A stretch of 49,596 bases of DNA from Opitutales bacterium (GCA_021772565.1 JAJFLR010000066.1:1-49596), one strand, 5' to 3'; numbered from the stretch's first letter, positions 1-49,596 are shown. Translations and numbers: made by a program. Notes: generated from the letters alone by a model not told the origin.

Positions 1-102
1 TTTAATTACTGCGACGTTCGGATTGTCGGTGACGAGTCTCGGCAACTACCCCGCATCTGTGCGTCGTGTGTGGACAAATCGGTTGTATCGGCCGGAGACG
101 AA

Positions 103-357
103 GCGCAAAAATGGACATAATGCCATTTTGTGCGTGGCCGCTCAACGAGCCTGTCGGCTCGCCGACAATCCAGGCCGGTATCTGAAACGGATGCCGGCGG
201 CTTCGCACAAAATCCGTTATGTCAATCTTTGCGCTGGTGGTTTTCACCGCGACTTTATCCGACACCAATATCATAGCAGGGTTGCGGGGTGGGCGCCGGG
301 ACGGCCGAGTTCGTCAGCGACTAAACAATTTACTTATCGAAATATACATTACGTTAG
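103..357. repeat. Palindromic repeat module, copy A
   Basis: An imperfect inverted repeat has its left arm at 103-134 and its right arm at 204-234. Smaller inverted segments (GAGCC..GGCTC, GCCGG..CCGGC) lie between the arms. A G+C-rich tail shared with copy B (1887-2109) follows at about 227-305, and the module ends in ACGTTAG at 351-357. Open frames across it encode only the repeat (same odd peptide as in copy B), so I do not call genes here. The first 100 bases hold nothing I can assign. Confidence 0.75.
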
Positions 358-385
358 CACCAAACATCATGACCTGACCCCTTCA

Positions 386-853
386 CTATTTTTCCTTTTG
401 ACCACCCTCGAGGAATTCATCAAATGTTAAACTACTCGATGAGGCTGGTGTACTGAAATCAAATCCTGCATCTTTGCCTGTAGCATCAATGCCGGTTTGT
501 CGCAGTCTTCCGGTTGGATCGAAGAAATTGATAGGGTCGCCGGAGTAGGAGTATAAATCCATGCTGGCGGCATGGCCAAGAGAATCGGCGCTAAGAAAGC
601 GGCCGCCGCGATGATCGAAATAGCGTTCGCCCATGATGTAGAATCCTGTTGGATCGGCGTAGCGGCCTTGCCAGGTTAGGCTTTGTTCAACAGTGGCGGT
701 TTTTGCCAGGGCCGGGGAATCGTTGCCGTAGTAGAAATTATGATTAGAATTAAAGGCTTCAGTAATGTCTGAAAAATATCCAAAGCTAACGAATGGTTTT
801 CCGAAAAAAACAAGTAAAATTACAATTACTTGAATGACTCTTTTATTCGACAT
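386..853 (-). CDS. RHS core fragment with its own hydrophobic leader
   Basis: A 155-aa product. Residues 1-25 are a hydrophobic leader (MSNKRVIQ then a VIVILLVFF-type core). The rest matches the end of an RHS core: GRYADPTGFYIMGERYFD, RFLSADSLGHAASMDLYSYS, then DPINFFDPTGR, followed by a short tail of about 40 residues. The same core stretch occurs in the large RHS protein encoded at 2479-8988, but here a residue is lost in the YSYANGDP segment. The YD repeats that should precede the core are missing and lie in the separate frame at 895-1761, so both look like parts of one decayed RHS gene. A working secreted toxin is unlikely; a silent donor for recombination into the intact gene is possible. 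Confidence 0.6.
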   Translation of the reverse strand: MSNKRVIQVIVILLVFFGKPFVSFGYFSDITEAFNSNHNFYYGNDSPALAKTATVEQSLTWQGRYADPTGFYIMGERYFDHRGGRFLSADSLGHAASMDLYSYSGDPINFFDPTGRLRQTGIDATGKDAGFDFSTPASSSSLTFDEFLEGGQKEK

Positions 854-894
854 TATTTTATTTATATGTGGATGAATTTCATATTACAATTACG

Positions 895-1761
895 TTAGTT
901 ATAATTTCCGCAACATGACCCTTTTTTGATTTCCCTTGCATCGACTTCATGTAGAAGGCCAATTCCATAAACATAGAAAGTTTTTTCTCCTGTCGATTTT
1001 TCTTTTATCAGGAGTTGCGATAGCACGGCGTTTGGATTGATAATGTAATTTGTTGTTTGGGTATTTTCAGTTGCGGATATTCGATTGTTCTCGGCGTCAT
1101 ATTGATAGGTTTGGTTGCCGATGGCGGTCAGGCGGTTACGGGTGTCGTAAATAAGGGTATTGGTTCCGCCTTCGCCTGAAGGCTTCGGCGTGACAAGCAT
1201 GTTGCCGTCGGCATCGTGAGTAACGGCTGTGCCGTTGTAGGTGGCGATGCGGTTATCATCGTCGTAGGTAATAGTGTTTAGGGGAGTGGTTGGTGCTTTG
1301 GTTTTAGGGAGAGCAAAGCGGCTAGTGATTCTGCCGCCGTTATCATAACTGTATTTATAATAGGCTATGAGAATATTGGCTGCGTCGCGTTCTTCTATTT
1401 TGAGTAGCTGCCCGGCGGCATCGTATTCGAGGTGGCGAGTTGTATTGTTTGGTCGAACGATGTCAGTTAGGCGGCTTTCTTTGTCCCATGTGTAAGTGGT
1501 AATTCTGCCGTTCCAGTCGGTTACGGTTTTTAATCGGTTGTGCGTATCGTAGGTGTAATTGACTTCTTTTAGCGGTAATCCCGGATAGGTTAGTTTGGTC
1601 AGGTTGTTGTTTTTATCGTAGGCGTATTTGATGATGTTGCCGCGAGTGTCGGTGTATTCGGTTACACGGTTTAGGGCGTCATAGCCACTCGGCAGAATGA
1701 AGCAGAATGCCGAAGTGCAGACTATCAAATACAAGAATATCAGAATTGCCGCCTTTTTCAT
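895..1761 (-). CDS. Truncated RHS/YD-repeat protein
   Basis: A 288-aa product. It opens with a Sec-type leader (MKKAAILIFLYLIVCTSAF) and goes at once into YD repeats: YDALNRVTEYTDTRGN, YAYDKNNNLTKL, YDTHNRLKTVTD, YDAAGQLLKIEE, YDTRNRLTAIGN, YQYDAENNR. It ends with GIGLLHEVDAREIKKG and a few extra residues, just where an RHS core (DPTG..YYDP..) would be expected. The stop codon lies inside a TAACTAACGT sequence (plus-strand ACGTTAG, 892-898), so the reading frame is closed by that repeat sequence. The missing core is downstream at 386-853. Family membership is certain; function as a separate protein is doubtful. Confidence 0.7.
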   Translation of the reverse strand: MKKAAILIFLYLIVCTSAFCFILPSGYDALNRVTEYTDTRGNIIKYAYDKNNNLTKLTYPGLPLKEVNYTYDTHNRLKTVTDWNGRITTYTWDKESRLTDIVRPNNTTRHLEYDAAGQLLKIEERDAANILIAYYKYSYDNGGRITSRFALPKTKAPTTPLNTITYDDDNRIATYNGTAVTHDADGNMLVTPKPSGEGGTNTLIYDTRNRLTAIGNQTYQYDAENNRISATENTQTTNYIINPNAVLSQLLIKEKSTGEKTFYVYGIGLLHEVDAREIKKGSCCGNYN

Positions 1762-1886
1762 TTCTATTATTGTAATATCAAACTCAGTTTTTTGTGCAAA
1801 CTAAAAAATATGATTGTATTATATCTTTCAAGAAATTTATTCACGTTAGTTATAAAATAATCAATCTGCCCCCTTTTTTGTTTTTT

Positions 1887-2109
1887 CAAAGATGGACATA
1901 ATAGAGTTTTGTGCGCTGCCGCACAACGTGCCCTCAAGGCCGGTATCCGATGCGGATATCGGCGGCTTCGCACAAAACTCTATTATGTTCATCTTTGCGC
2001 TGTTCGATTTCACCACGACTACCTCCGACACCAAAACAAAGCACGGCTGCGGGGAGGTTGGCGGGACGGCTGGGTTGGCCGCGATTGAATAATGCTTTAA
2101 TTACGTTAG
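1887..2109. repeat. Palindromic repeat module, copy B
   Basis: The left arm (1887-1915) and right arm (1969-1997) are inverted copies of 29 bases with one mismatch. A second small inverted segment (CCGGTATCCG..CGGATATCGG) sits in the loop. The following tail (1993-2070) is shared with copy A, and the module ends in ACGTTAG at 2103-2109. Another ACGTTAGTTATAA, like that at 892, is at 1843-1849. The stretch 1762-2111 has no credible gene; frames crossing it only translate the repeat. Confidence 0.75.
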
Positions 2110-2111
2110 TT

Positions 2112-2474
2112 TTAATTATTATGATTTTCTTTGTATTTTTGTTTCAATTCCTCTGAACTACTTACGCCTTTTTTGGGAAGAAAATATTTATAATACCACC
2201 ATTCAAAAACGTAAGCTATAATAAATAACGCTACCATGAATGTAATAAATGGAGGTCCAGACTTAATAACATTATCTGGATTTGCGATAGCTTGATTTTT
2301 TCCCATAATAGCTATTCCTATTCTAAAATATTTAGCTGCTAAATAAGAAAAAAAATACCAAATCCCTAGACCTGCACAAAGTAAAGACAACTCCTTACAT
2401 TTTATTTTTTTAAAGAAAAACTGAGTTAATATACATGTAAGAATAAAAAAAATAATATTTATAAAAAAATCCAT
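2112..2474 (-). CDS. Small three-helix membrane protein, candidate RHS immunity protein
   Basis: I choose the ATG at 2474 (MDFFINIIFF..., 120 aa), four bases after the stop of the large RHS gene, rather than an upstream start inside that gene. Three hydrophobic segments are visible: residues 1-21, about 29-51 and about 75-99, followed by a charged tail (LPKKGVSSSEELKQKYKENH). I recognise no family. In RHS systems a small gene directly behind the variable RHS tip commonly encodes the cognate immunity protein, and membrane-embedded immunity proteins are known. Position and size fit that role, but this is inference from context only. Confidence 0.6.
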   Translation of the reverse strand: MDFFINIIFFILTCILTQFFFKKIKCKELSLLCAGLGIWYFFSYLAAKYFRIGIAIMGKNQAIANPDNVIKSGPPFITFMVALFIIAYVFEWWYYKYFLPKKGVSSSEELKQKYKENHNN

Positions 2475-2478
2475 TCTA

Positions 2479-5400
2479 TTATCGTGGTGGTTTAATCCAT
2501 TTTCCGGTAGGATCCCCAATTTCTGACGCACCTACAGAAGTTCCTACACCCATATTGCCGAGGAATGTTCCTGTTTTAGAAGTAATTTCACCCAGTGAAA
2601 AAATTGTTTCGGCACCAGCTAATGGACCAAGATCAACTCCGGTAAATCCTGTAGTATTGATTGGTCCTCCAATTTGATTATTTACAAAACCTGCAGTAAA
2701 TAGTAAACCTGCGCCAAGTACTAATGTATCTTTCCCTGCTTCAGAAGCTAAAAACGTACTGCCTCTTACTGCTGTAGCTAATGAAGCCGTTTCTGCGATT
2801 CCGCCAATAGTTACAGCTCCTTCATATGCCAAAATGCCAGCCCCAACTGCACCTTTTAAGGCGGCTGTTCCGATTTCTGCACCCACTGTGCTTGTAAAAC
2901 TTGCTCCTGATACAACATTAGTCGTTACTGTTACAGGAGTTGCTAGTCCACTTAATATCGTTCCGCCACCGGCAATTACACCAGCTGCACTTGCTGTGCC
3001 AAGGGCAATGTTATGAGCTGTCATTATACTATCAGACGCACCTTGTGATATCAACTGTCCAGCAGTACTTGTGTTCATCGCATCATTAAACAAGCTGGTG
3101 CTTGCTTCACCTTCACTAAATAATGATCCCGTTGCACTGGTTATCGAATTATGCGTTGATCGAATTGTACTATCAGGGTTGAGAAGATTGAACTCATCTA
3201 TAAAGTCTGTAACGGCATTTCTCCCTGTCGGGTCGACAAAGTTAATGGGATCGCCGTTTGCATAAGAATACAAGTCCATACTAGCGGCGTGGCCGAGAGG
3301 GTCGGGAGAGAGGAAGCGCGAGGATTGCGGGTCGTAGTAGCGGGCACCCATAAGATAGTAACCGGTGATGTCAATTCGACGGCCTTGCCAGACATTGGCT
3401 TTGAGTAGATTATTTGTTGTACCAGATGCACCACTTGTTGAAAATTTCTTTACTTCGTTTTCTGGTAAAGCTCCGTAGCCACTGACTAATGTTTCATTCC
3501 AGGTTAAATTGTCATTACCTCCTGATACCGGTTCTGTGTAAGCAACGATATGGCCAAAGGCGTTAGTTATCGAAACGCTGACTTCTAATGTTGTATTATT
3601 GACTGTCGCTTCAAGTCCGCCGATACCTTGCAGGCCACCGTAGACGCCGTTCATATCGGGGCCATAAATTTTCCAGGTTGTTTCATTGTTAACTTTGACA
3701 CCGATTTCTAAAAATTCGACTAACGGGTCGAAGTAGGAATCGACGGTTTCCATACTTAGCGGATCAGGATTATTGTCAGTTACCGGTGTTGTCGTCACAC
3801 GCAGACGGCGGCCAAAGCCGTCGTAGACGGCCTGCCAGTCGTAACCGTTATTGCTATTGTCTCGTTCTGAAATTTTTATCAGATTACCGAGTGCATCCCA
3901 TTTGTAGTTTTGCACTTTCTCTTTGCTGGTGTCATCGTTGTGCCATGTACGTTTGATGATGAAGCCTGCAGCATCATATTCGGTATCGATATAATCATTG
4001 GATAAATTGGTTGAATTTTCACCTAATGTAAAATTGTGTGAATCACTTTTTTCAATACTGTCGTTGGCAAATTTTGCTGTAGCGGTCAGGTTGTAATCAC
4101 CGGATTTTGTCAAATTCAAGTCAGCCGACCATGCACCCGATGGATCGGTTGGGTCAAAATTTGCAACTGGGTAGGAAGTTTCATTGGGAGATTGATCAGG
4201 ATCATCATTAGGATTATGAGTTAAGGATAAATTAACGGAATCGGCTTCGACTGCCAGACCATTGGCTGGAAGAGCTGGTATATCATCATCATTATAGATT
4301 TCCTGCTGCATATGGGCCAAAGGATCGAGCTGGCCATTAGGGATTTTCCACTGACCGGTCGCTGCACCACTGACATTGTAACTAGTGCGCACTCCGAGTT
4401 TGTTGCGGTCAAAACCGTAATCAACTGTGACCGTTTCACTGTTAGATTTTTTATAAGTTTCCTTAATCAATTGTCCTCGTGGGTTGTAGGTGTAATCTCT
4501 TTGGTCATTCCAAGTGCCTGAAGGAACAGGTGAAGTTGTAGTTGTATAAGAAGATATTTTTGAATCGGCCCGCCAAGTCAAGTTTTCTGTGAGGATGGGT
4601 TGACCTGTTGTAAAATTATTGATCGCTACATTTCCGGTGGCAGTAATATTTTTTGCAGTAATACGACCTCGCATATCACGTGAGGTTATTGTCTCGGTTC
4701 GCCAAGCATTTTCCTTAGATTTAAGTAAGCCATTTTTAGAGTAAGTGTAGTCGTAAGTATTATTAGAATAACTATCAGTTATAGTTTTTAGTTTACCGTT
4801 AGCAAAATAATCAAATGCGGTGCCATTCATATCATATCGTCGCCCTGCCTCATCCCATTTATTTTCAACAATATTAAAGAAGCTCGAACTAGTCGTTGAT
4901 GTGTGAACATTTGTATTTTGTTGATCGAGCTGTCCATATGAATCGAAAGTATTGACTACAGTTGTTGAGTTAAGTGAGGCATCATTATAGTTTAATGAAC
5001 AGATGGTAAGATTATTTCTAAAGTCATAGCTATAAGATTTAGTATAACCATAAACAGATGTGTTACCGGCGCTTGTTTTATTAGTCAGTCTGGCCAACGC
5101 ATCATACTCAATATTGATATGAGTGATATTGCGTAATTCATCTTTCTTAATTTTTGGTAGTCCAACGTAATCTGAGTTGGCATTATAATAGTTATATGAA
5201 AAGTGACGAGTTACGGCTTCTTTGTTTTGTAGTTTTTCAAATTGTATTCGACCGGCGATATCATAGCCGGCATTCCAGGTGAGTCCACCGGGCATGATAC
5301 GCTGGCTGAGGTTGCCCATAGCATCATAATTAAGGGTGGTTACAGCATCATCGGGTAGAGTAGTGGTTTTTAGACGATTGAGGCCATCATAAGTATATTG

Positions 5401-8400
5401 AGTAATCTGTCTTAGTGGATCGTGGCTTTCTGTCAGGTTACCGGATTTGTCAAAGCGGTTAATTGTATAATCGTAAGTTGAGGCATCTTTGTAGAGCCAA
5501 GAGAGAACGGGATTGCCAAAAGTATCGGTGAAGACTTTATTTTTAACAATTGCTTCGGTTGCATCTGACGGATCACCCTGAACCTGGATAACACTGTTAA
5601 AATCTGATGCATAAATTGTATGAGATAACTGTGCAGGTGTGCCATCACGATTTAAAATTTCAGTTTTTACCGAACGGCCTAACGCATCCAGGGTGCTGAT
5701 AATCTTTTCATTTCCACCACTCTCAAAAACTTTTTCAATGATCGTTTGTGATGTAGTGATTTGCGTAGTACCTAAAGCTGAGTTAAGGACATCGACCTGT
5801 TGATTATTTTTATAGCTGTAAAGGGTTTTTTGCTGTTTACTGGTAGCATTACTTGATGGGCCGGATTCTTCGATGACTCGATTGAGTCCATCGTATTTGG
5901 TAATAAATATATTATTTTCTGCATCAGTAAAATTTCTTAAATTACCACGACGATCGAATTCACTTTTTTCTGAAAATTGAGCTGTTGCATTAGAATAGTT
6001 TTCATTCTCATTCGGTGCAGTGCAAAATTCCTTGGTAACAGATGTAATCCCGGAAATGGCATCGGGTTGGTCATTGTATATATAACGCCAAAATGATTTA
6101 TTTGGTAAAATTTCAAACTGTACACGACCTATAATATCATAACGCCATTCGAGAACTGTGCCATCAGGGTTAATTTGCTTCTTAGGTTGGCCAGTGGAGG
6201 TATACTCAGTCAAAGTTACGCCGCCGTTAGGATTAATTGATCTAGATACTTTACCACCTTCTTCATATTCAAAGTTAGAAACTTGTAACAGTTCATCTGT
6301 TTGACCGTCATGAAACTTTTGTTCAATCAGTTGACCTATAGAATCGTATTCTAGTAGTGAGTAGTTGTTATTTGGATCGATGACTTTTTTCAGATTACCA
6401 AATCCGTCATACTCGTAAATGGTCAATGCTTGTCCAAGTAGGTCGTCTTGTTGAGGAACAGCTTCAACACCAGATCCATCAATTTTTGCGCGACTGCGCC
6501 ATTTAACTTCAGCGATTATACGACCAGCACCGTCGTAATCACGAAAGATGTAATCTTCAGGACCGTGTCGCGGGCCGTCGACCCAGATAGCTTCGCCATT
6601 GTCGTTATAGTAAATATATTCTTTCGATAATAGAGTTTCGCTATTAGCGTCTTTATAAAAAGTTTCCCTTTCAGTAGGTCGACCTGCCATATCGTAATCA
6701 AATTTACTGACAGAACCAGATGTGACTGTATCAGTGAACTGATTCACTTCGATGACTTGACCTCTATAGTCATAGAAGAAGTTTTGTATTATATCTGAGT
6801 CAGTAGTTGCTGTTGGTTTGCTACTCGCAATTGTAGAATAATCGATTGATTCATTCAATAAACCTCTAGTATCATAACTGAAAGTTTTATAAGCATAAGT
6901 ATCATTGTCAGATCTAGTTTTTTGTTCTACTAGTAGACCATAAGCATAAGTATTTGTGGCAACACCAAGTTCTGATTTGTCATATACAAAATCTGATTGA
7001 GACATTAACTTATTACTGTCTGGTGGTCCTGTTGGATTATCTTCAGAATATACTTTGATACTAGTCGGTTTGTTGCCGATAGTGTATTCTGGTGTCACAT
7101 TACTGTTTGTATAACTGTATTCATAGATAGTAGTGATGCCGTTGGGAGCAATGGATTTGGTAATCAGATTTTTATCGTTATATGTAGTAGTCGTAGTAGC
7201 TACATCATCTTGGTTATCACCAGTAATATCACCATAAACTTTTTGTAAAATTATATTACCCCGAGAATCGTACCAGTAATAGGTTATCAATCCACGCTTG
7301 TTTTTTTTCCATTTTAAGCTGCGTGGATAGCCACCAGGGATATCATCTGCAATGTCTTGATTTACTAATTCATTTATAATAAATCCTTCTGAGTCTCGAG
7401 CGCCGTTAACCTCAGGAAAATCTTTACGTTTTATATACCACTCTTGTTCAATTGACTGGCCAAGAGGATCTTTAATTTTAGTGATTTGTTGATCAGTGTA
7501 TTCGTATAAAGTACAGTTAGTATCATTTATGGGAGTTCCGGATGGTGCATTAAAAACGTCATAGACTCTAGTCCAACCAGAAATAGATCCATTTAGTTCG
7601 ACTAAATCACCGTATACATAAGTTGCATTTCTAACAATTTGAAGATCGTTGCCAACAGTTGCCCACTGCTTAACAACGCGACCCTTATCATCATATTCAT
7701 TTTGTAAAATGCGGCTATCGGGTCTAATAATTTTTTTGATTTGATGCGTTGAATGGATACCGATGTCAACTTCTGTAATTACATTGCCAAGTAATGAAAG
7801 TCCAATTGTATCAATTTTATACTCATATTTTATTTCAGTATTGTCAGGTAAAATAACTTTTCTTAAATCATGCTGGTCATCGTACTGATATTGAACCACT
7901 CTGCCGTCATGGCTTGTAATTTTAATCAAACGATTGCGTCTATCGTAGGTAAAAAGCAAAAATCGCTCATCATTACTAATGATTCTTGATACCTTAGAAT
8001 ATCCAAAATCATTTGGATCTGAATAATAGTCAACTTTTACAAAATTTCCGTTAGCATCAGTCCATGTATCTAAATACGGTATAGTTTGGCTGCTTTGCAT
8101 TTTAAATACTCGTATAGAGCCATCAGAACCTTTTAATGTGTACAGTGTATCCGTTCCAACGATCGATTTTTCAATAGTTTGATTATATTTATTATTGAGA
8201 CCACCAATGCCTGAACTTGTTTTGTTACTTAATTCAGGGTTATAATCTTTGGAGAGCTTCCATTTCAATGGTTCAGCTAATTCATCATCCGGTACATAAA
8301 CAAAAACTGAACCGTCCTCTTCTGCTGCATAAATTAGAGACAATCTTTTTGTGATATTATTAATAGTAAACTCTCTATCAATGATGGTTAATGTGGGAAC

Positions 8401-8988
8401 AAAATTATGTTTCCAATTATAACCCAAATCCCATTTGTGATGTTGACTTGAGTATGAGCGAGTAAACTGAAGATTAAATAATCCGCCCAGACTAATATCT
8501 GTATTAGTTTCGTAAAATTCACCATTTATGACATTTACCGGATCGGCAACTTTTTGATCACTATCTACACTGTTTTCATTAGCATTTGATTTTGCTTTGT
8601 TATCGTTATTATTTGCACCTGACAGCTCTTCACTTAACTGAGTTTTAGTTGAAGTATTTGTGCTACCTAATTCTTTTTCTGCTATTTCATTTATTTCTTC
8701 ACCATTTTCTTTAAGGTTGTTTGCTTTCTCTTTTTCCAAGGTAAATTTATCTTTGTCGTTACTATCTATCTCAGTGCCGTTAGTTAGTTTGTCAGTAGCA
8801 TCAGCTTCCTCTTCCTCTGATAATTCCTCTTCTTCTTCCTCTGCTTCAGTATGAGAGTCTACAATTAATTCCTCATCATCCTCATGTTCTTCTTCATCAG
8901 AGGCCATTAATTGGATTGGTGTTGTCAAGTAGACAACATACAAACATAAAAAAAATATACTTTTGAAAGGAATTATGTACTTATTCAT
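2479..8988 (-). CDS. Large secreted RHS/YD-repeat protein
   Basis: A 2169-aa product. Residues 1-29 form a Sec signal peptide, followed by about 120 very acidic, low-complexity residues. A DUF6531-like entry domain begins near DPVNVINGEFYETNTDIS. Dozens of YD repeats then fill most of the protein (for example YDRRNRLIKITSHDGR, YDGLNRLKTTTLPDD, YDAMGNLSQRI). The RHS core (ITGYYLMGARYYDPQSSRF, DPLGHAASMDLYSYANG, DPTGR near residue 1918) is followed by a variable tip of about 245 residues rich in Gly, Ala, Ser and Thr. YD repeats are known to form a shell around a C-terminal effector. I see no toxin fold in the tip. It starts nine bases after the transglutaminase-like gene, so the two are very probably co-expressed and exported together. 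Confidence 0.9.
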   Translation of the reverse strand: MNKYIIPFKSIFFLCLYVVYLTTPIQLMASDEEEHEDDEELIVDSHTEAEEEEEELSEEEEADATDKLTNGTEIDSNDKDKFTLEKEKANNLKENGEEINEIAEKELGSTNTSTKTQLSEELSGANNNDNKAKSNANENSVDSDQKVADPVNVINGEFYETNTDISLGGLFNLQFTRSYSSQHHKWDLGYNWKHNFVPTLTIIDREFTINNITKRLSLIYAAEEDGSVFVYVPDDELAEPLKWKLSKDYNPELSNKTSSGIGGLNNKYNQTIEKSIVGTDTLYTLKGSDGSIRVFKMQSSQTIPYLDTWTDANGNFVKVDYYSDPNDFGYSKVSRIISNDERFLLFTYDRRNRLIKITSHDGRVVQYQYDDQHDLRKVILPDNTEIKYEYKIDTIGLSLLGNVITEVDIGIHSTHQIKKIIRPDSRILQNEYDDKGRVVKQWATVGNDLQIVRNATYVYGDLVELNGSISGWTRVYDVFNAPSGTPINDTNCTLYEYTDQQITKIKDPLGQSIEQEWYIKRKDFPEVNGARDSEGFIINELVNQDIADDIPGGYPRSLKWKKNKRGLITYYWYDSRGNIILQKVYGDITGDNQDDVATTTTTYNDKNLITKSIAPNGITTIYEYSYTNSNVTPEYTIGNKPTSIKVYSEDNPTGPPDSNKLMSQSDFVYDKSELGVATNTYAYGLLVEQKTRSDNDTYAYKTFSYDTRGLLNESIDYSTIASSKPTATTDSDIIQNFFYDYRGQVIEVNQFTDTVTSGSVSKFDYDMAGRPTERETFYKDANSETLLSKEYIYYNDNGEAIWVDGPRHGPEDYIFRDYDGAGRIIAEVKWRSRAKIDGSGVEAVPQQDDLLGQALTIYEYDGFGNLKKVIDPNNNYSLLEYDSIGQLIEQKFHDGQTDELLQVSNFEYEEGGKVSRSINPNGGVTLTEYTSTGQPKKQINPDGTVLEWRYDIIGRVQFEILPNKSFWRYIYNDQPDAISGITSVTKEFCTAPNENENYSNATAQFSEKSEFDRRGNLRNFTDAENNIFITKYDGLNRVIEESGPSSNATSKQQKTLYSYKNNQQVDVLNSALGTTQITTSQTIIEKVFESGGNEKIISTLDALGRSVKTEILNRDGTPAQLSHTIYASDFNSVIQVQGDPSDATEAIVKNKVFTDTFGNPVLSWLYKDASTYDYTINRFDKSGNLTESHDPLRQITQYTYDGLNRLKTTTLPDDAVTTLNYDAMGNLSQRIMPGGLTWNAGYDIAGRIQFEKLQNKEAVTRHFSYNYYNANSDYVGLPKIKKDELRNITHINIEYDALARLTNKTSAGNTSVYGYTKSYSYDFRNNLTICSLNYNDASLNSTTVVNTFDSYGQLDQQNTNVHTSTTSSSFFNIVENKWDEAGRRYDMNGTAFDYFANGKLKTITDSYSNNTYDYTYSKNGLLKSKENAWRTETITSRDMRGRITAKNITATGNVAINNFTTGQPILTENLTWRADSKISSYTTTTSPVPSGTWNDQRDYTYNPRGQLIKETYKKSNSETVTVDYGFDRNKLGVRTSYNVSGAATGQWKIPNGQLDPLAHMQQEIYNDDDIPALPANGLAVEADSVNLSLTHNPNDDPDQSPNETSYPVANFDPTDPSGAWSADLNLTKSGDYNLTATAKFANDSIEKSDSHNFTLGENSTNLSNDYIDTEYDAAGFIIKRTWHNDDTSKEKVQNYKWDALGNLIKISERDNSNNGYDWQAVYDGFGRRLRVTTTPVTDNNPDPLSMETVDSYFDPLVEFLEIGVKVNNETTWKIYGPDMNGVYGGLQGIGGLEATVNNTTLEVSVSITNAFGHIVAYTEPVSGGNDNLTWNETLVSGYGALPENEVKKFSTSGASGTTNNLLKANVWQGRRIDITGYYLMGARYYDPQSSRFLSPDPLGHAASMDLYSYANGDPINFVDPTGRNAVTDFIDEFNLLNPDSTIRSTHNSITSATGSLFSEGEASTSLFNDAMNTSTAGQLISQGASDSIMTAHNIALGTASAAGVIAGGGTILSGLATPVTVTTNVVSGASFTSTVGAEIGTAALKGAVGAGILAYEGAVTIGGIAETASLATAVRGSTFLASEAGKDTLVLGAGLLFTAGFVNNQIGGPINTTGFTGVDLGPLAGAETIFSLGEITSKTGTFLGNMGVGTSVGASEIGDPTGKWIKPPR

Positions 8989-8997
8989 ATTAAAAAA

Positions 8998-11900
8998 TTA
9001 AAATCTATCTATAGTTCTAACAGGTGATCTAGAATATTTTGGAGAGAGTAATAAACCACCAAACAATTCGGAATACTTGGAATTTACTTTACCTGGCGTT
9101 AGTAAAATGACACCACTCGAAATTGATTCCGATTCAAAAAATTTCTGAGATGTCAGTTGCTTTTTTAAACTATTCCAAAGAACAGTGTGGAATGACATCC
9201 CCGTTTGATTATTGTGTGTATAGGTCCCATCAGTTTGCAATGCCGGTAAATTGTCGGAAGTTATAATTAGAAAATTAGGATTTTGATTAGAGTCTTTGCT
9301 TCTTTGTAGAATTTTGACAGATGAATTCCCTTCGTTTAACCCCCATAAATTATTCATTACACCATGCTCCAATGCCGAACCATGCAGCACGCCAATCATA
9401 AAAGCGGATTGACTGTTATAGCCACCAAATGTGCTAGTTACATTTTCATTTGTTGAGCGATTCATAATGCGTATGCGACGATGGTCTTCTACTACTATTC
9501 TCGAATAGCGAGGAGTTAATACGTGATTTGAAATTCCAGTTGGACCATCAGCTTCAGGAATTATTGTAAACATCAATTCGGTAAAGTGGCTTAAATTTTT
9601 TGTCTTATGTAGTGGTAGGATTACGTCATCTGCTTCAAAACGCATTTTAATATATTCGAGTCCTGCAATAAAATAATTTGTGCCAAATAATATTGTAGGA
9701 TCTACGGGATCATCATTTTGATGTTCACGCAGTTCTTTATAGTGCACATCAAGCATTTTTTGAGTGACCCGACCCGTTGCCAAAACTAATGCGCCTTGTT
9801 CACCTAAAACAAACCGATGGTCATTTTTAGTTGCTAACAAATTAGTTTCATCAAGTTCATCCCTCGCAGTGATAATATTTAAAAACACATCCTTTCCTAA
9901 TGGTAGTGCGCTTAATCCATCAAGTGATCTATAATGATTAGAAATTGTTTCTATAAAAAATTCATCATCATGGACTTCAGAACCAGTAGCAGTGCTAAAT
10001 TTATCTTCATGAGATTTTCTAACATTGCTAATAGTCAACGGCCATGTTGAAGGATTATTGGGAAGATTTGTATCACTTCTATCATATGGCCCCATGTGAA
10101 ATTTTAGATCCCAACTGCTATCAGTTTGCGGTTCCCAGTATACAAATAATTTACGATTGTGAAGATCTGCATAGTATATTTCGCCGGTGTCTAATTCAGG
10201 AATTGGAATTTTATCTTCATCTTCAACACTACTATCAACCTTATAACTAAATTTTATTTGAATAGTGCTCAGTACTTTTTCTTTACCAGGGTCAACAACT
10301 ACATTATTATTTTCTAGTCCTGTTAATTGACCGATAATTTTTGGACTACCGCCGATTGATGCCGGTTTGGGAAAATCTTCCCATCTAGCATAATATTTTT
10401 TTCGAGGTTGTGTCCAAGTACCGATATCATTAAGCGTTAGATTGGGATAATTTTTCTGCAACTGATCTTCAATAAAATTAGGCCAGATGTGAGACGGCTG
10501 ATCGGATTCAACTGCATATAAGCTGGGAGCGTAGACAGTTATCTCTTGTACGTCAGTACTAGCTTTAGAGTCTGTAAACTCTATCTCATAACCAGTCTCA
10601 TATGTCTCATTGTTATTATTGGGAATTGCAATCCGGCTAACTAAAATTTCATTTTCTGAAAGATTACTCAGTTCTCTAAGTTTTTCTTTAACTTGAGATG
10701 GAGATGCATTATGCAATATACCTTTTGTTTGTTCACCCTCAAATGTTAACCAAAATTTTCCGGTTTTTGGTGTTAATGGATCATCATCAGAATAGAAATT
10801 TACAAATGTAAGTTTTTGTTTTTCATTTAGGCCTTGATTCGTATCACCCTGTTGAATTGTTTCTACTTTAATTTTTACTTTCGGCAAAATATCTGGATCT
10901 TCACGCAGAAAATCTAAAACAAACTCAAGTGGTGTGTCATAATTTTCAGGTAGCATGGAATAGAGATCAAATCCCTCAGAAATCTCGTGATCCTTAATCC
11001 ATGGAAATATGTGCTTCCATACACCACCTATTTTTACAACTACCCAAGGGTAGTTTACGGCAACAAATTCACTGGCGTATTCTTCTTCATCAATTTGCAC
11101 ACCAAGAAGGCGGCTGACTTGTGATGTCAGCATTAAAAGTTTATCGTTATCAACTACAGCATAGGCTGCCTGATAATCTGATTGACGGAGTAAGTAAATC
11201 AAAAGCGCACATTGTTCCCATGGAGATCCTTGTCCCTCGAGGTAAGTACCGATCGCTGCACGTTTGACACCGGCTGAGCCGATACTGGCAATTTCAGATT
11301 TACTGGCAGCCTGGTAGTCAACTGGATCTGTAAGTTCGATTTCATTTTGAACAAAATTTGCCAAAGCGAGTGGATCTTTATTATAGTCATCTACTAATTT
11401 ATTCAAGATCGAATGGCTGCGCAACTCTGGACTGTCATCTATGCGTTTATAATAATCATCAGCAGTAATATTATTACCACTTAAATCAGGTTCGATTGGT
11501 GCCGCTATTGGAATCGTTGAACTATTTAAAATTTCTTCAATACTTTTACCGTAATAGTGGGAAGGCATGGGTTGTTTTTCAAATTCAGGTTTAATAGTTC
11601 GGGTAATCCATTGGCCTGAAGATTGTTCTGTGAAAGAGACACGCATGAGATCAACTGTTTTCCATGAGAAGTCTAGAGGATCACTTTTATCAACTATACT
11701 ATTGACATCATCATCTACAGTTGAGTGAGAGTTATAAATTTGAAACTTGCCAACAATCCTATAGGTATAATTATTATTATCTGCTTTTAAAGATAATACC
11801 CATGGCAACCTACCAAGAGATTCCGGTGAATCAGCAGCATTTAAAATTTCAATCCTAGTATGTAAGCCAAACTCTGTATTTATATTTGAAATCACACCAC

Positions 11901-13335
11901 CTGCACTGGATACATCTTTCCATTGTTGTCCAGATTTTGATCCTTCACTTAAGATACTTGTGCTTAAACTCTTTGGTAATGGAATATTAATATGTCCGAC
12001 TATTGCATTAGTAGTTACACTGTACACGTCAATATCAAGACCTCTAATTTTATCAAATAAACTGTTTTCAGAAGGATTTAATATTTTACCCGCACCTATA
12101 ATAAATCGATAGGGTGTATTGGTATAGAGTGGATATCCACCGTAAAATTCACCCGCGTCTAATAAATAGTGTGTGTCATAAATAGGAATTTTCCACCAGT
12201 CATTAGGTTCTTCATTTGTATCTTCTTCTAGAGACCAGTAATATTGATTGTGTGCACCTTGGCTACTGATATCTTCAGGGTCAAGATTTCTATCTGTATC
12301 ATAATAGACCCAGGAATTTTCAATAACCTCAATATCATCTAATATATGAATACTTGCTTGCTGAAGTGGTTTGTCGATTTCGCCTAAGTAAATTTTATTT
12401 TTATTCGACAATACTCCTTCACAATTAATTTTAATATAAGCAAAAGGACTTTCATGACCGTTGCTTTCATCAGTTATATGTAAATAGCCATCAGTTATTA
12501 CCACTATTTTATCTTCAGTAATTTGCCATGACTCGTATACAGTTTGATCCTCAATTGGTAAAGATTTTAAGAATGAAGATCCGTTTAATAATATATTATA
12601 TTTTTTGTGTTTGTAATTATATTTTCCAACAACAAGTGTAATCGAATATCTGCCGTTAGGTAGACGGATTTTCCATGCATGATTACCATTTTTATCATGT
12701 GTTATTATACCTGAACGTCTTCTTTTTTGATCAAGTGTAACCGGTGTGCCAAGAGCGTCATTAATATAAAATGTATTTGAACTAATATTTTGGTCCCAGC
12801 CAAAGATATAATTTTCACTTTTTTTACTATATTCCAATCCGGTATCAGCAATATAATATACAGTATTAGGATCATTATATGATGGTGTTTGATTAATATC
12901 ATCTTCTTGAAAATTGATATAGATCGGTTTCCAAATTATATTGATACGATAATTTGTCGAAGATTCTATTAAGGGTGCTAAATAGGTATTTCCATCTGTA
13001 TCAATGAATCGCGCACTTAAATCATAGACTCCAAGTTCATCGAGGAACCAATCGTAACGCCAAGATAAATTATCTACTTTGGATCCCTTCCCGAGGTATT
13101 TTTGGTTAGCAAAAAATTCGACTCTGGAAATTGTTGGTGGAGTTTCATTTGTAGGAAATGTTAGGTTGGCATCAAGAGTAATTTCCTGTGCTAAGAAATA
13201 TTTGTCATTAGTTTGAGCATTGATTATAGTTATGCTTTGTGTTTCAGGGTCAACAGCTACAGAATCGATAGCTGTCAAAATATAACAACTCGTTAGTAGT
13301 AGAATTTTTAAAATGTATGTATTTAATTTTTGCAT
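8998..13335 (-). CDS. Secreted multidomain protein with transglutaminase-like domain
   Basis: A 1445-aa product with an N-terminal signal peptide (core ILKILLLTSCYILTA). Residues about 30-130 look like an Ig-like domain. Residues about 140-305 look like a malectin/carbohydrate-binding module (INFQ..., YIADTGLEYSKKSENYIFGW, HAWKIRLPNGRYSITLVVG). A transglutaminase-like segment lies near residues 640-800: DPLALANFVQNEIEL, GSPWEQCALLIYLLR with a candidate catalytic Cys, then VVKIGGVWKHIFPW with a possible His. The last 600 residues are unassigned. It is nine bases from the RHS gene in the same orientation. Such transglutaminase/RHS pairs suggest processing or assembly of the RHS shell, which is inference. 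The active-site assignment is by eye. Confidence 0.7.
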   Translation of the reverse strand: MQKLNTYILKILLLTSCYILTAIDSVAVDPETQSITIINAQTNDKYFLAQEITLDANLTFPTNETPPTISRVEFFANQKYLGKGSKVDNLSWRYDWFLDELGVYDLSARFIDTDGNTYLAPLIESSTNYRINIIWKPIYINFQEDDINQTPSYNDPNTVYYIADTGLEYSKKSENYIFGWDQNISSNTFYINDALGTPVTLDQKRRRSGIITHDKNGNHAWKIRLPNGRYSITLVVGKYNYKHKKYNILLNGSSFLKSLPIEDQTVYESWQITEDKIVVITDGYLHITDESNGHESPFAYIKINCEGVLSNKNKIYLGEIDKPLQQASIHILDDIEVIENSWVYYDTDRNLDPEDISSQGAHNQYYWSLEEDTNEEPNDWWKIPIYDTHYLLDAGEFYGGYPLYTNTPYRFIIGAGKILNPSENSLFDKIRGLDIDVYSVTTNAIVGHINIPLPKSLSTSILSEGSKSGQQWKDVSSAGGVISNINTEFGLHTRIEILNAADSPESLGRLPWVLSLKADNNNYTYRIVGKFQIYNSHSTVDDDVNSIVDKSDPLDFSWKTVDLMRVSFTEQSSGQWITRTIKPEFEKQPMPSHYYGKSIEEILNSSTIPIAAPIEPDLSGNNITADDYYKRIDDSPELRSHSILNKLVDDYNKDPLALANFVQNEIELTDPVDYQAASKSEIASIGSAGVKRAAIGTYLEGQGSPWEQCALLIYLLRQSDYQAAYAVVDNDKLLMLTSQVSRLLGVQIDEEEYASEFVAVNYPWVVVKIGGVWKHIFPWIKDHEISEGFDLYSMLPENYDTPLEFVLDFLREDPDILPKVKIKVETIQQGDTNQGLNEKQKLTFVNFYSDDDPLTPKTGKFWLTFEGEQTKGILHNASPSQVKEKLRELSNLSENEILVSRIAIPNNNNETYETGYEIEFTDSKASTDVQEITVYAPSLYAVESDQPSHIWPNFIEDQLQKNYPNLTLNDIGTWTQPRKKYYARWEDFPKPASIGGSPKIIGQLTGLENNNVVVDPGKEKVLSTIQIKFSYKVDSSVEDEDKIPIPELDTGEIYYADLHNRKLFVYWEPQTDSSWDLKFHMGPYDRSDTNLPNNPSTWPLTISNVRKSHEDKFSTATGSEVHDDEFFIETISNHYRSLDGLSALPLGKDVFLNIITARDELDETNLLATKNDHRFVLGEQGALVLATGRVTQKMLDVHYKELREHQNDDPVDPTILFGTNYFIAGLEYIKMRFEADDVILPLHKTKNLSHFTELMFTIIPEADGPTGISNHVLTPRYSRIVVEDHRRIRIMNRSTNENVTSTFGGYNSQSAFMIGVLHGSALEHGVMNNLWGLNEGNSSVKILQRSKDSNQNPNFLIITSDNLPALQTDGTYTHNNQTGMSFHTVLWNSLKKQLTSQKFFESESISSGVILLTPGKVNSKYSELFGGLLLSPKYSRSPVRTIDRF

Positions 13336-13350
13336 ATGATTAAAATTTTA

Positions 13351-14889
13351 TTAGTAATTTTGTCCCTCCTGAGGTGTGGTAATTGAAATTGTATAGGTTG
13401 AAATTGGAGCATCTGTTTTACTTTTACTTAAATCACCGTTAAATTTAGCCAACTCCCAGGTATCATCTAAACCATCACCGTCGCGGTCTTTGGTTATGAC
13501 GCCGTATTTATCGTCGTAAGTTTGTGCGATGTTGGCAATTTGTTGTGCATCTAAGGCTCGATCGTAAAATAGGACTTCGAGGAGGTCGCCGTCAAATGAG
13601 TTATTAAACTGACCAATATGAAAATTCAACCAAGAATCCGGATTTCCTAAATTATGTTTTTCAGCAATAAGATTACCATTTTTATATAGTCTTCCTGTGC
13701 CATTCTTGTGTGTATAGGACCACATATTCCATATACTTTCTTCAAAAATTCCAGTAGGTGAATCACCTGCATTTGTTCCAGGGACTATTCGACCTTTATT
13801 ATTTTGAAAACCAATACCGACTATTACAGAATCATTAATATCGGAATGGAATAAAAATGACCCCCAATGATCACCTATCGATTGATTCCAACTTACGTTA
13901 GAGTTAATAGTTGGCTTAAATACAAAAACCACAGAAAAATTATCTATTTGGCCACTAACAGAATCTGATTGCAAAAATTCATTACCGTCCTTAAATCGTA
14001 TTACCGGATGACCAAAGTTGTCATCAGTAACATAAGTGGGTCTGTGTAAATCATTACCTTGTCCGAATTGATTATTATTTCCTGATTGATCATTCCATGT
14101 AGTAATTAAGCTAGTTGTAGAATCTGTAATGATGCCTTCATCAGCTTTCATCCAAAATAGCATGCCATCTGGTATTCCAACATATGAAGATGACGTTGGA
14201 TTTGTTGCGTTGTTAAACTCATTTTCGTTAGTTATACCGTCATTATCCGTGTCATCCAGTTTATTAAAGACTAACGAATTAAAGTAATAATACTCCCACC
14301 AATCAAGTAATGAGTCACCATCGGAATCGACAGAGAGATCAAAACTAAAAACCATTTTGAGATGACCTATGGTTGCGAGGTTGTAATTGATATCAGTCGG
14401 TGTTGCCGGGTCCCATGGGTAGAAGGAGGGTAGGTCCTCTTCTGGAAATCCTCTGGCGATGAGGTTTGCTCGAGTATCGTAACCGATAGAAACGAGACGG
14501 TCGTAATATGGAGTGGCAATGTTTTTAAGTTGGCCAAGGTTGATGGCGTTACTATTTGCGGCTGAAACTTCTATAAAATTACCGACCATCGTTGTGATTT
14601 CAGTGCCAGCACCGCCAATAGAAGTGAGTGAATTGTCCATGTGGAGCTGGGCATTTTTGGCAACGTTTTTGAGTTGACCGAGGTTGGCGGGGCCGAAGTC
14701 ATTTTTGGAAGCGTTGTTATCAATGATATCCGTATCCGTTTCATCATTCCACCAGGCTGGGTCGTCGATGGAGAATAGTGAATGGTGAAAGGTGAATGTT
14801 GAAATGTAGAGGAAGATTATTAACCACAGAGAACACAGAGGCGTTGGGGAGATGTTCTTTTGGCACGGATTTTTATTTGTCTTATTCAT
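13351..14889 (-). CDS. Secreted LamG-like (concanavalin-fold) protein with calcium-type repeats
   Basis: A 512-aa product. The N-terminus is long before the hydrophobic stretch (LWLIIFLYISTFTFHHSLF, about residues 22-40), which suggests a secretion signal or a start further in. Three NLGQLKN-type motifs follow (GPANLGQLKNVAKNAQ, AINLGQLKNIATPYYDR, ATIGHLKMVF). Acidic calcium-type repeats come next (DSDGDSLLDWWEYYYF, DDTDNDGITNENEF), then a LamG/concanavalin-like domain (FWMKADEGI, WNDQSGNNNQF, LLEVLFYDRALDAQQI) and a last DRDGDGLDDTWEL repeat. It ends abruptly with an SITTPQEGQNY start of a new Ig-like domain, so the protein may be truncated. It lies 15 bases upstream of the transglutaminase-like gene. 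Confidence 0.75.
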   Translation of the reverse strand: MNKTNKNPCQKNISPTPLCSLWLIIFLYISTFTFHHSLFSIDDPAWWNDETDTDIIDNNASKNDFGPANLGQLKNVAKNAQLHMDNSLTSIGGAGTEITTMVGNFIEVSAANSNAINLGQLKNIATPYYDRLVSIGYDTRANLIARGFPEEDLPSFYPWDPATPTDINYNLATIGHLKMVFSFDLSVDSDGDSLLDWWEYYYFNSLVFNKLDDTDNDGITNENEFNNATNPTSSSYVGIPDGMLFWMKADEGIITDSTTSLITTWNDQSGNNNQFGQGNDLHRPTYVTDDNFGHPVIRFKDGNEFLQSDSVSGQIDNFSVVFVFKPTINSNVSWNQSIGDHWGSFLFHSDINDSVIVGIGFQNNKGRIVPGTNAGDSPTGIFEESIWNMWSYTHKNGTGRLYKNGNLIAEKHNLGNPDSWLNFHIGQFNNSFDGDLLEVLFYDRALDAQQIANIAQTYDDKYGVITKDRDGDGLDDTWELAKFNGDLSKSKTDAPISTYTISITTPQEGQNY

Positions 14890-15012
14890 GTTTGATTTGT
14901 ATTTTTAATAATTATTGATCGCGTAGAGCCACTGATGCACAGAGTTTTTTTATATAAATAAACAATGGGAATATTGAATTCACTTCGTTTTGATAGTTGT
15001 CGATTGAATGTA

Positions 15013-17034
15013 TTAAGAACTTGGCGGAGGAGTATTATAATCACCCATTGAAATATCACCTTGTGGGTTTGTAATGACAATCTGACCGTTTACAGTTAGA
15101 TCGTTATGAATGAGAGTATTGCCGTTGACTTCGAGTTTGTTACTACCAGGTGTATTTGTACCGAGTCCCATATTGCCATTTTTAAGAATTGTCAGTGCGT
15201 TACTTGGAACTATCGTTCCTGCTGTAGGATCACCATTTCCAACAATCAAGAGAGGGTCAGTTGGTACCCACGATCCGCTTCCTGTAATAATTTCATTACG
15301 AGTCCCTAAAACAGTGACGTAGTCAGCATCTGCTGTTAAATTGGTACCGATTGCTGTGCTGCCCTTTCCTTTGGCTTCTGTATAAGCGCCGAAAGCCTGA
15401 GCATTATCTTCGGTAGCATTTGCATTAGCACCGAAAGCCTGACTATAAATTCCTTCAGCTTTTGCTTGATAACCAAATGCTTGCGAGTATTGACCAGAAG
15501 CAAGAGTTTGAAATCCAAAGGCTTGACTGCTATCTTTTGTAGATTTAGCCTTATATCCTATTGCTTGACCATGCGGATGTGAAGCTAAAGATTCATATCC
15601 GATTGCTATAGTATACTGCGCATTTTCGGTTTTAGCTTTTGTGCCAATTGCAATACTAGCTGTTCCTAATGTTTCAGCTTCGTTTCCTATAGCAATAGAA
15701 TAGCTTTTATTAGCTTTTGCTTGATAACCAAATGCTTGACTAAAATCATACATTGCAGCAGCGTCAAGACCAACTGCCAAAGCATGATCTTTAGCTTGAG
15801 CATATGCTCCAATTGCAATGGATGTATCGTTATATGCACGACCAAGATAGCCTATGCCGATACTATTATTTCCTTGCCCCAAAGATTGTCTTCCAAATGA
15901 AATACTATCATCTCCGACAGCATGCGACCAACTGCCTATTGCAGTAGATCTTACCCCATCCGATTTTGATTGATAGCCAATGGCAATTCCTTCCGAATTG
16001 TTAGTAGTTGAGTTTACACCCATTGCAATTGAATAACTATCATTTGCTGTAGCCTGGTTGCCAAAGACCATGCTTTGATGACCTTTAGATTCAGCTAAGA
16101 CACCAATCGCTATACCATAATTATTATCAGTTTGTGAATCAAAACCAATAGCAATGCCATTTGGGTCTAATGTTGTCGCACTTTTACCAATTGCTACACT
16201 ATAGTTTCCATTAGAGTTGGCACTTCTGCCAACTGCTATACTTTCAACTCCATTGGCATTTGTATTATTTCCTAAAGCAATTTGATTGGAAGTATTAATT
16301 TTACCAGTTACTTCGAGATCACCATCAATTATTGTGTCGCTTAGTTTTGGTTCTAATAGATGTTTGTCGCCCCAGCCAAAATCAGGATTCGATCCACTAT
16401 ATAGACTGATACTCCATCCACTTGAATGATCATTGCTTTGAGTGCTAAATATTGTAGTTATCCATGCATCAACAGTTATTCTGTAACCATTTGTTATTAT
16501 GTCAGGATCTCCAAATGCAATAACCACATTGCCGTTAGCGCCCCATTGTGCACCGACATATTTATTGAAATTATCTGTGCCATGATCTATAATATTTTGT
16601 CGTAATATTTTTCCTTGTAATCCATCTTCACTGCCATTTTGACTATTATTAGCATTACCAACCACAGTAAAATCTATGATATCACTATCATCCCAGCCAT
16701 ACCCATGAACTCTGATTTTAAATTTAATGTTTTCATCTCTTAAAATTGGTGTAGTTATTACCCAGGCACCTGATGCATTACTGTATTGCTTCTTTGATAT
16801 AATATTTGGATAGAAACGAATGTCGTTTCTGTCTCCTTGGCTTAGGGTTCCTAAATTAGAGTGCCCTTCAACAAATAAATCACCGTTTTGACTATTACCC
16901 GCTTTTACCTCTAGATCACCGTTAACAGTGAAATCTCCTTCAATTGGATTGGCTAGTAACGCAGTATTTAGTAGCCCAAAGAGACAGAATGCCAATACAC
17001 TAATATTTGTCCATTTTAGTAATTTATAATTCAT
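15013..17034 (-). CDS. Secreted protein with YadA-head-type AIAIG repeats
   Basis: A 673-aa product with a signal peptide (core ISVLAFCLFGLLNTALLA). Residues about 30-235 resemble a fibre/knob module. From about 245 to 560 there are more than twenty head repeats of the trimeric-adhesin type, period 14-16: ESIAVGRSANSNGNYSVAIG, NGIAIGFDSQ, GIAIGYQSKSDGVRSTAIG, SQAFGYQAKA. These form left-handed beta-rolls in YadA-like trimers. The end (NGNMGLGTNTPGSNKLEVNG, then TPPPSS) resembles tail-fibre ends, but there is no YadA membrane anchor and no visible S74 self-cleaving domain. An AGGAG ribosome site lies about nine bases before the start (plus strand 17044-17048). A separate anchor or polymeric secretion is possible. 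It is the first gene of the surface island. Confidence 0.8.
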   Translation of the reverse strand: MNYKLLKWTNISVLAFCLFGLLNTALLANPIEGDFTVNGDLEVKAGNSQNGDLFVEGHSNLGTLSQGDRNDIRFYPNIISKKQYSNASGAWVITTPILRDENIKFKIRVHGYGWDDSDIIDFTVVGNANNSQNGSEDGLQGKILRQNIIDHGTDNFNKYVGAQWGANGNVVIAFGDPDIITNGYRITVDAWITTIFSTQSNDHSSGWSISLYSGSNPDFGWGDKHLLEPKLSDTIIDGDLEVTGKINTSNQIALGNNTNANGVESIAVGRSANSNGNYSVAIGKSATTLDPNGIAIGFDSQTDNNYGIAIGVLAESKGHQSMVFGNQATANDSYSIAMGVNSTTNNSEGIAIGYQSKSDGVRSTAIGSWSHAVGDDSISFGRQSLGQGNNSIGIGYLGRAYNDTSIAIGAYAQAKDHALAVGLDAAAMYDFSQAFGYQAKANKSYSIAIGNEAETLGTASIAIGTKAKTENAQYTIAIGYESLASHPHGQAIGYKAKSTKDSSQAFGFQTLASGQYSQAFGYQAKAEGIYSQAFGANANATEDNAQAFGAYTEAKGKGSTAIGTNLTADADYVTVLGTRNEIITGSGSWVPTDPLLIVGNGDPTAGTIVPSNALTILKNGNMGLGTNTPGSNKLEVNGNTLIHNDLTVNGQIVITNPQGDISMGDYNTPPPSS

Positions 17035-17082
17035 AGTTATTTTCTCCTTATTTTAATTGGTTAAAGTTTAGTTGAAATTTGA

Positions 17083-17560
17083 AAAGTGATGGATTGCCAC
17101 GTCATCTATTGATGACTCGCAATGACAAAGGGGTTTAATTTTTTGCCACAGATATACGCGGATTGAACACAGATTTTTTATTGTTTGTTTTAAATGTGCT
17201 AGAGCTGAAGTGGATAATAACTGGAATTGTGGGATTTTGAAAAAGTGATGGATTGCCACGTCATCTATTGATGACTCGCAATGACAAAGGGAATTAATTT
17301 TTTGCCACGGATGTAGGCGGAGTGAACACGGATTTTTTATTGTTAGTTTTAAAAGTGTTAGAGCTGATGTGGATAATAATTGGAATTGTGGATTTTTGAA
17401 AAAGTGATGGATTGCTGCGTCATCTATTGATGACTCGCATTGACAATTGGGAATTGATAATTCTAACCGCCAAGCACTTAATGAGCGTAAGGTTTTATTG
17501 ATTTGAAATATAGGTGCTAGATTACTGCGCCATCTACTGATGGCTCGCAATGACAAAGTT
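17083..17560. repeat. 159-bp tandem repeat built from a dispersed hairpin repeat
   Basis: GTGATGGATTGCC starts at 17086, 17245 and 17404, a constant period of 159 bases. Each unit carries GTCATCTATTGATGAC (a perfect hairpin) then TCGCAATGACAAAG, and a second segment of the type TTGCCACAGATATACGCGG...GAACACAGATTTTTT. A degenerate fourth copy is at about 17515-17557. An open frame on the minus strand (17068-17763) merely translates these repeats, so I do not call it a gene. The rest of the gene-free stretch to 18185 is AT-rich and shows nothing I can name. Confidence 0.85.
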
Positions 17561-18185
17561 GAAGCACTATTTATCCCTAGATATACACAGATCAGCCGTC
17601 GACTTTGGCTATGGCAAGACAAGTTAAGCGCAGATTTATTTAATTGATAGCCTTTGATTTTTGCGTCACAATGGTGCTTGCAACTACATGAGCTGGTTAA
17701 CCTGAGCCGTATTATTGCTAAGTTTAATAAGAATGCAATTGGGGTGAAATTAATTAATGACAATATGAGAGTATTTCATTGTTATCTATTACTGTTTGGT
17801 TTCGTCATATTGCATATTATTTAAAGGTTATTATTTTTTAGTAACTTCCTCTTTATTTTGTCAAACGATTTTTTGAAGTTTTTTTTACAACTATTAAATT
17901 ATCTAATGACAGATGGTAGTTCGGATTAGAAAGATTAATGCTAAATTTAATTCAACAGTTAAACTAAGATACAGATTTAAAAGAGTTTATAGTTTTTGGA
18001 CGCTGATATAGTTGTTTCAGTGCTTACCTTCAGTGATGTAAAAAAAATTTGGTATAAATTTTTTTGCGCTGTATTACTTCCGCAACAGTCATATAGTAGG
18101 GGACATTCCAGTGCACTCTACTTTGAAGAAATTGGCTGAATTGTTATTTCGAGACAACTCGATAGCTTGTACTGAACCAAAGATT

Positions 18186-18830
18186 TTATTTTCTAAAAGC
18201 AATATAGCTCTTTGTGAAAATCATGAAAAAAGGTTCTTTAATTATTTCACAGTCGGGAAAGAGTTGTTGCATTTCCTTAAAGCTGAGAAGGCGAATTTCA
18301 TTAAGCATTTCCTTGATTTTTTTATCTGTTGGCTTTGTTAACAATCCCCAGACAGTAAAATATTTCAGGAAGTATATTCGAATATTTTTTGGCAGCCAAT
18401 GAATGAATGGTGTAATATAATGAGGTTCTATAAAAAATTCTTTGGCTGGAGTTTGTATCCATAATCTTTTGCCCACACGTCGAACTTCGGCAGCAAATTT
18501 TTTTTGGTTTTCCCAGGATGATACATGTTCGATTACACTATTGGAAAAAACAATATCAAAGCAGTTATTTTTATATTCTAGCGAACACGCATTTCCTATT
18601 ACTGTATTTATATTGTAGTTAGCGTATGTAGGGGAGTTGTGATTTATCTGATGAATATTTAAAATCTCGATTGAATTCCAGCATGGATTTTGTGTTGTCC
18701 AGGTATTTGGATAGCCACCCACGTCCAGAATAGATTCATGAGCTTTAGGTTGAATATTGTCGATAAATTTTTCGAAACGTTTGTTTCTGAAATATGGAGA
18801 GATTTTACTATATATAGAGTGAATGTTCAT
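18186..18830 (-). CDS. Class I SAM-dependent methyltransferase
   Basis: A 214-aa product. The SAM-binding motif I is ESILDVGGYPNTWT (about residues 33-46). An acidic/hydrophobic stretch follows, and CFDIVFSNSVIEHVSSW is the methyltransferase type 11 signature. WIQTPAKEFFIEPHYITPF then matches the family segment often seen in small lipid- or sugar-modifying enzymes. The C-terminal part about residues 145-214 is unassigned. The substrate cannot be told. The gene is isolated between repeat tracts and points away from the signalling operon. Confidence 0.85.
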   Translation of the reverse strand: MNIHSIYSKISPYFRNKRFEKFIDNIQPKAHESILDVGGYPNTWTTQNPCWNSIEILNIHQINHNSPTYANYNINTVIGNACSLEYKNNCFDIVFSNSVIEHVSSWENQKKFAAEVRRVGKRLWIQTPAKEFFIEPHYITPFIHWLPKNIRIYFLKYFTVWGLLTKPTDKKIKEMLNEIRLLSFKEMQQLFPDCEIIKEPFFMIFTKSYIAFRK

Positions 18831-19214
18831 TTTGCGAATATTACATGGATTAATTACGTCTGATTGAAATTTGTAAAGTGATTTTATTGAGATAGTCGCG
18901 TCATCTAGTGAAGACTCTCAATTACAAAAGGAGGTCGTCTATAATTGAATGGCGATGATTGGAGTTTGGCGAACTGGTTTCACTCTTCTTAAAGTGGAAG
19001 TTCGGTGAGCTGTTTGTCTCTACACTGTAGTAATCATACTGAAAATATCTACCAAAACTATAAATTTTCACAATTTGGGTTTGATAACTGAGGATTAATT
19101 CTTTAAACAGCTGTTTATTAGGTAATCGAAATGTTGATTATTAACATTTTATTAATGTCTGGTGATATTTATTTCTCAAAATATCTAGGGTAAATACTTG
19201 TATTGAAGCATATT
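18831..19214. other. Upstream region of the V4R/globin operon
   Basis: A 384-base AT-rich gap between two divergent transcription units. A degenerate copy of the dispersed ATTGCC..ATGACA-type repeat is at about 18875-18931. The promoter of the 15-kb plus-strand operon should lie in the second half. I do not see a convincing -35/-10 pair or a sigma-54 (GG..GC) site, nor a strong Shine-Dalgarno sequence before the start at 19215. Confidence 0.5.
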
Positions 19215-22200
19215 ATGGCAGATGATCTTTTGAATGATTTAGTCCAAAAGGTGGGGGATAATTATCCTTATACCACTGAAAGACTTAACCAAATTATTAA
19301 CGAAGCCGAAGAAAATGATTTCGAGTCATTGCTGACAAGTAATGATATTGAGGGCCCGACAGATGAGTTTATAACGTTTGCCAGAAACTGGATCGAGAAT
19401 CTGGCTGTTACATCACAAGCCGATGAGTTAGGTGAAGATTGGCGAAATTATTTGGTCAAATTTTCTAACAAACATGCAGACTGTGCTGAATATTTACCCG
19501 GATGGTGTTCGGCTATCATCTCTGCTTTAGAAGCAGTTTTGAAAACCAACAATCATGTGACTATATGGGTATCTCTCGATGCTAGTTTGGATTATGTTGA
19601 TCGCTGTCTGCAAATTGAAATTTTAAAATCAGCGGCTGACGATATTGCCCAGACCGTTTCGTCTGAATTTCAGGAATCTTATCCCTCACTACAGATTGAC
19701 GATGATTTTGCCGATTTTGAATATTTGGAGGAATCGTTAGCAAGTTTGTTTAAGTTATGGGCAAAAAAAGTTTCGGGTAAACCTGCTATTTATCAGGAGC
19801 TTATTTTTATAGATTTGTTTATTCAAAATATTTTACCGGTTAATACCGGAAATGAAACTTTTTGGCAGAGTCTGATTGAACTCAAATTATTAAATGCAGT
19901 TGATGAAAAATTAGGGGTCTACACGCACCATATTTTATCTGATGTGCTTAATGTACTCAATGAATCATGTGCTCGATTTGATTGTATTTTTAGTTTGCGA
20001 GAAGAGATACCGCGTTTGCTGGAAGACTGCTCAAAAAGCCATCTACAATTTATAGATATTCTTATTGCTGTGATGATTTTGCACACATCAAAAGATTCAA
20101 ATTTAACAGAACGATTTGTGGCAAACTTATCGCGCGATTTTTTTGGCAGTGAAAACACCAATAGAGAAATCATTGTCTACTTTATAAAAAACAAACGTAC
20201 TGTTCTTGATTGGCTAAGAGAAAATCATGAACGGTTATACATTGACTGGTTTGAAGATACTCTTGGTTATTTTAAAAACTTATTGCAATACACCGATTCA
20301 ATTGAAAATAATTTAAAGCTTTTGAAGCCAAAATTTTCAAAGCTGGGGGAAGATTTGGCTGTCGGGTTGAAGGGTGCAAATATGGGCAGCCGATTGCTCA
20401 ATTTTATCAGTGAAATTTTCAGCCGTGCCTGTTGGGCCGGATCTGTGACAAAGAACCCTAAATTAGCCAGCCACATTTTTCGTCAAGGGATCGTTGCCAG
20501 CATGGGACTCGACGCACGCGATGAGATTTGGCGAAAACACGCTCGCATACAGGCTGCATTGTTAAATGATTTAACTGAGCAAAAAATTAACTCAGTAGAA
20601 GTTGTCATTGCCAAGACGCTTATCCAAACAATTGAATCGATCACACTAAGCACAAAGTTAGCACCGGGTGATCTCTATTTGGATAATACCACATTAAGCA
20701 GGGTTGATTTAGATAGTTTAAATTTAAAGTCTATAGATGTATCGCTGGCCATTAAGAGAATAACTGTCGATCAAAGATTGTTTTCTGAAAGAACATTTTT
20801 ACAGTCGACTGAGGAATGGTTTTTTAATCATATTTTATCACGGTTAGGACCAGTTTCAGGATTAGCCTTAAAGGAAGTATTTTCAACGCTGGGAGGCGGA
20901 ATTAAAATTGCTGATAAAGATGATGAAGTTCCGGCAAATTTTTCTAAAGCTTACGAGCAATTTACAAACAGGCTTCCAAGACTGACAGCCAGCATTAATT
21001 TATATGTCAATGCAGAAAAGGTGGCAAAAGACTCTACCAAATATTTATTCGATAAAATAACAAACTTGAAATCTGAAGTTGGCGATGATGGTTACAATAC
21101 AACAATAAAAGAAAACCGACTTACGTGTATTAAGATTGGCCGTACTTTGAGCCCGGCATCAAAAATATCAAACGACCAATTTGCCGGATGGTGGAATCGA
21201 ACAATTGAAAGGTTTATAATCAACCGTCCCAGCGGAATGTTTGAGGAGATGCTGAATGGGTATTATCGAGGTATGAATAACGTTTTATCGGGTGAAGAAA
21301 CAGAACAGGCATTTGATGTCATTCACAATACCTTCAAGGAAATTCTTGGTGTAAGCTGCACATTGGCAGCAGTTGGGTCAAAAAGCTGTCCGATAGCAGG
21401 ACCCGGATGGCGCAGTTTATTTGGTAGTAGTAAAGCAAAACCGATGCCAAAGTCATTTGAGTTGAATGCTGAAGATATTGAAATTGCTGCAGGAAATTTA
21501 GCTGACTATAAAGACACAGTAATAAAGCAATTTAATTTGCTGGTCAAAAATTTTATTGCATCGGGTGATGTGGAATACTCATGGCAAAAGGTCATGCCGA
21601 TGATTGATCAAACTTTAAAGACTGAGACTACTTCAGGATTAGCTAAAGCTTATATAAATTTCGCTTTTGAATTAGCTGATGCAGTTGGCGGGGCAAAGGG
21701 AGTATTTTGGTTTGAAACAATTCATCGCGGATCATTTATTGTCGCTCAAATTGGATTGGCACAAAAATTAGCCGATGCTATTGATGAAATAGCTAACGAA
21801 TATGCCAGGCATGCTTACAATATTTTTCCGGATGAATATAATGATGTTGGCGAAGCAGAAGCTGTCAGTAAAATTATGGCAGATCAAACAGCTTTATTAA
21901 ATAATTTTTCTAATATTCTTCGTCAGGAATCACCGACATTGGCTTATTTAAATATCGTACGTTACATGATAGAACTGGTTGCACCTTACAAACATTTTAG
22001 TGGTTCTGTATGGAAGTCAGGCTATCGTTATATCGAAAAATTTCTTTCAGACAAAATTGATAACTTTGAACATTACGCGCTCTCATTTTGGGTCAGTCAA
22101 CTTGAATCAATGTGTGACAATATCAATGAAACACATGGTTTAGCCAAGGAAATTTATACATCGGGTGAATATACTTTTTCAGCTAGAGTTGAAGAAGAAG

Positions 22201-25200
22201 ACGCAATTCGTATGTGTGTCTCTTCTGTGACAGCTGCATCGATTGCACCTGACTCAGCATCGATTACTCCGGATGCCGTACTGAGTCGATTTGCATTAAG
22301 TTCAGCCTTACCTAATTTCAAAAGTCCAAAACAACTAGAGCAATTAAATAAATTAATACTCAATACGCTGGAAGGACTTTTACCCGAAAATTTTGAATAC
22401 AATTTAAAACAATTAGGTAAGAAATTTTCTCGAATTAATTCTCTGAGCAAAAAATCCGGTGATTTGTCAGTGGCCGCTGCATTTATCGGTGTTTCTGATG
22501 AGACAATGATTTCATCATTTTGGAAAACTGTCAGTATTGGTATGACAGTAAATGAGGATAGCAAAAGTCAGCTGGCAAAAGATAACGCTATACTAAAAGA
22601 GCATCATATAAATACTCACTCTGTTGGAGAAATCGCTGCTAGTGTTGCAGCATTGGATAGTCAGTGGTTTATGTCAGCAATAGCGGATACGGCTCAAAAA
22701 CGTTTGTTGCAAACGTCATTGCATGCAGTGGTGACAAATTCAACATCAGGAGAGAAGAATATTAGTTATGATTTAATTTCAAAAACAGCTGCTCGAAATA
22801 TTGGGTTTATGCTCGGTTTTTCTGACGATTTAAATAAGGTAGATGATTATGGATTTATAGATGTTGCGGGATTAGATATTGCTGATAAAACTCCATTGAA
22901 TGAAAAAATTACTCAGAGTTTTCGTTTAATTAAATCTAAACTTGGAAAAGTTAATTTTGGCATTAAACTGGCAAAGAAAGTTAAGGAAATCTCCAAGCAA
23001 TTAAGTGCTGATTGTCAAAAGATTGAGAGTTTAACTGAATCTTTTGGTGATACTAAAACATACGCTGCATTCATAAAAAGAGTGGCTTATAGGTTAATCG
23101 ATTCCAATATTGAACCTGCAAGGTTGATGGCAGGTAAAGTGGTTGAGAATTACCGACTTTTTAATTTAGATGACGTCAATCTTCTTTATGCAAAGAGTTT
23201 GGAAGCAATGCTGACAGTGGCATCAGAAACAGAAAGAGTCTATGTGCACCAGGCAATTTTTGAAACTCAGTTAAATTCAACGATCATTGAAACTAAAAAC
23301 TGGAAATCAATCTTCGCTTCTTCAGAAGAAGAGGCAGCTGAATTTATTGATAAAGCCATCGCTTCAATTTCTCAACTGGCAGAAAAATCAGCAGAGGACA
23401 CTATCACGTATTTTGGCAAAGGTGACAAGACGGTGATTCAAACAATTCTCGTTAGAGAGTTAGAAGTATTTATCACTGCAATAAAGAATTTTGGTGATAT
23501 AGAATATGCCTGGAAATTATTAACACCTCTTGTCGATGAAGATATTGATGTTGTGGGGACTGCAGTATTAGCCAGAGCCTATTATTGTTTAAATAATAAT
23601 CTCGATGAAATTTTGGAAAATAGTTCGGTAGCATTTTGGCATCAAATTTGGATTGAGAGTGCAGAATTAGTTGGGCAGGTTGGGGCCGGAAAAATTATTC
23701 ACAACAATCTTGTAGAAACTGCCAAACTCGTCAGCGATCAAATTTTAAAAAATTTCCCGACAATTATCGGCGAGAAGGAAAAAGAGATTGTCGAAGTCAG
23801 TTTAAACAATCGTCAACTGCTTAATTTAAGTAACTTGGGATTACAGTTAAGAACGGAGCCATCAACAGTTGCAGCATTGAATTTGGCTCGTTTGTATTTG
23901 GAAAGCTCAATAAATTTAATTGATTTACCTAGATTGGCATTACTCTGTAGCACACGTTATATTGAAGATTCATTGATAGAGAAATGTGATGCAGTTGAAC
24001 GAGCAGCGTTGGTAAAATGGCTCTCGCAATTACGATTATTTAAATCAAATATACCTACAGCTAAAATTTTGTCTGAGAAAATATTTTTAACTAATGAACA
24101 AATATTTAGTGAGAGTAAAGCAATTGATGCAAAATGGAGAGAATCAGCATCTTACTTGATTGCGTCGGCTTTAACACCTGATTCGGCACCGGTTCCCGGA
24201 AAAGCATTACTACAAAGAGCAATAATTTCTAATGAAACATTATTTGCCTTAGATGCCGCACAGTGGAATGATAAGTCTAACGAATTACTTGAATTATTTA
24301 AGCAATGGAGCACAAAAAAATTACCATCGGGATTAGCAAAAAGATTAGCAGAAATTTCTCGACTGAAAGAAGCTGTTACAAAGATTAAGGAATCAAAAGG
24401 GCATGGGCTCGGTGCCGCATTGGGGATATTTTCAAAATTAAGAATTTCCAAATCTTTGTGGATTGGCACATTTCTCGCGCGAGCTGATGTTAAAAGTGGT
24501 TTAGGCATGCAGAATGCAACTGACATGATAATTAGCCAACAACACGGATGGGATATTCCTGAAGACAGTAACTTAATTAGTGGTTTAAAATTAATTGGAT
24601 CTGTCTGGTCTCTCAAAGAGAATATAGAATCTATCGATGTAAAAAAAGATGAGGAGGAAAAATCAGGTGGAATTATGGGATTTTTTAAAGGAAAGAAAAA
24701 ATCAGAATCGAGTAAAATTGATACACCTGAGATCAGGAAAGAAGCCAGCTACATTTTGCGAAATCTTAGTGTTGTCATAGCTACAAATACATCAGTTGAA
24801 TACACAGCATGGCTATTTGGGTTTTTGGGTACAGCAGATAATTTTTCTAATAAAAATAGTGATGGTGCCCTAAAATTTTATAGAGGCTTATCAATTTTTA
24901 TAAATCAGAGGTTTGGAGATCAGACACCGATTGGAAAATCTGTTTCAACCTATATATTAAAACTGGAAACTGTCGCTTTGGGCTATAATTTAATAAATAG
25001 CGGCAGTGAATTTTCAGGAAAATGTTCAACATCAGTTGGTACCAGTGAACAAGCTGTCAAATCTATGCTCAGATTAATGGCATTGTATGCTATTGGTGTT
25101 GTTGATTATGAAACTGCTGATGCTTACACTGGAGTAGAAACCTCTGGAGACAAATCGACACTCGACCTTATAAGAGATAACTCAGAAAGCTTTAATTCGG

Positions 25201-25271
25201 TTATAAAAGAAAGTATTGCAAAATCAACAGCAACAAAAATAGATAGCTGCTTGCAACCCCTATATTTTTAA
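19215..25271 (+). CDS. Giant alpha-helical triple-repeat protein, first gene of the V4R/globin operon
   Basis: A 2018-aa product counted from the ATG at 19215; an in-frame TTG four codons upstream is less likely. No signal peptide or membrane segment is visible, so it is probably cytoplasmic. I recognise no family. Three diverged copies of a helical unit of about 350 residues can be aligned by eye, at about 95-440, 768-1113 and 1410-1762. Copies 2 and 3 share GDVEYSW/GDIEYAW, IAPDSASITPDAVL/LTPDSAPVPGKALL, and a FSRINSLSKKSGDLSVAAAF / EISRLKEA..GLGAALGIF stretch. Copy 1 shares the LGEDLAVGL segment and the FWQSLIELKLL / VWKSGYRYIEKF region. A basic GFFKGKKKSES stretch lies near residue 1820. 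The role is probably a scaffold for the proteins encoded downstream, by inference. Confidence 0.85.
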   Translation: MADDLLNDLVQKVGDNYPYTTERLNQIINEAEENDFESLLTSNDIEGPTDEFITFARNWIENLAVTSQADELGEDWRNYLVKFSNKHADCAEYLPGWCSAIISALEAVLKTNNHVTIWVSLDASLDYVDRCLQIEILKSAADDIAQTVSSEFQESYPSLQIDDDFADFEYLEESLASLFKLWAKKVSGKPAIYQELIFIDLFIQNILPVNTGNETFWQSLIELKLLNAVDEKLGVYTHHILSDVLNVLNESCARFDCIFSLREEIPRLLEDCSKSHLQFIDILIAVMILHTSKDSNLTERFVANLSRDFFGSENTNREIIVYFIKNKRTVLDWLRENHERLYIDWFEDTLGYFKNLLQYTDSIENNLKLLKPKFSKLGEDLAVGLKGANMGSRLLNFISEIFSRACWAGSVTKNPKLASHIFRQGIVASMGLDARDEIWRKHARIQAALLNDLTEQKINSVEVVIAKTLIQTIESITLSTKLAPGDLYLDNTTLSRVDLDSLNLKSIDVSLAIKRITVDQRLFSERTFLQSTEEWFFNHILSRLGPVSGLALKEVFSTLGGGIKIADKDDEVPANFSKAYEQFTNRLPRLTASINLYVNAEKVAKDSTKYLFDKITNLKSEVGDDGYNTTIKENRLTCIKIGRTLSPASKISNDQFAGWWNRTIERFIINRPSGMFEEMLNGYYRGMNNVLSGEETEQAFDVIHNTFKEILGVSCTLAAVGSKSCPIAGPGWRSLFGSSKAKPMPKSFELNAEDIEIAAGNLADYKDTVIKQFNLLVKNFIASGDVEYSWQKVMPMIDQTLKTETTSGLAKAYINFAFELADAVGGAKGVFWFETIHRGSFIVAQIGLAQKLADAIDEIANEYARHAYNIFPDEYNDVGEAEAVSKIMADQTALLNNFSNILRQESPTLAYLNIVRYMIELVAPYKHFSGSVWKSGYRYIEKFLSDKIDNFEHYALSFWVSQLESMCDNINETHGLAKEIYTSGEYTFSARVEEEDAIRMCVSSVTAASIAPDSASITPDAVLSRFALSSALPNFKSPKQLEQLNKLILNTLEGLLPENFEYNLKQLGKKFSRINSLSKKSGDLSVAAAFIGVSDETMISSFWKTVSIGMTVNEDSKSQLAKDNAILKEHHINTHSVGEIAASVAALDSQWFMSAIADTAQKRLLQTSLHAVVTNSTSGEKNISYDLISKTAARNIGFMLGFSDDLNKVDDYGFIDVAGLDIADKTPLNEKITQSFRLIKSKLGKVNFGIKLAKKVKEISKQLSADCQKIESLTESFGDTKTYAAFIKRVAYRLIDSNIEPARLMAGKVVENYRLFNLDDVNLLYAKSLEAMLTVASETERVYVHQAIFETQLNSTIIETKNWKSIFASSEEEAAEFIDKAIASISQLAEKSAEDTITYFGKGDKTVIQTILVRELEVFITAIKNFGDIEYAWKLLTPLVDEDIDVVGTAVLARAYYCLNNNLDEILENSSVAFWHQIWIESAELVGQVGAGKIIHNNLVETAKLVSDQILKNFPTIIGEKEKEIVEVSLNNRQLLNLSNLGLQLRTEPSTVAALNLARLYLESSINLIDLPRLALLCSTRYIEDSLIEKCDAVERAALVKWLSQLRLFKSNIPTAKILSEKIFLTNEQIFSESKAIDAKWRESASYLIASALTPDSAPVPGKALLQRAIISNETLFALDAAQWNDKSNELLELFKQWSTKKLPSGLAKRLAEISRLKEAVTKIKESKGHGLGAALGIFSKLRISKSLWIGTFLARADVKSGLGMQNATDMIISQQHGWDIPEDSNLISGLKLIGSVWSLKENIESIDVKKDEEEKSGGIMGFFKGKKKSESSKIDTPEIRKEASYILRNLSVVIATNTSVEYTAWLFGFLGTADNFSNKNSDGALKFYRGLSIFINQRFGDQTPIGKSVSTYILKLETVALGYNLINSGSEFSGKCSTSVGTSEQAVKSMLRLMALYAIGVVDYETADAYTGVETSGDKSTLDLIRDNSESFNSVIKESIAKSTATKIDSCLQPLYF

Positions 25272-25297
25272 ACTATAAATTATTTAATAATATCGTT

Positions 25298-25987
25298 ATG
25301 ACAGTTGAGAATTATCAAGCACAAAAAGTAGACAGTATTGAATTCAGTTCAGAATTCTCTGCTCTAAATACAGAAGGAAGAGAAGTAGACAACGCTGCAG
25401 ATATTGGGTCTGTTATGGCAACAGTGAATAGATTAGCTGTTAATGTAGGTGGACAATTAAAACTTGGTTCGATCAATAAGTTTCACAGTTGGGGTGACGG
25501 CAAAGGTTTTAATTACAGTCACGAAAAAGAGAGTGTAAATTATGAAGCTTATGAAGATATCACGGAGTGGGTTGAGCTGGATAGCAGTTTGGCAGGCAGG
25601 TCAGATGATAAGAAAAATTTTGACTCCCAAATTCCATTATTTCCGAGCAGGCTGGATATACAGCGTTACTTAAACGATTTAAAGATTGTTTCGTGGTTTG
25701 GAATAATGAACGGATCAAATAAAACCTGGCAGCATAATTTTAAAAATTTTATTACGGAACGAAATCTTATTACACAAGTGTGTAAGAGTATTTTTCAGAT
25801 GGATATAATTCTTAAAACACAAGTATATCCGAGGTCCAGATTGAGTGCAAGTTACGACAATGGCAGAATATGGGTTTGGGTGAATAATAAAAATGATTAT
25901 CTAGTGGTGTGTACCGCAAAATCGAGACAAAGTATTTCCTACCTGCCAGTAATAGAATTAGGAGAAGCTTTTTATATCAGCAATTAA
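25298..25987 (+). CDS. Conserved-looking protein of unknown family
   Basis: A 229-aa soluble protein without a recognised family, 26 bases after the giant helical gene and four bases before the helix-hairpin-helix gene. The N-terminal 60 residues include a segment with ADIGSVMATVNRLAVNVGGQ. The C-terminal part is richer in aromatic residues (KIVSWFGIMNGSNKTWQHNF, GRIWVWVNNKNDYLVVCTAK) and probably forms a beta-rich domain. Only two Cys are present and no metal-binding motif is seen. It does not look like heme oxygenase or a PcyA-type bilin reductase, although its size is close to that of PcyA. The operon position suggests a partner in the same complex. Confidence 0.7.
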   Translation: MTVENYQAQKVDSIEFSSEFSALNTEGREVDNAADIGSVMATVNRLAVNVGGQLKLGSINKFHSWGDGKGFNYSHEKESVNYEAYEDITEWVELDSSLAGRSDDKKNFDSQIPLFPSRLDIQRYLNDLKIVSWFGIMNGSNKTWQHNFKNFITERNLITQVCKSIFQMDIILKTQVYPRSRLSASYDNGRIWVWVNNKNDYLVVCTAKSRQSISYLPVIELGEAFYISN

Positions 25988-25991
25988 AGAG

Positions 25992-26699
25992 ATGAGTAAT
26001 TTGATGACAATAGAAGAAGAGATAAGTCTCAAAGTACCAGCGCCGAGTAAAATCAAGAAACCGCGTAGACAGGTTATAAGATTACCCTACAAATCAATTG
26101 AGTTAACTTCAGAGTGTATTCTAGAAGATCCTGAGCATTCTGGCGAAATTGTTAGAGATGACAATAGCCTAACCAGTTTTGGTATTTCTGAGAAAGATTT
26201 TCTGGAGGCTCTCAATATATTCGATTGGGAGGATTTAACATCTCTTGATGGTATAACAGGAATGATGGCGCACAATATAATTAAGAGTCGAAAAAAGTTT
26301 GGAGAATTTACTGATTTGGATGAAATACTGCGAATTCAATCATTAACTCCTATTAAATTTAAAAAATTCATTGGTCGACCATGTTGCTACAAAAAGAATT
26401 CTATGAAATTTTTATTTATCTGGCCAGTTGAGCGGCCAATTTTTGTCAGTGACTTGCAGCCGTATCAGGGGAAAATTTCTGGACTCAATCGAATAACTTT
26501 TGATCGCAACAGTAGTTTAGAAAATGAAAAAAGAATTGCCTCAGAGAATGGAAATAAATTGGTCATTCGTAAAATTGGCTCATGGAATATTTATATTCAC
26601 AAAGGAGTTGAAAAAATGAATGATGTAGCTAAAAGGTTTATTTTACAGTTACCAAAATTTATTAAAGCTTCAATTAAACAAAAGGGGTATACAGTTTGA
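25992..26699 (+). CDS. Helix-hairpin-helix protein of the signalling operon
   Basis: A 235-aa product. Residues about 80-127 (LTSLDGITGMMAHNIIKSR, KFGEFTDLDEILRI, LTPIKFKKFIGRP) form a ComEA-like helix-hairpin-helix pair (GITGMMA is the hairpin). Such modules usually bind DNA but are also used for protein contacts. The N-terminus is basic and Pro-rich (KVPAPSKIKKPRRQ). The C-terminal 100 residues are unassigned; they contain LFIWPVERPIFVSDLQPYQG. There is no signal peptide, unlike true ComEA. Two nearby starts (MSNLM) are possible. It is co-oriented with the genes on both sides. Confidence 0.75.
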   Translation: MSNLMTIEEEISLKVPAPSKIKKPRRQVIRLPYKSIELTSECILEDPEHSGEIVRDDNSLTSFGISEKDFLEALNIFDWEDLTSLDGITGMMAHNIIKSRKKFGEFTDLDEILRIQSLTPIKFKKFIGRPCCYKKNSMKFLFIWPVERPIFVSDLQPYQGKISGLNRITFDRNSSLENEKRIASENGNKLVIRKIGSWNIYIHKGVEKMNDVAKRFILQLPKFIKASIKQKGYTV

Positions 26700-26770
26700 A
26701 TAGAAAATGGAAAATTGATTTCTGAAATTGGGAAATTTTTATGATAAAGAAAAGATAACCAATAACCAAT

Positions 26771-26820
26771 AGCAGATAGCAGATAGCAGATAGCAGATCG
26801 AAGATGGAAGATGGAAGATT
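26771..26820. repeat. Simple repeat tract
   Basis: Four AGCAGAT units (26771-26798) are followed by GAAGATG-type units. The tract lies in the 167-base gap that splits the operon, between the helix-hairpin-helix gene and the first V4R gene. A second promoter could lie in this gap, but none is obvious. Confidence 0.85.
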
Positions 26821-26866
26821 TAGAAAGTTAAATTTTAAAAAATATTAATCTTAACAAGTAAATATT

Positions 26867-27526
26867 ATGGCATCAATAAATCCTGTAGATGGTGGAATTA
26901 AAGGAAATCACAATTATTATGTACCTGAAGAATTTTTCAGGCGTGATGCAGAAAAAGGGTCAATCTACTTAAGAGATGGACAGCGCGCAGCCAAAGTTTC
27001 TGAAGATTTTATTACGGGATTGCATGCTGGATTGGATGATGAAGTAGGTGATGCAGCCAACCTTATTATGTATAAGTGTGGATATGAATGGGCGTTACAG
27101 GACATGAAACGTTTCAACGAGCGTATACGTAAAGAGTATGGGGGCGGGAAAATTGATATTTGGCAGATGAACACTCGTTTTGTTTTTGAAACTTGGTGGT
27201 GGCCTTTAAATGTTGAAGGGTTTGGCCATTGGAGTCTTGATTTATCATTTAAGAAAAAGAATTTAACTTTTGTTGAAATTCGTAATTCAGCAGTTGCATT
27301 TTCAATGAAAAGAGTGGGTAAACCGGTTTGTCATTTATATGCCGGGCTGTTTGCCGGGACATTTACTTTTTTTGAAAGAGAAGAAAGGCAATGTATTGAA
27401 GTGCAATGTTACTCGATGGGTAATGATTGCTGCAAATTTATGGTAGGGCCGGAAAAGCAGGTTAACGCTGCTGAATTCTGGAGACAAGAGGGGGCGTCTG
27501 CGGAAGAGATCAAAGTAAATTTTTAG
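26867..27526 (+). CDS. V4R-domain protein 1 (Slr0144-like)
   Basis: A 219-aa cytoplasmic protein. The V4R (4-vinyl reductase) fold is a small-molecule-binding domain first noted next to BchJ-like tetrapyrrole proteins. The signature covers roughly residues 55-195: DEVGDAANLIMYKCGYEWAL with C71, PVCHLYAGLFAGTF with C155, then a Cys-rich end CIEVQCYSMGNDCCKFMVG (C176, C181, C188, C189), the usual V4R ending. A WWWP cluster sits at 110-113. Cyanobacterial operons of the slr0144-slr0152 type encode two V4R proteins, and this operon has a second one at 29658-30308. I infer binding of a tetrapyrrole-like ligand or metal. V4R membership is well supported; the ligand is not known. Confidence 0.85.
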   Translation: MASINPVDGGIKGNHNYYVPEEFFRRDAEKGSIYLRDGQRAAKVSEDFITGLHAGLDDEVGDAANLIMYKCGYEWALQDMKRFNERIRKEYGGGKIDIWQMNTRFVFETWWWPLNVEGFGHWSLDLSFKKKNLTFVEIRNSAVAFSMKRVGKPVCHLYAGLFAGTFTFFEREERQCIEVQCYSMGNDCCKFMVGPEKQVNAAEFWRQEGASAEEIKVNF

Positions 27527-27537
27527 TATTCTAAGAA

Positions 27538-29055
27538 ATGGTCGAATTCAAAAGCATCCATGCTGACCGATTTAAGCGGTTTTTGGAAGTTGTTTCATCT
27601 GAGCTTTCAGATCAGGAAAATTTATTTATAACACCGTTGACTGATGTTTTTCCGATTGCTGATGAAAGTGATATTGAGATTACAAATTTGGTTGCTGAAG
27701 ATTCCACTATTGAAGAAATTACTACTGAAAAATTTGGAGTAGATCATAAAACTGGTCCTGAAAATTTTGATCAAAAGACTGAAGAAATATCTGATGATAC
27801 CTCCATTGCAGAAATAGCACATGAAGATGAAATTTTTGAAAGTTCAACGTTTGAAACTATCCAACAAGATGATGATTCTGTTTCTGAAGTAGAGAAGGAA
27901 ACAGAGCAAATACTTGAAGAATTTACTACTGAATTTACAGGTGAAGAGATCGAGGAAAATGTCACAGAAGTAGAAAGTATTAGCACTACAGAAATTGGCG
28001 AAACTGTTCAAGCTGATGAGCTAGTCGAAAGTGAAGAAGAGCTGACGGAGGTTAGAGAAATTGAAGATACTGAAACTGTTGAAGAAATTGTCACAGCAGA
28101 ATCTACTACAGATGAAACGTTAGTCAAAGAGCCACAAGCTGAAGAAGTTATTGATGAATTTAGTGAAGAAGCTGAAATTTCATTTGAAGATATCAGTGAA
28201 CAAGAGATCAAAATTGATGTTGGAGAAGTAGAAACTAGTGAAGAATCAGTCTATAAAACTATCGAAGATACTTCTGAAATAACGGAGACAGATAGTGATA
28301 TAATTCGTAAAGAATCCACAGTAGAAGAATTTGTAAAGGAAGAGACGACTGAAGATGAGGGTTCAGAAGAAGTAACTGATGATGAAGACTTAGATGATTC
28401 AGATGAAGAGCCTGAAATAGAAATTTTTGATGCTGAGTTTGAACAAGAAGTTTCATTTGATGTAGATGAAAAAGAAGAACCTTCGATTGAAGAAGAAAAA
28501 ATAGAGAATGAAGAAATAATAGAAGAAACAGCTACGGTTTCAATGGTAGTTGAAGAAGCAATCGATGAAGTTGTTGAAACTGAGGTACAAGCACCAATTA
28601 CGGAAGGAAATTTTTATCTCAATATACAAACTGGAAACTTTTTTGCTGCACTTGATTGGAGTGGTAAATCCACTGCTAACCTGAATGAATATATACCGAA
28701 AGGAGGGTTTTCATCTGAACAGGATGATTCAGCAATTGCAGTTGGTCGTCCGACTGGTGCAATTTCGACAGATCCTCTACAAGTTTTTAAATCTGGTGAA
28801 TTTTTCTCAAAAATACCATGGGATGGGAAATCAGAATTTGAAGGTCTTGAAGATATTGCAGCATCAATTCATATTGACCCATCACAATTTACTGGAGTGG
28901 GAGGTGATTCTGATCGTGGTAACATTCTTAATGTAGGACTTGAAACTGCTGTTAGAACTAGTGAACTAATTGCTGCTGGTGGAGAAAATGGAAATCAAGC
29001 AGCACTTCAGCAAGCCAGTGATTATTTTAAAAATCTTCCGTGGAATAAATCTTGA
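27538..29055 (+). CDS. Acidic linker protein with three FFxxLPW-GKS motifs
   Basis: A 505-aa product, 11 bases after V4R protein 1. Residues about 45-350 are a Glu/Thr/Ile/Val-rich, probably disordered acidic linker. The C-terminal 140 residues hold three copies of a short aromatic motif: FFAALDWSGKS at 368, FFSKIPWDGKS at 422 and YFKNLPWNKS at 496-505, the last at the very C-terminus. Between them are Gly-rich stretches (GVGGDSDRG). The repeated motif looks like a docking peptide on a flexible tether. The N-terminal 40 residues (KSIHADRFKRFLEVVSSEL) could be a helical anchor. Partners are probably the V4R or globin proteins (inference). No family is recognised. Confidence 0.8.
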   Translation: MVEFKSIHADRFKRFLEVVSSELSDQENLFITPLTDVFPIADESDIEITNLVAEDSTIEEITTEKFGVDHKTGPENFDQKTEEISDDTSIAEIAHEDEIFESSTFETIQQDDDSVSEVEKETEQILEEFTTEFTGEEIEENVTEVESISTTEIGETVQADELVESEEELTEVREIEDTETVEEIVTAESTTDETLVKEPQAEEVIDEFSEEAEISFEDISEQEIKIDVGEVETSEESVYKTIEDTSEITETDSDIIRKESTVEEFVKEETTEDEGSEEVTDDEDLDDSDEEPEIEIFDAEFEQEVSFDVDEKEEPSIEEEKIENEEIIEETATVSMVVEEAIDEVVETEVQAPITEGNFYLNIQTGNFFAALDWSGKSTANLNEYIPKGGFSSEQDDSAIAVGRPTGAISTDPLQVFKSGEFFSKIPWDGKSEFEGLEDIAASIHIDPSQFTGVGGDSDRGNILNVGLETAVRTSELIAAGGENGNQAALQQASDYFKNLPWNKS

Positions 29056-29086
29056 ACTTAAACATTAATTAAAAATAATTAACATT

Positions 29087-29653
29087 ATGTCTACAGAATC
29101 ATTAAGGCATCATCCAAATCTACAAGAATTCATTCAGAATTGTCAGGGACGTCATCCTGATGATGAAGAATTTGATATTTATAATTCTGTTGCACCCGGT
29201 AATGCAGCCCGTGCATCAGCCGCAGCTGAAATAAGAGATGTTGAGGGACCTATTGTTCGGAAAATTGTCAGACAGATATTTGATGCTTATCCATTTGACG
29301 CACATCATGATTTAGCAGTCATGAAAGCTACGCGTGACATCCGAATGGTTGTAATATATGCATCACTTTCAATGTTATTAGGTGATCCGGACTGGTTTAA
29401 AAATAAACTTTTATTCTGGATGAAGAAAATAATCCAGGCATTTGAATTTCCTGATAAACTACCTAACAAACAATATATTTTCAAAGATTCAGAAAATCAA
29501 GCGGCCATTCAAAAATTAAAACCGTTTCAACGATCAATCTATGAAACATTTTTATTATTACGTGAAGAAATGAGGAAAGCTTTATCGGAAGAATCATATC
29601 AGGAAATTGAACCATTTTTACAACTAGGAGTAGAAATCCTTTCTAACGATTAA
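29087..29653 (+). CDS. Phycobiliprotein-like globin (BBAG-type)
   Basis: A 188-aa protein with the pattern of the phycobilisome/allophycocyanin superfamily. Residues about 30-70 are like the A/B helices (IYNSVAPGNAARASAAAEIR, DVEGPIVRKIVRQIF). Then MKATRDIRMVVIYASLSMLL, GDPDWFKNKLLFWMKK and IIQAFEF match the CxRD..LRYVTYALLAGD..L..GL.E.Y.ALG block of phycobiliproteins. R83 and D84 align with the Arg and Asp that contact the bilin, but the chromophore Cys position is Ala (A81). Such proteins in non-photosynthetic bacteria were described as bilin biosynthesis-associated globins; that knowledge is from memory. Binding may be noncovalent or lost. The gene sits between the acidic motif protein and V4R protein 2, as expected for this cluster type. 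Assignment is by motif, not by search. Confidence 0.8.
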   Translation: MSTESLRHHPNLQEFIQNCQGRHPDDEEFDIYNSVAPGNAARASAAAEIRDVEGPIVRKIVRQIFDAYPFDAHHDLAVMKATRDIRMVVIYASLSMLLGDPDWFKNKLLFWMKKIIQAFEFPDKLPNKQYIFKDSENQAAIQKLKPFQRSIYETFLLLREEMRKALSEESYQEIEPFLQLGVEILSND

Positions 29654-29657
29654 AATT

Positions 29658-30308
29658 ATGAATACTGAATCAGTCAATGAAGCATTAAATTTGGAACGAT
29701 TCTTTAGTGAAAACGATCATAAGTGGGATCTGGTAACCGGGACAATTTTCAATCAAGGTGGAACACGTGTTGTTTACTTGTCGAGTGATGTTATTAAAGG
29801 AGTTTATACAGCTCTCGAATATGAAGCTGGAGAAGCATGGAAAATAATATTGCAAAATTGTGGTTACAAATGGGGAAAGCGAGTAGCTGAACATTTGGAT
29901 CGTGAATTAAGTGAGCTGTTTAAAAAATCTACAACAAATGTAACGGTTAATGATTATGTAAGACTTTTAGAAGCGTATTTTGTTTATCATGGTTGGGGTA
30001 ATATTAAAGTAAATTTGGAAAATGCTATTAAGCATGGTGTCATTTCTATTAATCTAACAAATAGTATTTTTGAACAAGTCCTTAATGATGTTGACGGACA
30101 TGTCGATCAAATGATTGAAGGGATGTTACGATCACAGTTTGAACACATTAGTGGTTGTGAATTGGATTGTGTTCAAATTTCGTCTGTCCGGGATGGAGCT
30201 GATAGTTGTGAGTTTATTATATCCGCACCGGATAGAATTGAAAAAACTCGAGCTAAAGTTGAAGAAAAAGCATCAAGAGAATCCATTTATGAACTGATAC
30301 TTGGATGA
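29658..30308 (+). CDS. V4R-domain protein 2 (Slr0147-like)
   Basis: A 216-aa protein, four bases after the globin gene and overlapping the kinase start by four bases (ATGA). It shares the V4R pattern with protein 1: EAGEAWKIILQNCGYKWGKR (C68) and the end GCELDCVQISSVRDGADSCEFIISAP (C167, C171, C184). N- and C-terminal helices flank it. The two proteins may form a heteromer, and the translational coupling to the kinase suggests that ligand binding here feeds the kinase. It is less Cys-rich than protein 1, so they may bind different ligands. Confidence 0.85.
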   Translation: MNTESVNEALNLERFFSENDHKWDLVTGTIFNQGGTRVVYLSSDVIKGVYTALEYEAGEAWKIILQNCGYKWGKRVAEHLDRELSELFKKSTTNVTVNDYVRLLEAYFVYHGWGNIKVNLENAIKHGVISINLTNSIFEQVLNDVDGHVDQMIEGMLRSQFEHISGCELDCVQISSVRDGADSCEFIISAPDRIEKTRAKVEEKASRESIYELILG

Positions 30309-32047
30309 CCGAACTGCAAATCAGCGAACGTTATGTTATAGAAGGAAATCTTGGCTCTGGTACAGGTGGAGTTGTTTATTTGGGAAAAGATTCGATTACT
30401 GGTGAAAAAGTTGCTATCAAACATTTCAGGAAAACAGCCGGTAGTAAACCTGCACTGCATGAAGCATCTGCAATTCTAGGTATTAATCATCCGAATATTG
30501 TTCGTTGTCTGGATTTTTGTTATCTTGGAGCAGGGGACTTATATCTAATTTATGAATATATAAGTGGTGGAACATTACGAGATTTATTGGAAAAGTCTAA
30601 AGCGTTAGATATTGAGACTGCATTATGCTGCGCACGACAAATTTTTTTAGCATTGGCACATATTCATAAAATCGGATTGATTCATTGTGATTTAAAACCT
30701 GATAACATATTTGTTCAGGAACAGGATGGTGAGATAATTTATAAATTAGGTGATTTAGGTGTGGCTCATTTTTTGAAGCAAATCACAAAAGAACAAACCG
30801 TTGCTGGAAGTCCCGCTTATACTGCCCCAGAAAGGAATTATCATACGTTTGAATTCAACAGTGATTTGTACAGTATGGGCGTAATTATATATGAAGTAAT
30901 ATTAGGCAAACGGCCATTTTTAGGCAATCCATCTGAAGTAATGAGAGCTCATTTGCGGCAGACTCCAGATTTATCTGAAATAAATGAACTGCGATTGAAA
31001 GATTTTCTTGGAAGTTTATTGGATAAAGACCCAAAATACAGATTAAGGCGTTCAGAGCAGGCAATTGCCATAATTGATTCAATAACTCGAAAGAATGATA
31101 ACGTTTTTTTTAGGGCTCGAGAAAATCAACTTACAGCTAAACCATTTAATTTATCGAGCGCAAGTGGAGACGGGGCAGAACAAGTAAGTGAATTTTTACT
31201 CGATTTTCCATATGAACGACTTTTCCCATTAACTTTGTCGGGCCAACCAATATTGGCTTTAGATTATGGTACCCAATTGGAATTTATTGATGGTGTAGAA
31301 GGGCTTTCGTTGAAAATTATTATTCCTAACATTGGTATGGGAATACAGGTATTCGATATATCAAAAATAGTCTATAGTACAAAATCCCGTATTTGCTTAA
31401 TGGACATACAAAATCCTGTTGAAAAAACATTGATTGATAATTGCAGTAGAGTCTATGGAATATTTTATTCGTTTGATGAAGGCAATGTAATCTGGTCTGA
31501 TGCAAAAGATGCTCATTCGACGGATCTATACAAAAATAAAACAATTCATTTTCCGTGTTCAAATTGGGGGTTGGGGGCACATTTGAGATTTAATAAAGAG
31601 GGTCAAATATTGTATTCGTCCGGGCCAATTAATCCATCATTAAACTTGGCTGATGCTGATGGAAAATTGATCAAACAGTATGAGCTTGAAGGGCCTATCA
31701 TGGAAATGACCTCAGGTCCTGAAGAATTCATGTTTATTACCTTAAGCCATGAAAATTACGAAAGATTGGTTATCTATAACTTAAAACAAAATGGAGAAAT
31801 TATTAAAGAGCTGTTACCTAAAGGAGTTGAGCACTATACTGCTTCTGGTAGCGATATTATTATATTATTTCAGGGGGGGGCGGTATTAGCCTATAAAAAT
31901 GGTTTAAAAAAAGTAAAAATTCCTATTAATAATAATTTTGCCAAAGCAATACATACAACTTTTGATTGCTCTTATTTTTTTACTGTTTCTAATATTAATT
32001 CAAAGACAAAAATATCAACATATAAAAACTTGAATACCACAGACTAA
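30305..32047 (+). CDS. Ser/Thr protein kinase with C-terminal sensor-like region (SpkG-like position)
   Basis: A 580-aa product. The Hanks-type kinase domain covers residues about 10-265: Gly loop GSGTGG at 17-22, VAIKHF with K39, E53, catalytic loop HCDLKPDN (D129, N134; Cys replaces the usual Arg of HRD), DLG (150-152) instead of DFG, and APE at 174-176. HCD kinases often do not need activation-loop phosphorylation. Residues about 290-580 contain repeated beta-rich segments (GIQVFDISKIVYSTKSRICL, NVIWSDAK, GLGAHLRFNKEG) and look like a small propeller-type domain. There is no membrane segment. The cyanobacterial slr0144-slr0152 operon also ends in a kinase gene (spkG). Kinase assignment is firm; the propeller is a guess. 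Confidence 0.9.
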   Translation: MTELQISERYVIEGNLGSGTGGVVYLGKDSITGEKVAIKHFRKTAGSKPALHEASAILGINHPNIVRCLDFCYLGAGDLYLIYEYISGGTLRDLLEKSKALDIETALCCARQIFLALAHIHKIGLIHCDLKPDNIFVQEQDGEIIYKLGDLGVAHFLKQITKEQTVAGSPAYTAPERNYHTFEFNSDLYSMGVIIYEVILGKRPFLGNPSEVMRAHLRQTPDLSEINELRLKDFLGSLLDKDPKYRLRRSEQAIAIIDSITRKNDNVFFRARENQLTAKPFNLSSASGDGAEQVSEFLLDFPYERLFPLTLSGQPILALDYGTQLEFIDGVEGLSLKIIIPNIGMGIQVFDISKIVYSTKSRICLMDIQNPVEKTLIDNCSRVYGIFYSFDEGNVIWSDAKDAHSTDLYKNKTIHFPCSNWGLGAHLRFNKEGQILYSSGPINPSLNLADADGKLIKQYELEGPIMEMTSGPEEFMFITLSHENYERLVIYNLKQNGEIIKELLPKGVEHYTASGSDIIILFQGGAVLAYKNGLKKVKIPINNNFAKAIHTTFDCSYFFTVSNINSKTKISTYKNLNTTD

Positions 32048-32049
32048 AA

Positions 32050-32601
32050 ATGAAATTAATAGTACATTCACATTCATCAGTTGTAAGTCAGTTTTTAAAA
32101 GATGAGCTGGAAGAAACCGTTATAATTGAATTATCACAACATCCACAAATCGGTTTGTATTTAGGATTAGAAACACCAATGAGTTTTCCGGGAATTGCAG
32201 GAATATTAAATAAAAAAGTTTCAGTGAAAAAACTGCAGATAAAAAATGATAAAGTTGCTGCACCTATTGTCCTTGCATCAGGTAATTCAATTTCGTGGAA
32301 TAGTATCAATGAGGCTGTAGGTGAATTAACTGAAAATGGAAATAAATATCTGTTATTGGTAAACATCTTTGATTTAGATAATATTAAACCAATTTTACCC
32401 CGAATTAGTAATATTAAATTTTATTGGGATATAGCAGACTTACCACCTGAAAATTTACCGGAATTTGCAAATTATCTTAAACAGGAACAATTAATTAATG
32501 ATCAAATTTGGGGAGGGCTGAATCTCTATCAAACTGATGGAAGAGCTTATTCTGATGAAAATAAAAATTTATTGCAGACAACGTTTTCTCAATATTCTTA
32601 G
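32050..32601 (+). CDS. Small protein of unknown family, kinase-linked
   Basis: A 183-aa cytoplasmic protein, two bases after the kinase stop. The N-terminal strand-helix pattern (MKLIVHSHSSVVSQFLKDEL) and mixed alpha/beta composition (KYLLLVNIFDLDNI, IKFYWDIADLPPENL) suggest a compact domain. I recognise no motif. PGIAGILNKK could be a loop. It may be a kinase substrate, an adaptor or a receiver-like pseudo-domain; nothing decides this. Confidence 0.7.
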   Translation: MKLIVHSHSSVVSQFLKDELEETVIIELSQHPQIGLYLGLETPMSFPGIAGILNKKVSVKKLQIKNDKVAAPIVLASGNSISWNSINEAVGELTENGNKYLLLVNIFDLDNIKPILPRISNIKFYWDIADLPPENLPEFANYLKQEQLINDQIWGGLNLYQTDGRAYSDENKNLLQTTFSQYS

Positions 32602-32654
32602 TATTCTACACTCAATGATTGATTTACATAATTTAAACGATAGAGATTAGAGGT

Positions 32655-34013
32655 ATGGCAGGTAGAATATTACTAATAGATGACGAACTCAAGTTTGCGA
32701 AAATGGTTACTGAAATTTTGCGCAAATCACGTTATCAGGTTGATATGCAAACTAGCCCGGAGGATGGGTTGCTGTGCCTGAAAGAACGTCATTACAATTT
32801 AATAATAACTGATTTTAAAATGCCTGAAATGGATGGTGATGTTTTTATGAAAGCATTACGTGAAATTATTCCTGATATACCTGTAATAATGATCTCAGGT
32901 CTAATGAATAAAGCAGATTTGGTTAACGTAGCAAATTTGGGCATTAATTTGATTTTAGAAAAACCATTTAAAACAGAGACTTTGCTGGAAAACGTTAGTC
33001 GGTATGTAGAGCCATTGTCGGAAGATGCTGAAATTGAGGGTACTGATAAAATTAAAGTTGAAGTACCAAATAAGAAAAAAGCCAAAACCAGAGTTAAAAA
33101 CTATCCAAAGGATTTATGCTACCTGGTGGATTCCAGTTTATACATGCAGGATTTTATACAGGATTTATGGGAGACAGTAAATCAAAGTAATCATATCTTT
33201 ATTACTGCATCCAAGGGTGCGGAATTTGAATTAATATTGCGAGAAATTTCACAATGGAAAGGGTACAATAATCAACGTTCGCATATTATATCAGCAGTAC
33301 AACTAAAGTCACCTCAAGTTATTGAACTATTGGACCAAACTGCAACTGACCCGGAAATAAGTAATATAATCGGCGTCATTGATGTGGAGAAAACAAAAGT
33401 TGAACAACAGCTTTACCTTTTAAACTTTATTTTAAATACTTCTGAAAAAATTTCACGTGCCAAAAACCTGGTATTTGTTTACAGAAATCTAAACCCGGAT
33501 TTTATTGATTTAAATAAAGTTGTATCTCCAACACCGCTTCAACTCCATTTATCTGATAATTCAATAAAATTACCTGAGCTGTCAGAACGTCACTGTGATA
33601 TAGCAACCTATGTTAAAAGGTACATTGACTTAGTTTCAAATAGTGAAAACAGATCAGGAAAAAAAGTGCTAACTGAAGATGCGATTAAAATTCTTTTATC
33701 ATATGAATGGCCGGGAAATTTTAACGAGTTAATCAATACATTGAGACGGTGTGTTTTGCTTGGTTCAAAAGAAAATACTACATCAAAAGATATCGAAAAG
33801 GTTATACTTAGAAACAATGGTACTCCACCTGATATTTCAAATTTTGAATTAAATAATTTTCTAAAAGAAAGTCAGAAGAAATATTTAACGACCATACAGG
33901 AGTCTATGGATGATGATTTATCAGCCGCTTTAAGTGCTGTAGGTGTAGAAGATGTTACTGCAGGTAATCAGGGATTGGATGCATTAGCACTCATTTATCC
34001 AACACTTGACTAA
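32655..34013 (+). CDS. Response regulator fused to a degenerate NtrC-type AAA+ domain
   Basis: A 452-aa product. The receiver domain (1-120) is intact: D9, D10, phospho-acceptor D53, S81, K103. Residues about 145-390 follow the order of a sigma-54 AAA+ domain and keep the YEWPGNFNELINTLRRCVLL segment of NtrC proteins. The Walker A, GAFTGA and Walker B motifs are absent (ITASKGAEFE stands where GESGTGKE would be), so it should neither hydrolyse ATP nor open sigma-54 promoters. The C-terminus lacks a Fis-type DNA-binding helix-turn-helix. I infer that it is a phosphorylation-driven protein partner. It is the last gene of the operon, 53 bases after the small unknown gene. Confidence 0.85.
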   Translation: MAGRILLIDDELKFAKMVTEILRKSRYQVDMQTSPEDGLLCLKERHYNLIITDFKMPEMDGDVFMKALREIIPDIPVIMISGLMNKADLVNVANLGINLILEKPFKTETLLENVSRYVEPLSEDAEIEGTDKIKVEVPNKKKAKTRVKNYPKDLCYLVDSSLYMQDFIQDLWETVNQSNHIFITASKGAEFELILREISQWKGYNNQRSHIISAVQLKSPQVIELLDQTATDPEISNIIGVIDVEKTKVEQQLYLLNFILNTSEKISRAKNLVFVYRNLNPDFIDLNKVVSPTPLQLHLSDNSIKLPELSERHCDIATYVKRYIDLVSNSENRSGKKVLTEDAIKILLSYEWPGNFNELINTLRRCVLLGSKENTTSKDIEKVILRNNGTPPDISNFELNNFLKESQKKYLTTIQESMDDDLSAALSAVGVEDVTAGNQGLDALALIYPTLD

Positions 34014-34036
34014 AATTGTAATTTTATTGCAATTTT
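34012..34036. terminator. Possible AT-rich hairpin after the signalling operon
   Basis: AAAATTG and CAATTTT flank an 11-base loop directly after the stop of the response regulator gene, in the short gap between convergent genes. The stem is weak (one G-C pair). It is the only hairpin seen there. Confidence 0.3.
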
Positions 34037-34058
34037 ATATCCATTTCCGATTAATAAA

Positions 34059-34889
34059 TTACTTTTTTTGATTCACAATACTGATTGGAAAAGGTTCTGT
34101 AGCCGAACCACTATATAACGAAATATGGGGAAATGGTATTTCCACACCTTCTTTATCAAAACGATTTTTGATATCCCGCATGATGCTGTTCTTTAAATCC
34201 AGGAACTGGGACTTTTCAAACCAGAGTCCCAGCATAAATAATAAAGAAGATTCAGCAAAATCTTTGAAAACCACAATAGGTTCCGGCTCATCCAGACTAT
34301 AGGGATTACATTTAGCAACGTCTTTTAAAATACGCATAATGTTTTCGATATCTTCTTTATAAGCAACTCCTATATTTATATCCATTCGTCTGATTGGATA
34401 ACGAGTAACGGTAGTTACCTGACCTTTGATTATAGTTTCGTTGGGTATACGGATGAAGAGATTATCAAATGTTCTGAGCTTAATTGATAAAAGATCAATG
34501 GTGAGGACTGTGCCAGTAGTATCTCCTACGCGAATAATATCACTTACCTGAAAGGGACGCTCCCAGTAGAGAAATATGCCGCTGATAATATTGGACAGGC
34601 TGGTCTGTGCGGCAAATCCGATGGCAACTGAGGCAATTCCGGCTGCACCGAGTATTGCGGACAAATTATATCCAAGCTCGTAGAGAATAGTTATTATAAT
34701 TAACGTTACGCCAAAAATAAAAACGGCCTTCTGGAACAAAATTCCGATATGTGCATTAAAATGATGTGTCAGAATTTTTTTTAAAAAGCGTGAAAAAATT
34801 ATAATGACAGGCATGCCGATTATCAGCAAAATAAAAATTCTCAATCCTATAATCAGCATATCCGGTGAATAAATATTTGTTAAATTCAT
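34059..34889 (-). CDS. MscS-family mechanosensitive channel, copy 2
   Basis: A 276-aa product with three membrane helices (about 10-32, 50-70, 75-100). The pore helix and cytoplasmic entry are typical: AAGIASVAIGFAAQTSLSNI, SGIFLYWERPFQVSDIIRVG, and IRIPNETIIKGQVTTVTRYP. It ends with the family beta/alpha vestibule and a EGVEIPFPHISLYSG tail. MscS channels release solutes on hypo-osmotic shock. It lies 16 bases after DUF432 and ends the operon. There is no N-terminal extension, and the length is near that of E. coli MscS (286). Confidence 0.93.
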   Translation of the reverse strand: MNLTNIYSPDMLIIGLRIFILLIIGMPVIIIFSRFLKKILTHHFNAHIGILFQKAVFIFGVTLIIITILYELGYNLSAILGAAGIASVAIGFAAQTSLSNIISGIFLYWERPFQVSDIIRVGDTTGTVLTIDLLSIKLRTFDNLFIRIPNETIIKGQVTTVTRYPIRRMDINIGVAYKEDIENIMRILKDVAKCNPYSLDEPEPIVVFKDFAESSLLFMLGLWFEKSQFLDLKNSIMRDIKNRFDKEGVEIPFPHISLYSGSATEPFPISIVNQKK

Positions 34890-34905
34890 GATAGTAATTT
34901 TTTAA

Positions 34906-35724
34906 TTAAAAGTACCGCTTTACAATATTCATTGATAATTTAACGAATGTGTCTCCAAAAAAGCTTTTGCCTGGATTTTCATCAGCTTCATGTATCAAAA
35001 TTGAATTGCAGGCATTGGAAGGCGCTTTTTTAGAATATTCCAGTTGGCTTGGTTTATCCTCCTCCATAGAAATCACTTTTACTTCACTTGTCCAAAGCAC
35101 CTCATCGGCTTGATAAATATTAAAGAAATTCGGGCGCACACAAATTTTTTTAACAGGCAGCATGCTCTTTTTTTTATTTTCAATTTTAAACAAGCAAACA
35201 GCACGGAGAGGTTCAATAACTAATTCATTAAAATGTTGCACTGCCATAGTACTTATCGCATAACAGAGTTCACCTTGAAAGGTATCTCCAAACCAGGTGT
35301 TGGAGAGTATTTTTGAAGGTATACGAATTAATTCATGCTTTTCTTTTCCGCGCACTAATGAAATTTTCACCCATAGGGGGATATTTATAAAACATTTTGC
35401 CTGAATTCCTTCTAGTATGATCCATGGAACGTTTGGAGTTACCACGAACGGTCTGTCCGCCATGCAGGGAGTCAATATTATCTCTTTAAATCCCTTTTTA
35501 AATACAAAGCGTTTCCAATCCAAATTATCCGGTGTCTCCTTGTATTCCTCATAAGGTGATATGGTTAAATAATCCTCGACTCTCTCTTCAGCTATCAACC
35601 AATCCTCATCAAGTTTTTTTAACCATATTATCAATGGGCCTGCTTGCCATCGGTAGAAAATATCCTCATCAAGCCGTTTGGCTTTCCAAAGGTTATGAAT
35701 ACTGTTTTCTTTTTGGGAAGTCAT
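34906..35724 (-). CDS. DUF432 protein linked to MscS
   Basis: A 272-aa protein with no membrane segment. It carries DUF432-type features: DRPFVVTPNVPWIILEG, then ISLVRGKEKHELIRIPSKIL and STTWFGD-like SNTWFGDTFQGELCYA. DUF432 genes often stand next to MscS genes in archaea and bacteria. The role is unknown; a soluble partner or modulator of the channel is possible. The start overlaps the stop of the upstream MscS gene by one base (TAATG), so translation is coupled. Confidence 0.75.
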   Translation of the reverse strand: MTSQKENSIHNLWKAKRLDEDIFYRWQAGPLIIWLKKLDEDWLIAEERVEDYLTISPYEEYKETPDNLDWKRFVFKKGFKEIILTPCMADRPFVVTPNVPWIILEGIQAKCFINIPLWVKISLVRGKEKHELIRIPSKILSNTWFGDTFQGELCYAISTMAVQHFNELVIEPLRAVCLFKIENKKKSMLPVKKICVRPNFFNIYQADEVLWTSEVKVISMEEDKPSQLEYSKKAPSNACNSILIHEADENPGKSFFGDTFVKLSMNIVKRYF

Positions 35725-36674
35725 TAGGATTTATTGACTGAATCAATATAATTAGTGTTTGGATTTTCGGTCTTATCTCCCACAAATTTGATTTCCAGTG
35801 GCTTTGTCGTGTCGAGATGAATATCTCGTTGCGGAAATGATATGACAATACTATTCTCTCGAAATAGTTGATCTATTGAAAAACGTATCTCAGATTTTAA
35901 TCGCCTCAAGTCCATGGGACGTGTCACATGGCACCAAAACAGCAATTTGAAAGCCAGAGAATTATCACCAAATTCTTCAAATACAACAATAGGCGGATCT
36001 GGCAAACGTAGAATTTTGGGATGATCATTGGCAATCTGCAGCAATAGCTCATTTACTTTTTCTGTATGCGATCCATAAGCCACACCGACATCTATTGTTC
36101 CGCGCACATTGCCATCATAGAGCGTCCAGTTGATTACTAAATTTTGCAGGAATTCACTATTTGGTACAATCAAATCAATCCCATCTGATCTTCTAACTCG
36201 TACGCATCTATTGCCGATATCCTGCACTTTACCCTCATTACCATGTAACTCAATTATGTCGCCAATCCTAATCGGTTTCTCCAACATTATGATAAAACCG
36301 GAGATTAAATTGTTAAATAAATTTTGTGCGCCAAAGCCAACGCCGATAGCGACTGCACCCCCAAGTACAGTAAATATTGTCATTGGAATTCCTGCTATCG
36401 GCAGTGCTATGCAAACAATAATTAAGATTAGCCCATAGAACAATAGACGCTGAATGATATACGATGTATTATGATGAAGACCGGAAATTTTTGATATGCG
36501 TTTGCCCAGAATTTCAGATATTCTTTTGCTGAAAATAATGCCTACTATGATAACAAGAAAAGCAATAATAATCTGATTGAGTCTAACTGCATAGCTACCG
36601 CTGTTATAAAGTTCCAGCTTCCAGATTTGCTCGAGACCTTTTATTATTTTCCATGTAATATCCCAAAAATTCAT
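35724..36674 (-). CDS. MscS-family mechanosensitive channel, copy 1
   Basis: A 316-aa product. The membrane part spans residues about 28-130; the pore helix region is GGAVAIGVGFGAQNLFNNLI followed by GFIIMLEKPIRIGDIIELHG and the loop LIVPNSEFLQNLVINWT. The C-terminal vestibule carries IDVGVAYGSHTEKVNELL and ends with NSIVISFPQRDIHLDT. It overlaps the corA stop by four bases and DUF432 by one base, so the genes are translationally coupled. Confidence 0.95.
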   Translation of the reverse strand: MNFWDITWKIIKGLEQIWKLELYNSGSYAVRLNQIIIAFLVIIVGIIFSKRISEILGKRISKISGLHHNTSYIIQRLLFYGLILIIVCIALPIAGIPMTIFTVLGGAVAIGVGFGAQNLFNNLISGFIIMLEKPIRIGDIIELHGNEGKVQDIGNRCVRVRRSDGIDLIVPNSEFLQNLVINWTLYDGNVRGTIDVGVAYGSHTEKVNELLLQIANDHPKILRLPDPPIVVFEEFGDNSLAFKLLFWCHVTRPMDLRRLKSEIRFSIDQLFRENSIVISFPQRDIHLDTTKPLEIKFVGDKTENPNTNYIDSVNKS

Positions 36675-37822
36675 TTATTTGTATCTAACCAGCCTTTTTT
36701 CCAAAAATAACAGGCAAGAGTTCCAACAATTAGCAGGCATGCAATCCAAAATACTGCATAACTGTATTTCCATTTTAGCTCAGGTATGTATTCAAAGTTC
36801 ATGCCGTAAATACCGGCAAGGAATGTTATTGGTATAAAAAAACTAGCGATAATTGTAAGAACTTTCATGACATCGTTCATATGATTGGCTACAGTTGACA
36901 TGTATAAATCATGTAGACTGTTTGCCATTTCACGGTACGACTCAATAATATCGATAATCTGTATAGTATGATCGTAAACATCACGAATATATGGTTTGAC
37001 ATTCTTTGTAATTATTTTTTCTTCATCTCGATAGAGGGTGTCTATAACTTCTCGCATCGGCCAGATCACACGTCTCAACAACAATAATTCTCGTTTAATC
37101 TGATGAATGCGTTTTTGTGCCACTTTATCAGCATTTTCGATAATCCGTTCTTCAATATTAGCAAGATATTCACTGTATTGCTCTAATAGGGGAAAACAGT
37201 GATCAATAATTGCGTCTAATAAAGCATACAGCAAATAACTGGTGTTGAATTTATGAAATCTCGATTTCTGATTATTGATTCGAGTGCGAACTAAATCCCA
37301 AACATCTCCCGGTTTTTCCTGTATGGTAATTAAAGTATCTTTGAAATAAATAATACTGACCTGTTCGTTTGTTAGTTTGTCGCCGGCAAGCATAAACATT
37401 CGGACAATAATAAAAAAATGATTATTATATGTTTCGATTTTTGGACGTTGTGGTAAATTCAGAATATCTTCAGCCGCCAAGGTATGAATAAGAAAGTGTT
37501 CGCTTAACTGCTGCACAACATAGGAGTTCAATCCATCTATATTCAACCAGCGGGTTTTACCCCATTCAGGTTTTTCCGAAATTAAAAAATCCTCTATGTT
37601 CTGGTATTGTTTATCCTCAACCCGATTTTCATCATAATCGATACAACGGATTCGAATACTGCCTGATGCTGGAGGTTGCTTTATATCAGGAATGCCCTCT
37701 ATTCCGGGCGAGGTGCCCGGGATAGAGTGGGATTTTTGTAAATTCAGTTTAAAAATGTCACGCAGGTTTAATGAGCCCTTGAACATACTTTCTAATCTAT
37801 TCTTAACCTTGCCGCTTTGCAT
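36671..37822 (-). CDS. corA: CorA-type magnesium/cobalt channel
   Basis: A 383-aa protein. The large cytoplasmic N-terminal domain contains HTLAAEDILNLPQRPKIETY, the long stalk helix carries QKRIHQIKRELLLLRRVIWP, and two C-terminal helices surround the universal GMN motif (340-342, in AGIYGMNFEYIPEL). This is the CorA signature for divalent-cation selectivity. The N-terminus is about 60 residues longer than in short CorA proteins and includes a PGTSPGIEGIPDIKQPP stretch. It is the first gene of the corA-mscS-DUF432-mscS operon. Confidence 0.95.
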   Translation of the reverse strand: MQSGKVKNRLESMFKGSLNLRDIFKLNLQKSHSIPGTSPGIEGIPDIKQPPASGSIRIRCIDYDENRVEDKQYQNIEDFLISEKPEWGKTRWLNIDGLNSYVVQQLSEHFLIHTLAAEDILNLPQRPKIETYNNHFFIIVRMFMLAGDKLTNEQVSIIYFKDTLITIQEKPGDVWDLVRTRINNQKSRFHKFNTSYLLYALLDAIIDHCFPLLEQYSEYLANIEERIIENADKVAQKRIHQIKRELLLLRRVIWPMREVIDTLYRDEEKIITKNVKPYIRDVYDHTIQIIDIIESYREMANSLHDLYMSTVANHMNDVMKVLTIIASFFIPITFLAGIYGMNFEYIPELKWKYSYAVFWIACLLIVGTLACYFWKKGWLDTNK

Positions 37823-37882
37823 AATCTATCAAGTTATTATTGCGTGGCTGACGGTTTAGCAGTAACAATTAATGACTATCCT

Positions 37883-38926
37883 CTACAAAATTGCCATCTC
37901 AGAGTTATTAAAATTTCTGCGGTAATAACTCATGTATTGGACTTTTCTCTGCAACGCTTCCATTACCGGAGCACAGAAATTTACTTTTTCAAATGATTCT
38001 GCGCTGCCAAGTCCACCAGGACTAAAAACATTTATCTCCATTAATTTATCTCCAACGATATCCAGACCCACCAAAAACATTCCATCCTGGACAAGTTTGG
38101 GTCTAACAATTTCCGCAATTCGAAGTTCAGTTTCACCAATCTCAGCTTTGGCTTTTTTACCCCCTGCATGGATATTGCTTCGCAAGTCACCACCTTCTCT
38201 GACACGTCGAAAAGCCGCATATTTACCCTTGTGGCGAAGCGGCATACCATTCATCAGAAATAACCGGGTGTCCCCAGCTTCAGCTTTGGTAAGATATTCC
38301 TGGGCGATAACATAGCCATCACGGATGACTGCATCTATCATTTGATTTATATTTGGGATGTCTTCCTTTCGAATAATGAAGACGTTAGCGCCGCCGGAAC
38401 CTTGTAACGGTTTGATAACAATATTTCCGTATTCATTGGCAAGACTTTTTATTTCTTTGCTGTCACGAGTAATTAATGTTTTGGGTCGAACTTCTTCCGG
38501 GAAAAGTTGAAAGTACATTTTATTCATAGCTTTTCCAAGACCGTTTGGATCGTTGACTACAATGACACCACGGCGAATAGCTACTCTGGCAAAAAGAATG
38601 CCGGCTTGTTGCGCCCATGCACGTGAAGACGGTTCCGTAGCGGGGTCATTTCGTAGCATAAGTATGTCCAAATCCCCAATGGAGATTCTTTGGTGTTCAG
38701 CTTTTGGACCGGTTATTTCTTTTAGAAAACTCTCACGAGTTTTAAATTTACGTTTTGGAACATATATGGCACGGGCACGTACTTCATCATCCGGATCCAG
38801 CGCAAAGTCCTCCGGGGTTAGATAATAGACCTCGTTGTCGTGATTATGAGCATAATAAGCGAGACGTGTGGTTGTGTATGAGACTTCTTCAGTCTTCATA
38901 CTATTTACAAAGAAAGCAATTTTCAT
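37883..38926 (-). CDS. gshB: Glutathione-synthetase-like ATP-grasp ligase
   Basis: A 347-aa protein with the GshB fold. The N-terminal pre-ATP-grasp domain (IAFFVNSMKTEEVSYTTTRLA) precedes the ATP-grasp (NIVIKPLQGSGGANVFII, YVIAQEYLTKAEAGDTRLFL, then LVGLDIVGDKLMEINVFSPGG, with the E..N metal site). True GshB joins gamma-Glu-Cys to Gly. The neighbours (QEGLA metallopeptidase and N-formylglutamate amidohydrolase) form a known conserved trio, and no GshA is seen here, so the real acceptor may differ. It sits 47 bases after the QEGLA gene. Confidence 0.85.
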   Translation of the reverse strand: MKIAFFVNSMKTEEVSYTTTRLAYYAHNHDNEVYYLTPEDFALDPDDEVRARAIYVPKRKFKTRESFLKEITGPKAEHQRISIGDLDILMLRNDPATEPSSRAWAQQAGILFARVAIRRGVIVVNDPNGLGKAMNKMYFQLFPEEVRPKTLITRDSKEIKSLANEYGNIVIKPLQGSGGANVFIIRKEDIPNINQMIDAVIRDGYVIAQEYLTKAEAGDTRLFLMNGMPLRHKGKYAAFRRVREGGDLRSNIHAGGKKAKAEIGETELRIAEIVRPKLVQDGMFLVGLDIVGDKLMEINVFSPGGLGSAESFEKVNFCAPVMEALQRKVQYMSYYRRNFNNSEMAIL

Positions 38927-38930
38927 ATTA

Positions 38931-38960
38931 TTTGAATTTGAATTTGAATTTGAATTTGGA
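38931..38960. repeat. (TTTGAA) short tandem repeat
   Basis: Four perfect TTTGAA units and a diverged fifth lie in the 47-base gap between the QEGLA gene and the ATP-grasp gene. The repeat ends just before the start codon of the ATP-grasp gene. Copy-number changes could alter the spacing of the leader. Confidence 0.85.
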
Positions 38961-38973
38961 AGTTTATTTTTAA

Positions 38974-40890
38974 TTATATTATCATGTCAACAAATTCAAG
39001 AGCGGGCTGTTTTTGAGCAAGTTGAGTGAGCCGTTCCGAAGTTTCGGGTAATTCAAGATAACTTGGGTTGATCTTTGGCGGAATTATTATTCCGCGCAAT
39101 TGTAGCTCTTCAATAATAGGGACATGACGACTACTGATTTTGCCAACTAATAGTAAACGAATATCTCCACCTTCACGTATATACTTTATTATATTAATTA
39201 ACCCTCTCAAATAAATTGCATCTTTAGTCAAACCGCCACCACGATAAATGCGCATCGTAATGTCGTAAGCAATTCTTTGGCTAAAGTCATGATTACGGTC
39301 AAGTCGTCGGAAGGTTTCAATAAATGTTGCGCCTTGTTCAAGGTAATGCGCTGCAACTACGCGACCGGCCAACAATCGTAATCGAGGCCGGCTTAAACTT
39401 CCGGCAAGATATTCTGAAAGTACGGCTAATCCCTCTTGAAATTCTTCATATCCGGAAAGACCGCAGGCAAGCAGTTGAAACCGCTGTTGCTTACCATTGT
39501 AATAGGTAAGAATATGTGTGCCGACTTCGTGTTGTATTAAAGCCTCTGCGCGTTTAACAGGAATTTTCGTATCCGGCCCAATGTAAAGATTGCCTTGAGA
39601 TACAATTAAGCCGGTAACCTTTGAAGTAACTTCGACTTTGGCTGAAAAGTTACTATCTTGTTGACGGTACAATTCAAACTCTTCTTCGGCTCTTTTAGCA
39701 AATTTATCCGGTGACATGTAGCCACTTTTTCCAGTATTCCCCGATCGTCCGGAGATTTTCTCAAGTATTGTCTCTGCTGTTTGAAGCAAATCGTTACTTA
39801 CTTTTTCATAAAGCTGTAAACTGCCATAAAGGAAATTGGCGGAACCACGGTCGGGAAGCATGGATATTTGTCGATCGAGCTCCGTACGCTTCTCTCTAAA
39901 TAACGCGGCCAGCGTAGGATCTTCTATTTTGACTATTTTGATATTGTAAAGCCTTCTCTTCAGAAATGTTGGATCAACCGGATGAGGGCGGTAATGAAAA
40001 ACCGGCGCTCTCGCAAATCCATTTCTTTTAAACGCATGCCAGGCTGAAAGCGTATTTATTGGAGTAACCTGCAAGAGGAAATCAAAACTCTCACTGATTT
40101 CTGTTAGTTCACGGTCAATTTCCCAAACATATTTTGTCACTGCACGTCGCCCTAACGCGTGATAATGTTTTGGCCGGTGACTGGTATGTTTTCTGGTAAA
40201 CTCAAAAAATGTTCTTCTCAGAGCATGCGAAATTCCTCTGTGAAGCTGGCGTACGATTAACGGATAATGATCTCCATTGATGGGGTTACTATAGATTGGA
40301 CTCACTTCCAATCCGATATAATGGCAGTTTAATGTTTGGCGTCTGGAATCTGCTAACAAAAGAGAAAGACCTGGTGGGACGATTTTTTTCAAATAAACAA
40401 TTTCAGCTGTAGCACGTTGCTTATGGACTCGAATATACGTAAGATTTTCCTGAAGTGTATCATGCGTAGAGCCATAATCCTCTGAATCGAATTCCGGAAC
40501 GTATATTTTAAAGCCCGGGGTAACTGCCGTCGGGTCCGTTATTTGGTTCGCATCTGATAATTCTCCCTCCCATAATTCCAATAAGAGAAAGCCGCCAAAA
40601 AGATTGGTCAGGCTTGCTATTGTCTGATCCGTTAGATTTCGAACAAATGGCACAATAGATTTTTTGCCATTTACAATTAAGAACGAAATTTCTCCTCGTA
40701 TGAAGGAAGCAATTTTTTTTTCCTTACTTTTTTCTTTGCAACGATAAATACATAAAAAAGGGACTTGATGATCCATATGAATCACACTGTCTTCCTGAAA
40801 TAATCGGTGAATGCGTTGATTATTTTGAATTCGTTCACAAACAATATTTATAAACGTCTGATCCAAATCAGGTTTTTTCTTCACTGTCAT
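38974..40890 (-). CDS. QEGLA-motif protein (DUF1704 metallopeptidase family)
   Basis: A 638-aa product from the ATG at 40890, two bases downstream of the N-formylglutamate amidohydrolase stop codon gap; an upstream TTG (40917) inside that gene is less likely. The HEVGTH zinc-binding helix is at about residues 454-459 and the QEGLA motif (YEEFQEGLAVLSEYLAG) supplies the second-zinc-ligand Glu, as in gluzincin-like enzymes. The family is annotated flavohemoglobin expression-modulating QEGLA motif protein. It is a member of a trio with an N-formylglutamate amidohydrolase and a GshB-like ligase. The substrate is not known. Confidence 0.88.
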   Translation of the reverse strand: MTVKKKPDLDQTFINIVCERIQNNQRIHRLFQEDSVIHMDHQVPFLCIYRCKEKSKEKKIASFIRGEISFLIVNGKKSIVPFVRNLTDQTIASLTNLFGGFLLLELWEGELSDANQITDPTAVTPGFKIYVPEFDSEDYGSTHDTLQENLTYIRVHKQRATAEIVYLKKIVPPGLSLLLADSRRQTLNCHYIGLEVSPIYSNPINGDHYPLIVRQLHRGISHALRRTFFEFTRKHTSHRPKHYHALGRRAVTKYVWEIDRELTEISESFDFLLQVTPINTLSAWHAFKRNGFARAPVFHYRPHPVDPTFLKRRLYNIKIVKIEDPTLAALFREKRTELDRQISMLPDRGSANFLYGSLQLYEKVSNDLLQTAETILEKISGRSGNTGKSGYMSPDKFAKRAEEEFELYRQQDSNFSAKVEVTSKVTGLIVSQGNLYIGPDTKIPVKRAEALIQHEVGTHILTYYNGKQQRFQLLACGLSGYEEFQEGLAVLSEYLAGSLSRPRLRLLAGRVVAAHYLEQGATFIETFRRLDRNHDFSQRIAYDITMRIYRGGGLTKDAIYLRGLINIIKYIREGGDIRLLLVGKISSRHVPIIEELQLRGIIIPPKINPSYLELPETSERLTQLAQKQPALEFVDMII

Positions 40891-40894
40891 CAGT

Positions 40895-41701
40895 CTAAAG
40901 TATATGAAGTGACTCAATGAGTCCAGGGATAGTCGCCTTAACAGATTGCTTTATTAATTCAAGTTTTTTTCGGTCAACTATTCCAGTCCATTCATCCATA
41001 AAATTTTTTTTGAATTCTATTGAGATAACACAGGCTGATCCCTCAAAGCTTTGATGAATCCAGCTAGCGAAATGTCCACCTCTGAATTTAATATTTTCGC
41101 GAACATCCAACTGTCTACCGTCGAAATCAAATTGGCTCATATCACTGATCAATCGACTTACTACCGGCCTCCAAAATTCAGGCCGTGTCATAGTGCCGGT
41201 GCCAATATTGACTTCTGGATTGAGTCCCGGATCTGCCGGTTGCGCCTCAGCACCATCGCGCCGATGGTTGTAAGTATGAAGATCAATAACAACAAAGTGT
41301 CTAAATTTTTCTTTGGCGTTTTGTAAGAGTTTCTTCATTGAAGCGTAAAAATTATTATAGTGACCAATAGATTTTTCAAAAAGAATTGGCTCCACTACTT
41401 TTGGATAAACAGATAATCCCCATGCGTCTTCCGGTTTTTTGTATATAGCACTTTCTCGTGGACGATTTAAATCAACTTCGAATCTAGAATATTGACCAAT
41501 TATATATGTCTGTAATGTACTGGCCATCTCACCGGTAAAAGGGTCTTCTTCTCTGATACGCTCTGAATCATTTAATAAAATTACTTTTCCAATATCTGGA
41601 TGCAGTCTGTGCCCATCGTGAACTGCAGTCGCAATAATTGGTATATTACTTAGTTCAGTTTGTTTCCAAAATTTGTCGCTTGTTTCATTTATAAAAGTCA
41701 T
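40895..41701 (-). CDS. N-formylglutamate amidohydrolase family protein
   Basis: A family hydrolase of about 268 aa from the ATG at 41701 (MTFINETSDKF...); a TTG further up (41755) extends the frame by 18 residues. Motifs: VHDGHRLHPDIG (the H-x-x-x.. start), FVVIDLHTYNHRRDG (metal site), RGGHFASWIHQSFEGSACVI (GGH). In the classic histidine pathway HutG-type enzymes release formate and glutamate, but no hut genes are here. It is the first gene of the trio, divergent from the sigma-54 activator. Confidence 0.85.
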   Translation of the reverse strand: MTFINETSDKFWKQTELSNIPIIATAVHDGHRLHPDIGKVILLNDSERIREEDPFTGEMASTLQTYIIGQYSRFEVDLNRPRESAIYKKPEDAWGLSVYPKVVEPILFEKSIGHYNNFYASMKKLLQNAKEKFRHFVVIDLHTYNHRRDGAEAQPADPGLNPEVNIGTGTMTRPEFWRPVVSRLISDMSQFDFDGRQLDVRENIKFRGGHFASWIHQSFEGSACVISIEFKKNFMDEWTGIVDRKKLELIKQSVKATIPGLIESLHIL

Positions 41702-41882
41702 CTCGGTAATATGTTTAATTTTATCAGGTCTATTACTATTTTTTTTGCATAGCAATATTTCAAAGAATAATTTCAGTGATTATTCTAATATTTATACACT
41801 GCAAAATAGCAATTACTTAAAAATACATGATTTAGCAGTTGCATTGCAAGTGATGTATCAATATTATTCCAGCTAATAATAT

Positions 41883-43256
41883 ATGAAAGTCTCACTATTA
41901 GATACTAAAGAGAATCCTAAATTGCTAAAACGACTTCAGACATTTGGTTTTAACGTTCAGGCTGACTTACCCAATAATATTAAAAGTATAGATAAACATA
42001 CAACTGATCTTGTATATTTAATTTCCTATAGCTTAACATTACTTGAAGATTGGAGCGATACTAGAGTTCGCTTGGCCAGAGCCGGAAGATTCTATTTGGT
42101 TTGTGGATCTAATCTTGGATCAAAAGAAATTGTTTATGCTACACGCGATGGTGCACACGACGTATTAATTAATTCAGATTCAGATATACGGTGGGAAGAA
42201 TCAATTAAACATGCAATTGAATCTCAACAGCTATGGTGGCAATTATATGGTGGTAGCGGTCAAATGGATCCCGGTAGATTGGTTGGCAGATCAGGCGCCA
42301 TGAAATCACTTCGGGAATCGTTACAAAGACTCGGGCCGACTGAAGCTACTGTGTTAGTTATTGGTGAATCTGGAACTGGTAAGGAAAGAGTGTCTGAAGC
42401 ATTGCATACATCATCTGGAAAAAAAGCTTTTGTCCCTGTCAATTGCGCGGCAATTCCAAAAGATTTAATGGAATCAGAATTATTTGGTGTGGAAAAAGGT
42501 GCCTTTACCGGAGCTGTAAAATCTAAACATGGTTTGGTTGAAGAAGCAGAAGGCGGAACTTTATTTTTAGATGAAATTGGTGAACTGGATATGGCCTTAC
42601 AACCGAAACTGCTGCGGTTTCTAGAAACACGTTATGCTAGAAGAGTGGGTAGTACTAAACAATACCGATGTGAAGTAAGAGTTATTTCCGCCACTAACAA
42701 AGACCTCGAGAAAGCAATTGACGAAGGTACTTTCAGAGCAGATTTATATTACAGACTAGCTGAAATCATAATAAATATTCCACCATTAAGACACCGTTTA
42801 AGTGATATTCCTGATTTAACAAGTCTGTTCGTTCGCGAGTCAGCTGAAAGATTAGGAAAAAATATTGAGAGTCTTGAACCTGAATTAATTTATAAGCTTC
42901 AGCAATATGAATGGCCGGGTAACGTTCGTGAACTCAAGCAAGTAATTGACAGGATGTCTATTCTATATGATGGTCCTGTATTAAGAGCAGCATGGTGGGA
43001 AATTCCACAATCAAGAGAGTCCAGAAAAAAAGCTGAAAATGCCAAACTAAACTCTGAGAGTTCTGATAGCTCAAATTTATCGAGTCTACACTCTCAACCT
43101 CCATCTGGTGCAATTGGCTTACCCGGTAGAAAAGAAAAATTATCAATGGCTAAACAATTACTTAAAGAAAGTGATAACGATCTGACTTGGGTGGCTGCGC
43201 ATCTTGGTATTCATCCAACTACTTTATACCGTTGGCGCAAGCAGGGAAAAGTTTAA
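41883..43256 (+). CDS. Sigma-54-dependent transcriptional activator with degenerate receiver
   Basis: A 457-aa protein. Residues 1-115 resemble a receiver domain without the acidic phosphorylation set. The AAA+ domain is complete: Walker A GESGTGKE at 161-168, GAFTGA at 206-211, Walker B GGTLFLDE with D230/E231, then YEWPGNVRELKQVIDR. The last about 50 residues carry a Fis-type helix-turn-helix (LLKESDNDLTWVAAHLGIHP, TTLYRWRKQGK). It should open sigma-54 promoters. No GG..GC-type promoter was seen near the divergent trio, so its targets are unknown. It is isolated and faces the trio. Confidence 0.9.
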   Translation: MKVSLLDTKENPKLLKRLQTFGFNVQADLPNNIKSIDKHTTDLVYLISYSLTLLEDWSDTRVRLARAGRFYLVCGSNLGSKEIVYATRDGAHDVLINSDSDIRWEESIKHAIESQQLWWQLYGGSGQMDPGRLVGRSGAMKSLRESLQRLGPTEATVLVIGESGTGKERVSEALHTSSGKKAFVPVNCAAIPKDLMESELFGVEKGAFTGAVKSKHGLVEEAEGGTLFLDEIGELDMALQPKLLRFLETRYARRVGSTKQYRCEVRVISATNKDLEKAIDEGTFRADLYYRLAEIIINIPPLRHRLSDIPDLTSLFVRESAERLGKNIESLEPELIYKLQQYEWPGNVRELKQVIDRMSILYDGPVLRAAWWEIPQSRESRKKAENAKLNSESSDSSNLSSLHSQPPSGAIGLPGRKEKLSMAKQLLKESDNDLTWVAAHLGIHPTTLYRWRKQGKV

Positions 43257-43267
43257 TTTTATAATCG

Positions 43268-43293
43268 TTATTTTTAAGTTACTGTAAAAATAA
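43268..43293. terminator. AT-rich hairpin between convergent genes
   Basis: TTATTTTTA and TAAAAATAA form a nine-pair hairpin with an eight-base loop, followed by TTTTT on the plus strand. It overlaps the last codons of the amidohydrolase gene. It may end the sigma-54 activator transcript, but the stem has no G-C pair. Confidence 0.4.
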
Positions 43294-44166
43294 TTTTTGC
43301 GCGTTCTTACCTAAAATTTTGCTCAAGTCATCTGATTGTAATCCAGAGTTTTTTACTTCATCTAAAATAGAAATAAAAGTAGGCTCTTGTTCAGTTTTTG
43401 GATAAAGTCTTAGTGGATAATCACTGCCAAATAAAATTTTATCTGAACCAACGATGTCATAAACAGATTTATATATTTTAGGATCATAGAGTAGTGGCGA
43501 AGCTGATGTGTCATAATAGACGTTTTTAAAATTTTCACGAAATACTTTATTTAGTTCATAAAAGGGTAGACCACCGCCCCAATGGGCTAAAATTATTTTT
43601 AGATGTGGGAACTGCTGAATTAACCATTGAATATGAGCTAACGGAGTAATGACCTTTCCTTCATAACTACTACCGACAGGTTCTGTAACATGTAAATTGA
43701 CAGGGATATTATTATTTTGCGCCCAATCTAATATCTTCAACCAAGTAGGATGATTCATTGGATATGCTTGGGCTGCCGGATGCATTTCGCCTATACCACG
43801 ACAACCGTCATCAATTGCCTTTTGAACTGCATCAAATGCCTTGTCTCCTTCTAATGGCTGAACAGCAGCAAAAGCTATAAATCGATCGGGGTCTTCTTTT
43901 ATCCAATTCAAATGCCATTGATTTTGTAAATCACAGGTGGCCTGATTTTGCCAATACCAACCAAGTAAAACTGCTTTATCGACTCCAGCGACATGCATAT
44001 CATCGATCATTTTTTTTTTATCAGCCCAACCTTGAATGGATGGTTTATTTGGCGGTGCAGTGAGCAGACCCCAATGTGTTTCCTTATGATTTTTAGCCCA
44101 GTCTGTTGGATTGGAAAAAACTTCTTCAGGATATCTGTGCGTATGACTGTCGATTATTATGCTCAT
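43279..44166 (-). CDS. Amidohydrolase-2 family metal-dependent hydrolase
   Basis: A 295-aa TIM-barrel enzyme. H8 and H10 (DSHTHRYPEE) begin the metal site; VNLHVTEPVG adds a His, LKIILAHWGGGLPFYEL another, and KILFGSDYPLRLYP brings the Asp. The arrangement fits the ACMSD/amidohydrolase-2 group (decarboxylases and hydrolases). The substrate is unknown; none of the neighbours suggests a pathway. It starts six bases after the DUF983 gene in the same orientation. Confidence 0.85.
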   Translation of the reverse strand: MSIIIDSHTHRYPEEVFSNPTDWAKNHKETHWGLLTAPPNKPSIQGWADKKKMIDDMHVAGVDKAVLLGWYWQNQATCDLQNQWHLNWIKEDPDRFIAFAAVQPLEGDKAFDAVQKAIDDGCRGIGEMHPAAQAYPMNHPTWLKILDWAQNNNIPVNLHVTEPVGSSYEGKVITPLAHIQWLIQQFPHLKIILAHWGGGLPFYELNKVFRENFKNVYYDTSASPLLYDPKIYKSVYDIVGSDKILFGSDYPLRLYPKTEQEPTFISILDEVKNSGLQSDDLSKILGKNAQKLFLQ

Positions 44167-44172
44167 CCAAAA

Positions 44173-44547
44173 TTATTTTTTGTTCAATGGCAGTTCATGT
44201 GGAAGCACCAGGAAATAAAACATTAACCACAAACTTCTTGAGCATCTATAAAAAATCACAGGAAAGAAAAGTGCTCCTATAAGTGCAAAAATTGCAGCGA
44301 ATAAGCCTGATATAATTTTAAAATACCAAAGTAAAGCTACAGGAATCAGACAAAAAATTATGGTGAATGAATAGTTAATTGACATGGACCCCAAAAAAAA
44401 TCCTTCACCTCGCTCAAAAGCTAGACTACAGTTAGGGCAATTCTCATGCAACTTAAAGGTTGTCTCAAAAATTGATTTTTCACCACAATTAGGACACTTT
44501 TGAGTTAACCCTCTTTCGAGAATTTGTATATGTGATACTTTAGCCAT
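44173..44547 (-). CDS. DUF983 zinc-ribbon membrane protein
   Basis: A 124-aa product. A pair of CPxC motifs (QKCPNCGEKS, ENCPNCSLAF) at the N-terminus is followed by two strongly hydrophobic segments (FTIIFCLIPVALLWYF, GLFAAIFALIGALFFPVIFY), the layout of DUF983 proteins. In other bacteria these are encoded near cytochrome oxidase genes, but here no respiratory gene is near. The role is unknown. Confidence 0.85.
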   Translation of the reverse strand: MAKVSHIQILERGLTQKCPNCGEKSIFETTFKLHENCPNCSLAFERGEGFFLGSMSINYSFTIIFCLIPVALLWYFKIISGLFAAIFALIGALFFPVIFYRCSRSLWLMFYFLVLPHELPLNKK

Positions 44548-44659
44548 AAAATTTATTGATAAGTATGCTGAATTTTATAGAGCTGAACTGCAAGTCCGAG
44601 AATTTTTACAGATATTTATATGATTTATCTCTAAAATTGCAGCTACTATAGTAGTGAAG

Positions 44660-45388
44660 TTATATAATTTTATCAAAATCTTCTGGTAAATTAGATACTG
44701 CTGAGAATTTTATATTTTTATTATTGAATTGAAATTTCAATGATATCTCAGACGAGTGCAGCATCAGTCTTTTTATATTATATTTTTCTCTGATTAATTT
44801 GTTAAATTTAAAATCTCCATATAGTTCATCGCCAATAATCGGTATGTGCCTGGAAGCACACTGAATTCTAAGTTGATGAGTTATACCGGTTTTTAATAAT
44901 AATTCTAATTTGGAACAGTTTAATACTGAATTAGAATATTGTATTTGATCAACATGTGTGAGTGCTGTTTTTCCAGCTCCAATAATAGCTCTAAGCTTAC
45001 CCTGTTTATTTTCTACTCTAACAGAATCTTTCCAGATTTTTTTTGAATTACTAGCATTACCTTTTACTATCGCTATATACTTTTTGTTTACCTCTTGCTT
45101 AAAAAATAGTTCTTTTATTGGCTTAACTAATTCATCATTAGTAGTGGCTAAAATTAGACCGGAAGTGGCTGAATCAATCCTGTTGAGTAAAAAAAGTTTT
45201 TTATGATTATTATTATCATCAAACCAACTGTAGCAAGAGCAGTTTTTGTCATAATTACAAGTTAGCACAGCTCTGTTATTTTTTGTTTTATTAGGGTGGG
45301 AGAGTATGCCATCGGGTTTATCGATAGCCACTAAACCCGATTCATGTCTTTTGATAACTTTAACACCTTTAGCAAATGGCCAGTTCAT
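44660..45388 (-). CDS. RluA-family pseudouridine synthase
   Basis: A 242-aa enzyme. The catalytic motif RIDSATSGLIL carries D72, the aspartate of the family RLDxxTSG signature. DKPDGILSHP is the usual strand before it, and TGITHQLRIQCASRHIPIIG is the RluA uridine-pocket motif. The N-terminal S4 domain is missing, as in short RluA/TruC-type members. The RNA target cannot be told. It lies divergent from the ExbD gene. Confidence 0.9.
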   Translation of the reverse strand: MNWPFAKGVKVIKRHESGLVAIDKPDGILSHPNKTKNNRAVLTCNYDKNCSCYSWFDDNNNHKKLFLLNRIDSATSGLILATTNDELVKPIKELFFKQEVNKKYIAIVKGNASNSKKIWKDSVRVENKQGKLRAIIGAGKTALTHVDQIQYSNSVLNCSKLELLLKTGITHQLRIQCASRHIPIIGDELYGDFKFNKLIREKYNIKRLMLHSSEISLKFQFNNKNIKFSAVSNLPEDFDKII

Positions 45389-45480
45389 AGAAATAAGTAT
45401 TCCTGTAAGATCTTTTATTCAAGTGAGAAAGTTTGAGTTGATAATTTCAAATTTGATCAGTTATTGTTAATATCGAGAAA

Positions 45481-45879
45481 ATGATAAATTTAACAGAAAG
45501 AAAAAAACGTAAAGCTGAGATTAACATTGTACCGCTTGTTGATGTTCTAATTGTGCTCATTTTCTTTTTCTTGATTTCAATGCAATTTCGGAATATCACG
45601 ACACTTAATATCGTTTTGCCAAAAGTAGAAACTGCCGGCAAGAAAAAACTAAATGAGCAAATAGAAATTGCCATAAGTCCGGAAGGAACATTTTATTACA
45701 ATGGGCAAGTTGTAACTAAAGAAGAACTGGAAAGCTCAGTCGAGTTTGCTGCGAGTTTTGATAAAGATATTCCAGTGCTCTTAATTGCCGATGAAGAGAG
45801 TTTTTTGAAAAATATTACTTTTGTCATGGATACATGTAGGAAAGTAGGTCTAGAAACTATCCGGTTACAATCTAGATAG
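45481..45879 (+). CDS. exbD: ExbD/TolR-family protein
   Basis: A 132-aa protein with one N-terminal membrane helix. NIVPLVDVLIVLIFFFLISM carries the conserved Asp (D21) that takes part in proton movement. The periplasmic part follows (LPKVETAGKKKLNEQIEIAI, VPVLLIADEES-like IPVLLIADEESFLKN). It would energise an outer-membrane or Tol system with an ExbB/TolQ partner, but none is in this window. The gene stands alone between a divergent and a convergent gene. Confidence 0.9.
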   Translation: MINLTERKKRKAEINIVPLVDVLIVLIFFFLISMQFRNITTLNIVLPKVETAGKKKLNEQIEIAISPEGTFYYNGQVVTKEELESSVEFAASFDKDIPVLLIADEESFLKNITFVMDTCRKVGLETIRLQSR

Positions 45880-46911
45880 TTAAGTATTGCCGATGCTGCA
45901 AGAGTGGCAAGAAAATCCTGCGCCGAATGAAGTCAGCCAAAGATCCTTATCGACCTTTTTATTATCTAAATATTCTTTCAAGGCAAAGAGCACAGATGGA
46001 CTACTCATGTTACCATGATTTTTTAATATTGTTTTTGTTTCAGGTAGTGTGTGACCCGGAATAGCATTTTCAATAGCGTCAATAATATCGCGACCGCCTG
46101 AATGAGAAATTATTTGGCCAATTTTTGAGTGATCAATTTTATTAAAAAGGTGATGAACAGCTTCACTGGCTTTTTGTGGCACAGTCTTATGTAAAAGATT
46201 ACGCAATTTGCCAAATCGATTTTCAAATCGTAATAGAGATCTGTTTTCAGGCCGGTGAATAGTGTCAAAATTATTACAACTCAAACCGGTCATTTTATCA
46301 TCATTTGACCAAATACTTGCTGAAGCCCCGTCGCTAAAAAGACATGCGCTAACTAGTACACCCGGGTCATCGTCGAGATAAAATGCAGCAGAACAAATTT
46401 CTACTGCAACGACAGCTACTTTTGCATCTTTATGTGCTTTTAAAATATGATTTGCGCTACGCATTGTAGGTATTGCAGCACCACAACCGAGGCCAACAAT
46501 ATCCTGTAAGTATGAATCGGATCGCATGCCTAACTGTTCGGAAATATGACTCGACAAACCAGGACAAATGTAGCCCGTACAAGTACAAACTAGTAGAGCA
46601 TCTAATTCTTGCGGTTTCAATTTTGCCTGGTCGAGTGCTTTTTTAACTGCGCTGGTAGAAAGTTTGGGAGCTTCAATTTCAAACTCACGATTTAAAGTTT
46701 CTGCATCCAGTTCAAATAATCGACTCAAATTTTTTAAGGCAAAATGTCGTTTTTCGATACCGGATTTTCCTCCTAATAAAACCTTTTTAATAATGGAGGC
46801 CGAACGATCTTTTAATCGTTTTGGCGTCTCAGAGTTAATAAAAATATTCCAGCAATCTTCCTGGGTAAAAACATTTTCTGGAACGCTATTAGCTAAGGTT
46901 TGTAGAAACAT
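45880..46911 (-). CDS. Type III polyketide synthase (chalcone-synthase-like)
   Basis: A 343-aa thiolase-fold enzyme with the catalytic set C143 (GLGCGAAIP), H270 (ISHSGGRDI) and N301 (HGNMSSPSVL). It ends in LTSFGAGFSCHSC, the family C-terminal GFGPG-like region. Type III synthases make phloroglucinol-, pyrone- or alkylresorcinol-type products from acyl-CoA and malonyl-CoA. It begins three bases after the FAD-oxidoreductase stop, so the pair is one operon. The starter is unknown; the usual neighbouring methyltransferase is not present. Confidence 0.9.
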   Translation of the reverse strand: MFLQTLANSVPENVFTQEDCWNIFINSETPKRLKDRSASIIKKVLLGGKSGIEKRHFALKNLSRLFELDAETLNREFEIEAPKLSTSAVKKALDQAKLKPQELDALLVCTCTGYICPGLSSHISEQLGMRSDSYLQDIVGLGCGAAIPTMRSANHILKAHKDAKVAVVAVEICSAAFYLDDDPGVLVSACLFSDGASASIWSNDDKMTGLSCNNFDTIHRPENRSLLRFENRFGKLRNLLHKTVPQKASEAVHHLFNKIDHSKIGQIISHSGGRDIIDAIENAIPGHTLPETKTILKNHGNMSSPSVLFALKEYLDNKKVDKDLWLTSFGAGFSCHSCSIGNT

Positions 46912-46914
46912 ATT

Positions 46915-47931
46915 TTAGTGCATTAAATGAAACAACGATTTAAACGGAACCATATTAAATTTACTTAGGGTAACTAAAATTTTTTGCAGTTGAGGTTGGT
47001 AAATCCAGGGATGGATAAAATTGGCTACTCTTAATCTATTTTGAAACATATTTTTCTGCTTTTCATTTATCAACTTAATAGTATTTTGCCAGCTTAATTC
47101 TTTGTTGGAGTATTGATTTAAAGGATCAACTGCCAATGATGCCGCTTCGAAAGCCATAGACATGCCATTTCCGGTAAACGGTGGGATGAGTGAAAATCTA
47201 TCGCCGATATTCAATGTCATATTGTCATGGGCTGACTTTTTATAATTTAGAGCAGCAACGCTGGTGATACTGTTCGTATCAATTTCTGAATCTGAGACTT
47301 TTTTAGCTAAGCTCTCAATACCACATGCCTTTAAGTATTCTATAAAGATATTTTCCTTTTTAACATTAATCGCAGGTCTAATTTTAAATAATCCACAAAT
47401 ATTCAGTTTATTGTTTTCTACAGGAGAAGCACCGGCGTAACCATTTTCTCCGATGTGAAGATTTAGATCTCCCTCGATTGGAAATGCCTTACAATGAAGT
47501 TTTAAGCCAATCCATGAAGATGATTTCGCCTGCCGACCACTTGCCCAGATTAAGGGTTTTTTTTGATCTTTGTTTTTAAATCGGTGTTTTGTGTGAAGAT
47601 TGCCACCTAAATCAGTAAAAGTATTAGCTAGTCTTTCATCCAAAAGATATCTAGAAATTCCCAAAGCGGGATAGGGGAGATTGGCCTTTAGAACTTTTTC
47701 ATTTTTATAGTACCAAACAGTTTTATTTAGGTAATGGGAATCGTTTATACATTCATCAACCCCTAGACTTTTCAATGTGTCAGATTGAATACCGGAAATA
47801 AATTCACCGCACACTCGGTGCCGCGGAAAATCATCAGCCTCAAATAAATCTACATTTACATTTCTATTTCTTAAAGCTATTCCCAATGAAAGCCCTGCAA
47901 GACCACCGCCAATGATTGTTAAAGGTATCAT
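46915..47931 (-). CDS. FAD-dependent oxidoreductase of the polyketide pair
   Basis: A 338-aa product. The Rossmann start is TIIGGGLAGLSLGIALRNRN (GxGxxG) with FEAD at the ribose-binding strand. DDFPRHRVCGEFISG is the geranylgeranyl-reductase-like RxxCGG/E segment. GDRFSLIPPFTGNGMSMAFE is the second FAD motif. It is probably a tailoring monooxygenase or reductase of the polyketide made by the next gene. ATG at 47931; a 122-base gap with a hairpin separates it from the upstream short MscS gene. Confidence 0.85.
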   Translation of the reverse strand: MIPLTIIGGGLAGLSLGIALRNRNVNVDLFEADDFPRHRVCGEFISGIQSDTLKSLGVDECINDSHYLNKTVWYYKNEKVLKANLPYPALGISRYLLDERLANTFTDLGGNLHTKHRFKNKDQKKPLIWASGRQAKSSSWIGLKLHCKAFPIEGDLNLHIGENGYAGASPVENNKLNICGLFKIRPAINVKKENIFIEYLKACGIESLAKKVSDSEIDTNSITSVAALNYKKSAHDNMTLNIGDRFSLIPPFTGNGMSMAFEAASLAVDPLNQYSNKELSWQNTIKLINEKQKNMFQNRLRVANFIHPWIYQPQLQKILVTLSKFNMVPFKSLFHLMH

Positions 47932-47994
47932 GATAATGTAATTACTGAGTCCTCTAAATATTAATTAATTCCCGACAACAATTTTAAAATTAAA

Positions 47995-48023
47995 AATGGC
48001 CATAGATTATATCTATGGCCATT
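47995..48023 (-). terminator. Rho-independent terminator of the shortened MscS gene
   Basis: AATGGCCATAGAT and ATCTATGGCCATT pair perfectly (13 bp, three-base loop). On the minus strand the hairpin lies behind the MscS stop at 48054 and is followed by a T-rich run (TTTTAATTTT). Confidence 0.8.
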
Positions 48024-48053
48024 AGTTCAAACTTCTAAAATATTATTATTTTA

Positions 48054-48524
48054 CTATGCATTGTGCATATGAACATCTTGTTGAGGATAGGGGATAGAAA
48101 TACCTTGCTTATCAAATTCTTTCTTCACCGCTTCAGAGATATTTGTTAATGAACCATTGGATAATGGGCCGTTGGGTATAAAAATAGTTTTATTGTCCGG
48201 TGTTTTTAAAATGGTACAAAAGATTTGGATTTCTTTAACACATCCGACAAATCCTTGAGCATCGATAACATCGCCAATTTTAAAAGGGCGAAAAATTAGA
48301 ATCATCACACCACCGGCAAAATTTTGTAATGTGCCGGATAAGGCCATACCGACGGCAAATCCAGCGGCAGCAAGTATTGCAATAAAGGATGCCATGTGAA
48401 TGCCGATCATGCTGGCAACACTAATGATTAATACTATCTTCAGTAAAATTCCGCCTAAACTTAGTAGAAATTTTTGCAGTGAAGGATCCAGGCTACCTTT
48501 CTTCATACGTGCGGTGTGCAGCAC
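48054..48524 (-). CDS. Shortened MscS-family channel gene, probably decayed
   Basis: A 156-aa product, against 286 for E. coli MscS. It keeps the second and third membrane helices (LLKIVLIISVASMIGIHMAS, IAILAAAGFAVGMALSGTLQ) and the FRPFKIGDVIDAQGFVG and IFIPNGPLSNGSLTNIS segments. Helix 1 is missing before residue 10, an in-frame stop lies eight codons upstream, and the frame has no start with a good ribosome site. After SLTNIS about 80 residues of the vestibule are absent and it jumps to EAVKKEFDKQGISIPYPQQD. The reading frame is intact, so the deletions are clean. I regard it as a degraded third MscS gene. Confidence 0.75.
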   Translation of the reverse strand: MLHTARMKKGSLDPSLQKFLLSLGGILLKIVLIISVASMIGIHMASFIAILAAAGFAVGMALSGTLQNFAGGVMILIFRPFKIGDVIDAQGFVGCVKEIQIFCTILKTPDNKTIFIPNGPLSNGSLTNISEAVKKEFDKQGISIPYPQQDVHMHNA

Positions 48525-48634
48525 CGTTTTTTTTACGTTTCGGTTTCAGATGCTAAAAATTATATAAATTTTCAGAAAAATATTGAATAATTAAATTTGA
48601 AGAAGTAATCATTCAAAACTAGTTCAATAAACTC

Positions 48635-48710
<76 letters not shown>

Positions 48711-48790
48711 GTTTGAATTGAGAATATGGAATGTATAAAATTTTAGGATTAAATTTTTGATTTGGCCAAGTATTGGATTAACATGGCCAC

Positions 48791-49063
48791 ATGAGTAAAG
48801 CCACAGTAAATACTGCAGATTTTAAAAATAACCTTAGTCGATATTTGAAAACTGTTAGAGAAACAGACAAAAGCTTAACAGTTTGTGACGGTAATAAACC
48901 CATTGTTTTAGTCATCCCTTTCGACAAACATAAAAACGATAATAAATCTGTATGGGATTTAATAAAAGAAGATGAAGAGAGATTCGGCTGTTGGGATGAA
49001 GATTTTAGTATACCAGAGCGTAATATTAATAAATTAAAATTTAATAATCCATTAGAAGAATAA
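48791..49063 (+). CDS. Phd/YefM-type antitoxin without a visible toxin
   Basis: A 90-aa protein. The N-terminal half fits a Phd/YefM DNA-binding antitoxin (VNTADFKNNLSRYLKTV, then LTVCDGNKPIVLVIPF). The acidic, partly disordered tail (SVWDLIKEDEERFGCWDEDF) would wrap a toxin. A downstream PIN or RelE-type toxin gene would be expected within a few bases, but the next 530 bases hold no such frame. It lies 80 bases behind the tRNA gene, a common insertion place. Confidence 0.8.
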   Translation: MSKATVNTADFKNNLSRYLKTVRETDKSLTVCDGNKPIVLVIPFDKHKNDNKSVWDLIKEDEERFGCWDEDFSIPERNINKLKFNNPLEE

Positions 49064-49596
49064 TTTAACTGTTAAAATACTCAGAAGGAGTAGCGGCATG
49101 CAGCCGTGGGTGACTGACGCACAGCGTCAATCCCGCGGATAATAGAATTAAATGGATAGAGCCCTGAATGGGCGATGGTAACGATAAATCCTGAATGTGA
49201 CTATCCTTATTCATTCCATCTTATAAAGATTTTTTAGCATTTAACAATGCCGACGCCCTATTAAGGGCTAATGAAAATATTCATACAATACCGTGGGTAA
49301 TAATTTGTATAGCATCTGCCATAAGAAATTGGTAGATGTCGTTTTCAACTCGGTACCGAAATAGATAGAATGTTCTGAATCAATTACGTTTGGTTGTATA
49401 TTTAAATAAAGTCGTTTAGTATTTCGTGAAAGTTCTGTCTGTACCGAGGCTAAAAAAGTCATGGATCGCCACGTCGCGCTGCTCCTCGCGATGACAAAGT
49501 AAAAACCTAAATTGTCATTGCGAGCTCTGCCAAAGCAGAGTGTGGCAATCCATCTGACTTACGTCTATTAATTTCATAGACTGACTTATTTCGGTA
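49064..49596. other. Gene-free repeat-rich end
   Basis: No credible gene. There are hairpins GACGC-ACA-GCGTC and GCCCT-ATTA-AGGGC and a GCCCTGAATGGGC palindrome. The frame on the minus strand at 49268-49462 has no known features. The last hundred bases carry an inverted pair of a dispersed repeat, listed separately. Confidence 0.6.
49461..49553. repeat. Inverted pair of the ATGGATTGCCAC-type dispersed repeat
   Basis: Left copy at 49461-49498 (ATGGATCGCCACGTCG...CTCGCGATGACAAA), right copy at 49513-49553 in opposite orientation (TGTCATTGCGAG...GTGTGGCAATCCAT). Together they form one large imperfect hairpin. The same family is found in the 159-bp tandem units near 17.1-17.5 kb and at about 18.9 kb. 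Confidence 0.85.

Follow-up and report, generated by a model that had tools for sequence, protein, structure and literature searches.

Locus and gene cluster

The window, by which we mean the whole stretch of 49,596 nucleotides analysed here, carries a run of plus-strand genes led by an intact open reading frame, which runs from an ATG at 19215 to a stop at 25271 without any internal stop and encodes a giant protein of 2018 aa (P0001), confirming both the length and the first place in the operon that the original prediction had assigned to it. A TTG at 19203, upstream of this ATG, is a possible alternative start. The next ORF, 26 bp downstream and, like all genes that follow, on the plus strand, encodes a 229-aa protein for which the family search found no family and which was not seen in related clusters (25298..25987). 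It is followed by a helix-hairpin-helix (HHH) protein that is kept after the giant in Opitutales clusters (25992..26699; PF12836, 8.6e-9), a first V4R protein, V4R1, that is 65-79% identical in 10 loci (26867..27526; PF02830, 2.7e-15), and an acidic low-complexity protein that gene comparison places at the equivalent position in related clusters (27538..29055). Further downstream lie BBAG, a single phycobiliprotein-like globin (29087..29653; PF00502, 3.1e-9), a second V4R protein, V4R2, with a weak PF02830 match and homologues in the equivalent position (29658..30308), a Ser/Thr protein kinase that is kept in the clusters (30305..32047; PF00069, 4.1e-49), a 183-aa protein conserved after the kinase in the cluster comparison (32050..32601), and a response regulator with an AAA-lid domain, assigned by family search (32655..34013). 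A paralogue of this response regulator adjoins the heme oxygenase gene of the same genome.

The operon is a bilin gene cluster of the BBAG/pre-PcyA type of Rockwell, Martin and Lagarias (2023; PMC10151467), its membership being marked by the joint presence of two V4R proteins and BBAG (26867, 29658 and 29087). Loci retrieved with a V4R1 profile lie in Opitutales MAGs, a verrucomicrobial MAG, a Thiomargarita MAG, a Thiotrichales MAG, Methylomonas/Methylococcaceae, Blastocatellia and Eremiobacterota. In Opitutales, the gene order typically runs from an unknown protein through heme oxygenase, giant, HHH protein, 2Fe-2S ferredoxin, V4R1, acidic protein, BBAG, V4R2, kinase, 183-aa protein, ferredoxin-dependent bilin reductase and a second ferredoxin to PP2C. 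The genome G641, which belongs to the order of the Thiotrichales MAG, has bilin reductase, response regulator, heme oxygenase, giant, ferredoxin, V4R1, acidic protein, BBAG, V4R2 and kinase, and in Blastocatellia the giant is followed by an FNR-like gene and then by the bilin reductase. PP2C and a response regulator are frequent members of such clusters. By sequence, these gene orders show a cluster whose synteny extends across phyla.

The heme oxygenase, bilin reductase and ferredoxin genes, which are contiguous with the cluster in relatives, are dispersed in the genome of the window: the heme oxygenase (C20), the bilin reductase (C53) and a ferredoxin of the cluster type (C21, 64% identical) are all present, none of them on the contig of the window, and the residues that are invariant across the aligned reductases are present in the bilin reductase. 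According to the same paper, members of pre-1 clusters can be dispersed, and the BBAG/pre-PcyA cluster is also related to Synechocystis slr0144-slr0149 (PMC10151467).

A family of giant proteins in several phyla

Searched alone, P0001 had no match in the genome contigs or in family libraries, an AAA_3 match at E 0.056 being dismissed as chance; the earlier statement that no family could be recognised is right for P0001 itself, whereas its relatives match PF00502 below its cut-off. Homologues were found nonetheless (G197, L008, L011, L042, L043, L044, L045/L046 and L057-L060), and three further Opitutales/verrucomicrobial genomes have full-length ones of 1936-1947 aa that share about 20% identity with P0001; of 373 genomes sampled from the order, 4 gave a match. 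A profile of four giants, used to search cluster-carrying genomes in other phyla, revealed two giants, of 1534 and 1496 aa, in MAGs of the Thiotrichales-type order, in which 5 of 43 genomes have giants, and the giant of G641 has 1791 aa. In Blastocatellia the giant takes the form of two consecutive ORFs, Eremiobacterota hold fragments, and one MAG carries a homologue of the N-terminal part as a separate gene. No relatives turned up in plasmids (with the relative P0008 as query) or in phages (with P0003).

Internal repeats and globin-like domains

Since BLAST of the whole of P0001 against itself returned the identity match alone, we used segment-wise alignment. Of the three diverged repeats that had been proposed, the second and third are unmistakable: copy 2 (residues 770-1131; 21522..22607) and copy 3 (residues 1416-1777; 23460..24545) align locally with a score of 273 versus 38 +/- 5 for shuffles (z ~43), and the motif pairs first picked out by eye, GDVEYSW/GDIEYAW and IAPDSASITPDAVL/LTPDSAPVPGKALL, are present in this alignment. 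Copy 1 was not significant in pairwise segment alignment (z 1.1 against copy 2 and -0.1 against copy 3) and was recovered by profile, as hhalign of the N-terminal profile against the type II module profile gave a probability of 92 (E 6e-7), at an offset from copy 2 of about 712 residues and not the 673 initially assumed. The two spacers, also described as related, are so weakly (probability 53, E 1e-4); spacer 2 resembles a type I module only faintly (probability 21, E 1e-3), and spacer 1 contains in addition a complete globin-like domain (551-709).

Upon scanning with extended HMMs of both module types (Z=1000), a search in which reversed sequences gave no match at E up to 0.5, we found that P0001 has at least four globin-like domains, at residues 100-249, 551-709, 808-967 and 1451-1608. 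The first, of type II and the core of copy 1 (19512..19961), scored E 0.003 with the HMM of that type (Z=1000), its sequence being absent from the set from which the profile was built. The second, of type I, lies inside spacer 1 (20865..21341), and the third and fourth, both of type II, lie in copies 2 and 3 (21636..22115 and 23565..24038); all three draw on the HMM scan and on the match of their module profile to the PDB, and also on the AlphaFold models. Profiles and HMM scan together thus establish that the three repeats are real, that copy 1 is offset by about 712 residues, and that an additional globin-like domain sits within spacer 1.

Relationship to phycobiliproteins

Searched against the whole PDB, the type I module profile (10 sequences) found phycocyanin alpha as its best match (E 6.2e-5) and the type II module profile (14 sequences) phycocyanin (E 1.1e-4), both profiles finding phycocyanins and allophycocyanins; phycobiliproteins make up most of the matches listed, and nearly all of them for type I. 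In these alignments, the CxRD motif conserved in the relatives falls on the chromophore-Cys motif of the phycobiliproteins, and a control segment taken just after module II had no phycobiliprotein match in the PDB. The two modules are homologous to each other (probability 96, E 7e-9), while their direct match to a BBAG profile was weaker (probability 23 for module I and 42 for module II), as were hhalign windows of the four-row giant alignment against BBAG. The four-row giant profile had a single match among PDB sequences at E up to 10, namely allophycocyanin alpha (0.31); P0008 as a single relative gave chance matches only, and the copy 1 and module III profiles had no direct PDB match. Module III also matched type I, but this match arises from overlapping sequence and was not counted. 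Among Pfam families, PF00502 came out on top in five relatives of the giant, over a segment entering or spanning CxRD or its equivalent, at sub-threshold values (E 0.0012-0.016; 15.6-19.2 bits versus a cut-off of 22.2). The profile comparisons firmly establish homology between phycobiliproteins and both modules. The curated PF00502 cut-off is passed by none of the giants, P0001 has no match to this family at all and also lacks the Cys motif, and we therefore do not class P0001 as a phycobiliprotein.

AlphaFold models of residues 1-1140 (model 1) and 1090-2018 (model 2), built from input alignments of 8-13 rows, had mean pLDDT values of 67 and 61 and pTM values of 0.43-0.63, left about 475-583 and 1090-1356 without a confident model, and bear out the helical nature of the protein that had been expected. 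Six helices in the order A-B-E-F-G-H, which from their lengths we take to be the phycobiliprotein helices of those names, were modelled at 115-250, 572-711, 826-981 and 1469-1610; those of domain 1 span 115-139, 141-155, 168-186, 191-205, 214-233 and 235-250, and the pLDDT of domain 3 is mostly 80-95. Foldseek of model 1 against the PDB returned phycobiliproteins at a probability of 0.98-1.00 over ~160 columns (TMt 0.52-0.64), with E values of 0.3-1.2 that are not significant; among the 50 matches listed, this probability was attained by phycobiliproteins only, one of them labelled as a bacterial (bilin-type) fluorescent protein. Model 2 yielded no phycobiliprotein match. The suggestion of globin-like helices is supported by the module profiles as well as by the Foldseek probabilities, and that of a phycobilisome-like fold was a good one, the neighbour at 29087 being BBAG, a phycobiliprotein paralogue. 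For a kinship of these domains with phycobiliproteins, the sequence evidence is firm and the modelled structures are supportive.

The CxRD motif is kept in most relatives and lost in the window

Eleven sequences of the giant's relatives contain 27 CxRD motifs against 0.44 expected, the maximum in 1000 shuffles being 4, and most full-length relatives have 2-4 each; the relatives that retain these cysteines include members of three bacterial groups besides Opitutales. P0001 has none: its sites read KSID505, TIKE630 in domain 2, IMAD887 in domain 3, and LNNR1530 in domain 4, where the Cys is lost (SLNN/LNNR at about 1529-1530). In the alignment, BBAG of the window likewise reads ATRD in place of CxRD. 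By sequence comparison, the motif is thus conserved in most relatives and lost at every site in P0001 and its BBAG neighbour. The loss is not unique to the window, as we had considered, for two giants of the genome G660 are free of CxRD and the Methylomonas BBAG reads AHRD. Nor was bilin synthesis lost along with the cysteines, its genes being located elsewhere in the genome. As giants without CxRD also occur outside the window, what is essential about the giants may be something other than bilin attachment.

Proposed function

We consider it likely that P0001 represents a family of giant, all-helical tandem globins of the phycobiliprotein/BBAG kind, with type I and type II modules, that act within a bilin cluster in a bilin-linked regulatory or pigment-handling complex. 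Most likely, we infer, P0001 is a single-chain scaffold of bilin-binding globins, the binding here being non-covalent at most, that leads to a kinase/phosphatase output. In the relatives, the bilin produced by heme oxygenase and bilin reductase would be attached covalently at two sites per chain or more, so that one polypeptide would keep several bilins in a fixed arrangement. The giant would have the small BBAG and the V4R proteins as partners, brought together with its globins, and the products of the kinase, phosphatase and response-regulator genes would read its state as the output, the whole forming a complex for regulation or pigment handling that responds to light or redox state, rather than a photosynthetic antenna. 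BBAGs bind bilins in E. coli, as reported in PMC10151467. In the window, P0001 would keep the scaffold, with the bilin held non-covalently or via other residues, or with a scaffold free of bilin.

The scaffold role in the original prediction can also be taken in a purely structural sense, with globins that have no pigment function and a P0001 that only arranges BBAG, V4R and kinase subunits. Such a role is possible, if well short of probable: it would fit the lack of CxRD in P0001 and the two G660 giants, the missing Cys of the neighbouring BBAG and the preservation of P0001 as an intact chain of 2018 aa, but it leaves aside the 2-4 CxRD motifs of most full-length relatives and the retention of heme oxygenase, bilin reductase and ferredoxin in a genome in which we found no PHY domain. 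We regard as unlikely a store or chaperone for bilins or other tetrapyrroles, passing its substrate among heme oxygenase, bilin reductase and the V4R and BBAG proteins, because the covalent-type Cys sites of the relatives favour retained chromophores over hand-over, even though the genes for heme oxygenase, the reductase, an FNR-like protein and ferredoxin are ordered around that of the giant and V4R domains have been described as binders of small hydrophobic molecules (PMC13326532). Light harvesting of the photosynthetic type, in which a single-chain antenna would pass energy to an acceptor, is very improbable in a genome that, at 95% completeness, has no photosynthetic reaction centre gene (PF00124), and in a cluster whose neighbours are signalling genes rather than linkers; phycobiliprotein homology and the several chromophore sites per chain in relatives would agree with it, whereas the BBAGs tested show low fluorescence, according to PMC10151467. 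Hardly credible, finally, is an ordinary alpha-solenoid of the HEAT/TPR kind that resembles phycobiliproteins by chance: the protein is long and all-helical, and whole-chain Foldseek was swamped by long helical alignments, with unrelated helical proteins heading the ranking at low probability, but HEAT or TPR families, named beforehand as the outcome that would speak against the prediction, had no match in P0001 or its relatives at E up to 1, and the phycobiliprotein matches are specific, with a clean adjacent-segment control and a conserved CxRD.

Within the preferred reading of tandem globins that serve a bilin-linked complex, the giant of G641 has the module order II-I-II-I-II-I, where the second and third type I matches are independent of the profile and the first type II is inferred from an N-terminal match. 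This alternation suggests, without proving, that the giant could be a natural single-chain polybiliprotein, in which alternating type II and type I globins form three covalently linked pairs as a one-chain counterpart of the (alpha-beta)3 disc of phycobiliproteins. In non-photosynthetic bacteria it might then have the role of a sensor with several bilins or of a pigment assembly, with covalent attachment lost later in the lineage of the window and in some others; we advance this idea tentatively and find it more doubtful than not.

Comparison with known systems

A multi-globin giant kept with the BBAG cluster in several phyla makes a likely partner for the small BBAG and offers a way to approach the role of the cluster, and the family suggests that several bilins can be assembled on proteins without any photosynthetic role. 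A further question is why every attachment Cys has been dropped in some lineages, in giant and BBAG alike, while bilin synthesis is retained. Phycobiliproteins (PF00502), with phycocyanin and allophycocyanin, are globin-type light-harvesting proteins that carry the pigments of cyanobacteria. They are the closest matches to both modules in the PDB and share with the giants the helix order as modelled and, in the relatives, the chromophore motif; they differ in being separate subunits of ~160 aa that form alpha-beta trimers, whereas the giants have several globins per chain and stay below the family cut-off, and the copy in the window has no Cys and no link to photosynthesis. The core-membrane linker of the phycobilisome, ApcE/LCM, is a large chain with one phycobiliprotein domain and linker repeats that organises other proteins. 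The giant resembles it as a large chain with phycobiliprotein-like domains that would organise other proteins, and differs in that its repeats are themselves globin-like. In Synechocystis, slr0152 encodes the kinase SpkG. The slr0144-slr0152 operon there is similar in having two V4R proteins, an Fe-S protein and a BBAG (slr0149), but PMC10151467 and PMC13326532 describe slr0144-slr0149 as tied to photosystem assembly, with no heme oxygenase, bilin reductase or giant. Photoglobins and photocobilins are likewise bilin-binding globins of non-photosynthetic bacteria; they are B12-associated, and the related BBAG-2 is without CxRD, according to PMC10151467 and PMC10979010. The former paper regards phycobiliproteins as probable descendants of globins that heterotrophic bacteria use for a purpose not yet known (PMC10151467). 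The closest likeness is to the BBAG/pre-PcyA clusters themselves, which have heme oxygenase, bilin reductase, an Fe-S protein, two V4R proteins and a BBAG, with the CxRD that is common to the giant's relatives; their BBAGs are of the single-domain type, and the main text has no multi-domain member of 1300-2000 residues (PMC10151467). We found no prior description of such a giant architecture in the open-access literature searched. The giant family is new as a multi-domain member of the BBAG/phycobiliprotein kind.

In the window's giant, a tandem phycobiliprotein-like globin protein of 2018 residues (19215-25271, plus strand), globin-like domain 2 contains a cysteine at residue ~638 (window ~21126, LTCIKIG), ~8 residues past the lost attachment site, which makes it a conceivable substitute. 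Another genome, G660, encodes two giants (L057, 5378-9706, and L058, 5542-9474), neither of which carries the chromophore-cysteine motif CxRD.

The window's response regulator (32655-34013) has a paralogue that adjoins a heme oxygenase gene at a second locus of the same genome (L025, 8558-10617), and heme oxygenase is likewise adjoined by a response regulator in a genome of a Thiotrichales-type order (G641; L059, 5145-6946). Two small proteins of the window's genome resemble each other: one, beginning with LLLKSNRTLGSQL, is encoded next to the bilin reductase gene (L024, 9213-9722), and the other, beginning with LLLRSNRALGSSL, next to heme oxygenase (L025, 8009-8497).

Among related bilin gene clusters, three from Opitutales/verrucomicrobial genomes encode a conserved protein of ~217 residues and no known family 5' of their heme oxygenase gene (L007, 6608-7273 (-); L008, 1437-2090; L011, 1568-2221), and the cluster at L010 encodes it at another position (6489-7130). 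Immediately 5' of the giant on the Eremiobacterota contig L045 lies a gene for a DUF3386 protein (1401-2132; 3.9e-23), which a protein at L047 (2039-2749) resembles.

On the minus strand of the window, the stretch 2479-13335 encodes a 2169-residue RHS-repeat protein (PF05593, 1.7e-43) and, upstream of that gene, a 1445-residue protein without a family. A repetitive ORF at 17068-17763 (-), with CHCESSIDDVAIHHF repeats, may be a spurious one over repeated DNA. The 673-residue product of 15013-17034 (-) repeats SxAIG-like motifs that, by an impression gained from the sequence alone, recall the head repeats of trimeric autotransporters.
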